This document shows, in pieces, positions 1-64,000 of a stretch of DNA of 64,000 nt. The stretch lies in contig NC_135248.1 of NCBI RefSeq assembly GCF_947623445.1, forward strand, positions 2,356,001-2,420,000, written 5' to 3'. The position numbers and the translations under genes were made by a program. Positions within the stretch are counted from its first letter, which is position 1; each line of letters starts with the position of its first letter. Below the pieces are notes generated by a model. It ran no database searches, was not told the origin of the DNA, and worked only from the letters and a program-made list of their open reading frames with translations. Source of the DNA: Clavelina lepadiformis (lineage: Eukaryota; Chordata; Ascidiacea; Aplousobranchia; Clavelinidae).

Positions 1-3000
1 GGTAATGTAACGGTTAAGTCTGTAGCACACTGCCAGGGTCTTATCGAGGTAACTGCTGCCGCAACAGCCGGGCTTTTTTGGTCACTACTGCAATAACTCA
101 CACGATCAATCTGACCATTTAATAAAACGGAAACAACGAATAGAAGGTTAAGTGTTGGATGGGATGAAATCTCTGTACACCAGTCAGTCACACCCAGAAC
201 AATAAATCATAGTCAGCCACCCTTGCTATATTAGCATGCGGCAAAGAAAACTTCGCAGACATCGACAGAGAAACAGGGACTAATTAATTTTTAACGTTAG
301 AACAAATCGAAGCTAATATTATTTTCTAAAGCTAAATGCTGTTCGCACGGATCTTTTGCGTATGTTGCATCGTCAACAAAAATAATACGGTTGGGTGCAT
401 AAATGTTTAGGTCATCTGAATAATCGTTGATTCAGTGGTTTCAAATAACTTATTTGGTCAATGCAACGTTTGAAACGTATTGCGCATGCAATTCAGTTAC
501 TTGTAATTGTTCATGCAACGCCCGATAGCCTAAAGAGTATAATTGCTATCCAACTAAGCAATCGTTACCATACAACCAGCGGTGGTGTAAATAGGTTTAT
601 CACTGATTAACTGTATAAACGTGCCGGGACATTTAATTTCATGATTTATTCCGCCCTCAAGTGATCATATACGTTTAACTCGTGATCAAGTTATAAGTTA
701 TACTACAACGGATCGTCAGAACAACTAATAACGAGGGTGATTCTTTTAAACATGATATTAATTTATTAAATACTTGGTATGAATTCTATAGCCTACCGTA
801 TGGTAGTTAATAACAATTTTAAAACATAGAAAACGATTTATCGTTTACACATGGTTTGAAATAGGTTAACGAAGTAGATTAATATTTCATTTAAACCATA
901 AACTACGATCGGGAAAACCTTGCAACGCGATATACAAATATACACGGCCCTGTGACATGGACTGCACTTGAGTTGGTAAAAATACAGATCACTTGATGAC
1001 GAGGGGGACAAATCATATCACTTTGGCCCAAATATGGCAAATGGGCCGCCAAAGTTCACACCTATGCCTATTATTATTTACACCTATTATTATTTACGCG
1101 GATTGAGTGAAAAATGTTGCACAACGATTTGAGCAGCTCATGTTTACGCAACTATGGAACATTATAACAAGATGAAAGTAAAGAAAAAACAAAAGCTTTC
1201 CACAATCTGCTATAAACACTTCTAATAATCAAATATTCAATATAAATATGTAACGTAGCCCGTTGTTAAAAGTGCGGGCAGTTTGCTTTGTTGATTTTAA
1301 CCATTAAAATGTTGATTCCCGGCCATTTAGATTTTCATTGAAGCTACTGTATAGATTGAGATTTGAGGCTAGATTTGGAATATTTCTGTTTTCGTTACCA
1401 TATGCTATAACATTTAAGTTATACGTTAACAAGAAACTGTGAAAAACAGCTTGGAACGAACGATTTTTCCCGATGCGACAGTGACAGCATTTATTATTTT
1501 GCTGTTGAGTCTTAACAACATCACCCTTGGCAGTCCCAACATAACACGAGTCTACCCAGTGCACAAAATATTAACGGTCTTATACAAAATCATATCAGTA
1601 TAGGTATAACTCCAAACTTTTCACACATGGAAATGTCTAACAAAAGGACATCAGCCAACAAATTATATTAAATTGTTCGTAGAAACAAAAATTACCAATT
1701 GACGTAATAATTAATATTCGTACGTTTATCGCACAAATGCACAACAGCCTGGTGGTGCTCTTTCACGAATATCGGTTTTCTACCTGCTCATAAGCAAACC
1801 AAAGTTAAATTTTAAATTCAAAACTATTGAATTATCTGACTTTCTCACTTAGTTTGCATTTTCGGCAAAACTGACTTTTGCATTTAAAAATTCTAACAAC
1901 AAAGACCAAGATTTTCCATACTGCTTCTCGCTTCTGGATAACTAAATTCAGATTATTGATGCGTTCGCGCTGGACAGCGTTTAATTACCAGATGCTGCCG
2001 TGATCCTTTTTTTTCGACAAACGACTTAATCGTAACAGTCGTATGGTAACAATCGTAACAGCTGGATCTTCTTTTCTTTTTCTTTCTATTCAATTAGAGG
2101 TGAGACTGATTAACGTTTTTTCTTCTGGATTCAATTATAACATCAATATGGAGACGTCGAATTGCACAGCATGTTCTTATCCTCTGTACACATATGTCGT
2201 AGCTGAGGAATTATGATCAACTTTAAGCTGTTTGGGAACGTTGATTTGAATTTCAATCATACAATTTTGCTAAACCAATCAAAGATTGAAAACATTCCTT
2301 CGGGTGCATGTTATCATTTGCCGCATTATTTTCACATGAAAACAACATCGGCCTCCAATCATAATAATAAACCAAGACGCTTTCTAATCTCTCAGTTCGG
2401 ACGATTCTTGAAATGTTAGTGCTTGTGAATCTTTGCACAAAAACAAATACAGCCTCACTCACATAGCTATCAAAAGCTGCCGAAGTTGTGCTATCTCGAT
2501 AACGCCGATGATTGAAGTAATCCACTTAATAAAGAAAATAGTTTTATGAATGATCGCAGCTCTTTGCAGAGGTGTTAATTAATACTTTTAACAGAAAAAA
2601 ACTAAAGCGTAGGTTTAAAACTGTGAACAAAGGACAAAATTAAACATATGACGCTTCTCTGCACTACATAATGGAAGAATAAATTTCAGTAAATTCGTTT
2701 TTCGGAGTAAATTACTGTCACAATGGTTGCTTGCAAAAGGATCCAAAATCAATGGAATGCATAATTACATCGCCTTTTACAACGACCGCTATATCAAACA
2801 GAAGACGTGAGACTAATTAATGGTGAGACTAATTTAAATTTCACTGCTGGATTCAATTATAACATTAAGATCATGACGTCAAAACGCATATGGCGTTGTT
2901 CGATTGTTCTTTATGCACATATGTTGCAGTCAAGGCATTATGATGAATTCTAAAACATTTGAGGATGTTGAACAGTATCTCATGTCATACAATTCTGCTA

Positions 3001-3300
3001 ATTCAATCAAAAATTTAAAAAACCACAAACTAATATCAATTGCCGCATAATTTTTACATGAAAACACCATCCACCTCCAATCATAATTAGGTATCTTCAA
3101 GCAGACACAATTAGGTGCATTTGAGCAAACATTTATTACATTTTGTGTAACAATGGCAAATGAATACATTTTCAAAATAAAAGTTATCGAAATTTTTCAA
3201 GACTAAGTTGTTTCTTGTATTTTTGTATATGACAATCCGGGTATAACTTAGCATTTTTGTAATGTTGTTTGAAATGCTGCTGTTTCGGTTGATAAGTTTA
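1..3300. repeat. Left arm of an 8.7-kb imperfect palindrome
   Basis: Reading inward from base 1 (GGTAATGTAACGGTTAAGTC), this stretch reappears as its reverse complement from 8738 leftward. Matching blocks include 1-300 with 8440-8738, 1304-1564 with 6390-6665, 1900-2100 with 5850-6090, and 2090-3300 with the repeat units of the right half. The arms differ by scattered substitutions and small indels, roughly a tenth of positions by eye. The element may begin before the window, so its left target site cannot be judged. Short ORFs conserved between the arms differ mostly at amino-acid-changing positions, so I do not call genes. It could be a large foldback-type transposon, a segmental inverted duplication, or in part an assembly artefact. 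Confidence 0.85.
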
Positions 3301-3900
3301 GCGTTTGCGAGTAGCGTCGCAAATATTTGATTTGTGTCATTACTGGGCCATTCTTACCAACATTTCAAAAAACATTAAAAAATATATTAAGTTATACCTG
3401 GTTTGTCATATACAAAAATACAAGAAATAACTTAATCTTAGAAGATTCCGATTACTTTTATTTTGAAAACATTAACATTTGCGGAAATTTGCAATAATTG
3501 TTTTACAACTTTTGATACATTTTTGCTTAAATGTACAAGAGTGTGTCTGCTTGAAGATGCATAATTATAATTGGAGGTGGATGTTGTTTTCATGTGAAAA
3601 TAATGCGGCAAATGATCATGTCATGCACCCGAAGAAATGATTTTCAATTTTTGATTGGTTTAGCAAAATTGTATGATTGAAATGTTGATCAACGTTCCCA
3701 AACAGCTTAAAGTTGATCACCATTCCTCAGCTACGACATATGTGTACAGAGGATAAGAACATGCTGTGCAATTCGACGTCTCCATATTGTTGTTATAATT
3801 GAATCCAGCAGAGAAAACGTTAATCAGTCTCACCTCTAATTGGTCTCACGTTGAGTGCGATCCGAAGATCTTTTGTCAAATGTTTCTTGTACAAAATCTA
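3300..3900. repeat. Centre of the palindrome with an unpaired extra repeat unit
   Basis: Around 3300-3360 orientation switches from minus to plus copies of the internal units. Bases 3360-3860 hold a plus-strand copy of the unit that also occurs at 2090-2420 (minus) and 5080-5580 (plus). The unit is recognised by a block reading tcagctacgacatatgtgt, followed by a block reading tgctgtgcaattcgacgtct. This copy has no mirror partner, so the palindrome has a non-palindromic core of about 600 bp. A second related unit lies at 2540-3300 (minus) and 3900-4690 (plus). Confidence 0.7.
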
Positions 3901-6900
3901 AACTAAACATAAACTTATCAACCGAAACAGCAGCATTTCAAACAACATTACAAAATATACTAAGTTATACCCGGTTTGTCATATACCAAAATACAAGAAA
4001 CAAGTTAGTCTTATAAGATTTCAATTACTTTTATTTTGAAAACATATTCATTTGCCATTGTTACACAAAATGTAATAAATGTTTGCTCAAATGCACATAA
4101 GTGTGTCTGCTTGAAGATGCATAATTATGATTGGAGGCCGATGTTGTTTTCATGTAAAAATTATGCGGCAGTTGATATGAGTTTGTGGTTTTTTAAATTT
4201 TTCCATGATTTAGCAGAATTGTATGACATGAGATAATGTACAACATCCTCAAGTGTCTTAAAATTCATCATAATGCCTTGATTGCAACATATGTGCATAA
4301 AGAGCTATCGAACAACGCCATATGCTTTTTGACGTCACAATCTTATTGTTATAATTAAATCCAGCAGAGAAAACTTTAATTAGTCTCACCATTAATTAGT
4401 CTCACGTCTTCTGTTTGATACAACGGTCGTTGTGAAAGGCGATGTATTTATGCATTCCATTGATTTTCGATCTCTTTGCCAGCAACCATTGTGACAGTAA
4501 TTTACAGTGAAAAAATTTATTCTTCCATTATGTCGTGCAGAGAAGCGTCATATGTTTAATTTTGTCCTTTGTTCACAGTTTTAAACCCACGCTTTAGTCT
4601 TTTTCAGTTAAAAGTATTAATTAACACCACTGTAAAGAGTTGCGATCATTCGTAAAACTATTTTCTTATTTCAACTACTTTTAACTATTTTCCAACTATT
4701 TTCTTATTTCGTCGATTATTTCAATTGTCTGCGTTATCGAGATAACACAACTTCGGCAGCTTTTGATAGCGATGTGAGTGAGGCTGTATTTATTTTTGTG
4801 CAAAAATTCACAAGCACTGACATTTCAAGAATCGTCCGAACTGAGAGATTAGAAAGCGTCTTGGTTTATTTGCTAAGTATAGGTTTCTTGAGACAAAAAT
4901 GGTCCAGGAAAGATTCGGATGAAATCTTTGCGCCGCCAATCAACAGTGTGTTACAATTATCTAATCTAATTAATATTAAAATTATCTGACAAGCAATTAA
5001 CTAAAAAGTAAACTTTGCAAAGAATAATTGAAAAACGTATTTTTCAACTTGTTCCTGTACAAGATCAAAATCTAAACATAAACTTAACAACCGAAACAGC
5101 AGTATTCCAAACAACATTACAAAATATATTAAGTTATACCCGGTTTATCATATACCAAACTACAAGAAACAAGTTATTCTTATAAGATTTCAATTACTTT
5201 TATTTTGAAAACGTATTCATTTGCCATTGTTACACAAAATGTAATAAATGTTTGCTCAAATGCACATAAGTGTGTCTGCTTGAAGATGCAGAATTATGAT
5301 TGGAGGTGGATGTTGTTTTCATGTGAAAATAATGCGGCAAATGATAACATGCACCCGAAGGAATGTTTTCAATCTTTGATTGATTTAGCAAAATTGTATG
5401 ATTGAAATGCTGATCAACGTTCCCAAACAGCTTAAAGTTGATCATAATTCCTCAGCTACGACATATGTGTGCAGAGGATAAGAACATGCTGTGCAATTCG
5501 ACGTCTCCATATTGATGTTATAATTGAATCCAGCAGAGACAACGTTAATCAATCTCACCTCTAATAATTGGTCTCACGTGTTCTGTTTGAACTAACAGTC
5601 AATTTGAACGGTGGTGATTTTTGTACTTCTTTGATGTTGGATCTGTTTGCCAGCAAAAGCTGTGACTTGTAGCCTATTTACAAAGCACCTAGGATATTTT
5701 CTATAATTTATTGTTCCCTTGTTTCGTACAGAGAAGCGTCATGCCTCCAACTTTTGTCTTTGATTTACGATTATAAACTCGAGTGTGACCATTTCACGGA
5801 AAGTAGGCCACGCAGCGTATTGTAAAAGATAGGCGCTTATATGAAGAGAATGGAGATGCAAACTAGAAAGAAAAAAATAAGAAAATCCAGCTGTTACGAT
5901 TAACTCTTTGTCTTCAAACAGATTTTTCTGATAATCGTTTGTCGAAAAAAGGGAACACGGCAGCATCTGGTACTTAAACGCTGTCCAGCGCGAACGCATC
6001 AATAATCTGAATTTAGTTTTCCAGAAACGAGAAGCAGTATGGAAAATCTTGGTCTTTGTTGTTAGAATTTTTAAATGCAAAAGTCAGTTTTGCCGAAAAT
6101 GCAAACTAAGTGAGAAAGTCAGATAACTCAAAAGTTTTGAATTTAAAATTTAACTTTGGTTTGCTTATGAGCAGGTAGAAAACCGATATTCGTGAAAGAG
6201 CACCACCAGGCTGTTGTGCATTTGTGCGATAAACGCACGAAAATTATTACGTAAATTGGTAATTTGTGTTTCTACGAACAATTTAATATAATTTTTTGGC
6301 TGATGTCCTTTTGTTGGACATGTCCATGTGTGAAAGGTTCGGAGTTATATCTATGCTGATATAATTTTGTATAAGACCGTTAATATTTTGTGCACTGGGT
6401 AGACTCGTGTTCTGTTGGGGCTGCCAAGGGTGATGTTGTTAAGACTCAACAGCAAAATAATAAATGCTGTCACTGTCGCATCGGGAAAAATCGTTCGTTC
6501 CAACCTATTTTTTACAGTTTCTTGTTAACGTATAACTTAAACGTTATAGCATATGGTAACGAAAACAGAAATACTCCAAATCTAGCATCAAATGTCAATC
6601 TATACAGTAGCTTCAATGAAAATTTTAATGCTAGAATCAACATTTTAACGGTTAAAATGAACTAAGCAAACTGCCCGCACTTTTAACAACGGGCTGCGTT
6701 ACATATTTATATTGAATATTTGATTCTTAGAAGTGTTTATAGCAGATTGTTAAAAGCATTTGTTTTTTCTTTACTTTCATCTTATTATAATGTTCCATAG
6801 TTGGGTAAACATGAGCTGCTCAAATCGTTGTGCAACATTTTTTCACTCAATCCGCGTAAATAATAATTTTTAGTCGATCTTGTTAATATAAAACATAACT

Positions 6901-8738
6901 GGAAAATTTTAGAACAATTGACGTAATGAAAAAACTACTGCTACTGAAACGCAAGAAGTGAAAACATTTAACTTATTTAATTTCAAAATGTTTGCGACAT
7001 GTTGTTTGTAAATAATTCATCTTGTGGGCAGGACATCAGATGAAACTCGCAAGTTGCAAGGACGCCATAAGCTATATAATGTTATTCAGTCAATTGCGAT
7101 GGCAGATGATCTCGTTTGTAAATAAAACTATTTAGTACTTATAGTTATTAAAAACTTAATCATTTGAATGCAAGCTCGAGCATTAGAAAACCTGGAACTG
7201 GTTTCATAATTTTAACTTACTTTCAATATTTTCGTATTTAAGAATTTGTTGAGTACATAAACTCGAAATGATGCGGAACAACAAGAATAATTTAAACTAA
7301 TTGCTGCATCTCAAATTTCAATTAGTTTAGATCATTTTGGTTATTACTTTTGCCGGCTTGAATTTTTTTCGTTTCGTTTAAACTTTTTATATTGTATTTA
7401 ATTTAGTTAATTAGTAATAAACAGTGGTAATCGGTCAATAAATGGTTTGCTACTTGTTGTCATTCTGGTCACAAAGCGAGTTAACATACGTAAAACTGTT
7501 GAATACAGATAAAGCAGACAAACTGTAAATATTATTGACTTCACTTTAAGAAACATAATTAAAGTTGCTTGATAGAGATAGTGAGAGTAAGGATGTACAC
7601 TAATAAACATAAAGCACTGAGCATAGGCATAAGTGTGAACTTTGGCGGCCCATTTGCCACATTTGGGCCAAAGTGATATGATATGACCCCCTCGTCATCA
7701 AGTGATTTGTAATTTTACCAACTCAAGTACGGTCCATGTCACAGGGGCGTGTATATTTGTAAATCGCATTGCAAGGTTTTCCGGATCGTAGTTTATGGTT
7801 TAAATGAAATATTAATCTACTTCGTTAACCTATTTCAAACCATGTGTAAACGATATATCGTTGTCTATGTTTTAATTTTGTTATTAACTATCATAGAGTA
7901 GGCTATAACATTAATAATAAGTATAGATTAATAAATTAATGTAATGTTTAAAAGAATCACCCTCGTTATTAGTTGTGCTGACGATCCATTGTAGTATGAC
8001 GTATAACTTGATCACGAGTTAACCGTATATGATCACTTGAGGGCGGAATAAATCATCAAAATAAATGTCCCGGCACGTTTACCCCATATAGTTAATCAGT
8101 GATAAACCTATTTATACCACCGCTGGTTGTATCGTAACGATTGCTTAGTTGGATAGCAATGTTACTCTTAAGGCTCTCGGGCGTTGCATGAACAATTACA
8201 AGTAACTGAATTGCATGCGCAATACGTTTCAAACGTTGCATTGACCAAATAAGTTATTTGAAACGAATAAATCAACGATTATTCGGATGACCTAAACATT
8301 TATGCACCCAACCGTATTATATTTGTTGACGATGCAACATACACAAAAGATTCGTGCGAACAGCATTTAGGTTTAGAAAAAAATATTACCTTCGATTTGT
8401 TCAAACGTTCAAAATTAATTAGTTCCTGTTCTCTGTCGATGTCTGCGAAGTTTTCTTTGCCGCATGCCAAAATAGGAAGGGTAGCTGACTATGATTTATT
8501 ATTCTGGGTGTGACTGACTGGAGTACAGAAATTTTTTAGTTGTGACTCCAGAACGAGTATTTTCGTAAACATCCCAGTCAGCAGTTATCGTTCTATTCGT
8601 TGTTTCCGTTTTATTAAATGGTGAGATTGATCGTGTGAGTTATTGCACTAGTGACCGAAATAATCTCGGTTGTTGCGGCCGCCGTTACCTCGATAAGACC
8701 CTGGTAGAGTGCTACAGACTTAACCGTTACATTACCTT
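3900..8738. repeat. Right arm of the 8.7-kb palindrome
   Basis: This is the reverse-complement partner of bases 1-3300. It ends at 8738 with the complement of the left terminus (the last bases read cttaaccgttacattacc). It is longer than the left arm because of about 750 extra bases at 6872-7622 and because the internal units are spaced differently (3900-4690, 5080-5740). No transposase, reverse transcriptase or other long coding region is visible on either strand. Confidence 0.85.
6872..7622. repeat. Insertion specific to the right arm
   Basis: The flanks are continuous in the left arm, where the matching junction at about 1060-1105 is instead a short tandem of taaataataatagg. The 750 bases here have no counterpart there. 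Bases 6945-7045 of the insert match 14695-14820 in inverse orientation, sharing blocks such as gtgggcaggacatcaga and tgttgtttgtaaataatt, so the insert contains a dispersed repeat. No clear terminal inverted repeats were seen. Confidence 0.6.
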
Positions 8739-9338
8739 TATCACGATTGTAAAAATGTAAAAGTGTTTTGCCTCTAATTACAACGGTCTGATTTTGAACG
8801 ATAAAATATATTTATGTTCGTTTACATTTTTTTTGACTCCACCGCAACAAACCGTGCTGTATTTATGCATGTCAATTAAAAAAGTTACAAGTCGAAGCTC
8901 ATGCTTTGCCCCGATTACATCATTTTGCATCGATGTGTTCTGGGTTTCTGTATCTTACGGTGACAGAGACAAAACATCAAAAAATAAATGACGCTTTATG
9001 AATATTTGTTTTCATTTAATACCGTAGCAGTAGACTAATTATACCCATAATTTAGGTCAAGAGTATCGTAATTTGCTTCATTCGAGAGTTTGCTCTCGGT
9101 CAGAATACTTGCTTGCCTTACAAGTTCTACCTGCATAATAAGATTTATGAAGAAGTTTCAAAATCTATATTAAGTTACCATTTCGGTAAATAACACAACA
9201 AACAGAGTATAAGGGTGCCAACTACATTCGAAAATATGTGACTGGACAGCTATCTTTATGCTAAGTAATTCAAAAACTTTTAGTTACTTAAAATTTATGT
9301 TGAAATTTATTCTAAACCAGTTGTTCTTCTATTTGCAG
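8739..9338. other. Intergenic spacer upstream of the TDRD9-like gene
   Basis: AT-rich sequence between the palindrome end and the splice acceptor before the TDRD9-like reading frame. It should contain the promoter or an untranslated exon, but I see no convincing TATA box, coding exon or repeat. Confidence 0.5.
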
Positions 9339-9363
9339 GTTATAAGTTAATGTGAGTGGCAAC
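9322..9363 (+). promoter_or_regulatory. 3' splice acceptor and minimal start-stop uORF before the TDRD9-like start
   Basis: A pyrimidine-rich tract ending in tttgcag (AG at 9337-9338) is a good acceptor. It is either the end of a 5' UTR intron or a spliced-leader trans-splice site, which ascidians are known to use. The resulting leader is only 25 nt long and contains ATG immediately followed by TGA at 9350-9355, a one-codon uORF 8 nt before the main ATG at 9364. Confidence 0.55.
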
Positions 9364-12300
9364 ATGACAGCTCCTCATTTGACTCGATTGACACCTGAGC
9401 CAACACTGGATGAGTTCAACAACTTTTCTTCACTTGTACCTCGGACACGTCCAAGAAGAAAGATTTTTCTAGGTGCAAAGTTCCGTGGTAGATGCTTTGA
9501 TCCGAAAACGGAGAAACCTGCAGAACCAGTGATAGAGGATGTGGCCTCGACACCGGAGCGTTATGGCAAGTTTGGCCGTGTGGATGATGATCCTAGTGAC
9601 GATTATAAAGAAGAAATTCTTCCTTCATCAGTTGATATCTCCTTGTTATCGGTTTCGAGTGATGTGGCCTCGACACTGGAGCGTTATGGCAAGTTTGGCC
9701 GTGTGGATGATGATCTTAGTGACGATTATAAAGAAGAAATTCTTCCTTTATCAGTTGATATCTCCTTGTTATCGGCTTCGAGTGATTGCCTGGAGGTTTA
9801 CAATAACTATGACTTCGAGCATCAGTATGATGAAAATCTTCCGACATTCTGTAATCGCTCAGAGATCCTTGATGCCATCTCAGGTTTTGCAATCACCTTC
9901 ATTAAAGGTACAGCTGGAAGTGGGAAAACTACACAAGTGCCCCAATATATTCTGGATCAGCATGCCAGGGCTCGAAAGTACTGCAATATCGTCGTCGCTC
10001 AAACACTGAAGATAATGGCCATACATGACGCAGAAAGGGTGAGCCAGGAAAGAAATTGGGGTCCGGTTGGGCGATTGGTCGGTTATGATGTCGAATTTGA
10101 TAAGAAGACTTCATCTGATACCCGGATCACTTACATGACAACAGGTGTTCTTCTACGGCGCCTCATTGCTAAGAAGACTTTGAGAGAATTCACACATATT
10201 ATCCTGGATGGAGTAAACGAACGAGATCAAGAAACGGACTTTGCGATATTTTTGATTCGCAAACTCTTTGAGTTGAACTCGAGGTCTGTTAAAGTGATTC
10301 TCATGTCAACTAGTTTTGACAATATTCATCTTTCACACTACTTCAACGCTCAAGACCCGGACATCGATACAGAGATACCTGTAACTCATGAGTCGATCTT
10401 TATCGATGGGGGAATTCGTCATGTCAGTGACAATTACATTGAAGATCTTCCCTCATTCGGTAACATTCCTACATTTGAAATTTCCAATCCTGAAATCAGT
10501 GACGAAGCGTACGCTATTGCTGCAAGACTGAAATTTTTTCTGGATAAGATCGAGAAGTATGAGGAAGCAAAGCAGACTTCGATCAAAGGTCAACTTGATC
10601 CCACAAGCTCTTCCAGAGGTTCTGTGCTTGTCTTTCTTCCCGGACTTTGCCATATTCAGAAGATGGAAAAACGTTTATACAATGAACGATTCAAAAGAAA
10701 GCTTCAGATCATTCCGCTTCACTCCTACACCACCTCCGAAAACCTGAGTGATGTTTATGCTAAACCAAACCCGGGATTCCGCAAGATTATCCTTTCCACA
10801 GACATTGCAATAAGCTCATTCACAGTCCCAGACGTAAAGTTCGTCATTGATTTTTGTCTAAAAGAGTGCAAGGTGTGGGATGCAGATACCCACTTCCAAA
10901 GTTTGCAACTTCAATGGGCTTCCCTGGCAAGCGAAATGCAGCGCGCCAACTGTGCAAGCGAACTATTAAATTGCAAGGTTTTCCGTCTTGTACCGGAATG
11001 TTTTTGGGAGTATCGGATGCCTGAAGACGACGAATACCGAGAATTCGAACGATGCTCATTGGAAAGAATAATTTTGTATGTGAAGTTGCTAGATCTTGGC
11101 TCTCCAAAAGCTGTTCTTTCCATGGCCCTTTCTCCACCTGATTTAGACAACATCGAACGTAGCATTTTGCTTTTAAAGGAAATAGGTGCATTGTCGACTA
11201 TAACCAACCAGAAAGAATTAGATGGGGATCTTACCTTTGTTGGTCGTGTTTTGGCTACTCTTCCCATTGATATGCGATTGGGCAAGTTACTGATGCTTGG
11301 CTTTGTTTTTGGTTGCTTGTCGAATTGCTTGGTTATTGCCGCTGCCCTTTCCAAGCCGTGCTTCTTTGCAACACCATACAACCAACCCATGGAAGCATAC
11401 AAAAAGAAACTGTTTTGGGCTCAGGGCAGCTTCAGTGATTGCATTGCGCTGTTGAATGCTTTCCGTGCCTGGGAACATTGCGTCGATACACAGCAATTCA
11501 CAAGAAAATCGGATGAAGACGCTTGGGGTAGAAAAAACTTCATACAGATCAGCCGAATACATGAAGTGAAGTACCTGGTTGATGAACTGCGACAGCGACT
11601 TAGTCACTTTAACATTCGTTCGGATGATCAGTTGCATTGGAGTTCGGAAAATCCGCAGCAATGCGAGCTCATTCTCAAGATAGTGATGGCAGGTGCTTTT
11701 TATCCAAACTTCTTCGAACAGTCGGTTATCGATGAAACTCAAAGTGTAAAAGAGATGTCTTTGCTAGATCCAACTAATACTGTGATGTTTACTGGCATAC
11801 CCCGTGGTAAAGCTCCCTTGTTCAAAGATTCTCTGCTCGAAGCCACCAGGCAGTGTGGAAAACAGAAAGCGATCTTCTATGATGGATGTAAAGCTTTCAT
11901 TCAGTTTGAAGATTCGGACGTCATTGATACTGGCTCCGTTTCACCTGCTGTATATTTGGCTGGAAAACTTACAGAAACAAAAGGAAAACTTGAGATTTGT
12001 CAATCATATGCTGAGAAGCAACCAGAACCGGGTGTCCATACCAGATCACCAACTTTTCTGTACGAACCGGTTGAAAACAACAGATTCAGTGTGGAATTGC
12101 CCAATCCATCTGATCATGCGCGGTTTCCTGTACAAGTTACACATCTGATATCTGCTGTGTCATTTTGGGGCAACATGTTGTTACCCAGAAACATCGAACG
12201 CCTTCGAAACATTGGCGTCACTATCCAAACTAAGATTAGCAGCAAAGTAAATCCAGCAGAACTGGCAGTTGATGATCTTGTTTTAGCACCTTATGATGAT

Positions 12301-13542
12301 GGGAATGGTGTTGAATACTATCGTGCACTGGTCACAAACGTGAAGCTTTCTATTTCAGTGTTCTTCGTCGACTATGGAATCACATCAGATAACTTACGAG
12401 TTGATGATCTTCGTCAGCTGCCCTCCTCTTTGGAGAGGGTTCCATTCCAGGCAATCAAGTTTCGTCTGCGGGGGATTCTACCTCTCGAGAGCAGACCAAA
12501 AGATGAAAGTCGGCAATTTGTCCACAAAATCCTCCAAAACTCCACCCATATGGTGAACGTTAAGGTTTATTCCGTTGTGTCCAAAGTAGTTTGTGTTGAC
12601 TTATTCACAAAAAATAATGAGTATGTGAATGAGATTCTCATCACAAAGGACTACTGCTACTCCACTGAAGAAAGCAGAGTCTCAAAGCTCTCTCATGCTG
12701 CCTGGGAAACGGCTGAATCCAAAGGTGCATTTAGCGATAGTTCTTCTTCAGAAAAGCTGAATGACCAATGGGTGAAATATGATGGGATTAACAGAGGAGA
12801 ACGATTTCTTAATAGTCAAGGTCAGAAAATCAGCCTTTCTGCACCGAGATCAACATTCCAGGCTAACTTTAAGTCGATTATCAATTTAGGAGGTATAAGA
12901 AACATCAACATTAATCGCAACAGCATTAACAGCGTCTCCATCAACCAGAATCCGTCCAGTGGCATCAGGACCATTATGGTGGCTTCAGAAATTGGCATCA
13001 ATCAGACTGATAGCACCATGCTTGTTCGAAATACAACTCTACTTCCAAATATTCCAGACTTGCTTCCCCTACTTTGTGTCCTCTTTGCTCCTGTCGTAGA
13101 ATTTCGTGTGGATCCCAATCAGACCCGCTACATCGGAGCCCTGTGTGGCCTTGGCGCTGTTCAAATCCAGAAGCGGTGGCATTCCATGCTCCCAGATCAT
13201 GACATTGAAGTCCAGTTTAACACTCATTTCAAAATTCAAGACATTGTTGTCATCAACGCCCTTCGGATGTTGATGAACATTGCTGTCGGAAGCGGTGAAG
13301 ACATTGCTGAGTGGAGTCAAACTGTCATCCACAGGACACAAAAGCTTGCTCGAGAAAAGTTGCTGCTTTTGATCCAAAAGAAGAGGGATGCTTGTGATCT
13401 GACATCTTTCGGAAGTCTCTACAAATGGAAGCAGATCGATGAGGATGACGTGATCCCTCATCAGGTATCAGACAGCAGAGCGGATCGTAAAGACTTTTAT
13501 CGTCTTCACGATGGCATTTTGCTCAATGATTTTCAGGCTTAA
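9364..13542 (+). CDS. TDRD9: TDRD9-like Tudor-domain DEAH helicase with degenerate motifs, intronless
   Basis: An uninterrupted frame of 1392 codons, close to the roughly 1380 residues of vertebrate TDRD9 (Drosophila spindle-E), a germline piRNA-pathway RNA helicase. The order matches: N-terminal region, RecA-like helicase domain 1 with Walker A GTAGSGKT (182-189), helicase domain 2, helicase-associated region, Tudor domain (about 965-1035, with VFFVDYG), and a C-terminal segment similar to TDRD9 (SALLP-type region with LCGLGA and LPDHDIE). The in-frame ATG at 9364 is the first usable start. Key motifs are altered: motif II is DGVN (282-285) instead of DEVH, motif III STS (315-317) instead of SAT, and motif VI QRANCASE (526-533) instead of QRKGRAGR, so both motif VI arginines are gone. 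Tudor and RNA-binding surfaces may persist while ATPase activity is probably lost. The absence of introns, unlike every neighbour except where unresolved, suggests a retrocopy. Confidence 0.85.
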   Translation: MTAPHLTRLTPEPTLDEFNNFSSLVPRTRPRRKIFLGAKFRGRCFDPKTEKPAEPVIEDVASTPERYGKFGRVDDDPSDDYKEEILPSSVDISLLSVSSDVASTLERYGKFGRVDDDLSDDYKEEILPLSVDISLLSASSDCLEVYNNYDFEHQYDENLPTFCNRSEILDAISGFAITFIKGTAGSGKTTQVPQYILDQHARARKYCNIVVAQTLKIMAIHDAERVSQERNWGPVGRLVGYDVEFDKKTSSDTRITYMTTGVLLRRLIAKKTLREFTHIILDGVNERDQETDFAIFLIRKLFELNSRSVKVILMSTSFDNIHLSHYFNAQDPDIDTEIPVTHESIFIDGGIRHVSDNYIEDLPSFGNIPTFEISNPEISDEAYAIAARLKFFLDKIEKYEEAKQTSIKGQLDPTSSSRGSVLVFLPGLCHIQKMEKRLYNERFKRKLQIIPLHSYTTSENLSDVYAKPNPGFRKIILSTDIAISSFTVPDVKFVIDFCLKECKVWDADTHFQSLQLQWASLASEMQRANCASELLNCKVFRLVPECFWEYRMPEDDEYREFERCSLERIILYVKLLDLGSPKAVLSMALSPPDLDNIERSILLLKEIGALSTITNQKELDGDLTFVGRVLATLPIDMRLGKLLMLGFVFGCLSNCLVIAAALSKPCFFATPYNQPMEAYKKKLFWAQGSFSDCIALLNAFRAWEHCVDTQQFTRKSDEDAWGRKNFIQISRIHEVKYLVDELRQRLSHFNIRSDDQLHWSSENPQQCELILKIVMAGAFYPNFFEQSVIDETQSVKEMSLLDPTNTVMFTGIPRGKAPLFKDSLLEATRQCGKQKAIFYDGCKAFIQFEDSDVIDTGSVSPAVYLAGKLTETKGKLEICQSYAEKQPEPGVHTRSPTFLYEPVENNRFSVELPNPSDHARFPVQVTHLISAVSFWGNMLLPRNIERLRNIGVTIQTKISSKVNPAELAVDDLVLAPYDDGNGVEYYRALVTNVKLSISVFFVDYGITSDNLRVDDLRQLPSSLERVPFQAIKFRLRGILPLESRPKDESRQFVHKILQNSTHMVNVKVYSVVSKVVCVDLFTKNNEYVNEILITKDYCYSTEESRVSKLSHAAWETAESKGAFSDSSSSEKLNDQWVKYDGINRGERFLNSQGQKISLSAPRSTFQANFKSIINLGGIRNININRNSINSVSINQNPSSGIRTIMVASEIGINQTDSTMLVRNTTLLPNIPDLLPLLCVLFAPVVEFRVDPNQTRYIGALCGLGAVQIQKRWHSMLPDHDIEVQFNTHFKIQDIVVINALRMLMNIAVGSGEDIAEWSQTVIHRTQKLAREKLLLLIQKKRDACDLTSFGSLYKWKQIDEDDVIPHQVSDSRADRKDFYRLHDGILLNDFQA
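9538..9783 (+). repeat. In-frame tandem duplication of 41 codons
   Basis: Bases 9538-9660 and 9661-9783 are two 123-bp units differing at only a few positions. They encode consecutive acidic segments beginning DVASTPERYG and DVASTLERYG, N-terminal to the helicase domain. High identity points to a recent duplication. It sits in a region likely to be disordered. Confidence 0.95.
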
Positions 13543-14689
13543 ATTTTGTGGACCAGGTCATATGGTTGGCCATAGTTTTGTAAACTTGGATATATTTACA
13601 GTCTTTGGGATTTCTGCTTATTTGGTCAGTCGATTATGCACGTAAATTGTGCTGTGAAACTTTTGCGGTGTAAGTTGTGTTAATAGAAAATCGTTGTGAT
13701 TTTTTACAACTGTATAACTGATTTGTTTAGATACTGCCATGTCCTCTGTATTGTAAAGGAAAACTGCCACTAACTTAATTAACTTTTTAAATGTTGCTTT
13801 AACTTTTTTCTGTTGTGTCAATCTTGCCAGGTAGGCTACTGTAATAATATCATAGAAAAGTGCTTTGGTATTTGCCTGGTTCGTCAATTTAGCTGCAAAT
13901 CCATTCCCAAGTTAAGTTTGATTAGTTTTTTCTGCCTTTGCGTTTGCTTGTTAGGCTATATGTTGAGTTACCTGATTGTATTTAGGTTTTGTCTCAAATC
14001 ATGTTTGCAGCTAACTGGTTATTGTTCAAGCAGTTGGTCAGTGTTTGTGTATTTAGTACTGCTATCTAAGTGTAATCTTGCATTGATGTTGCAGTTTATT
14101 CTTTTGTGTCCTTCATTTTTGCCGCTTTCTTTCACTAATTCCGTCTGTATTTCTTTCACTATACATGCTTGCTTGTAACTTTGCGCTTGGTTGCTTCTAC
14201 GTTGATGCTGAAACAAAACTATGATTGGCACTGCAACCAAGAAACCAAGCGTTCTGGATGTATGTATACTGAAATATAGATTATTTCATTGGACATGCAA
14301 CCATTTTAAGCTCACGTTTTTACAGTTTAGCATGGTATTTTGTGTCATGTGACGATGTATATAAAATTTAGAATTTTTTTTACATAAATGTTCTTTAAAA
14401 TCGTCCGTATGGTATTGTGTACGAAATAGTTTTATCTTATGACTTAGAATGACAAAAAGAGTCGACATTATAAAAATCGTGGAGTGAATGATATTTCCGC
14501 AATAATTCAGTATTCTTTATCGTAAAATACTTTAATATCGAGCAAACTGTAAATGCACGATGAATTCTTTAAAAGAGGTTGTTAATACAATTGCATTTGC
14601 AACAACTGGTACGTAATCCCGAACTTACGACCGACCGCTTTAGACGCGATAAAGTATAGGCCAAAGTTAAGATTCTTCTAAATAAACTC
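13543..14689. other. 3' flank of the TDRD9-like gene
   Basis: AT-rich sequence, probably including the 3' UTR. The short ORFs on both strands (e.g. 13813-14178) are cysteine/leucine-rich without any family resemblance. No consensus poly(A) signal close to the stop was identified; an AATAAA occurs only near 14683. Confidence 0.4.
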
Positions 14690-14835
14690 CGGGAAAATCT
14701 GATGTCCTGCCCACACGGTGAATTTAATTATTTACAAACAACAGGTCGCAAATATTTTGAAATTGAATAAGTTTTACATGTAATTTCTTGCGTTTCGGTG
14801 GCGGTAAAATTTTTTGTTTGTGTCAATGATCCTAC
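14690..14835 (-). repeat. Dispersed repeat shared with the palindrome insert
   Basis: The reverse complement of this stretch matches 6945-7050 through a series of shared blocks (gaaacgcaagaa, atttgcgac, tgttgtttgtaaataatt, gtgggcaggacatcaga). Two copies 7.7 kb apart in opposite orientation show it is an interspersed element fragment. Family unknown. Confidence 0.7.
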
Positions 14836-15509
14836 ATTTTTGCAAGTACCAGTAGATAGATGTTGTCTCGGTAAATCCCTGCTTACTAGCAGGTAGTGGT
14901 AAGAACTGCACCTAGAACATATACGTTAGTTTTGCGAAGGCATGTCAAATCAGTACCTAGCAGCGTGGACCTAGTTTCAGAGATACGTCCTCTCAAATTC
15001 ATAATAGGAACTGTATTCTGCAACTGCCAACAAAATGCATACCACAAAGTTTGCTAGCAACATAGAGTCATAGATCCCTGCCGGATGATATACACCTTAG
15101 ACACTTATTATTTGAGACCTTATGAACAAATGTTTTATTTGTACTAGTTCACCAGCTGAGCACAAAAATTGCTGTTATGGCCACAGATAATGAACAAACT
15201 ATTTACAATTCGCTTAGTTGAATAATTACGGAATAGCCCTGGTTTTCTTTCAACGTTGAGTCTGTATGTATGCAATATGTACTGTACCATTTAGACAAAA
15301 CCGATGCGTGCGATTGATGATAAAAAGGAAGCGTAGTAAAAATTGAACATAATTATTGGGTAATAACAACACTGAATAGTTACGCACACATCAGACAAAG
15401 TGTGCTGAGAAATTTTGCAGCAGTTATACAACCACAACGCACAGTTTGCAGCAGCTGTATATTAACAGTGTTATTTCTACAAAGTTTATGAAAAAAGTTA
15501 AAGTTGCTG
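14836..15509. other. Intergenic spacer, ZPR1 3' side
   Basis: No coding potential or repeat recognised. It should include the ZPR1 3' UTR (minus strand) and its termination region. Confidence 0.4.
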
Positions 15510-18500
15510 TCAGCAGTAATCCTCTGTTTTCATATCGTTGAGTCCAAGCATCTCATTTTGTTCGTACGATCGCACGTACTCTTCCTCCGTGAGGCTCGGA
15601 TCAGGATCCGGAGTACAAATGTTCTGAATGAAGCTGTTGCTGTTTGGATCATCTGCGGAATCAATGAAAAATGTTCATTACGCAATTTGTAAATTACGGG
15701 TGAAACAATGTATATATATAATGAATATAATGGGGGAATAAGTGCAGGTTAGTTTTCGTTTCGTGTGTCAGTCAGCTCATTAACCTAATATCAATGTAAA
15801 TGGTGTATTTCCAGTTGCGTATTCATCGAGACGTTTTCCAAATTCGATAAGTTTCTTTGACTGATCGCTATCGCCGCCAACAAACGGATTACTTCCAACC
15901 ATCTAGAAAAAGAAATAATTTTGTAATATTTTCAACTGGCTAACAGTTAAACTGCTGCCTGTAAACCTGTAAGTAAGTGATGGCAAGTATCATTATCATA
16001 TGAAGTGAACAACAATTTCCAAATCACCAAAACAAAGTGTATATATAAGGTTTAATGGACGTTTTCTCGATTAGATGAACACTCAGTTTGAATATTATGA
16101 AGTATCAATAGTATTGCAGTAAAAATTAGTCAGCCCAACTGTAATATTGAACGTCAATAATGAAGTGTAACTAGCTGCACACTACACATACTTATAATTT
16201 TAAACGGTCTGTATTGTTACAAGCAACCTCACTATACGACACAATTTAAATCACTTGCAAGTTATACTCACAAAAAGTTCATGACAGAAGTAATAACAGA
16301 GAACCAATTTTTCTTAGAAATTTTAGATAACTAAAATATACTAGTTAAGCTAACTATTCCTGAAAAATTCCTACTAAACACTTACTAAACATACTTAATA
16401 AAATTAGAACACATACTTTCCAACATACTAAATACATTTAACAGGTTAGCGCTATCTGTAACTTAAATCTGATAAATGGATTTTATGGCATGACCAGTAG
16501 TTGCCACCTACAAACTTGATTAAAACATACTTATCATGTCATAACTGGTTATGCATGGAATTCTTTTTCTGGATTGTGACTTATTAATCACAGCTACCTT
16601 AGTGTCTATAACTGAATTGTTCTGCGAGTAAACGTATGACCAGTCAGTTAAGCAGACTTGGTGTATAATGAACAAGAAATTAACTCATACCATGTCCTTT
16701 AAGTCACCCAAGAGACCTTCGACTGTTGTAAATTTGCCACTGATAGCCATTCCACCTGTCTCTACGTCCAGTTCCGGAATCAAAATCGTGCAAGTTTCTG
16801 ACTTCAGAACGTCCCGAGACATGTCTATGGGGTCAGTCACATGCAATCTAAAAATAAAAATATCTTTAACCCTAATACATTAATATTCAAAATATTTGTT
16901 AAATGTTATATAGCAATTTTTTTAATTCAGACGTTATCAAAAAACTGTATTAATTTGACTGCCGAATGTCTTATCGGAATCATATCTCGATCATGATTCT
17001 GCAGTGCTATTGATCCAGATACTGAATTTAAATACTTACATTTTCAAGGTGGGTTTTTATTTTTATAAACTGGTAGGTAAGCAAAATAAACTGTTAAATC
17101 CAAAAAAAATTTCACTAAATCGATGATTTTTGTTCATAATATCTTGGAAATTGAAGGTTCTTTGGGACATGCTTGGTGGAGCTTGTGATGTCACAGAGAA
17201 AAATTATGACACGTGACAGGAATGCCTGCATGCAGTACGAAAGTAAAGGGTCGCGCTATATGAGTTTTACATTGACTAAAAAGCAGATAGTGATCAATTA
17301 AGATACATTATAAGAATACACTGAAAGGTTAAAATTAGTTGCGTCCACGAAATGTATGACAGTATGTAATGGCATGGCATTTAATAGTGCGCAGTGTAGA
17401 GTACAGATACTGTGGTTGGGTAACAGTTGGGCTGGAAGCTAAATTTAGAGCGGCTTCAGCTTACCAACTGCTTTATCTTGAAACAGGTTCATTGAATGTA
17501 TCATTATAAATAGCCTGCATTATGTCAATGCAAGTAGACGATGGTGTTGTTACATTTAAGGGAAACCAGTTACTTTTTATCGATATCAACATTTCTGTAT
17601 GTTTAAATCAAACAAAATCACTTAACACATTTCTATGTCTAATCTAAACAACACCTGTTGTTTATTATCATCTATGCATTTCTTCACATCTATTGCATTG
17701 TATCATCTGATGCAAACATTTCGATGTCACATTCTGCAAGTGAGCATCTCTTTGCCTAACTTAACTACTTCGATTGATGACATCACAATCTCCAAAGTAT
17801 GTGTCGAAATTAAGGTTAAATCTGTATGTCACTGAGCCAGGTGGTAACATTTGTAACTTACTTGATAATTTTTCCCTTTGGTTCAAATCCGCTGCCTGAT
17901 TTCACTTCGTTTGAGCGATGTCCGCATTTATCGCAGTTGGTTGCCATGATGATAACCTCTTTAAAGTGTGGGATCTTTACCAACTAGAAAATCCAAAGTT
18001 GGCAATTGAAGTAAGAGCGTGGGTAGAAAAACGCAAATGCTGCGTGCCACTTACCTTCATGTTCGTTGTACACGGTTCGTGGCATTCGGGACAGTTTGTT
18101 GGAAATGAGACAACTTCGTTTGTTAAATCTAACTCATTATTATCGGTTTCATCTGCAATGGGGGTGGCCCCATTTATTTCCGTTTCCGGGTCCTCAATTG
18201 TATCGGCCTGCATACATGAAGCACTTATTGAACGTTGCTTTTAAATCTTCAAATGGCTAATTTTTGTTATAACAACCAGAAAGTAATAGAAGAAGTTAAT
18301 ATTAATGGATACTTCATCAAGATTGTTAGATCACCTTTATACCAAGCTCTTGGTCCTGTTCCAGGGTTCGAACATAATACATGACTTTCAAATTGGGGTC
18401 TGAACATGGGGCTTTTGGGTTCTCCACAAAACTATTTCCTGTTGGGTCATCGATGGTCTGCGAAATTGCAAAATATCTTTTTGACTAGGTTATGGTCACT

Positions 18501-20019
18501 TCCATAATCTTTCTAGACATTTCAAATAGAAAGAGTACTTACGTTTGAAAATTGTTATTTGTAAAGTACATAATAATAATAATACCAATATATATCTACA
18601 TATATTTTTATAACAAAATTAAAAAAAGTTTGCATAGACATGGTGTACAACTGTATATATACATATATCGAAAAAACTGCTTTGAGCAACAACAAAATTG
18701 CTGCAGTCAATATAAGCATGCAACTCAGACTGTATGATAAATTGGAAAAAACATCTCTCATACCAATGTGAACGATTCCTCCAACTGTAGCAACTTCTTC
18801 AAACTCTCTATAAACTTATCAAGTTTCTCTGCCATGTCTGGGTCCATGGCCTATAGTTAAAAATTACAACAGGTCTTTCTCATGGATATTTTCAAACATT
18901 CAGAGCTGATAATGCTTAACTACTTGTTTCATTCATGAATTTCTTCCTACAAAGCTAGTTGTACAAACTTTGAAAACGATCAATGCGAAAAGCAACCAGC
19001 GCAGTGGGTTTTACACGTGATATTACTGTTAATTATGAATTGGTATCAACATGGCTTGTGAAATAATTTCTAAAGTTTAATATTAGGTGGGTTATGATAT
19101 GAGTGTACCGAAATAAAAAAAATCAACTTGTGTAAATGTAACACTAAGCGTTACTACATAAAAGGTCGATTTTGGTTAGTTGTATTCATAAAACTTTAAA
19201 GATTGGATAACATTTAATCAAAAAAATGCTTCAAAGTGCATGACGTTTCCTCTGAAACCCAAACAAGCCATACCCTTCTCAAAGGTTGCTGATGCTCCAA
19301 GCCATCAACGGCTCTTTGTATAATTCCTTCCACTGTCGTTAGTGTGCCTTTCTGTGACGATGCTGGGATTTCAAACTTCAGTTCCGGAATGCAAACGTTT
19401 GCAACGTCTGATCTTACAACCTGCCGGTCCAGGTCCTAAGATAGAAAGAATGTCATCAATTAAAATCTTAAAAGTGTAATATATCATGGCTTAAAATCCT
19501 GTTTTAGAACTTAGGAACTTGGCTGTACCATGTTTTGATTTTATTTTGAAACTCACCTCAGTCTTTTTGACAGTGAGGGTGATACGAATGCCTTTCACCT
19601 GTATCTGTCCAGCAGACTGTATCTCATTGTTTGAGTTAAAACAATGCGGACATGAAAAGGAACTGAGAATAACCTCACGATAGAAGGGAATTTTTATGAA
19701 AAGAAATTTTGTTGTGCCCTTGAAAACAGCAGATGTATCAAACAAAAACTATATATACAAGTATATGCATGTTGAAGTGATGAAATTCAACATGGTTCAC
19801 ACAATCGTATCGACTTATTTTAAGTAAAAGGCAGGTTATTATGGATAAAGTTTTTGTAATAATGGAAAGCTATAAAACCTGTTTTTCACAATTGACACAA
19901 AGGCTCTCAATTTCAGTCACGTCTGATTCTTCATTATCTGCTGAAATAGAAGGAAAAGATTCTGACTGAGAAGCTGGTGTGCTTGTCATGGTTAAATCAT
20001 GGTAGCCATTTGTGGCCAT
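15510..20019 (-). CDS. ZPR1: ZPR1 zinc-finger protein, 10 exons
   Basis: Exons on the minus strand: 20019-19879, 19718-19557, 19435-19274, 18850-18764, 18457-18335, 18207-18055, 17983-17862, 16847-16691, 15902-15785, 15652-15510. All have GT-AG borders, and phases close to a 455-residue protein (human about 459). The protein has the diagnostic duplicated architecture of a four-Cys zinc finger plus ZPR1 domain. Finger 1 is CVNC (41-44) with SFSCPHC, followed by [10 protein letters not shown]. Finger 2 is TNCPEC with [17 protein letters not shown], followed by [19 protein letters not shown]. The C-terminus ends [15 protein letters not shown], matching the conserved family tail. Known members bind eEF1A and shuttle between cytoplasm and nucleus in proliferating cells, with links to SMN and snRNP biogenesis. 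Nothing appears broken. Confidence 0.95.
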
Positions 20020-23000
20020 GTTAATGTTCTGGCCTAACTTCCCTAACCAATTGCCAGTTCAGTTGCCAATGTACTGATAAACCCGTAAGCTAATCCTTAA
20101 AAAGAAAAAATGTTTTAGACCTGACTTAAAATGCCTTATTGCAGTATAGTACCAGTCTGCTGCCTACATTTGGACATTACACCACTTGTACAACTTTACA
20201 AAAATCAGTTGGAAAGAAACTGTTTGCCTTAATGAGTTGGCATGGCAATTCATCAATAAAATTTGACATGACCGCCCTACATGAAGTCTTTCTCGTTGCT
20301 ACTTCTCAATATTTCAAATCAAAAATTCTTACGAAAAGTGGGCAAAATTAACATCTGACACTGTTGCTTCTGTTGCATATGTTATGATGTGTTATGTGAC
20401 ACAGTTCAAGGCTATCACTAGTGTATACGCCGTAGTCTGTGTATCTCTTAGCTTTAGTTCATGGGGATGTAGAGACATGATTTCTTTAATTGTTCTTAGT
20501 ATTTGGTCACTACCATTCATCTTTTAGTGGACTCATTATCCTAGTATCGTGCCTTCATTAGTTCACAGAAATGGCATTCTGATCCCTAGGATGGAGTTTC
20601 TTTTGTGCGGTTTTATTTAACCATTTATTTGTTAAGCACTTTTCTTGCTACTGCAATCACATTACGTTACTTCGTATAATTTATTTTGGGGTCTCTTGTA
20701 CTTTTGCACTCTGACTTGAACGCCTAAAACGGAAGAAGTTATGAGGCAATAAAAAAGGAATTATGGTGTAATAATTCTTCAAAGCTCAATCCTGATATGG
20801 CAGGTATGGAAATGTATTAGTAAAGGTGACCCCAATTTTGAGAGATAATTTATTTTTCGCAATTCAAATAATAAATAAATTACAAAAATTAACAGTTGCT
20901 AGGTGTGGGGCGGTAAAAGACATGTCTTCAATATTAGTGAGTATGCTCTCTACGTTTTGAAATACAACGTTTTTTTTTTGGTAATATCTTGTGTATATTT
21001 TCAAAAACGTAGGAACTTAACTATTTTCTAGGTTTGATGGCCATGCTCACCTAACCTAGCCATTTACAGCACTGCAATTAGGCCTATACTATTGCTTTCT
21101 TAGTTTCTTACATGTTTAGGCACCAGGACTTTATCACTTTTACATGTTCATTAATTGTTTGTGAAAATGTTCTTTATTCCGCTTTAACTAGGCCTATATA
21201 CGAGGGTTGCATCGTATTTATCTCTTCGCGCAGTTAATTACGAAATGTAAACGATATTAGGCCTATGTAGCCTATAGGCCTAGAAGCTTTTTTGTAATAT
21301 TTTACATTTTAACAAAACAAACATTAAATACGGCATCAAAATCTCACGCAGTCTATACTGTCATTAAAATACTGTTGGAGTTCATCATGAAGCATCAGCA
21401 AATTCAGACAAGAATTACACTCCAAACACCAACCGACTGTTGTGCACGGTGTGTCAGAACTCAGAAGCCTGAAGCCCTGAACCAACGCGTATTGTCGCGT
21501 GTCGCTTGGATCAAGGAATCAGCTGAGCCTAGCGTTACACCCACATGGCTTGTTCTACAAATTTATACCGAAATGATAGCAAAACATACTGAAATACTTT
21601 CATAGTTTCATTGAATCTTGGCTTTGCTAGTTGCACGGTGGTGAGTGGTTAGGTTAAAATACAGCTGATTGATAGATTAATTATTTATTTATTTTCCACA
21701 CAGTGGCACAACTCGAGGGCGTCAACCGCTATAAAATGAAAATTTGGTAACATTTTCCCAATTCTTTTCGTTGTTGAGTAAAGAAATTTATAAGCTACTC
21801 ATTCAGTCATTGGGGTGATCCAATGACCAAAGCGCTTGCATTTTAGTTCGATACAATACAAATAGTGTAGGTCGACAACTCTTTGTGAAGTGTAAAAAAT
21901 CGAAAATATTTTGCCATTGCTTTAATTAAGCACATGTTAGCGGCCGTAATTTAGAAATGGTGCACTGTATTTAAAACAGAAAAAGATACTTTGAATGTGC
22001 AGTATAAGAGATAGGCGAAGACGCTGCAAAAAAAAGCAGGTTTACTAAACAATACCTGTAGATTATTTTATTGTGCGAAAGACTGACCAGAAGGAAGCGT
22101 GTTTAGTCCGCCAAATTTGACACCCCAAATTGTTGTACAGTTTTTCCATTTTACCGATTGGGGCCGTGGGCTTCTTAAGTCAGTGAAGTGTAGGCTGCTA
22201 AGCCTGCTATAAGGTTTACAAACTTGCTACAAGCACAACGCTTTAAGTTTACACCCAGAATGAAAATGTCAATGACAATGTTTGAATGTGTTTGTGTGTT
22301 ATCATAGCACGTATACCCTAGGCTAGGGCCTAGGCTAAAGCCAACGGTTCCAAGGTTTTTGACTTGGCATTTTTTTGCGAAATTGCAAAAATAAAGGAGC
22401 CACAGTGCACAGGAAAAACAGGTTGAACTATTTTGTTTCAAGACCAAATCTGGCAAGATTGAGCCAAAAGCTGTCATTTTTGTCCAAATTATTGATAAAG
22501 GACAACAGTTTTACGCCAATAAGTATTTTCACATATATGCCTGATTAAATTCGGCTCAATGCTTGAGTTTTATGAATTGCTTGAAGGTCTATTGATATGT
22601 ATTTCTTGTAATTTATCTTTGAAGTTAGTAACTACTGACCTAACACTAATTTACTGAGTCTGTAGTTTACACTTGGTGCAGTAAGATTGCATTACGCACA
22701 GGCTAGGTATTTATTTTCTACTAACATGAAATACTGCATTTGTTTGCAAAATTCTAATTAGACCATGAAACATGCACTTACGGACATATAACGCCCATGT
22801 GTAGTGGTGATTTTGCACACATGTTTTAGTGTGTATGAGTATTTAAAAAAAAACTCGTTAATTATCTATTCTCTAAAAGGTTTTGATTCGCATACTTGTA
22901 TATCAAGTTTAGCTCATTTTCCAGAAATGTGCCTCTCCACTAGAATACTTTTAAAATATGCAGTATGGCTTTGGAATATTTATCCTTGGAGAGGAAAAAG

Positions 23001-24049
23001 TTCTTGCATGACTTCGGCTTCTTGGTGATTCCTTGCCACCCGAACCATGATTGCTAAGCTTGTCTTTGTGCATTTTTATTTGGTTATTTGCTAATGAAAT
23101 TGGACAAGCCAATGCAATCATGCATGAAATTTTTGTTATCAAATAAGTGCTTTCTTGGACTGTGAAGCTCTCAATTTTTCAAATCAGTTTTCTTTCCAGT
23201 CTTGGTGAAGATTCATGGTGTAACGTTACTAAATCAAAAGTGTATCACTGAAATCTCTAAATTTTAACCTTTTACGTCTTAGAAATGAGAGTTCTAAACT
23301 ATGATGGTGAGAACTCATCACCAGAATGCCTCAAGAAAAGCTTGAAAATCAAGTCATACTTGCCGCCCCAATTAATGAAAGACAAAAGAAAGTGGTACAA
23401 TTACATCGCTGGTCTGATCTGGTTGCGACTGGATGGCGTATTTATGAACTTTGAACAGTACTGAATTTACAACATTTCATGTTCAACAACAGGGAGTTCT
23501 TAGAACCGCTGCCACCTCGACCCTTCTGAGATGCTGCAGTAGCTTCCAGAGAGAAAGAAAGATAGGAAAGGTTTATTTGTGTTCTTGACCAAACTTGGAT
23601 CTGTTCATCAGGTCCATTAAACAGGAGCAAATGTCATTAGTACTAAACTAAGTCATTACAACAATGGTTTTGAGTAGTGGCAAATGAAAATTAGTGACAA
23701 TAGAATAGTGTTGCAGCTCAGCATTGAATCTTAGACCGGGGATTGTTTTATAATGAGACGATGATAACAACAGGAAGCTCCCCTTTGAATCTTCAACTGT
23801 CTCCACCACTAATGTTTACTTTAAACTGCTACCAATGATACACAAGGCTAATACTACGTATAAATTTTTTCTATTGTATGCTAATTTATATGTGGCTATT
23901 AATATGTGTGATGTATCTTTTATCGATTTGTAACTTGGCAAAATATTTTCAGGGACTGGTAGTTCATTAACAACTCTACAACGGATTAGGCACAACCAGA
24001 AGATTTTAGGTCAAGGAAACTGGCTTTTAATTAAGATTTCTTTGGAATA
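20020..24049. other. Intergenic region between divergent ZPR1 and FBXO45
   Basis: The two genes are transcribed away from each other, so both promoters lie here. No long ORF has family resemblance. Contents seen: a dispersed repeat at 20660-20815, a cluster of TAGGCCTA palindromes at 21078-21286, and a splice acceptor (ttttcag, ending at about 23952) about 100 bases before the FBXO45 ATG, which implies a 5' UTR intron or trans-splice site. The remainder is unremarkable AT-rich sequence. Confidence 0.5.
20660..20815 (+). repeat. Dispersed repeat copy A
   Basis: Resembles 31900-32065 in the same orientation, with shared blocks 'tgtacttttgcactc'/'tgtacttttacactc', 'agttatgag', and 'taatgattcttcaa.actcatcctgacatg' (here taataattcttcaaagctca). 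Overall similarity is perhaps 65 percent. Family not recognised. Confidence 0.5.
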
Positions 24050-26015
24050 ATGGCTTCCGCTGATCCACTACTTTATGTGAAAAGTCCGACAGCCGATCAG
24101 TTGCCAAATCGCGTGTTAGAACAAGTTTTTTCCTTTTTATCCCTAGAAGATTTGCAGTCGTGTTCATTAGTGTGTAAAACCTGGTTTCATTATTTAAATG
24201 ACGGGAACAATGATGTTTGGAGGTTTGTTTAGTTTTGGTTGAATTCAATTTCTAGTAGGTTTCTTGTAATTTTTATGATATTAATCTATGATTACATTAA
24301 TAAGGATGTGTTTGTTTCACTGGAAAAAGTTTTATCTGCCTTTAAATCTCTTTTTTCATTTAAATGCACAAATTTAATCAAAACATAAGTTTTATAACAA
24401 ACAGTTGAAACCAATTTAAATTTAGTGACTGGATACTTTCTTATTAGCTAGTTTTGTTGAGTTACCAGTATATCCTATTATTTCTTCTATTGTTCAATTT
24501 TTTTTATTTATGTATTTTGACATACTTTTGAGTTGGCTGGTGTTGTTGTGGCAGGTTACAGTGTGTCAGAAAATTAGCAGAGGCCACATTAAAGTCTGAT
24601 CTTTGGTCCTCCCAACCAACATATAAGGAAAAATTGCGAGCGTTTTACCACTCTTGGAATGCAGATGACTGCTCAGGAAATATTTATATAAAACCAGATG
24701 GTTTTACTCTTCATAGAAGGTATATCGTTATTGTATTGTAATATAGTTTATACACATTTCAGATTTGACAGTACACCTGAAGAAGCAAGCTTATGATTGC
24801 GAAAGTCGTGTCGAAAAATATAAAGTTAACCTTAAAAAGTGCCAAACTATATCCTGTTTCTTATTTTAGTTTATGCACAGTTACATAATACACGGTTTAG
24901 ATAAAATGGACAAGCTATGGGATTTTGGTAATACTTTGTTAGTTGTTTAGTTATAATATTGTGCTTGTATTAATAACTATTCCATCAGTTCATCTCTGAT
25001 CTAGTTAAACCTGTTCACCAAACTTATCCGGGTTGAAGAGACTGGGATTGGTGTATTATGGCAACCTTATGTTTTCAAGACTGGTAAATTGAAAATTAGA
25101 TTAGTTCCAAATGTGATGTTGTTTGCATGCAGACCAGAAGCACAATGCACAGATGGGGCGAGAGGTAGAATAGGTTTCGATTCCGGCCGTCACTCTTGGG
25201 ATGTCAGATGGAAAGGCCCGCTAGGAACAGTTGCAATGGTCGGCGTGGCAACAAAAGAAGCACCACTTCGTTCTCGTGGTTACCAGCCACTACTAGGGTC
25301 CTCTGATCAGAGCTGGGCATGGAATTTAGTTGATAATTATTTATTTCATGGGGGTACAAAGCAGGACCCCTACCCTAAGTGCAATAACCCTCCAAAATAC
25401 CAGGTACATTGGTGTGTATATAAGTTTTAAATGGTACCCTTGAATCAATGCATAATTTGGGTTAGTTTTCTTAAAACTAGTAGTGGGTATATAGGCTGTA
25501 TACACCGAACAGTCTCATTAGTTTCAAGTAATAACCTTAATTTCATTTTGTTGCTGATAGAAGAAATTAAGCTTGGAAGTAATAAAAAAGACTTGTTATT
25601 ATAGTTTTTGATAAACTAAAGCCTTAATTGATAAAAATCTTGCAATTGCCCTGGGGTAAAAAACGTTACATCTCTACCAGATAATGAAATGGTGGGACTT
25701 ATAAACATGCAGACATAACGGGGTTCATGGTGAAATTAATATTTTGTTGCAAAGACTGACACAAAACCATAATTTTGTAATATTGTGATTTCTACCTAAT
25801 TCTTCTTGTTTGCTTTGATCACGATTTAGGTTGGTGAGAAAATCACGGTGGTGCTAGATATGGAAGACAACACACTTGCCTTTGAACGAGATTACGAATT
25901 TCTCGGGATTGCGTTTCGCGGTTTGCCCCGAACGAGGCTTTACCCATCGATATCTGCTGTCTATGGAAACACTGAAGTGACAATGGTATATAGGGGAAAC
26001 CCCACTGATGGATGA
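24050..26015 (+). CDS. FBXO45: FBXO45: F-box/SPRY ubiquitin-ligase substrate receptor, 4 exons
   Basis: Exons: 24050-24222, 24555-24719, 25133-25403, 25830-26015. Borders are GT-AG and phases close to 264 residues (vertebrate FBXO45 about 286). Residues 1-58 form the F-box ([18 protein letters not shown] then CSLVCKTWF). A SPRY/B30.2 domain fills the C-terminal two thirds, with the family signatures [65 protein letters not shown] and a terminus YRGNPTDG. In vertebrates FBXO45 pairs with MYCBP2 (PHR1) rather than a standard SCF cullin and acts at synapses and in axon development. That role is inferred here from orthology. The N-terminus is shorter than in vertebrates, which carry extra low-complexity residues. 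An acceptor about 100 bases upstream suggests an untranslated first exon or trans-splicing. Confidence 0.95.
24766..24856 (+). repeat. Dispersed repeat in FBXO45 intron 2
   Basis: The block agtacacctgaagaagc, then gcgaaag, then ccaaactatatc matches the reverse complement of 57810-57895. The acctgaagaagc...gcgaaag arrangement resembles a motif common at the ends of many animal interspersed elements. The family cannot be named from this fragment. Confidence 0.55.
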
Positions 26016-28571
26016 CAGTTATAGAAAACTTCTGGAGCCATTCCATGAATAGAAACATGCACTAAGTTTTTTGTTTTGTGTCCTGAAGTTGCCTGATTCA
26101 AAAAACGTTCTTTCCCCATTTTCCTGCTCTCGGCAGATTGTTTTGTACTGAAGGGTGGGATGTGAAAAGTGTTTTTTTGGGATCCTGTGCGTAGTTTCTA
26201 ACGTAGCTCTCCAGCTAAGCATTCCTATTGGGGATTGGATTACATTTAAGCAAGCAATTTTTCTCCTATTTGTATCAGGTTCTTTGACATACTCTTTAAT
26301 ACTTTTCCTTACTTTATTTATAAAATAATGATTTCTTTCATAGTAGGCCAGTTCCTGTTCTCGGATAAAATGTAAGATTACTAAACTAATTCCCGATAAG
26401 TCGGTTCATTCACTAACTGCTATTGCGTATTTCCTTCCCCTAACTGCCTCGTCTTGCGAAACAAATAATAAGCGTTTTAGCCATTTTGCTCATGCTAATG
26501 ACAGCGAAGCTGTTTCAAACTTTCTTCCACCACTGTGCCAGTAGCAATTTGATTTGTTGTGCTAACCGACATTTTCGCATGCAACTGCTTTCAGCCTTTC
26601 CAATCTGGCGCAATGCACATTTTGGTAAACGTTTGTGGTTGTTATTAGATGTCTATTCTTATGCAACCTCATACATACTTAAAATAGTTTGCAGTGATTA
26701 TTTAACTAACTTCATACAGCAACTCTTGCTTCAAGAATATGCTTTTTGATGACAATGTAGCAAAATTTAGTTGTCGAATTTGAATGTTACTGCTATGGAT
26801 CATTGCACAATCAAGTTCGTTTATTTCTTTCCAAATGTTTGTTATCATGAACGAGAATGCAGGACCAAAAAACGAAACCCTATGGCGATAAAAGAGTCCA
26901 TTTGTTTTTGACCTGGAAACCATAGTGTCGTAGATTAATTTAAAGATATGTCGATTACTTCGTGTTTTTCTTGCTTGTGCATTCCCTCTATTGCATGGGG
27001 CATCTATATTGTCGTTTTGTCTTTGTTATTGTTTGTCTGCATTAATGTTACATATACACATTCAAAAGTTGTTGTCTTCAAATGTTTCACAACTCCAATG
27101 TAGGTCAGGTGCAGCACACTGGGCGCTATCATGGTGTGGTCCGCATTGGGGGATTAATCTGCCCGTCACATTAGTCAAATACTTTGTTTAGAGCAGCTGA
27201 TATGTACAATTTAGTTAAGCCAGTGTTATCCAGATAAATTTTAATGTAATCTTAAGTTTAAAGTCTATGCGTTGCCCATATCAAAGGAAAACAAAACAAA
27301 TGTAGAACCGGATGTTTTAAAATAAATCTTGTTGCAGTTTGTGTGCTATTATCACTCAATAATGAATGAATTGTGACATAAAACAATGGATGAACTTTCA
27401 TTCACCAAAACCTGCCATTAATTTGCATTTTTACAGGAAATAGTTTATAGACATGTCTCGCTGCGTGCCCAGTGAAACTATTTCATGTTAGTTTTGATAA
27501 CAGGAGTCGAGCCAATGTACGCCATAGCTATACGATGATAACTTTACGCAAGAAAGAACCAAGTTAAGAAAAATAAGGGCTTAAATCTAACTATGTTTAT
27601 TGTCATTGAATCAATTGTCGACCAAAAAATTTGTACTGAAGCGTTCCGAGTCGACGACTGGGAACACGAAGGGCCATGCTGCGGGCCCCAAATAGGGGAA
27701 ACTCAAGTATTAAAGTTACTGTTTAGGACTGAGGACTATAGAATAAAGGACTGAGTTTACTGTTATAATCGACTTGCTGCACAACTAATAGCGCACTCCT
27801 TGATACATTCTACTTGTTTGCGACTGTGCTTGCAACAAAAGGTTAAAATCGTCGCGTGTATGGATCGCCAAGCAATATTGTGTTAGCCGTAAAAAGGTTT
27901 CATCACCCAATAGTAATCACATATTGACTTGTACCTCAATAATGTGCGACTTAGCTCAGGCTCCGGCTAATGCAGCCTATTTAAATAAAACGTAGGTGTA
28001 TTTTAACAACTGCGGATTTTACACCGGAAAATACAGCGTAGCAAAACTTCGAAAGTATTTGCGAGTCGAACAAAATCCACATGCGGCCCGCGTTTGGAGT
28101 TCCCAATAGACAAAGTCAACATTGTAGTTTCCACTTAATATTTCATGACGAAAAATTTTGCACCCAGTCCTCGTTGGTTGTTTAGTATTCACTAAAAAGC
28201 ATAAATGGTCGATACATCTGCAGAAAGATTTTAGTTTCATGTTGTATTTTGCACATTCCTATTAGTAATTTTCTTATCAGTAAGGAGTAGTTTTAACAAG
28301 CAAGACTCCTGATATTTTTGCATCCGTGTATTGAACAGATAACCTGCACATCTTAACACTTTCAAAAGGCAAGCATTGCTTTTGCGGACACTGGCGATAA
28401 ACGAAAACATTTTGGGATTAAGAGTGTTTAAAAAAATGTGTACAACGTGAAGAAAGCTATCCAACATCTCATAAAAGCGAGTGTAAACACGAAAAAACTT
28501 GGATACATAGTTTCAAAGTGAAATAAAATGGCATATATATTGTCATTATTGCACATTCAGCACAAGCGTGA
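26016..28571. other. Convergent 3' region between FBXO45 and BLZF1
   Basis: It contains the 3' UTRs of both genes. ORFs here (26486-26749, 28237-28467 and others) show no family resemblance, and no repeats were recognised. Confidence 0.45.
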
Positions 28572-31500
28572 TTATACAACATATATATCTCCCTTGCATT
28601 TATTACAACAAGTCACAGTAATACTATCACAGCCAGCATACGAATGAAGTCGATTTATGGCTCGGTCAAGTTTGTATTCACTAAAATGATGTTTTCTCGT
28701 TGGAGAGAATGGAAGTGCTGGTGAACTTTCAACAGGATTTGATGCAGATTGCTTTTGATTTTCACTTAAAAGCTACAAGAAAAATAATTTTTTCAGACAT
28801 TTATGTGTATTTTTCACTCATTTCTCACAAAAAGCACCTAAACAAGCATATATTAGAGCAAAAATACACAATTTATATTTGCCTGGTTATGGCCTGTGCC
28901 TTCCACGACAATTACAAGCAATAAAACTTACGAGAAAGTATACTCAATTATTCACAATACACAGAGAATACCATATTGTCATATATACCACCATATACCA
29001 TAGTACCCTACATAACCATCTCTGGACACCAGCAGGTTCGGTAAGTTCAACAGCTTCGATTAACTAAGCATTAACAAACATGGTGTACCTGTAAAACGTA
29101 TTTTTCCGCGGGTGTTGGCTCAGGAATGTAGTCGGAAGTTGAAGATGGTGGTTTGAGATTTGATTGTGAATCCTGGAGGAAATGGGAGGAAAGGGCATTG
29201 GTGAGCTTCCTGCATTTCTCAGCTGTTGTACAAGAAGGATCAGCCATGTTTGCACGGTTCTTTTCATTTGAGATTTTCTTTTGAACTTCCACATTAACAG
29301 ACTTTAAAGTCCTAAAAGGAAATGGTAACATTTTTATCGTTGCAAAAATGTCTAGACGAGATTAGTAAAAATTTTAAAACGTCAACCTTACTCAAATTAA
29401 TTTGATCCAAGTCCCGTTAAGCAGCGACTGTTACCTGAAAATATGATCGAGGTGCTCACTGCGATCCCAATGTTCGCGAAGTAAGCCTCGTACTCCACTT
29501 TCCATTTCGCGAACTTTTCTTTCCTGAAAACATCAAAACAGCCGATTAACCATAACACAACCAAGTGGCTATCTCGCTCTTAAATTGGAATGTTTAACTT
29601 AGCAGGCTGGAATGAGCTTTGTTAAGAAGTCTGATAAACATTTATTACAACATTTTCTGCTTCAAATATAAACTTTAGCTACAAATTTTTACTTTTTGGT
29701 AAACATTTCGTGAAATTGGACAAAAAATTTGGTATTTTCAGAATAATGGCTATAAACCTGGAGTTTCAGGCCACTTAATACTGAATAATGTGTTTGATAA
29801 AAAGAAACATTATTTTTATTATATATACAAAGTTTTTACTTATGATAAAGGTGTTTTTAATAAACAAACTTTGAACACTAATTTTGACACCGCTTGTAAA
29901 GCTTGCCAGGAAAACAATGAAAAGTTAAATCCAAAAGTGGCACGAATTATCCATTTTTAGTCCAAAGATTGCAAATCTTTTATATCCGAAAAGATGTCCC
30001 TAGACAACATTCCAATAAATTAACATAGAACCGAAAATTCTTTGGAATGGACAATGTTTTTAGTAAATGGAATAGCAACTTGTAACAGATAACACTAAGG
30101 AGGCAGGTTTTGAAGAAACAGGTGCAGATTTCAGCATGGATCATTTAACGTACGTGACTTCTTTTCCAAGATGATAAATCCTCACACTGTACACGACTCG
30201 CTTGGAATTTGCTCCTCCAGACATCGCAGGAAATTTCCAGTCGCTCCATTTCCTCCTTCTTTGCTTCAAGTAGTTTTTGCAGCTCATCAACCTACATAGA
30301 CAGAAAACAACAAGACATTTTTATCATTGTTCCGCTATTTTTAAAATAGCTTGACTGTATTATTAGTAGTAGTCACATCAAACTCCCTTAAGACAATCTA
30401 AGGTTTAAGATGGAATAAATATGAAATTTTCGAAAGACTACCTCGCGAGATAGCTGGGCCTTCTCGGTAGATAAGCGCTCGTAGTGATAACCAAGATCAT
30501 CGCCGACGGACGCAACAAGGAGTCGCTTCAACTCTTGGTTGACCTTTGACACAAATAAAATGTAACAATACTATTACCAAACAAAAGGAATTGACTGACT
30601 TCGTTGAAAGCGAGGTCACATAGTATACTATTAAATAGAGAGCAGCAATTGAGATAAATAGATCTGAAAATATCTCGTTACTTGGGGTTAATAGGATTAA
30701 AAAATAGACAGAGAGTGGTTTAAGGTTAATGCGATAACTTTATAGTTAAACAGAAAATTAAACAGACAAACTGCTTTGAATACAAGAATGTTCTTGTGAA
30801 ATAGCAAAAACCAAACAAAAAAGCTAAAATCTTTTTTTAGCCAAAAAAATGTTGTTATACTTGAATTTGTATCTGAAGGTGGTCTTTCAATGCTTCTTTT
30901 TCTTCAATTAAGCACTGTTCCGATGCATTGAATGTTGACGAGGATACACTTGCATCCAGTGATGAATACTGCTCTAGGGAGAACTGTGTGTGTCTTTTCA
31001 CTTCCTGCTCCTGTGGAACGGGAGATGTTGTTCGAGATGAAGAAAGGGAGGAGACTTCCATTGATAAAGGCAACATGGTTTTGTCTGAGAGAAAAATACA
31101 TTGCAACAATTATTTCAAAGTAATTACTGAGAAATTTTTGATGAGAAGATGCTGAATGTAACCCACATATCGGACTTTTTCTTGGTGATAGGGACACTGA
31201 TTGAATGGAAGAGGAAGTCGATTCCATTCCATCTCCAACTTCTCGTGGTACACTTGGCCAGGATGGGTCTGATATAAATACAAGGATATGAGTGTGGGGG
31301 GAGATCCATCTTTATATTAACATCAGTAACAAACTAATATTACCACCAAAATAAATTTAACAAATTCCAGTAAAAACAGGTCAATTCTCGTTTTTTTACA
31401 GTAAACTTATTACGCTACTGATCTTGTGCCATTTGATGACGAGATTACTTCAATACGCCTATTTGCGATTTTTCTCCCCATGATAATCTCATTTCTACGA

Positions 31501-32672
31501 TGCAATTAATTCGGGTGCTCTTCTGTTATATGTATGTGTACAGCAAAAATTTATGACATTTTGTCTGTAGTGCCATAATTAGAGGCTGGGCAGCTGTGGA
31601 ATATTTCTTTCTGAAAGTTTTGTCCGAACACTATACCGGCTTTTAAATATTATGATTGTCCATTTATGTAAGCCAGAAACATGGGTAAACTGGAGCTACA
31701 GTTGTGTTTGGGGATAAGTGAGGCTTTAGATAAATTTGGGCAAATTTTAAAGAATGTGTGCATGTGTCTGTGACAGATAAAAAATTAGTTGTCCGGTTTT
31801 TTATCAAGTGCCTATCACATTTTTTGATAGCCAATTAAACTATTTCACACATGAAAAATTAAGCACTTTGTGGTTCTACATAACAGAAACAAGGTACATT
31901 ACAAACAATATAATAATACTTAATTTTAAGCTGCTGTACTTTTACACTCCCACATGAAGGCCTGAATAGGAAGTTAGGAGGTGCCTAAATAGGAGTTATG
32001 AGATAAAAGCAAAAAATTTATGTTGTAATGATTCTTCAACACTCATCCTGACATGAGAGTGCAAAAATATAGTAGACTGAATGGCTTAATATTATTGGAA
32101 ATTTACAAATAAATATTAAATAATTCCACTACCAGTGGCAGTGAGAGCGTGATCTCAAAGCAATCAAACAAGAGAGGCTTAGAATTCTCTTTTAGAACAC
32201 ACTGTATTGTGTGATATCGTTTATATCTTATCTTCAATAGTGGAGAATGCACCAACTATTGGTGAAGTACAAAAAGACAAATACTGACAAGTGGTACACA
32301 ATTAAAGAACGAGATAAAACAACAAAGCCACAAGGGCTTGAGACTAGCAAAAAGAAGAGAATGGTGTAACTGCGCAAGGATGACAAGCAAAATCGTGAAG
32401 CGTTCCATATTTGTCAAACCCTAACCCTATCTTTATCCAACATTAACACAACTTTAACTTAACCTCAATAAAAAAACGAAGAGAATGGTGTTACAAACAT
32501 GGAAGGTGAGAATAGCCAGTGGGCACCAACCACAAGCAAGGGCAAAGCGGGCTGCCTTACTAGCAACGCTTTTAAACTAACCGTTATAGCCAAACCTTTT
32601 AACTTTAGAATACAACTTACCTCGATCTATATGAAGAAGAGATGGTTTAGTTAAAAACGAAGACGACTCCAT
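28572..32672 (-). CDS. BLZF1: BLZF1/golgin-45, Golgi coiled-coil protein, 8 exons
   Basis: Minus-strand exons: 32672-32621, 31268-31167, 31084-30861, 30543-30442, 30291-30154, 29523-29435, 29311-29089, 28772-28572. Phases close to 376 residues (human golgin-45 about 400). The strongest signature is VNQELKRLLVASVGDDLGYH followed by YERL, nearly identical to the vertebrate protein, then a coiled coil with SCDVWRSKFQASRV. The short conserved C-terminus has paired cysteines, TVTCCNKCKGDIYVV. The N-terminal 150 residues are Ser/Thr-rich and poorly conserved. Golgin-45 binds GRASP55 through its C-terminus and binds Rab2 to hold medial Golgi stacks together. That is family knowledge; the cysteine tail needed for GRASP binding is present here. 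The exon 2 donor is chosen as GTGGGT because it alone keeps the frame. Confidence 0.93.
31900..32065 (+). repeat. Dispersed repeat copy B, in BLZF1 intron 1
   Basis: Partner of 20660-20815 (see there). Just downstream, at about 32340-32520, two stretches beginning agaagagaatggtgt/cgaagagaatggtgt flank a fragment with aaccctaaccct. That too is probably repeat debris. Confidence 0.5.
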
Positions 32673-34875
32673 TTCGTACAATACTGCAATATCAGCCAAA
32701 AAAAATGGCTACACAGCCTAATTAGTACAAATTAATACCGTAGTACAGTACAAACAATAATCGGCTATAGCGTTACGGCTTCGGTGTACAAGTTACAAAT
32801 TGGGTATTCTCATTCCTGCTTTTTTACTTTCGAGTTTTGAAACTTGTAAATCAGGTAAATTGACTTTATAGTTACGTCATACTTGATGATGGCAAGCTTT
32901 AAGGGAATTTCCCAACTGAAGCAACAAGGATACGTGCATAGACATCAAAAACGTGCCACGGCAAGACTGTGGTGAAGAAAGATTTATTTATCCTTGAGCT
33001 GAGAACAGTCATTGTAATACCCATGCCCAAGGACTTAACAACAATAACGCAACATGTTCGAAATTTCCGCTCAGATACTCAAAGTCTAAGTATTACATCA
33101 TATCGTTTTTTTAGTGTGGTAAGTAGAAAGTAAGGTGCTAACTATGGATTAGCATGCTGTGGTTGTGACCATGAGACGACAGTAACAACCACGACGATTT
33201 CGAAAATTATGGAATAAGGGGAGATTGAAAGGCACCCAACCAAATAACTTGTCGCGTGTCACGTGTCGAATTAAAGCAGCAAGTACAATCTAAGCTACAA
33301 GCCTGCAACGAAGCGACATACTAAAAATTTTACTTAAAACATTTATACAAGCATCTGAATTTAGTATTCAAAGTGAAAAATTTGGGAGAAAGTTATTATC
33401 AGAAGTTTTTTTCTCAGTGTTTATAGAAACTAAAGTATTTGGGGAGAAGGCTTGCATTCCTTCACGGACTTAAAATTTCGGCTATTGGTTTTTTGCGTCT
33501 TCGTTCTATTTCATTCATTGTATTTTCTTGTTTATAACTAACTATCAGTTTTAATCCTTTGGAAAACATACAATAGACGAGCACATTGCGCTGCGGCTTC
33601 AACGCTTCAGTGAATATGGAACTTCATTAAGCAAATGCACACAGTTGGCCACTTGCTGTTGCCAGAGAGCAAATTAGATTGCATTCTAGGCTGAAATGAA
33701 TAAACGCTCGTCACAACGTCCACGTTTGGTGAGCCCGTTTACTTACATTTTCTTCTTTATCAAGATTGTTGCAGCCACCTCCTGCATATTTGACCAGGAT
33801 CAAAAGCACCGTTGAAAAGTCCTATGTTTGTCTTGTTAAAGCAAACCTGATACGTTTCGATTACAATGCAAAGCAAACAGAGCAAATGGGTTTTGAGATT
33901 TACTTTTAACTGCAACTTACCCAAGATATCTTTTGTATGTACAAATGTACCGATGTGATAGAAGTGCGCCAAAACGGCAATTTTTTTGAACTTGAGCGAA
34001 CAAAAGTGTCTTAACATAGGTGACTTAACACAAACGATCCCCGATTCTACTACTGTAATTAAGTTACCAAATGAAGACGGGCTATAATTAAGTTATTACT
34101 TGATTGTTCTCAATGCACGTTGCTCTGTTTCTGTTGCAGTAGCATAACACAACCTTTTAGAAACAAAGCACCGTCGACTCGTGAAAACATTAATCTTGTC
34201 TGATAAATGACATTTAGTAAAAAAATTTTACCCTTTTCTGCTATTTACCTGCGTATTACTCAATAATTACTTGACAAAGGAAAAAATGTTACAGACAGTG
34301 TTGCATTCGAGTTTTCCGAATGCTTATTCATAAGCATATTGCAATATGCATAAACAATATGTAGTCACTTAATCGTATCGTTATATGACGAATCTTTTAT
34401 CTGATTTGAGTTCGTAATAATTTTATAGTGGTCAAGCAATCCTACATTTGCAAAATTTTATTGTAATCGTGCTGTTTTGTTGACGGCAATCACAGTCACA
34501 TCAGTCCCAAATCTAACTGTTTTTCTGCAAAACTCGAGTTTGACCAAACACAGCAGCGCTCATACGGGCTGAAACCTTGTTAGAAATTTTAATGCATATA
34601 GGCTATAAACAATTAGACATATGACTTCTTACCACTACGTTTAAATACCTCTGAACTTGTTGAAATATACAAAATCGTTTCAATGAACAATAAAAAGCGT
34701 ATAAGCGTAAGCTTTGGGTATAGCCTATTATACATAGTCTACAGCAATTTACGCAGCAATGTCTTTTTTATCTCAAACGAAAAATTCTTCAAATAAAAAA
34801 ACAACTTAAAAGATGTCAAAGATCAATTGCACTAAATGCAAAGTTTTCATCTATATTTAAGTGATAAGTCGGCAG
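32673..34875. other. Intergenic region, BLZF1 promoter side and aquaporin 3' side
   Basis: AT-rich, with no convincing exon, repeat or RNA gene. It should hold the BLZF1 promoter just above 32672 and the aquaporin 3' UTR below 34876 (both genes on the minus strand). Confidence 0.4.
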
Positions 34876-36935
34876 TTAGGAGAGGTCTGTCTCCACCATG
34901 CAGGCAGATTCCTTGTTGTCAACGGTGTCACGTGGTTTCTTTGATGTTCGCTTTCGCAACCAAACACTCCAGGATTTGTTGGCAGGTGCAAAGAAAAACC
35001 TTTAAAACCAAATTAAGTGATAGAAATTTTCATGTCTGACATTTGCAATGCAGTTTAATTGTATCTCACTAACTAACTATTCTGTAGGCCTATAGACTGT
35101 ATACGTATACGTCTTTTATAGCCTGCAAGCAACGAAGCACGCTAATGTCACCACAATTACTCAACAAGTAATGCAGACAAATAGCCTTATTTAATTTTAT
35201 CGTATGACAGGTTAAAAGGAAGTTACTCACATGAAGTAGGCTGACGCAATAGCTGCTCCTGTTAAATCAGATAACCACAGCAACCAGTGACGATTCCAAG
35301 CAGCGCCCCCAGTGACAAGGGCGGGACCGAACGCCCGAGAAGGACTTATGCAGGATGCACCAACCCATTTTCTAAAACCAAAATGAACTGTTACTAGGCA
35401 ACTGCATAACACAGAAAAGTAGCTTAGAACAAGACTTGAGCCAGGTACATCTGTATAATTTACCATAAAAAAATTATATCTCCTTTGCCAGGAATTACAA
35501 CCTTAGTAATTCCGACGAGTTTTTATTATAAACGTAAAGTATTTACAATATATATGCTATAGGACTTGTCAGAACACAAAAGAAATTTCGCTTGTTAAAA
35601 TACTGTAAAATTAATTAGCATCATATAACGTCAATTGATTTCAATTATAGACATATTTAAAACTGCGTATGAATAGAATCTAATGTTTCAACTTACGCTG
35701 AAAGAATTCCCTGAAATACTGTGAGACCAATAGCAAGAGGACCTGTGGCTTGATCGTACGACTTATCCACTACCATGGCAACCGCAAAAAATACGAGAAT
35801 TCCGGTCATAGCCGCTTCATTTAAGAAAACACTCATGGAGCTTACGTCATCAGGTACGACAATTACGGAAGGATTTTTTCCCATGATTCCCTAAAACATT
35901 TATGGCAAAATAATTTTAGACATGAAAATATTTAATAGCTTGTATTTTCGTCTCCTCGAAGTTTATTCTCGTTTTTAACAGATAAAGCAAACTCTTTGTT
36001 AAAGCATTTGAGTCTTATCACAGGCTTAAATCAAACTTAGTCGCCCAAAGTACAATAGAAAGTTACTTAGAGAATGAAGACTGTTTGAAGTATATAACAA
36101 TAAGTTAAGGTAGAACAAAAAATTTCTTTGTTCCTATATAAAAAGATTGCTTTGTTCTTCCCGCTCTGTAACGCAATGATTTTCAAACTGCAAGACCTTC
36201 AGAAATACAATAGATTCCTGTTTTGCTGTATAACAGCATTTTGAAGAACTATCAACAAAGTTCCTTATAACCTTTCTATATAGATTTTAAATTATTTTAC
36301 TGCATTTTGAAAACTATAACCGGCAATAATAATTCACATTTTGCAGAAACGTATATTAAGGGGGTGTGTAAAACTTCCAAAAGTTCAAAAACAAAGTGAA
36401 GAAAGTTTACCTTTGCTAAGAATGCCGCAAACGTAGAAGCCAGGCACTGCATTGCTACGTACGGTATGAACATAATAGGTTTCAGGTCTCCGCTCACAAG
36501 AAAACCCATCGATATGGCGGGGTTGAAATGAACGACGCTGTATACAATGAAAGAGTTTGTAACGTAATCTCATCAGCACATATAACAGTAAGCCTGTGTT
36601 GAAACTGCTACGTAGACTTTATACCTTATTTTCCAAAACACAACTATTTGCATCCAAACGGATAAACCTGCTTGTAGTGCGGGGACAAACACTCCGAGAA
36701 AATACTGATCGTTTGAAGAGCACAGAGATCTTTCTCCGACATCCGTACTGTATTGCAAAGACATTTCACGAAATTTATTTGAATGCATTCTCATAAAATT
36801 GTGTACTTGCCTGTTTGTTTCAATTATAGCCGGCCCTGAAGCCATTACACCCCAAAGTGTGTGTATAAACTGGGCGGTAAACTCAGCTAGCAGGGGAACG
36901 ACGACTTGAGTGTAAATCGAACCTTTTTTAACCAT
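34876..36935 (-). CDS. AQP8-like aquaporin, 6 exons
   Basis: Minus-strand exons: 36935-36811, 36747-36625, 36537-36411, 35890-35697, 35371-35231, 34966-34876. They close to 266 residues (human AQP8 261). Six hydrophobic segments and two half-helix loops fit the MIP fold. The first loop is canonical NPA in HFNPAIS (88-90). The second is SPS in CISPSRAFGPA (199-201), with the selectivity-filter Arg202 retained and Cys197 two residues before the motif, as in AQP8. The strand ATGPLAIGLTV resembles the AQP8 'KGPLAPFSIGFAV' region. AQP8-type channels pass water, ammonia and hydrogen peroxide. Intron 1 must use a GC donor (AACAG/gcaagt) to keep frame. The tail WLRKRTSKKPRDTVDNKE is basic and cytoplasmic. 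The exact AQP subclass is inferred by similarity only. Confidence 0.88.
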
Positions 36936-38226
36936 ATTTCTGGTCTTGCAATTTGAAATTGTTTAATTTGGAAAGTTTGCTGATATTTCAAATCGAAACC
37001 TAAAGTTACTACAACCAGTATAAATTGCTATCAAAGTACTTAAACTTTCTTCAAACGCATAATCATCATACCCTATAATAGGCCTATTACAATTTATTGC
37101 AAGATTGCATATCGCCCAGGTAAGAGAGCAGGAATTCGACAACCTTTTCTTTGATCTAGATTCTAGATCTTAAGCCTGTAAAGAAAGGTCGCTCTGATTA
37201 TCTCGTCATAAGGTTGCTATTTTTTTTTTTAAAGCCTGAGGCGCTAACATTGCAGTTTGCTTGCTAATAAATAAACTTTTAATTCCGCAGAACTTGTTGT
37301 TATGTTCAGCAATCAGTACAATGTGCTCACAAGCACTAACTCAAACAATCTGATTGCAAAATATAGTTTCATAAAACCCAGACCCAGGAAGAAATATAAC
37401 CTAGTAATTTAAAAACAACTTGTGGTTTTAAAGATACGGTTATTCTGCATTAAACGTTTTAATCATGGCACTTGCATCGAGTTCCGTAACCACATAGCCA
37501 TTTAAATCTCTCTTTACGTTCTTCTATTTGTCTGCCTGCATTCATTCAATATAGGACCTACATTGCTATAACGACTGAGTGTTCTACTGAAGATGTTCAA
37601 GTGTCATAGACTAATACAGAATATACGAGTATTGCCACTTGTAGAAATAAACCGCAGACATAAGGGAACGTTTGCTTTATTTCATATTTATCGCAGTTAT
37701 CGAATTCTGTGAAGTAGTATGCATACGATGTGATAGTGGCTGGGCAGTTTTTCCCCCAGTGCAACTTCGGATAAAATACTTTATTCAGTTACAATGGTAG
37801 CTTGTGGATAGATGCTTGTAGTCTTTATATCGGTAATGTTTTATGTTAAAAAATATACAGCTACAGTACTATGAAATAAGCTAATCAACCAATCCTCAAG
37901 AAATATGACATACAGGCTAAAACACAAAGAAATAGCAAAAATGTACAAAATGCAAGAATACTAACGTAGAAATTTTCCCAATACGTTAGAGATTAGTACA
38001 AAAAAGACTAAAATCTATGGAATAATTTGTATTTCTAATTACGCGGCTGGAAATTTCAATGGTAATTGTAGCTGAACCAAAACTAACAAAACAAATAGGG
38101 AACTCCCCTTTTCTTTCAAGCGTCACAATTAATGTTTTATTACGTAGTTGTTTTTGGTTGACTGGTAGTGCAAAAAGTGTGACAAAAGGTATGCCGTGTA
38201 CATCATGCAGCAAGCATTGCGTGGAA
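36936..38226. other. Divergent promoter region, aquaporin/tetraspan
   Basis: Separates the divergent aquaporin and PMP22-like genes. It includes a 38059-38226 stretch that is open in frame with the tetraspan gene (56 extra codons) but looks like 5' UTR, since family members begin at the first membrane helix. No other feature recognised. Confidence 0.45.
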
Positions 38227-41200
38227 ATGTATTTCTTTTTCGGTATTAGTGTCGTCTTTTTGGCCCCGGCGTTAATACTTGATTTTATCGCAGTTACAAC
38301 TGCAGACTGGTTTGCCTTCAAGACGAAATCGGATTTGTCACTGACTGTACAATGGTCTGGTCTGTATCGTTCCTGTTCCTATCCGGACAATTGCGTCTTT
38401 GATCTATGTGAGTATCAGGAACTAGACTATTAACCATTACTATATCATCGTTTATGGCGAATGGAAAGTGTGTTATGCTATATTTATTGTATTGGTTGTT
38501 TTTCGCCATTAACTGTACGGAGCGAAAGTTATAGGATGCTAACTGATGCAATTATTGCGCAATAAAATACATGCTCACAAACAATTAACCAGCCGGAAAA
38601 AATGGCGAAATCCGAAAGCTTAAAACTTGCAAGATAGCAATAATACAATTATGTTATAAGATGGAAGTTTAGCATGTCCACCAAACCCACAAGATAGTTC
38701 CTAAGTGTAACAAAATCTATCTATAATATATCTAGGCCCTTTTATTGACTTGTTTTTGTACAATGACTATGGATTATGCTTAAATGAATTTTATTGACGA
38801 AAATGGGCAGGTTTTATTGTAAAAAGCGTGTGATATTTGAGTGACGTTTAGTATCCAAGTTTGCACACACGTTTAAGTTTATTATTGCACTCAAGTTCGA
38901 ATAAAACCTAGAACCAACACACTTCAGTCAATTTATGGTCACAGTAATGTCATTGTCCTGCATCGTCTTTGATATAAGGATAGTATTTAAAACATCAAAT
39001 GAATTTTAATCGTAGGAGTTTTTACCACTTTATACCTGGTGGGTTTGTCCCAGATTGAAATCCATATTTGATACCAAGTTTAGCTCTACTGGATGGATAT
39101 ATATTCATTGCCAGTAGTATTAAAGGCCTCATGGTGCTTAAAGTTACTAACTTGTTATGTACAGGCTGTTGATCAGAAAACAATCTTTAGATTTTTTGTT
39201 TGCGAAGATATAAAAGGAGATTGAAACATGATCAGTTTGGTTTGCTAACCCACCCGCATTGAAGTGCATTGCGTTTTTCGAATGTAGGATGTGCTCTAGC
39301 GGTTTTGCAATTTTTCCTGTTTTGCGGTAATATCATGGTGTTCTTGTGCTAACTGCTCATACTATTTTGCTGCCACATTCTTTGTCCTTTTAACCATCAC
39401 AGATGAAAGGCAAGCGATACGAATGGGGAACTTGCAGACTGAGAGGTTATAACTTGCGTTCTAAAAGTATGATACTGTCATAAGTCTACTTTTTGCTTGC
39501 CACTGTTAAAGACGAACAGGTGTCCTTATTACCTACGAAGTACATAAATGTCTATACAGCAATACCGAACATGTCTAGGGCAACCTCTAAGGTGGTCTAA
39601 GCTCCCAAATGGTAAATATTTATTTGATACATACCGCTAATACAAGTTATGATACAAATTATGTGCAATATTTCAATCGTAAATTGGTGTATATGCTAGT
39701 CAACTTTCTGTATCTGTATAGAAACTGTTTTCTTCGAGTGCCTATACAACCCTTTGTCTAAAAGACTGATTGTGAGTCAAACAAAATCTTCAAAGTCAAG
39801 AAAAACTCAATGTAAACTTTTTCCCAACAGACGAGCCATGTTTAAATGTGACCACAAAATGCCATATAGTGATCAAGTTTACAAACGTTACATGTTAATG
39901 CAGTATTTCATCAGTGCAGTCAACCCAATCTCAGCAAGGCTACAACAAAAAGTAAAAACACCAAATAAAAATGCATCCATCCAATACACATCTGGATAAG
40001 TTTGACGACTGGATTTAGACTCATATGAGGAGAAATTATCATTCTCCATTTAAATCATGTAATTTTTCTTCATCCATAAACAAGATTTAGATCCATACCG
40101 CACCAAAAGTCATGACATTCAAAACTATGCTTTTCTCCGTAAATTAAGCTGAAATATCCAATCTGGTTAATCATATCCCTGAACTAAGAGATTAAGTATT
40201 GATTAAATGCTTGCAAACAAACGCAAAACTTCATTTTTGGTAATTCAATTGTAAGTTTATGTTCATAATTTTACAGACATGATTCCAAGTTTTTATACAT
40301 CTTGGTTGTAGCTTTACAAGATTCATTGCCACATTTTATTTACACGCGAAACAAGTGGATTTTTTTTAGATTTTATCATGCTAGTGGAAATTTTCTTGCA
40401 AAAAATTTTAAATCCCTGTACAGAAATTGAAGTGACTATTTCACTGTATGTGGATCACACAGCCTATTGTTAAAGATAGACAGTTAGGTTAGGAGAATGG
40501 GTATGAAAAAAGTTGATCTTAGCTATTTAAGGTTTTCCTGGAATTTGATGTAGATTAGAAGGTAGATATAGGTTACTATGTTATAACATCTAAATTAGGT
40601 TAACAAGAAACTATGAAAAATAGCTTCGAACGCCCAATTTTTTCCGGTGAAATAGTGGCAGCTGATAGAAAGGCAAGTATTTCTAAAATCTGTATATCGG
40701 TATATGGTATATAGATTGCAATGCAATATATGTGCTTACCATCATTTACATTATCGGTATATTTTTAAGGGCAACGGCCATTGGTTGGACAAATCAATTT
40801 CTTTTTTATGGTGTCTTCAATTGTCATCATCTTCATTGCTTTGACGCTTCTCATTGCTGCCGAACACCAAGCAAGAAAAGATCTGTTTATTACGTCAGCG
40901 TGTTTTGCTATATTTGGAGGTACGAAACCACTAGTTTGTAAGGAATTCATGATTCTCCACAGAAATATCCGTTGCAATACTGCTTAAGTTTTTAAAACTT
41001 ATTAAAATAATATATCAAGGCTGGCCAAACCATGGCTTGTGAGTCACATGACTTTCACAAAATAGTTTTGAAAATAATGCTTGGTTAGGTAATTAAATGA
41101 AAAAGCAAATCGCTTAGTTCGCTTTCATTGTGACGTGGATGAAGGCCCTTGTTATAGATAATCACAGACAACATTCACAAATTGATAAATATAGCAACAC

Positions 41201-42082
41201 CTACTATATATCATGTATGTATCTGCTACAGCTGTATAGATTGCTTTAACTGCCAATAGCTTGGAAGGTGACTACCCATACCCCAACCCTGGCAAACAGA
41301 ACAGTACCAGGTTGATGGTAGCCTATGTTTTCCAAAGGATACTGTAACTTCATGGATGCAAATGATTCGCTACCGGATTCTTTATGTTTGAAACAATCAT
41401 AATTTATTCAATTACAATGTTTCATGTTGCTAATTTCTTCTCATAACGCATGGAAGACATTAAATACAATGGGTACTAAGCATTAGATGGAAGGTTAGCG
41501 TGCCAAACCAAACTATGTGAATATCGATTATTCTTGCTCAGAAGTTTTGTGTCTATATTTCCGGCTATCCCTTGTATAGCAATACATTTAGCATGCTTTA
41601 AGAATTTTAAACCAACGTTTTGTTGATTTCTTGAAGGTGCTGTTATAATTGCATCAATGATAATGTACACAATAGCCGTAGAGCGTGAATTGCGCGGGAT
41701 TCGTTACACCGCTTTAGGTTCTTACGGGTCGTCATATATCATAGCATGGGTTGCCGCCCTCTTGTGTGTGCTTGCTGGGATTTGTGCATTGCTGAGAATG
41801 TGGAGACTAAACAAAGGTATCCATTGACTGTTATTAACGTTTTATTTTGCATGTAAATATGTTATTGTTAGTTAGTGAGCTGCTTTTTATATTGTGCACC
41901 TGTTTACAGTTTACAAAAGTTATCATGTTTCAAATTTAAGTTTTCGATGACTCGGTTTAAAAAATTCAAAACATACTTAAGTAGCAAAACTTTTAGGCGT
42001 TGCCCCGTGCACACAAGCACCTGACGATAAAAATGAAAAGAAAAACTCGAATGAAGAAAACGAGGCAGAAGCTTTTGTCTAA
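38227..42082 (+). CDS. PMP22/EMP/claudin-superfamily tetraspan protein, 4 exons
   Basis: Exons: 38227-38407, 40770-40919, 41637-41816, 41997-42082. They close to 198 residues, typical of the family (PMP22 160, claudins about 210). Four membrane segments are visible: MYFFFGISVVFLAPALI, INFFFMVSSIVIIFIALTLL, DLFITSACFAIF through IIASMIM, and IIAWVAALLCVLAGICALL. The first extracellular loop carries the superfamily pattern W-x-GL-x-x-C...C (WSGLYRSCSYPDNC). The fourth helix motif YGSSYIIAWVAALLCVLAG closely parallels YGFAYILAWVAFPLALLSG of PMP22. The tail is short, charged and rich in Glu, Asn and Lys, and ends EAFV, a possible C-terminal PDZ ligand. The start at 38227 is chosen because the helix begins there; an in-frame ATG at 38059 would give 254 residues. 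It belongs to a family of epithelial junction and membrane-organising proteins; the specific function is unknown. Confidence 0.82.
40565..40665 (-). repeat. Degraded fragment of the palindrome arm, in tetraspan intron 1
   Basis: Similar to 1395-1495 in the left arm through blocks such as gttaacaagaaact(a/g)tgaaaaa(t/c)agctt and a diverged aatttttcc...gacag/tggcag region. This shows that the palindromic element has, or had, other copies in the genome, and places a dispersed fragment 40 kb away. Confidence 0.65.
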
Positions 42083-42862
42083 AACTCTAAGCGCATGTCC
42101 AAGCAGAAGATGAAATGCCGTAATATATATCTGTAACCTTTAGTATTATCGGTTATTTTCATTTCGGCTTGTCTAAATTCATGTGGAATGTGACATGTCA
42201 ATGGTGTCAGGATTTATTTTTGTGCTAATGAAAACCATTTCATATAACCAGTGACTATCTCTCAGTAGTTAAGGCAAGTGTACTTATTTCTGTGTATTTT
42301 CTATTCAAAACATTTGATGGTCTTGCCCAAATTTGTATATCGTAAAAAGTAAAAGCTATGTATGGTTGTGCACATTGCAGTACATATGCCAGTGATACCT
42401 CTTCACTTTCAATCAAACAATTTCTGTATTGAAGTTTAACTTTTAACGCTATTATGATAAGGTGATTTTACCTAATAGTGTTCTTTCATGGCAGCGTGTA
42501 TTGAACAGTTTCTATGATTTTGATCGCAAGTTAGTCTTATTTTATATTGCAAAATATTTCTTCGATTCATTAGGCTATTCTTCACAAACAAATGTTCAAA
42601 ACAAACAGTTTGATTAAATCAATTACTTTAATTGTGAAAAATTTTGTTTTGCAAAGTTTATTTTTCTGTTTTCTTATTGGAATTTTTCTGTGTTTGAAAT
42701 TATTGCTTTTATAATTTTTACTGCGCTGTAGTTTGAGAGTTTCAGCTTTAACTTAACATAGACCTGTAACCTTATAAATTGCATCTATTTCTTATTTTAT
42801 ATGAAAGATTGGAGATTTTGTGTCTAGTTTTACATCCCATTTGTGAATACCTATACTTTTCC

Positions 42863-42868
42863 AATAAA
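42863..42868 (+). terminator. Candidate poly(A) signal of the tetraspan gene
   Basis: AATAAA about 780 bases after the stop codon. Plausible for a long 3' UTR, but there is no direct evidence of use. Confidence 0.35.
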
Positions 42869-43747
42869 TGCAGTTACAGCATTGTTCAGTTTTTGTAACT
42901 CAGGTATTATAAAAGAAATTGACACATTGCATGTTTTAGAACCAGTTAGCCAGATTAGAGGAGTATCCACACCAAGATCTACATAAATCCTGATATGAAA
43001 TCCAAACCAAAGGTTTAATACTGCTCTCATGCATGAAGGTAGTGTTGTTGCTTAATTTTTTCCTCTTTGGAAAAAATATTTATATTTCATCAACCTTGAA
43101 ACGAACTTCAAACTTTTACTGATCAACTTTTATTATTGGAAAAATTTTCACAAACTTTTATTTCTTTATTTGTAACTTGAAACTTTTATTGACAATCGAA
43201 GCGTCACCTGTATTAAAAGATACTATTATATGTAATGCAGAAGACGGAACAAGTGCTATTTGGAATAGTGATACCACAGTCGGGCAACAACCACGGTTAT
43301 GACAAAACACGCAAGAATTTTGCTCATCGTAATTGATAAATTTATCTATTGGGACTGTACTAGCTGTTTATTATAGGGAGATGAAATATTCTTAGCAGTT
43401 TGTGATTTGGGGGCTCAAGTTATACTTGAAATATATCTGTATAACGAAAGTGAGGTTGTATAAGAATAAAAAACGCATTGATGCAACAGGGTTAAAATAA
43501 TCATCGAAAATAATTGGCAGGCAAATATAAGTCTTTACATAAATTGAGATACCTATTAGTGTATGTATCATTGTATCTATAGACATGGCTGGCTACTATG
43601 CTTAGCATACCATATGCATAAAATATTTCCACAAAAAATCATACTGGCTATGGGTATAAAAAACATGCAATTTCTTTGTGAGGGGCAAAAATACTGTCTC
43701 TGTGCTCATAGACATAATAAATTTCAAACCCGTTTTCCAAAATGAGG

Positions 43748-43753
43748 TTTATT
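43748..43753 (-). terminator. Candidate NME5 poly(A) signal
   Basis: Minus-strand AATAAA, 61 bases beyond the NME5 stop codon, a typical spacing for a short 3' UTR. Confidence 0.5.
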
Positions 43754-43813
43754 TACAAATCACAGTAAAGCTGAATACTGAGCATAGAATTGTATAAAAA
43801 ATATGAGCAGTGC

Positions 43814-46800
43814 TTATTCTGTTTCCGTGACAACAGGACCACCGATGTTAGGCTTGTTTGGGTTGTGGTCCACCAACCAGTCCGCTAACCATATCTAACG
43901 AAATATAGAAATAAGTGATATCTTGTTACTGTGGTATGACAGTGCCCAGTTAGGCAACAATTTAACTATCTGCTAAGAAAAACTTTGAATAAATTTTGCA
44001 AAAAGTCTTTGTGAACATAAATTCAGTAACAAGATTTTTATGTATAGAAATTAGCACTTACAACAGGGTCACCAGGCTTCGTTTTACAAAGTTCTGTCAA
44101 GCCTTGGAGCAGTGTTGGGTTGACTTCTTTCGAGAGGTAAATCTTCACAGCTTGTTCTGTGGCGATCGGCTCAACAATACCTAAATTAAGATTAAAATAA
44201 ATGAAAGACTTGCAATGGATTAACAAAATCATAACAACTTACTTGCGAAAATAATTTGTTTTTTTGGAAACAGAACCTATCTTAACAGAAAATATTGCAT
44301 TTGTATTAACCAAATATTTTATTGTATACATACTTTATGATTATGATAGTACAGATAGCATAAATTGTGAATTATTAAAGACAAATTATCTACGTTGTGA
44401 TGACCATTGTATTAACTCACTGTCATGAAACATGAATCGTATTTCTCGTTCTGCTGAAAGAAAACTTTCGCTGCCGTGGACGGCATTCCGAGTTTGATCC
44501 TTACCATATGTATCACGTAAACATCCTGGATGCGTTTCCCTGGCCTGATATAAACATGCAAAAATGTTATTAAATTTAATATATTTAAGTCATCAACAAG
44601 TTATAAATTATTAAATACAATTATAGATAAGTAAAGGTATAGATTGAAAGTTTTTGTAAAAGGTTCCCTGTTTTGTATGTACTTGTCTAGTTTCACCTGA
44701 CATGTTCTAGAACAGTGGTTCCTGAAGTGGGGGCCAGCGCCTCCCTGGGGGCGTTTGCGACCATGAAAGGGGCTCTGGTCACAAACTGGGCGATTGGGGG
44801 AGCTGAGAGCAAATCGGGGCAGTTACAAGAGCAGAATGACGAAGTGACTTTTAGACATTTTTTACTTCCAAAATAACATGAAGCAGAAACATGGCGGCTG
44901 TAGGAGCTTTGTGACTGATAAAGTGGTAATTCTTGTTGTCTTGTCAACAACGCCGTTTCAAAGAGTGATTCAATTTTGAACAGCGAATATTCAGTGAGAC
45001 TGATGTTTAAGACGAAACAAAGCTCTGTAAACGTTCGATTTATTTACTTATTGATATAGTTAAAAGAAAAGCGATTACGCAGTTCGAAAGAGGAATATCT
45101 TGTTGTGTCAGAAAGATTTTAGTTGTCGAAATTGACCCATTGTACGTCGAGTAATGGTAAAAATTTCAGGCTAATTTTAGTGCTTGTTTTGGAAGAGTGC
45201 ACATGCTTTTTTTTAGAATATTAAATTTCCTATCATACAGTTACATTTCAATCTATCTTCTTCTTTCATTCTTTTTACATCGTTTGCCTGGTATAAGACT
45301 TACTGTTAGTTCTGGAAGTTAAATAAATGTTGCTAAAATAACCATATGGGGATTTTTTGTGTGTTTAACATACTTTACAAGAACCCACTCATCTTTGCTC
45401 TCAGGTCCGATGCAGGAATTATACTTACTGTTAGTTGTGTAAGTTAAATAAATTGCTGCCAAAATAACCATCTTTAGAGATCATATATCCCAGCACTCAC
45501 CCAAGTGATAGTAAATAACTGCATGTACATGACATTATAATTTGCAATTTATACTGGCAGTAAACATGCAAAGTTTTCCTGATATATATAATTAATTTGA
45601 ATATTCAGATTTCCAATATATAACATAACTCCTATAAACACTTACATTTGTTGTAAATAACTTTTTGGGAAGTGTTACAAACAACAACTTATTTACAACA
45701 ACGAGCCAGCTATCAGAAAGTTTTATTTTTCTGAATAATGTTTATATATATCGCACCTTAAATGGATTTGTTGGTCCTATGAGTTCTCTCCATGCCTTGA
45801 TTGCCTTTTCTTTGGCAAGTACAAAGACACCAATTGGAGCACTGCTCATGTAAGCCACGAGGCTTGGAAAAAACATCTTGCCGTAATGCTCAACGTAGAA
45901 GTCACTTGCTTGCTCTGGTGATAGGTGAACTTTTCGCTTCTAAATAAAGTTTTGAAACACAATGTAAAATGTACTACTGCAGTATCAGTTACACAATTTT
46001 GGAAAAATACGTACACATTTTCAAATAACAATAAAATGTAAAAATACTTCGGAGAAAAAGCAATAGTTACATAAATCCTAAGATATTTGGATTAAAATAA
46101 CAGGGCAGAACAAAAATTTTCACCTGAATGACAGTAAATCCATTTCTCAAAATAATGTCTTCAATTTCGTTGGCTTTGTCCATTGCGTCTGGCTTGATGA
46201 TGGCCAATGTTCGTTCAACATAAATCTGTGGTGGTGGCATTCTTGAAGCCATGTTCTCAGGTTTATAGTCTTCGTCTCCTATACTAGAACTTCCACCACT
46301 TACACTGAAAAATGCATTGCTTTTATAAATATATTAATAGTTTGGTTATAGTATGGGTATTTGGGCATTCTTTCATAACACTGTCATGCATTCGAGTGGG
46401 TTGCTTTGAAATTGCTCCCATGCAAAACTTACAGCAATAGTTATTTGCGAAACCTTTTATTTTGGTCACAAATAATAATCAACCTTATAAATATATATCC
46501 TAATATCTAAAACTAAACCAGTTAAAATGTGCTGACATAAAACAAATTGTGCTCAAGGATGTGGGTTACACTGCACTTTGAGGCTCACAACTAATCTGTC
46601 TTTTAAATCAAAGTAGAGGGAGAAGCATAAACTCCTACAAGAAGCCAGGTATCAATAGCAAGAATATTTGTGTATGATACTATATTTTCGAAAAGCCAGT
46701 ATCCAAACAACAACTTTCCATATTTTATAAAAAGCTGGAAAATATTCCAATTGAACACACAAGACTTGTCAACATGGAAATCAAACTTTTTCGAGCAAAC

Positions 46801-48952
46801 AATGAGTTAAGACATCCAGTTCGGTGGTCGGACGATTCAACCCACGGACGATTCAACCCCGGACAATTCAACCCACGGACGATTCAACCCAGGACGATTC
46901 AACCCCGGACGATTCAACCCACGGACGATTCAACCCGCAGACGATTCAACCCGCGGACGATTCAACCCACGGACGATTCAACCCACGGACGATTCAACCC
47001 ACGGACGATTCAACCCACGGACGATTCAACCCACGGACCTTTCAACCCACGGACGATTCAACCCAGGACGATTCAACCCCGGACTATTCAACCCACGGAC
47101 GATTCAACTCACGGACGATTCAACCCGTTTATAAAAACGTCTACGCAGTCAATGTGTCAATTTGGTCAATCAATATGGTCAATTTTTTTTAACCTGCTCA
47201 GAATGCTATCACAAAACAAATTTCAGTCTTGTGCGACGTGTAGTACAGAAGTTATTAGGCTAATATAAAGTCAATTGTTTCGTTAGGTCAAGATACGGCC
47301 AATTGTGTCTTTTACGTCAAAATCTATTAAACTTGTAATTTTGTAATATTATTCTTCCGTTTTTCTCTTTTCTTGTACCGCAAACAATTCCAGTGCCCCA
47401 AATTAGAGGCCTACTTAGAACAAAAGCCACCAAGAGAGGGAAGGCCTTTCAGCGCGTCTGGTGACCTCATGGGTTGAATCGTCCGGGGTTGAATCGTCCG
47501 TGGGTTGAATCGTCCGCGGGTTGAATAGTCCGGGGTTGAATCGTCCTGGGTTGAATCGTCCGTGGGTTGAAAGGTCCGTGGGTTGAATCGTCCGTGGGTT
47601 GAATCGTCCGTGGGTTGAATCGTCCGTGGGTTGAATCGTCCGCGGGTTGAATCGTCCGCGGGTTGAATCGTCCGCGGGTTGAATCGTCCGTGGGTTGAAT
47701 CGTCCGGGGTTGAATCGTCCTGGGTTGAATCGTCCGTGGGTTGAATCGTCCGGGGTTGAATCGTCCGTGGGTTGAATCGACCTGGAACCATCCAGTTCAG
47801 TCCAATCTGGGTTATCGGATTTATTTAATACTGTAAATTAATAGCTAAAGCTTTGAAAGTTTATTGCATTCTAGTGCATTTGTCATGCTTCCTTTTATGG
47901 ACTCCAGTAAATCAGCTTTAGCATTAATAGAAAATTGAGTGCACAGAAGTTAACTGTCTAAGTCATTGAGTGCAAAACGCACCTTAATTGCACCACAAAC
48001 CTCAATTTTTTGTTTATTTATTACAAATTGGCGTGAACACAAAAATATTTCATGGTGTATGTTCATAAACCTTGTGCATGCAGCTGCCGCACTTACTACT
48101 ATGGCAATAGGGTCCGCAGTCTGGTGCTGCAGGGCTGACTGAGGTTGTGGGCTGGTAGGCCTACATTGTTTACAGCAAACTCACCAGATTAAGCTAGTAG
48201 CCTATGCAAGAGATCATGCACAATGGGAAAAATCCAATAGATGGACAACCTGCTTCATGGGTGAGGCAAATTAGGCCAATGGCAGTGGCTATTTGTGACA
48301 CAAATAGGCAGTGGCAATGACTGAATACCAACTACAAAACAAATTTCAAAGTGCTTATGAAACGTTAAACTCTTTAAAATGTGGTCTCCGAAAACTTTGC
48401 ACGATCCCATTTCGAAACGAGCATAAACCTACAAAATCATAACACATTTTTTGTTATCTTCTAAAAATTAGGCTAGCGAGCGTCGGGCTTAGGCCACGAG
48501 ACGATTTTTACCAATTTGAGATATGAGACGTTATTTGGTCAAATCAAGACAGTGGTTTTTACTGTGCTTATCTTTTTCGACTTTTTTTGCCCGAATAAGC
48601 CTATTTCGTATTTTTTCTATTCGACTTTATTAAACTGGCCTTTTCTGCCAACCAAAAAGGTTTCAGAACGTGTGTAGGCCAAGTCCTGCAAGGCAAAGGT
48701 TTATGATCAGAAACTGTGGTTGCTATGACATGAACATTGCCACCAGTGGCAGTAGAGCAGCAATATAATACTGTATCAAGAAAACGAAATTGTAGACTTT
48801 GTGAAAAAGGTTGTGTAAGGTAACATGCACCACTTCAACAATAATAATAAAATTCGCATACAAGATATATACTTTTACCTGCTAAGGCCACTGGATGGTC
48901 TATTTTCATCTTGAAACTCTGACTGCAAAATTTCGTCATCTTCAATATCCAT
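43814..48952 (-). CDS. NME5: NME5: nucleoside-diphosphate-kinase-like protein with Dpy-30 motif, 6 exons
   Basis: Minus-strand exons: 48952-48879, 46304-46124, 45939-45757, 44544-44421, 44180-44062, 43894-43814. They close to 253 residues (human NME5 212). Residues 1-44 are an acidic/Ser-rich extension absent from the human protein (MDIEDDEILQSEF...). The NDPK domain begins near 46 with MPPPQIYVERTLAIIKPDAM and includes KMFFPSLVAYMSS and NAVHGSESF, where His169 is at the catalytic position, then AEREIRFMF. A Dpy-30 motif follows (about 189-241): VNPTLLQGLTELCKTKPGDP then WLADWLVDHNPNKP. NME5 proteins are axonemal, associated with radial spokes in cilia and sperm flagella, and the Dpy-30 motif docks to AKAP-type helices. 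Intron 1 (2.57 kb) hosts an inverted minisatellite pair, and intron 3 hosts a hAT end. Confidence 0.93.
44713..44900 (+). mobile_element. Left end of a hAT-type DNA transposon, truncated
   Basis: CAGTGGTTCCTGAAGTGGGG has the form of the many hAT terminal repeats of the type CAGTGGTTCTCAAACTGGGG. No matching right terminus is seen within the following kilobase, so this is a fragment or its end is too diverged. It lies within NME5 intron 3. Confidence 0.55.
45297..45472 (+). repeat. Pair of about 50-bp direct repeats in NME5 intron 3
   Basis: 45297-45345 and 45423-45472 share acttactgttagtt, gaagttaaataaat/taagttaaataaat and aaaataaccat, 126 bases apart. The origin is a local duplication or part of a repeat. 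Confidence 0.75.
46831..47127 (+). repeat. Minisatellite array, left arm, 19 units
   Basis: Tandem units of 16 bp (gacgattcaacccacg) mixed with 15-bp variants (ending cccag or ccccg). Unit 14 is the rare gacctttcaaccc and unit 17 gactattcaaccc. The array is open in several frames because the unit has no stop, but it lies in an NME5 intron, so those frames are not genes. Confidence 0.97.
47470..47782 (-). repeat. Minisatellite array, inverted right arm, about 20 units
   Basis: Reads as the reverse complement of the 46831 array with the same order of variant units: counted from the outer edge, the 15-bp forms, the GCG forms, the gacctttcaaccc unit at position 14 and the gactattcaaccc unit at 17 all correspond. 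The arms are separated by about 340 bp of unrelated sequence, and the whole is flanked by near-identical direct repeats (catccagttcggt at 46813 and catccagttcagt at 47789). Confidence 0.95.
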
Positions 48953-50516
48953 AATCGCAAAATAAAAAACTTATGGAGGAAACTTACAACGTTACCCGTT
49001 AATAATATTCTGCAAAAAGATTAAAAGAAGCAACATAAAATTATCTTATGATGAGAGTATAAAATATACAGCTTTTTATATAACTAAATAATCTCGAATC
49101 TTGTACGTAGTTAGCTTTCCACTTTCCAAAGGGTTTCCAACCATGCAAAGATCGAGTATTATTCATGAAAAATAGCGTTTGAAATAGCACAGCGCGGAAA
49201 AACGTTGTTTTGACGTATTTAAAAATTGGATTTTCTGAAACGTTTTTCTTCTACGACCCAATTTTAGAAAAGAAATTTCTATGCGACTCCTTGATAAAAA
49301 GCCTACATGTTAATGATAAATCAATAAACGTCCCATCACAAAACTCAAGTGGTATTTTTGTCTATGGCGAAATCATACGAATGTACACAACCTACAAACT
49401 TAACCGTGCAGCAATAAAAGAACCCTGTAATGGAAACAGTAAAGCGAATAAAAAATTAACAAAAATGTATTCAATTTGTAAAAGTTGAATTTGTTTCACC
49501 ACTACAAAATTACATTGTGCGACCGCAAACTTGGTCGCGATCCATAGTTTGAGAAGCCCTGCTTTAAAGGAAGTCAATAGGTATAAGTCAATTTAATGTT
49601 TTCATTTAAAATTATAGTTACGATAATTTGTATTTGATGGGTTTGCTAATTTTGTATTATTTATAGAACCATGTCTTCAACATCTTGCATGTTTAACCTC
49701 TCGGGCCAGTAGGCCTATCATTTTTCTTACCCGTTGAATACGCAACTATATTTGGTTCATTATGCTATAACCTTGGTTAATAGCACACGGTGTTGAAATT
49801 GTTGAATGTTGAAAATTAAAAATAAATTTACAATACAAACTTTCTACACTGAAAGAGCAGAATGAAGATCCGATTTCAACTTTTTTTCATTTTAGCAAAA
49901 CAAGCAACTACCAACAGCTGTAGGTCTACACAAGTCTTAGTTTTGCACCCTACAATTTCGAGTTGTCTATCTGAACTTATTAAATTACGTGAGTACAGTT
50001 ATTGGTACGTAGTAGTTAACGAATAGGCTTACTTAAATAAGTACTTACATGAAACTAAAGAGTAGAGATGACGAAAAGAAATGGTGGAATGAGTAGTTCA
50101 TTACCAGAGCAGTATTAACGCTACTGAAGCCAAGGATTTATTTAACTAGCTAGTTGCTGACAATGCATAACGAGCCCCCAAGGCCGAATAATTTTCACGT
50201 ACTTCATCATGGCAATGATCAAATAGGTATATTATAATTTTTATGAAATATCCTAATCTGTTACTTGAAGTGGCAATCGTGTGTCAAACAGATATCACAA
50301 GCGTAACATACGTTCTTAATGGTGTTAATAGCTTTATGATATACTTTAAGTCTGGGTTAATTACATTTTATTCCATGACATAGCCTTACTATATCTATGA
50401 AGTGTTTGTAACTAACAAATTTAATTGATACAAAAGAAATCACAAACCTTTATATTTCTAAACTTTCAATTGTAAAAAAATGATTTTTAAATTAAGTGCT
50501 AAATATTTTGCAAAAA
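48953..50516. other. NME5 upstream region and repeat debris
   Basis: Contains the NME5 promoter and a tentative hAT element (49129-49561). The rest is AT-rich without recognised features. Confidence 0.4.
49129..49561. mobile_element. Tentative short non-autonomous hAT element
   Basis: The right end reads, on the minus strand, CAGGGCTTCTCAAACTATGG then GATCGCGACC, a typical hAT terminus. A diverged partner, AGGGTTTCCAACCATGC then AAAGATCG, lies at 49129. Target duplication is unclear (ctttaaag right, ctttccaa left). The right end is secure; the left limit is inferred. Confidence 0.45.
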
Positions 50517-50524
50517 CGTTTAGG

Positions 50525-51049
50525 CATAGATGGGCACTACCGCGGTACTATATTCCCGAATTACTGTACCGCGGTACTTTTTCATTACCGAAAACGGTAC
50601 TGTCGGTACCTTTGAAAGAAGTACCGAATCTCTGTACCGGATTACTTTTTTCAAGAAATTTCATTCGGTCTCAGTACTTACTACCTTTCACGTGATTATT
50701 TCAAAATTTTAACAACTATGTCTTCAAAAATACACGTTAATTTTTTCTTAATATCAATTTTAGCATCTGTTGATCTTTTTTAATCTAAAGATGTCTAGTA
50801 AAATTGCAAGCGATTAACGTCACATACGTTTTGACCTGGAGTAACCATTACGGGGAGCATAATAATGGCAAACATTGCTTTTGCAGCAGCATCTAATACA
50901 CAAAAAGTACCGGTACCGAGTACCGACAAAGTACCGAACTACTTTTTTAAAATACTACCAAATACCGGAACCGTCGGTCTATTTTTTGTCAAGTAGGCTA
51001 CCGGTAACGTTAACGGCGGTACTTTCAAAGTACCGACTGCCCATCTCTG
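50525..51049. mobile_element. Non-autonomous hAT element, 525 bp, GGTAC-rich
   Basis: Terminal inverted repeats CATAGATGGGCA (left) and, read on the minus strand, CAGAGATGGGCA (right), flanked by an 8-bp target duplication with one mismatch (cgtttagg/catttagg). The 8-bp duplication and the CAGAGATGGGCA end are hallmarks of hAT transposons. The interior is rich in short GGTACC/GTACCG motifs and encodes no transposase. Confidence 0.88.
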
Positions 51050-51057
51050 CATTTAGG

Positions 51058-53362
51058 TTACAATTATTTGACATAAAAAAGAAAATGTATAATAAACTTT
51101 TTCATATGGCTTCGTCGTTACTAATGCACTGTCTCAGTATGACATATTACGTTAACTAAACATTGCTTTCTGTTAAAGTTGACGATCAACGTCGGGTCCA
51201 AATACTTTGTATGAAAAGAGCTCGTGCACCTTTTATACAAAATCACCAAAGCTCTAGATTTATTAATGTAACTTATATTTAACCAATAAATTCAATTCTG
51301 AGAGATACAGCAGCTCGCAATCTTTTACATCACTTTACGGTTTCTTTGATTTGTATCTATCCGTTGTTAGGTGTAACTGGAGACGGTATCAAATATCTTA
51401 ATTGCCTTTTTACTTCAAAGAGTTTTTATCTCAGAAAGAGATATCAAATTTCTATTACTAAACACATATAGAGACAACAAATATCCATTTTTAAGTTTTG
51501 TAGTAAATTTTAGTTTTGTGTTCCACTTTTATCCATTGATTTAAAACTCACAAAAAGTATAGCTGGTTATCAAAATATTTAAGTCTTTGAAGGGTTTTTC
51601 AAAAATTTCATTCATCTTATATTTGGTTACAGATAAATAATCAATGTGTAATTTTTACGATTATATTTTTAAACATGGTTTAATATTTTCTAATGGCATA
51701 TGTATTTGGTAATTTCTTAAAACTTTACTTGACTTCTTTAGGAATTTTGTAAAAATTCCCCGTTATTTTTTTGAAATGTAAGAAACATAAGATGTCTTTG
51801 AAAAACACACGATTGTCCTGTCCAAGCCCTGGCTTATTCTTTTTTGGATAGCGGAGGTAGGGTGAAGTTGTTGTGTATGTTATCGGGTCTAATCGGATCA
51901 TTTTCTTCACCGATAAAATGTTCAATGTGAAATTTCTATTGCTAAAGATTATATTTACCTCTGTATGACACTCTTTAGCCGATTTTTTTGCCCTTACAAT
52001 TTTGAAAACAATTTCTTACACTGCCTATTTTCCACTTGCAAACATTAGAAGAAGCAGAGATTCGACGACAAGTCAGCAATGTTGTTTTAATGCAGTTTTT
52101 TATTAAGGACAAAGTTTTGATTTATTGCCAGTATTAGTTGCTTCTATCTTGTCGCAGCAAAAGGTTTAGAAGTTTACCATGTTCAGGTCTTCTCGGTCTC
52201 TTGTCTCCACATTTGCCTACGCCTAGTCCGTTTACTATGATGACAGGTCTAATACAAAAGTATGCTTCGGTCTTGGATAGTAATTATTTCACCATTGCAA
52301 CTGGCCATTTGCCAGCAGTTTATGTTGTTTGCATTAGGCAATTGAGTTAGTAGAGTAAACACGTAATAAGGCTTATTTAATTTTGTAAGTGATGTCAGAA
52401 TGTTTAGCTGGCCGTTTTGTATTGTGAAAATTACCGTATGGTATAGACCTAATATAACTGTCAGGTTAAATTACCGCAGATTTTGTTCAGGAATGTCCTG
52501 AAAGCCATATAAACTATTACTAGAAAGTTTGCCATTTTGGGTGAGAAATCAGTTGCGCAAAAAAATGTAACATTTCTAGTGCACATGTGCACAACCAAAC
52601 AACTTCACATATCTGCATTACACCCGATAAAACAATAGCCATTATTTGTGCAATTGATTTTAATCCTCCAATCACTTAGCAAACTTACCCATCTGGGCTG
52701 CGCACCAAACTGCAACTGTATCGTAGTTGATCCATTGTATTGGTTTTAAAACAAAATTGCATGGATGTGACTTAATTGTAGTTTACTTTGGTAGCCTAGT
52801 TAACAGCACAATTGAGACATACGACAAGTGAAGACATAGGGTAATGTAACTTGCAATTGACATGTTCGTAATACATTTTGTGTGCATATTCAGTCACTTG
52901 CTTGTCTAAATCTCCACCCTCAACTTGTACTGAATTTTTCACTCTTCCTTCAGCCATAGAAAGACCTTAACCAGTTTTGTCAGAATATAATTTTGTTTGT
53001 ATTGAGCTACAGCTTATTAGTTTAAAGGCAGGCTTTGTACCAGTTACATAGGTTCAAAATTAATAACCATACTAAAAACTGTAAAAGTACGTACGATGTT
53101 TGATATAAAAGTCTGTTGTGGTGCAGATAAGGCATTATTATGTGTGGGAAAAACAGGAATGATGGACCGATTTGCAAAGAAATAGTAGGGTTAGCTGTTA
53201 GCAGTGGTATTAGTATTTGAACTCAAAAGCAGGCTAGCAGTAACGAAGCTCAATCGCATAGTTTCTTTAAGAATTTGGCATTGTTTTATCTGTGGAAGGC
53301 CATTATCTATTTTTTTCAAGTCATGCAAAATCTTTTTAATACAACACTCAGTTAAATGTATA
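51058..53362. other. Intergenic AT-rich region upstream of RPS15A
   Basis: No gene or repeat recognised. It probably contains the RPS15A promoter and untranslated first exon, but no TOP-type start (pyrimidine tract at the cap site) could be fixed. Confidence 0.4.
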
Positions 53363-53370
53363 GTCTACAG

Positions 53371-53668
53371 CGGGGGTGTTCAAATGGCGGATCTCGATCC
53401 GGATCCGGATCTTTTCAACTTTTTGTCTGGATCTTCCAATGTAGTCTTGAAACAATCTTGCAGCTATAGCACACTTCACTTTGGACTTTTACAAAGTTAT
53501 AAATATATTGTAGGGCTGTAGGCCCTACAATGTAGGGTACATTTACATAAATAAAGCACCATTAAAATTAAAGCATGTCCAATATGTTTACTATTCGTAT
53601 TTAGTGGATCATCATGTTGTCAGGTTTGGTTGTGGTGGATCATGCCAGAAATTATTTGAACACCCCTG
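53371..53668. mobile_element. Non-autonomous hAT element, 298 bp, perfect target duplication
   Basis: Ends CGGGGGTGTTCAAAT (left) and, on the minus strand, CAGGGGTGTTCAAAT (right), with a perfect 8-bp duplication gtctacag at 53363-53370 and 53669-53676. The interior includes a run of GGATCC-like motifs. The perfect duplication suggests a fairly young insertion. It ends about 130 bases before the RPS15A coding exon acceptor, so it may lie in a 5' UTR intron. Confidence 0.92.
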
Positions 53669-53733
53669 GTCTACAGTATGTAAGTCTACATGCCATGTTT
53701 AGATAAAAATAAGGTCTCATAAACCCTACTTGA

Positions 53734-55497
<1,764 letters not shown>

Positions 55498-55500
55498 CGA

Positions 55501-55506
55501 AATAAA
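55501..55506 (+). terminator. RPS15A: RPS15A poly(A) signal
   Basis: AATAAA beginning 4 bases after the last base of the stop codon, implying a very short 3' UTR, as is common for ribosomal protein genes. Confidence 0.65.
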
Positions 55507-57128
55507 CCGCATCAGTATGCAATAATATCTGCTTGCCACAGAGATTAAGAGGTGGACGTAGGTTGCAGAATCGGACAGTTACGGTTCGTTACACACGTCT
55601 GGACATAATCGTGTTATCCGACACTCGCTAGATTTCAAGTGAATTGAGTTGAGCTTTAAACTGAAACTCGCGTGCATGGACTTAACTAACGAAGCAGAGA
55701 TTCTTAAACTCAGATCTGTATAACTCGGAAGTGACCCAAAAACTGATTCACCAAATGACCAAATCCCTGCGGTTCGAACAAACCTAGCAACCACTGTTCT
55801 GATTTAAACCAACTTCAGAATCTGCCAAAGGTGCAAAATTACGGCTTAAAAGTTTTTGACAGTGGCCTGGGGATTACCCTCACATAAACTGCTTAAAAAC
55901 ATCCGGATCACATGCGCAAGTCTGGTCAAATCGGTGAACTGCGATTTTTTCCTAAAACGTTTTGTGATTTTTTTTCGGGATGTTTCAAAGTTCACCTTGG
56001 CGTAACATTAGGCCATACTAAAAGTCCATATGCAAATTTCAGAAGAGCGCCATGACTCATGAATAACAACGTTTTCAGAAGTTCCAGTACAAATATACAA
56101 AACAAACAAGAAAATGGTTAAACGTTACGGACTTCTGTCAACCAACATTCAACAAGAAGGTGTCGTTTTTTTCAAATTAATGTCTGTTATAACAATCGCT
56201 AGGTGGCAGAAATGGGCAAGTTAAAACTAAACAAGTCTGGCTTTACGTCGGGCCCCATGCCGCTAGGACGGTCGAAAACGTTATGATATTTTTGTAACTA
56301 AGTTTCTGATTATTGTTGCATCGCAAGCTTCAGACGGCCATTTTGCATAAAGTCAATTGTATTGTACGACAATTTGTGATAACGTCAAAATGCCCGTCGT
56401 CTCCAGAAGAAAATGCAATGTTTTCAGGTGCAAGACTAGGCAGCCGAAGCGAACCAACGGCATCATACGACACGAAGTGAAAACTTGCAAAGTGTAAAAA
56501 GTGTTTTGTTTGCTATGAACTGGCTGTTGTCTGCTGAAAACTTTTTTCTAGTTTAATTATATCTTTCTATGACACGTTTTAGGCTAATCTTATCTTTTTG
56601 CGGTCGTCGTCGGAAATTGTCAACCTTTAAAAATACGACTTCCATTTTTGCATGTTTTAGTTGTAGTTAATTTTGGACTTTGCGTTATGTCGGTATGTTA
56701 AGCTGCAACATGCACTAATACGGCGATCGTGTGTGTTTCGCTACAGACACGATTCGAAACTTGCATTTTTTGCCCACTCCTTAAACTGCAGCAATTTTGA
56801 ACACAGGAACTTTGAATTTGGGTTGTCAGTGCTACTTCCATCCTAACAGCTGCAACGTCAAGACACAAGTTCGTAGTTGTTGTTTAGACAACAAAAGCGT
56901 TTTAATAAATATTGACACACTACCGACGATAAACTCGTCGATGAAAAGAAATTGTATACAATCATACAGACTTGATGTGTGTGTTTCCGTTTACTAAATC
57001 AGACGATCGCCGTTTACGTCGGAAAAGTAAACGAGCTGGAGAAAAGGATTCTTTTTTCTCTTCGAAATTGTCAGGAAAAGCGTCACTGAAACAACAAACA
57101 AGATACAAGCTCTGTTTTAGAGAATGAG

Positions 57129-57192
57129 AATGGTTAAAATGAGTTGAACCAATGGTTAGAATGGTTTGAACCAACGGTTAGAATGAGTTGAA
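57129..57192 (+). repeat. Short tandem repeat, about 23-bp unit, nearly 3 copies
   Basis: Units begin atggttaaaatgagttgaacc, atggttagaatggtttgaacc and cggttagaatgagttgaat. Confidence 0.8.
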
Positions 57193-57809
57193 TTTCCTTA
57201 GAGAATGGAAATTACGACAGAACCAAATTAAATGTTTTATGTTTAAACTCTCGTTCGTTTAGTTTCTCAATCAGTTTCCAGGTATTGTATTTTATTTCGA
57301 TGTTAAAATGTTCGATAAGTGTATAGACGTGTATCGCCGCATCTGCAAAAAGGTCACCAAGACTAGATTAGTGGCAGTTACAGTAGAGTAGGATACTAGT
57401 AAGCGCACGGTAATTATTTATAATAATGGTCGAGGGAAACGTTAATGTAACCACTATTAAGAAACATGATGTATCGCAGGGGTTTGGCAGCCGACGCGGA
57501 CGCTGTCTCACATCATACAATCTCTATCTTAGGATTCCAGCTCCTTTGTATTACGTCATCGCAATCGTGATCAATGTTCGTGATATTCGCATAACCTAAT
57601 GGGCGCAATCCAAACTCGAATACCTCGAATTGCTGCAATAGCTCCAAAGATTATTTCAAACGAAAATGTTTTTTTTTGTTTTCGCGAACTGATTACTGTA
57701 CCATGAATACGTACTTTCCGGAAATGTCAAAGCGAGTGAGTGAGTGAAGCTTACGGCACATCATAGGATAGGCAATTGCTATCATTAATTTTAAAATAAA
57801 ATGAAAAAC

Positions 57810-57895
57810 GAGATATAGTTTGGTATGCTGAAAGTTAAATTTTTGTACACAAGCTTTCGCAAACATAACCTGGCTACTTCAGGTGTACTAAGAAA
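57810..57895 (-). repeat. Dispersed repeat, partner of 24766-24856
   Basis: Reverse complement of the FBXO45 intron copy: agtacacctgaagtagcc, gcgaaagc and ccaaactatatc occur in the same order and spacing. Confidence 0.55.
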
Positions 57896-58088
57896 TGTTT
57901 AATTTTATCGTGTTACTTAAAAATAAATAAACCAAATCTCAAAACGATCTATTGCCATTTTTCCTTGTTTACTGATTGAATTTTTCATTTTGTGTAAATT
58001 GTTACGAAAACAAAATAAACAAACAAACAATTACACTCTCGTTTAAATTAGGCCGTGAATGGAGCAGCTCTTTATAGAGAAGCTTTAA

Positions 58089-58407
58089 TGACGTCAAATT
58101 ACGCAAAAAGGTGCTATTGTCAAACTCTTTATTTCAAAATCTCTGTCAGAGGATAATTTTAAGGCATTAAAAGTACAAAAAGAAAGCTGAAAATTTCATT
58201 AAGAAGAAATAGCATAATCCAACGAACTTATGGCGATTTTGCAAATTGAAAATTTTTATAGTAAACTTTTCCTGCTTTAATTTTGCTTCTCCGCGATTCT
58301 AACTCCTGACGACTTTCAATAAATACTGAGGTTTGGACACGTATCGAAGCCGCCCTCCCTGAATGACAATGCGAACTGTGCGTTAATTGCGTGACGTCAA
58401 ATTACGC
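58089..58407. promoter_or_regulatory. Repeated CRE-like motif upstream of the LPMO/DOMON gene
   Basis: The 16-mer tgacgtcaaattacgc occurs exactly at 58089-58104 and 58392-58407, containing the CRE palindrome TGACGTCA. A further atgacgtcag lies at about 58670. They are 0.8-1.4 kb upstream of the start codon. They may be CREB/ATF sites or the ends of an unrecognised repeat. Confidence 0.35.
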
Positions 58408-59465
58408 GACACCGCGCTTATTTAAGATGCTTGAGTATTGCATCGGCCTGTTTCAATCAGATTGTGTACGCATGGTGCAGACGTGCTGGATACCCAACGA
58501 TGGATTTGTTTTAGCCAAGCTCAAGCCGTTACGTTTGCTTGAAACTTAGAAAATGAAAACATAGTTCAACGGTCAAAGGTGGTGGTATGCTCCGCATAGG
58601 TACCAGTTGTCCAAAATAGGAAACGTAGAATCCTAAGAAAGGTCAAATCAAAATAAAAATCTTAAGCATGACGTCAGAGTCTCAGAAGTTTTGTTAAAAC
58701 CAGAGATTGATTTGCTTTAGAGCTTTAAAATGAAAAAAGAAACTATTTAAAACAATTTTAATCAAAGCCATCACCTACGATAAGAAAATATGATAACTGA
58801 AGTATTTTAACTCTCATCACGAATTGCCCGATTCTATTTCGAACAAGTCTCCATATATGATTGAGCCGTTTGACAGTTCATCATTGACTATTTAGGTTGC
58901 GTGCACGTCGTCTTCAGGACACTTTCACAAACAGTGATGACAGCTATAAAGTAGTGCACCCCATCATGGGTACAAGCAATGTAAGTGGTGCACAAAATTT
59001 AACCAGTTAGCACGCTATGACTGTGCTAGGTGAAGGGTGAAGGGGTTAAAGCAGGTTAACAGGTTTCTAATAAGCATTAAAATAACCGATGCGAAACCTT
59101 CCGTCGAGGTCGTGTTGCAAATAAGCTTTTATTTATTTCCATGCACAGCTCACTTCAAGGTCTATCGAGTATTTTGCTCGGCTTTGCAGCTGCTGGTAAT
59201 TTTGCGGGCGTGTTGTGCGGTGGGATCATTTCAGGTGACAAAACGACTTATTTCTGAAACAGACAGCTCATTGAAATAAATTGTGACATTGTTATTCGAG
59301 CACAGAGATCACGAGATGACAGAACAAAATCCGTATTAGCTTAAGCACAGTCATACTTCGCAAGGAAATGACTAATTGTAGTTTGTCACCGGCCTTAGTG
59401 AGTAGGTTGAGAAATAAGTGATAAATATATCATTTGCGCAGGTGCACAAGTAGCACTGTTCAAAA

Positions 59466-62400
59466 ATGAAGACAATAACCGTTCTTCTTTCTGCTGTGAT
59501 AATCTTGCAAGTTTGGACTGCAGAAGGTCACGTGAGACTGACTTTCCCACCTGCCAGACAATACGCGATTGACTTTTTGGACAATGGACGTACAGTAGGA
59601 CCATGTGGCTTCCCTACGTACGATGGTACGTATCTGTAACAGATAGTTTTACAATGAATTTCGGATTTAATTTTCTACATAGAATTTTTGTAACTCGTTA
59701 ATTGAAGATATGTTCACCTTTTTTATTTATTTTTGTTAAAAATAGCGGAATGAAACTTTGAGAAGAACTTCCAGCTGTCTGTTAAATTTAACTTAAATCT
59801 CTTTGCAGGAGCGCCAAGAACAATATTTATGGAAGGAACGTCAGCAAGAGTGACCTGGCATCTTTCCTACGCTCATAAGGTGAGAAAGGTCGCGGACTGC
59901 AAATGTAACAAAAATGCATGAGTGTCGTGCACCGATTAAGCTTCAAATAACACTCCAGTTTCTTTATATGGCGCGGTATGGTTAGAAGCCTGAATGACTG
60001 ATGACAGTTACGTGTCGCGATTGATGTCATTAAGCAGACCAGATTGTACTATGCTTCCGCTTAAACATCACTCAAACGTCTGACGTCAACGCGTAGCAAC
60101 ATATGAATTGTCCCTGGCTACGTTACAACATATTACAAGGATTTATTGCTGTTTTGATAATTTAGATATAATTTGTATTAGTGTGATATATTTTTGGAAA
60201 TATCACTCTACCGTTATCTTTAACGAAATTGACTGGCATTTTCAGGGTGGCGCACAGATTCAAATCATTCAAGAAACACCTACAACTACTGTGGTCGCCA
60301 CTTTAACAAACGGTTTCATTTTTCAAAACGACTCTACGTAAGCACTGGATAAACAGAATGGTGTCACAAATACTTGTTTGCTAACTGTATTGGTTTTCTG
60401 CATTTTTCACTGTTTTGTTGTACAGACGTCAGTATGCAGATATTATCATTCCTATTGGCTTCACATGCGAGCAATGCACCATGCGATTGCTACGTCAAGC
60501 GTCTGAGTGGAGTTCTGCTTACCAGTTTTGGAGTTGCGCTGATATCACCATTCTTCCTCATCCTGACTCATCCAGCGCGCAATGTGCCAGTCCCCAAACA
60601 ACTGAGGATCCTTGGAAAGGAACAGGACCGCATGTTGAACCAGAACCAACTGGAGAACCAGAGCCAAGTGGTGAACCAGAACCAACTGGAGAGCCAGAGC
60701 CAACTGGAGAACCAGAGCCAAATGGTGAACCAGAAACAACTGGAGAGCCAGAGCCAACTGGAGAAACAGAGCCAAATGGTGAACCAGAGCCAACTGGTGA
60801 GCCTGAACCTACGAGTGGAGCAACGCAACCAGCATCAGCAAATGGGGAAGTATGTCAACCGTCTACTCCTTTACTGTACAACGCTTGCTATGATGGAAAG
60901 TGTCTCAACGGAGGAACATGTGATGCAGAGACTGGTCTTTGCTCATGCTTGAAGCTTTACTCTGGACAAAGATGTGAAGAATTTGGTAAGATATATTTCC
61001 TATTGGTATCTTCAATGTTGTTGAAAATCAGTCTTGTAAGTGTGTATATCTATTTTCTTTTGCTTTCAGATCATTGCTGGACTGACAACGACTGCAATAA
61101 CGGAGTATGCATCGACACCAGGAGCACAACGTTTCCGAGGCTACTCTGTTACTGTTTACCTGGCTGGCATGGAAACAATTGCGATAAAAGTGAGTGTAGG
61201 GAGCGATGTAGCAGCGAGTCTGTTTTGCAGATGCAGTTTTGTTTCTGTTCTGCAAAGTCTCCGATAAAACCTACAAAGAATTTTATTTAAGGTGTTTTAC
61301 TTATGGTATCAAAGCAAGGTAGATGATAATATATTTTTTGTTCGTAATTTCAGGATCCCAGATTGAACTTCAAGACGATTATGAATCAAATCCCAACTTT
61401 TACCATCGAGTCTTGAGCCCCGGTTTAGTTTCAATGCATTGGAGATTTTTAGGAAGTGAGGAGGTTGAAATTGCTGTTAAAGCCAAGACCCTCAGCTGGG
61501 TGGGACTTGGATTTAAACCTGAAAATATTGATCAAAACTGCAAAAGCTTCCCTGAACTTGATCTTCGTGCCCGCCTTGACGCTACACTTGACGGTTACAG
61601 AAACCTGTTAAGAAATCAACCAATCGTTCCTGTAAGTGTTAATTCAACCAGTTGATAAGCATTTAAAGTAAACGATGTTTATTACGGTTAATTGAAACTT
61701 TTTATATGTGGTTCAGAAAAACCCGTCAGTCGATCCAGAGTTGGCGATAGAGGAATCACTGGAGAGCAACATTGAAGCGGTTTGCATCCACGGACGCACA
61801 CCCGCAACCACTGGAGGTGGTCAACCCGAACCTGGACCTGAACCGGGACCCGAGCCTGGACCTGAACCTGGCCCAGAACCAGAACCAGTAAATCCTCATG
61901 GCGAACCAGAGCCACATTACCTTAACAAACGAGAAGCAATTGGTGAACCGGAACCACACCCATATTCCGAACCAGAGCCGAACGGTGAACCAGAACCGAA
62001 TGGTGAACCAGAACCGACAGTTGAACCAGAACCGAATGGTGAGCCAGAGCCAAATGGTGAACCAGAACCGAATGGTGAGCCAGAGCCTAATGGTGAACCT
62101 GTACCGGGAGATGGTGAATCTTTACCAGATAGCGGCGGATCGCTCGAATGGTTAACCAGATTTGGAAACACACCTAGCCATGCAATGGACTGCACTGACA
62201 TCATAATTGGATCCGTTAAAGGTAAAGTTTCTAACATATTTAAAAATGGGGTTCTTTATGATAAATAACCGGTTTCGCCATGAATTTTGTTTGACCGCAA
62301 AGCGTATTTAGGCGGCTTGCATCGCGTGCAAGACATGTACACAAGAGACAGGTCTACTCCGCGGGAAGATTATTGGTACGCGGGTAACGACGATTTAACT

Positions 62401-63586
62401 GGGTCAGCTGGTTCACAAGTTGACGGTTATACCACCATCGTGTTTAGAAGGAGATTGCGAGGTAATGGTGAATTGTGTTTTTTTTGGTTTAAGTTACGCA
62501 CACGTGTCATTCCTTATTTTAACATAATTTTTATCGTGAATGGCAATGTACAGTATTCACCCTCTGGTTCATTGGTCAAATTGTTCGTTTGGGTATGAGT
62601 TGATATGTTTGACTTCACAGCAAACCATCCAAGCGACCATTCCATCATCGATGGTCAAATGACGTTTATATGGGCTATGGGCCAGGGCATCGATATGTAC
62701 CAGCACGCTCCAAATACTGGTTTGGAAGACTGCACAGCCTCTGACTACAGGTCATTAAGACATTAACTTATACACTGAACCGAAAACGCCCAAAATTGTT
62801 AACGTACTTCATCGTTGGTTTATCAACCGTCACCGAATCTAGAAAATGTGACTTCAAAGCAAACATAGAACGAAACAAAGGGTCTAAAATGCAATTACAT
62901 AGCCAGCAAGATTACTGTCAATTAAAGTAATAGAAATGACATTGACCTTTGCAGGTTCTACCGGCACGATGAAATCAAATATCACGGCACTGGGCCTGAC
63001 CGAAGAGGCGCTTCTTCAATTAATCTTTTCGGTAAATGTTTTCTTTTTTCAGGACCAATCCTTTATATCTTTTAAAAAACGTTGTATACCAAACTTTGTG
63101 TAATGAAGATTCCATGCTTTAACAAGTCGAATTTCTTTGTTTAGACAAGCCAGATGCAGGAAATACAGGAGTCTGCAACTCAATGTCTGGTGAATATCGG
63201 TTGCCAAGCAATTGCATATTATCAGGTGACGATTTCAATTGTGACTATTTTGCAAGCTGGGAATTCGACCAAGCTGAAGACAACATTAACTTTGTCCTAA
63301 AAGTATGTGATAAGATTTTGTGTTATTTCAAATTTATGAATGTACGATATGCTTTTTGTACATGCTGTACATATAGGCTTTACGCAATTCATAGTCTTAA
63401 ATTGATGTAATTGCATGCGTGTTATAGTGTATTGAAATACTTTAGTAAGACTTAGACATTTTAATAGTCCAGGCAGGATCAATCCCGTTGGGTTGGGCTG
63501 GGCATCAGTTCCGATCAATTTATGCCAAACACGGACGTAATTGCAGCCTGGATTGATCAGAACGGAAACCCGGTTGTTCAAGACAG
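59466..63586 (+). CDS. Secreted LPMO-like / EGF / DOMON multidomain protein, 3' end beyond window
   Basis: Exons: 59466-59625, 59809-59879, 60246-60337, 60426-60985, 61070-61189, 61354-61631, 61717-62221, 62303-62461, 62621-62750, 62955-63031, 63145-63302, 63468-63586. Frames are continuous for about 810 residues. Residues 1-21 are a signal peptide (cleavage TAEG/H). The mature N-terminus would be His22 in [19 protein letters not shown], and the first domain (22-152) includes [13 protein letters not shown] (His71, His76) and [11 protein letters not shown]...FWSCADITI. This is LPMO-like, with X325/AA10-style ends and a candidate copper His-brace. Ten EPEPTG-type repeats follow, then EGF-like domains (about 247-294 and 295-334), a DOMON (about 335-720) split by a Pro-Glu insert, and a second DOMON starting near 727. 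The last donor could also be at 63590/63591. Enzyme activity is inferred, not shown. Confidence 0.8.
60637..60816 (+). repeat. Coding minisatellite: ten EPEP(T/S/N)G units
   Basis: Ten 18-bp units encoding EPEPTG and variants link the LPMO-like domain to the first EGF-like domain. They form a charged, probably extended and disordered spacer. Two units vary ([12 protein letters not shown]). Confidence 0.95.
61824..62109 (+). repeat. Coding minisatellite inside the first DOMON
   Basis: First PGPE-type units, then [11 protein letters not shown] units related to the 60.6-kb array. A dibasic NKRE lies in the middle. The array falls between the DOMON strands ending WVGLGF and beginning CTDIIIG. 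Confidence 0.93.
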
Positions 63587-64000
63587 GTTTGTAAAATGTA
63601 TAAGCTGTGTACGCGGACTACGTAGGGGCCGTCGATGGCAAAATATCATAATGAATGATCTTTACGGTTCATTTAAAAACCTTTTCAAAGCATTTGTGTC
63701 ACGAACCATTAACCATCATGAACCATTATGATTAGGACCCGAGACAAAGAACCCTTACCTACTTTTCTAAGGTAAAATCATTTTCAGAAATGACCTTTAT
63801 TCTATTTATCAGACGGACCTATTGTTTTTGTTAAGGATCACGCAGTACTTTAGGGCTTTAACTTCAAGTGTACTTGTAAGTGCTGCTTCATCCCCCATTC
63901 CCCCAGGCTATCTGGAAAAAGCCACAAAAATAAAATGGAGAACCACGTGACCATGTGACCACTCTCCAAATATGCTGTATATAAGCTTCAAATTGTTCGT
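63587..64000. other. Downstream intron or 3' part of the LPMO/DOMON gene
   Basis: The second DOMON is incomplete at the last recognised exon, so this is probably intron. A possible acceptor (ttatcag at about 63813) is followed by a short open stretch ending at a GTAAGT, but its translation does not resemble the missing DOMON part, so I do not call an exon. Confidence 0.4.

Follow-up and report, generated by a model that had tools for sequence, protein, structure and literature searches.

An LPMO-superfamily domain joined to EGF-like and DOMON domains in a predicted membrane-tethered protein of the ascidian Clavelina lepadiformis

LPMO-type copper domains often cut cellulose or chitin in other organisms, and in fungi the electron donor and the LPMO are separate proteins. 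How tunicates trim or remodel their cellulose is, to our knowledge, little understood. According to the available excerpt of one source, tunicates are the sole animal group to make cellulose (PMC10334666). DOMON/EGF and LPMO_10 sequences have been mentioned in connection with an early branch of the LPMOs (Voshol 2019, PMC6950343); the excerpted sentences bring together the same three domain names as the protein described here and are silent on host and domain order. A Didemnum genome paper refers to a tunicate-only LPMO orthogroup (PMC8704543). The first-pass annotation of the present locus had known of no described system of this exact layout. In view of these two mentions that statement has to be narrowed, and what stands of it is that a literature search, in which some queries were too broad to say much, found no description of such an LPMO-EGF-DOMON protein.

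The stretch analysed (the window) comprises 64,000 nucleotides from Clavelina lepadiformis, an ascidian, so that the tunicate host that had been supposed from the letters alone is correct. The gene in question, here paralogue A, can be modelled as 12 exons over 59466-63586 that give a single open frame, and all 11 introns within this interval are GT-AG (Table 1). The proposal of a 12-exon frame with LPMO, EGF and DOMON domains holds over that interval; the whole gene in the host genome has 20 exons and encodes 1,099 residues. Its end lies about 3 kb past the window, and this part contributes the remainder of DOMON 2, a SEA domain and one membrane-spanning helix. Where one Pro-Glu linker had been noted there are two, the second being inside DOMON 1.

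Table 1. Features of paralogue A on the window, with the downstream exons on the host contig
Feature	Position	Strand	Content
Exon 1	59466..59625	+	Signal peptide 59466-59528 (residues 1-21), His22 codon 59529-59531, start of LPMO-like domain
Exon 2	59809..59879	+	LPMO-like domain; Tyr74, candidate second brace His76 (59874-59876)
Exon 3	60246..60337	+	LPMO-like domain
Exon 4	60426..60985	+	End of LPMO-like domain (TCEQC; Phe142 60526-60528), Pro-Glu linker 1, EGF-like 1
Pro-Glu linker 1	60628..60852	+	GEPEPT repeats, 18-base unit
Exon 5	61070..61189	+	EGF-like 2
Exon 6	61354..61631	+	DOMON 1, first part; Pfam stretch about 61425-61523, E 0.0031 alone, below cut-off
Exon 7	61717..62221	+	Pro-Glu linker 2 (about 61819-62130), then DOMON 1, second part; Met584 62185-62187
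Exon 8	62312..62461	+	DOMON 1; Pfam second part E 5.5e-16
Exon 9	62621..62750	+	DOMON 1; His674 62704-62706
Exon 10	62955..63031	+	Downstream of DOMON 1
Exon 11	63145..63302	+	Start of DOMON 2
Exon 12	63477..63586	+	DOMON 2; Met783 63522-63524, aligned with haem ligand Met83 of CcPDH
Intron 12	63587..64000	+	Interrupted by the window end
Exons 13-20	host contig 2420553-2422998	+	Rest of DOMON 2 with His875, SEA, transmembrane helix, tail, stop

Four further loci in the host genome (B-E) share the LPMO, EGF and DOMON layout. The splice junctions of A recur exactly at 16 of 19 positions in B and at 12 of 19 in C, with only 3 of 19 recurring in each of D and E, for which the models are automatic. 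Over the LPMO domain dN/dS between A and B is 0.08-0.09, indicating purifying selection on this domain between the two genes. The further loci, the common splice junctions and the low dN/dS suggest that the layout is more than chance. The C-terminal half of the LPMO-like domain, linker 1 and EGF 1 of A all lie within the unbroken exon 4, so that the fusion does not depend on splicing alone, and an erroneous joining of two genes is ruled out by this exon together with the paralogues and their common junctions.

The mature chain of A is predicted to begin with His22, directly after the signal peptide. In four distinct paralogues (A-D) the residues around the predicted cut are AEG|H, SEG|H, VQS|H and VTG|H, which, judged by eye, fit the (-3,-1) rule and bear out the earlier suggestion of a signal peptide ending directly before His. 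The description of the chain as secreted did not survive extension of the gene. A SEA domain and one transmembrane helix follow the DOMONs, which rules out a freely secreted protein and leads to the prediction that the product is a single-pass, membrane-tethered protein. The SEA domain (PF01390) scores 36.6 bits in A and 40.2 bits in B, both above the cut-off of 26.4; with the same model it is partial and under the cut-off in C and was not found in D and E. A GS[VI]xV-type site is present in A and B (GSIIV and GSVIV, respectively), which we take to be the autoproteolysis cleavage motif, and the SEA domain may cleave itself.

These parts could also belong to a non-catalytic adhesion or recognition receptor of mucin-like SEA/transmembrane layout. 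Its LPMO-like domain would then attach to polysaccharide or protein, and its DOMONs to sugar or haem. For this speak the SEA and EGF modules, the repeat linkers, the short tail and the transmembrane helix. DOMONs have been associated with the recognition of haem and sugars, as far as the excerpt goes (Iyer 2007), and according to an excerpted account of insect Knickkopf this DOMON protein attaches to chitin and organises it. Against this stand the purifying selection on the LPMO domain between A and B and the retention in A-D of both brace His, the first of them N-terminal, and such a receptor is considered unlikely.

Evidence for the nature of the N-terminal domain came from profile comparisons. 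No LPMO model of Pfam scores above its cut-off on A, which counts against an LPMO-type redox reading: BIM1-like gives E 1e-4 and 23.2 bits (cut-off 27) and LPMO_10 E 0.012 and 16.8 bits (cut-off 23). Paralogue C is above both cut-offs (BIM1-like 32.5 bits, LPMO_10 28.1 bits), D is above that of LPMO_10 (25.8 bits) and under that of BIM1-like (26.1 bits), and B is under both (LPMO_10 22.5 bits, BIM1-like 21.0 bits). In a profile comparison with 21 bacterial SCE4755 proteins, the whole domain matched with a probability of 98.4 and an E-value of 4.4e-15; the alignment puts His1, GPCG, the second His and CAD in register with their bacterial counterparts. For three AA15 domains encoded in this genome the E-value was 2.5e-7, His76 falling on the brace His of AA15 and FWSCAD being paired with FYGCAD; the two alignments differ in depth (21 rows and 3 rows) and the deeper one is favoured in this comparison. 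The earlier call of an LPMO-like domain is thereby upheld, and the domain bears the marks of a His brace. By profile homology the domain is assigned to the LPMO superfamily, its best match being the SCE4755 'polysaccharide monooxygenase-like' family, followed by AA15.

The SCE4755 profile itself matches AA15 (E 9.3e-6), AA13 (8.1e-4), AA9 (0.026) and AA10 (0.041) in the PDB. Its scores on the tunicate paralogues (D 38.6, C 30.7, B 26.6 and A 21.8 bits) overlap those on the three AA15 domains (28.0, 22.3 and 21.3 bits), which blurs the ranking of relatives. With the curated model NF043005, on which A and C were scanned, both fall under the cut-off of 75 (29.5 and 37.8 bits, respectively), and since one own-genome AA15 scores 33.1 the tunicate domain is not set apart by this model. 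The predicted fold of a bacterial SCE4755 member, L101 (pLDDT 89.3), matches four PDB structures at E <= 0.001, each of them of LPMO class, with modest TM-scores of 0.45-0.62 by query length for these four best matches; it speaks for the bacterial relative and not for the tunicate protein. Membership of AA15 is ruled out, as only columns 33-133 of 137 align, without the Cys-rich N-terminal half, and in the tree AA15 and the tunicate rows fall separately.

Single-sequence searches of the PDB gave Elongin-B as best match for A (0.34) and an unrelated enzyme for C (0.77). Profile searches of the host genome with PF20238 and NF043005 gave zero matches, a probable consequence of the domain being spread over four exons; no control was matched either. 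A search with A1 against genome contigs and viral contigs gave 7 and 31 pattern matches, respectively, with none confirmed, and a plasmid search gave only two chance matches (E 9).

The copper site had been proposed as His22 with His71 or His76. His76 stands, falling on a homologous His in three comparisons: with His91 of TdAA15A (a weak alignment, E 0.028), with the own-genome AA15 brace His and with the second His of SCE4755. His71 is invariant in A-D, and TdAA15A also has a His at that place (chain 86); as a brace partner it is rejected, the three own-genome AA15 domains and L101 having no His there and His76 falling on the brace His every time. Phe142 occupies the axial place, aligned with Tyr184 of TdAA15A, and Tyr74 replaces Ala89 of that protein. 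LPMOs carry a motif N/Q/E-x-F/Y/(W), according to the excerpt of Voshol 2019 (PMC6950343). This motif is absent from A, which has Tyr140-Gln-Phe142, and Tyr stands at the N/Q/E position in all of A-D. Relatives of the BIM1/X325 group keep the His brace and show no known cleavage of polysaccharide. In view of this and of the non-canonical Tyr74 and Tyr140, the tunicate domain is a candidate catalyst only.

It is possible, if somewhat unlikely, that the domain serves BIM1/X325-like copper binding or delivery at the surface. In that case the brace would hold Cu(II) and not turn over, and reduction by the DOMONs would yield Cu(I), which a transporter would take up. Among Pfam models BIM1-like fits A, C and D best and spans the whole domain, with C above the cut-off; the length of about 135 aa (Pfam model 140) is closer to X325 than to AA15 (5msz, 201); both BIM1 and the tunicate protein are membrane-anchored, BIM1 by GPI; and Tyr74 and Tyr140 could damp reactivity. 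In paralogue B, however, LPMO_10 outscores BIM1-like. On a reading of the tunicate sequence by itself, no acidic ligand on a Gly-rich loop is recognisable before CAD; an aromatic residue stands three positions before the CAD Cys, as in AA15, and the EGF and SEA modules would suggest matrix contact over metal uptake.

That the chain carries two EGF-like and two DOMON domains, as first reported, was confirmed by the spliced model and Pfam. The EGF-like matches in A are both below cut-off (EGF_TEN 2.7e-7, EGF 0.0012), and DOMON is matched with E 1.7e-50 in three stretches, which represent two domains because DOMON 1 is split. DOMON 2, and DOMON 2 only, matches the CDH cytochrome model PF16010 under its cut-off of 27 (22.7 bits, E 9.1e-5). 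Met783 aligns with the haem ligand Met83 of CcPDH (numbered with a residue offset of 18) and with the Met of CDH 4qi3, and Met584 was placed as candidate haem Met by comparing DOMON 1 with DOMON 2. Each of the two DOMONs keeps one Met and one His unchanged across A-D. His674 and His875 lie 90 and 92 residues, respectively, after their Met (99 in CcPDH), beyond the reach of any of the structure alignments. Both DOMONs probably bind haem b, via Met584/His674 and Met783/His875. The best structure match of DOMON 2 is dopamine beta-hydroxylase (0.0014), which counts against a haem-donor reading, and the DOMON 1 profile found no DOMON structure in the PDB, only six unrelated chains (best 0.24). With these candidate ligands a donor/acceptor pair within one protein is possible. 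Domain scanning of A's chain showed no carbohydrate-binding module, nor was a dehydrogenase or b561 found in the chain as a source of electrons; both absences count against the redox reading.

Electrons from haem DOMONs could also supply a copper site that reduces O2 for cross-linking of tunic protein or polyphenol, or for defence, without cleaving polysaccharide. Substrate-free O2 reduction is characteristic of LPMOs according to the excerpted literature; the sequence offers nothing that favours such a surface oxidase over polysaccharide oxidation, and it is thought improbable.

A point for the redox reading, under a caveat, is that the host genome has a match to a cellulose-synthase model with E 5.3e-29 at 106 bits against a cut-off of 699, and the same search matches 11 of 14 control prokaryotes, one of them above the cut-off; given the low score and the control matches, this could be another glycosyltransferase. 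GH6 (PF01341) was not found in the host genome and the controls were empty too, so that this is not evidence of absence. A CBM14 exon lies downstream in two of the three own-genome AA15 loci (two tested).

Our tentative preference, which we hold to be possible rather than probable, is a tethered copper-haem redox protein acting on tunic polysaccharide. What we infer in setting it out is that copper and haem are bound, that electrons are transferred and that SEA is cleaved, as well as the substrate and the tissue. The N-terminus of the ectodomain of this ascidian cell-surface protein would carry an LPMO-superfamily copper site, the copper being held by the amino terminus and side chain of His22 and by His76, with the aromatic Phe142 axial. 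The copper domain would sit on a flexible Pro-Glu arm followed by the two EGF-like modules and two DOMONs, and the SEA domain may undergo self-cleavage and keep the ectodomain above the membrane by non-covalent contacts. The DOMON haems would relay electrons to the copper from an extracellular reductant or partner. The copper would then oxidise a surface polysaccharide, most likely tunic cellulose, and the oxidation would loosen, trim or functionalise fibres adjoining the cell. This provides a concrete, testable candidate for remodelling of the tunicate cellulose coat. If active, the protein would be a natural donor-LPMO fusion in an animal, for which the literature search turned up no described precedent, and would help to explain how LPMOs are supplied with electrons, a question still open in the field.

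Among known systems the nearest by profile match is SCE4755 (NF043005), with which the tunicate domain shares whole-domain homology, the N-terminal His, GPCG, the second His, C-x-x-C and the CAD ending. Its members are bacterial, mostly Myxococcota and Acidobacteriota among 50 rows sampled, and between L101 and A Tyr132 is replaced by Phe142, Ile47 by Tyr74 and Asp130 by Tyr140. The AA15 protein TdAA15A (5msz) also aligns with A at the second His, C-x-x-C and the CAD ending, but AA15 is longer (about 200 aa) with an extra Cys-rich part, and Ala89 and Tyr184 of TdAA15A correspond to Tyr74 and Phe142. Fungal X325/BIM1 resembles the tunicate domain in Pfam model, size and membrane anchoring and differs in its Asp ligand and, for BIM1, its GPI anchor, the EGF, DOMON and SEA modules belonging to A. 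Knickkopf has DM13 domains instead of LPMO, EGF and SEA, and concerns chitin, not cellulose. The CDH cytochrome (AA8) and CcPDH are likened to A by the weak match of DOMON 2 and its aligned Met, whereas A's chain lacks their flavin or PQQ dehydrogenase. The fullest form of the comparison, which we regard as doubtful, is that one tethered chordate polypeptide would contain a complete copper-haem redox chain, two haem DOMONs feeding an LPMO-type copper, that acts on the animal's own cellulose and whose release is governed by SEA self-cleavage. It would be the animal equivalent of the CDH-LPMO pair of fungi, used in building and not in digesting.

The architecture that the first-pass annotation had observed in the window gene (A; start at 59466) is real, the LPMO-like, EGF-like and DOMON layout being read from the gene in a single frame of 12 exons with GT-AG introns, once the acceptor of exon 12 had been moved to 63476/63477 to maintain the frame. 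The protein was thought to be secreted. Reading past the window end, the complete gene has 20 exons and encodes 1,099 residues (stop at window-extended coordinate 66998); it continues into a SEA domain and a transmembrane helix, which points to a tethered protein instead. Pfam matches to DOMON (E = 1.7e-50, three stretches) and SEA (E = 1.2e-7) were over cut-off and EGF models were under their own cut-offs.

Domains of A (residues) and other features of the window (nucleotides)
Feature	Position	Strand	Remark
Signal peptide of A	1-21
LPMO-like domain of A	22-155		then Pro-Glu linker
EGF-like part of A	258-334
DOMON 1 of A	359-391 + 574-666		interrupted by second Pro-Glu linker
DOMON 2 of A	746-863
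SEA of A	901-976		Pfam; VMGSIIV at 961-967
Transmembrane helix of A	about 1032-1054		hydropathy up to 3.3
C-terminal tail of A			about 45 residues
Uninterrupted frame	9346-13539	+	1,398 residues; Helicase_C, HA2_C, Tudor over cut-off, DEAD under
SPRY match	25005-25427	+	frame; under cut-off
Aquaporin (MIP) match	35230-35502	-	frame
Nucleoside diphosphate kinase match	46070-46333	-	frame; under cut-off
TIQPTDDST/GRFNPRT arrays	46678-47837	both	several frames; + to 47265, - from 47414
Ribosomal protein S8 match	53734-53964	+	frame

The long helicase frame resembles the TDRD9 type, and the repeat arrays appear to form an inverted pair.

Searching the same genome (209.06 Mb, 95 contigs; the window is G000:C9:2356001-2420000) at protein level for the LPMO-like domain returned 16 matches. 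Of these, 15 fall at five loci including A, and the last (contig C4, E = 5.45) was rejected as chance. A and B stand in tandem on contig 9 with B second; C lies on contig 2, and contig 5 carries the tandem pair D and E, with 89-97% identity over three aligned blocks. The models of these genes come from a spliced-alignment script; their LPMO, EGF and DOMON exons look sound, their repeats and 3' ends do not. The EGF-like parts of B-E were read from the models rather than from a domain scan. B has the full layout of A, including SEA (40.2 bits) and the transmembrane helix. In C, one of three tested pieces of a third DOMON-like stretch matches DOMON (0.0053) and there is a partial SEA match (22.9 bits), both under cut-off, and SEA was not found in the gene models of D or E. 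A threonine-rich mucin-like stretch seems to lie ahead of the SEA domain of C at L028 (G000:C2:1310001-1319900) and L029.

A profile of the LPMO-like domains of A-D gave one match among PDB sequences, a weak one to TdAA15A (whole-sequence E = 0.028, domain 0.16). Compared with a profile of three AA15 domains from the same genome, which itself finds the TdAA15A structure 5msz at E = 2.9e-54, it aligned in the C-terminal part only (probability 93.4, E = 2.5e-7). The NCBIfam model NF043005 for the bacterial SCE4755 family, called 'polysaccharide monooxygenase-like' by similarity, matched C (1.8e-9) and A (6.5e-7) far under cut-off, and also a same-genome AA15 domain (5.1e-8). Scanning DNA for a pattern gave 99 loci of bacterial members, a biased sample because the pattern assumed G+C-rich codon use. 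A profile of 21 members, all matching NF043005 at E <= 0.001, aligned with the A-D profile over the full domain (probability 98.4, E = 4.4e-15) and also finds AA15, AA13, AA9 and AA10 structures. One member, L101, was modelled with AlphaFold2 (pLDDT 89.3, pTM 0.85). Four PDB structures match that model at E <= 0.001, namely 5msz (E = 1.6e-5, TM 0.62, normalised by query length) and three proteins of AA10 type; 2ben and 3uam are of the AA10 class. LPMOs or old-style 'chitin-binding' proteins of AA10 type occupy ranks 5-7. From rank 8 on come antibody complexes, mite allergens and others, with LPMOs 5ufv and 4qi8 among the next ranks, and no entry titled X325 is among the best 50 matches listed. 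In a tree of 57 rows, with long branches, a false-join warning from the tool and a midpoint root only, the four tunicate sequences cluster together (97/83), separate from AA15 (100/99) and from the bacteria. Membership of AA15 was dropped on the C-terminal-only alignment and the separate tree group. Together the profile, structure and tree comparisons argue that the domain is a member of the LPMO superfamily outside AA15 and outside the strict BIM1-like and SCE4755 limits. The bacterial SCE4755-type proteins (L045-L141) fall into two groups, with a YQC-like ending (35 rows) or a YHHC-like ending (15 rows, of which 13 belong to Acidobacteriota or Caulobacteraceae).

Mature-chain His1, His50 and His55, a C-x-x-C and FWSCAD are kept in A-D. 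TdAA15A binds copper through His1 and His91, with axial Tyr184 and with Ala89 at the site (PMC5823890). The A-D profile places His76 (His55 of the mature chain) over residue 91, Phe142 over Tyr184 and Tyr74 over Ala89. Of the two brace partners proposed for His22, His71 or His76, the predicted one is thus His76. Two residues invariant in A-D speak against plain LPMO chemistry: Tyr74, where AA15 has its axial-side Ala, and Tyr140, which replaces the N/Q/E of the published LPMO motif (Voshol 2019). Among fungal copper proteins, BIM1 is reported not to be redox active, BIM1 and X325 to lack polysaccharide cleavage (PMC7529816, PMC7924993), and X325 is linked to copper transport (PMC10952591). LPMO-type catalysis by the domain of A is hypothetical.

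DOMON domains are not always cytochromes, dopamine beta-hydroxylase being an example. DOMON 2 of A matches DOMON (2.3e-31) and, under cut-off, CDH-cyt (9.1e-5). Its PDB matches are weak, both as a profile (dopamine beta-hydroxylase 0.0014, cellobiose dehydrogenase 0.014, CcPDH 0.51) and as a single sequence (CcPDH 0.034, dopamine beta-hydroxylase 0.078). The haem ligands of CcPDH are Met83 and His182 (PMC6881789), and Met783 aligns over chain Met65, which is that Met83 given an 18-residue offset set in this analysis. A PDB search with DOMON 1 found no DOMON structure; DOMON 1 aligns with DOMON 2 at E = 4.3e-10, Met over Met. Met584/His674 (DOMON 1) and Met783/His875 (DOMON 2) are invariant in A-D. 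Haem binding by the DOMONs is therefore plausible but unproven.

The bacterial cellulose synthase model TIGR03030 matched contig 9 (E = 5.3e-29; 106 bits, cut-off 699), by itself no proof of CesA because 11 of 14 control genomes also matched, one over cut-off. GH6 was not found in the genome search, nor in any control genome. At least three AA15-type LPMO genes are present, L036 (G000:C2:24564741), L037 (C9:11689640) and L038 (C9:5462975), with a CBM14 chitin-binding exon downstream of L036 and L038.

The interpretation of the gene changes in three respects (tethered, His76, not AA15) and its function is hypothetical. In the working model, every functional step of which we infer, the copper site, carried on a flexible arm, would be able to reach polysaccharide close to the membrane, haem DOMONs could store electrons and hand them on, and SEA cleavage would let the ectodomain come off under strain. 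A literature search found no paper combining DOMON, SEA domain and EGF, and the main text of a paper on N-terminal-His proteins (PMC12537917) contains no mention of DOMON, EGF, animals or X325. The parts, even the combination, have been noticed before, Voshol 2019 (PMC6950343) naming an early branch of LPMOs that includes DOMON/EGF and LPMO_10 sequences; no account of the protein, tether, paralogues or likely haem sites was found in the literature searched. The architecture would surprise a specialist and makes tunic cellulose remodelling testable, and hints are already in print. A tunicate AA15 fused to GH18 is mentioned by Sabbadin 2018 (PMC5823890). Among the five orthogroups that the Didemnum genome paper gives as tunicate-only and found in every tunicate compared is one of LPMOs, ENOG5028N9R (PMC8704543), which may be either the A-E family or AA15.
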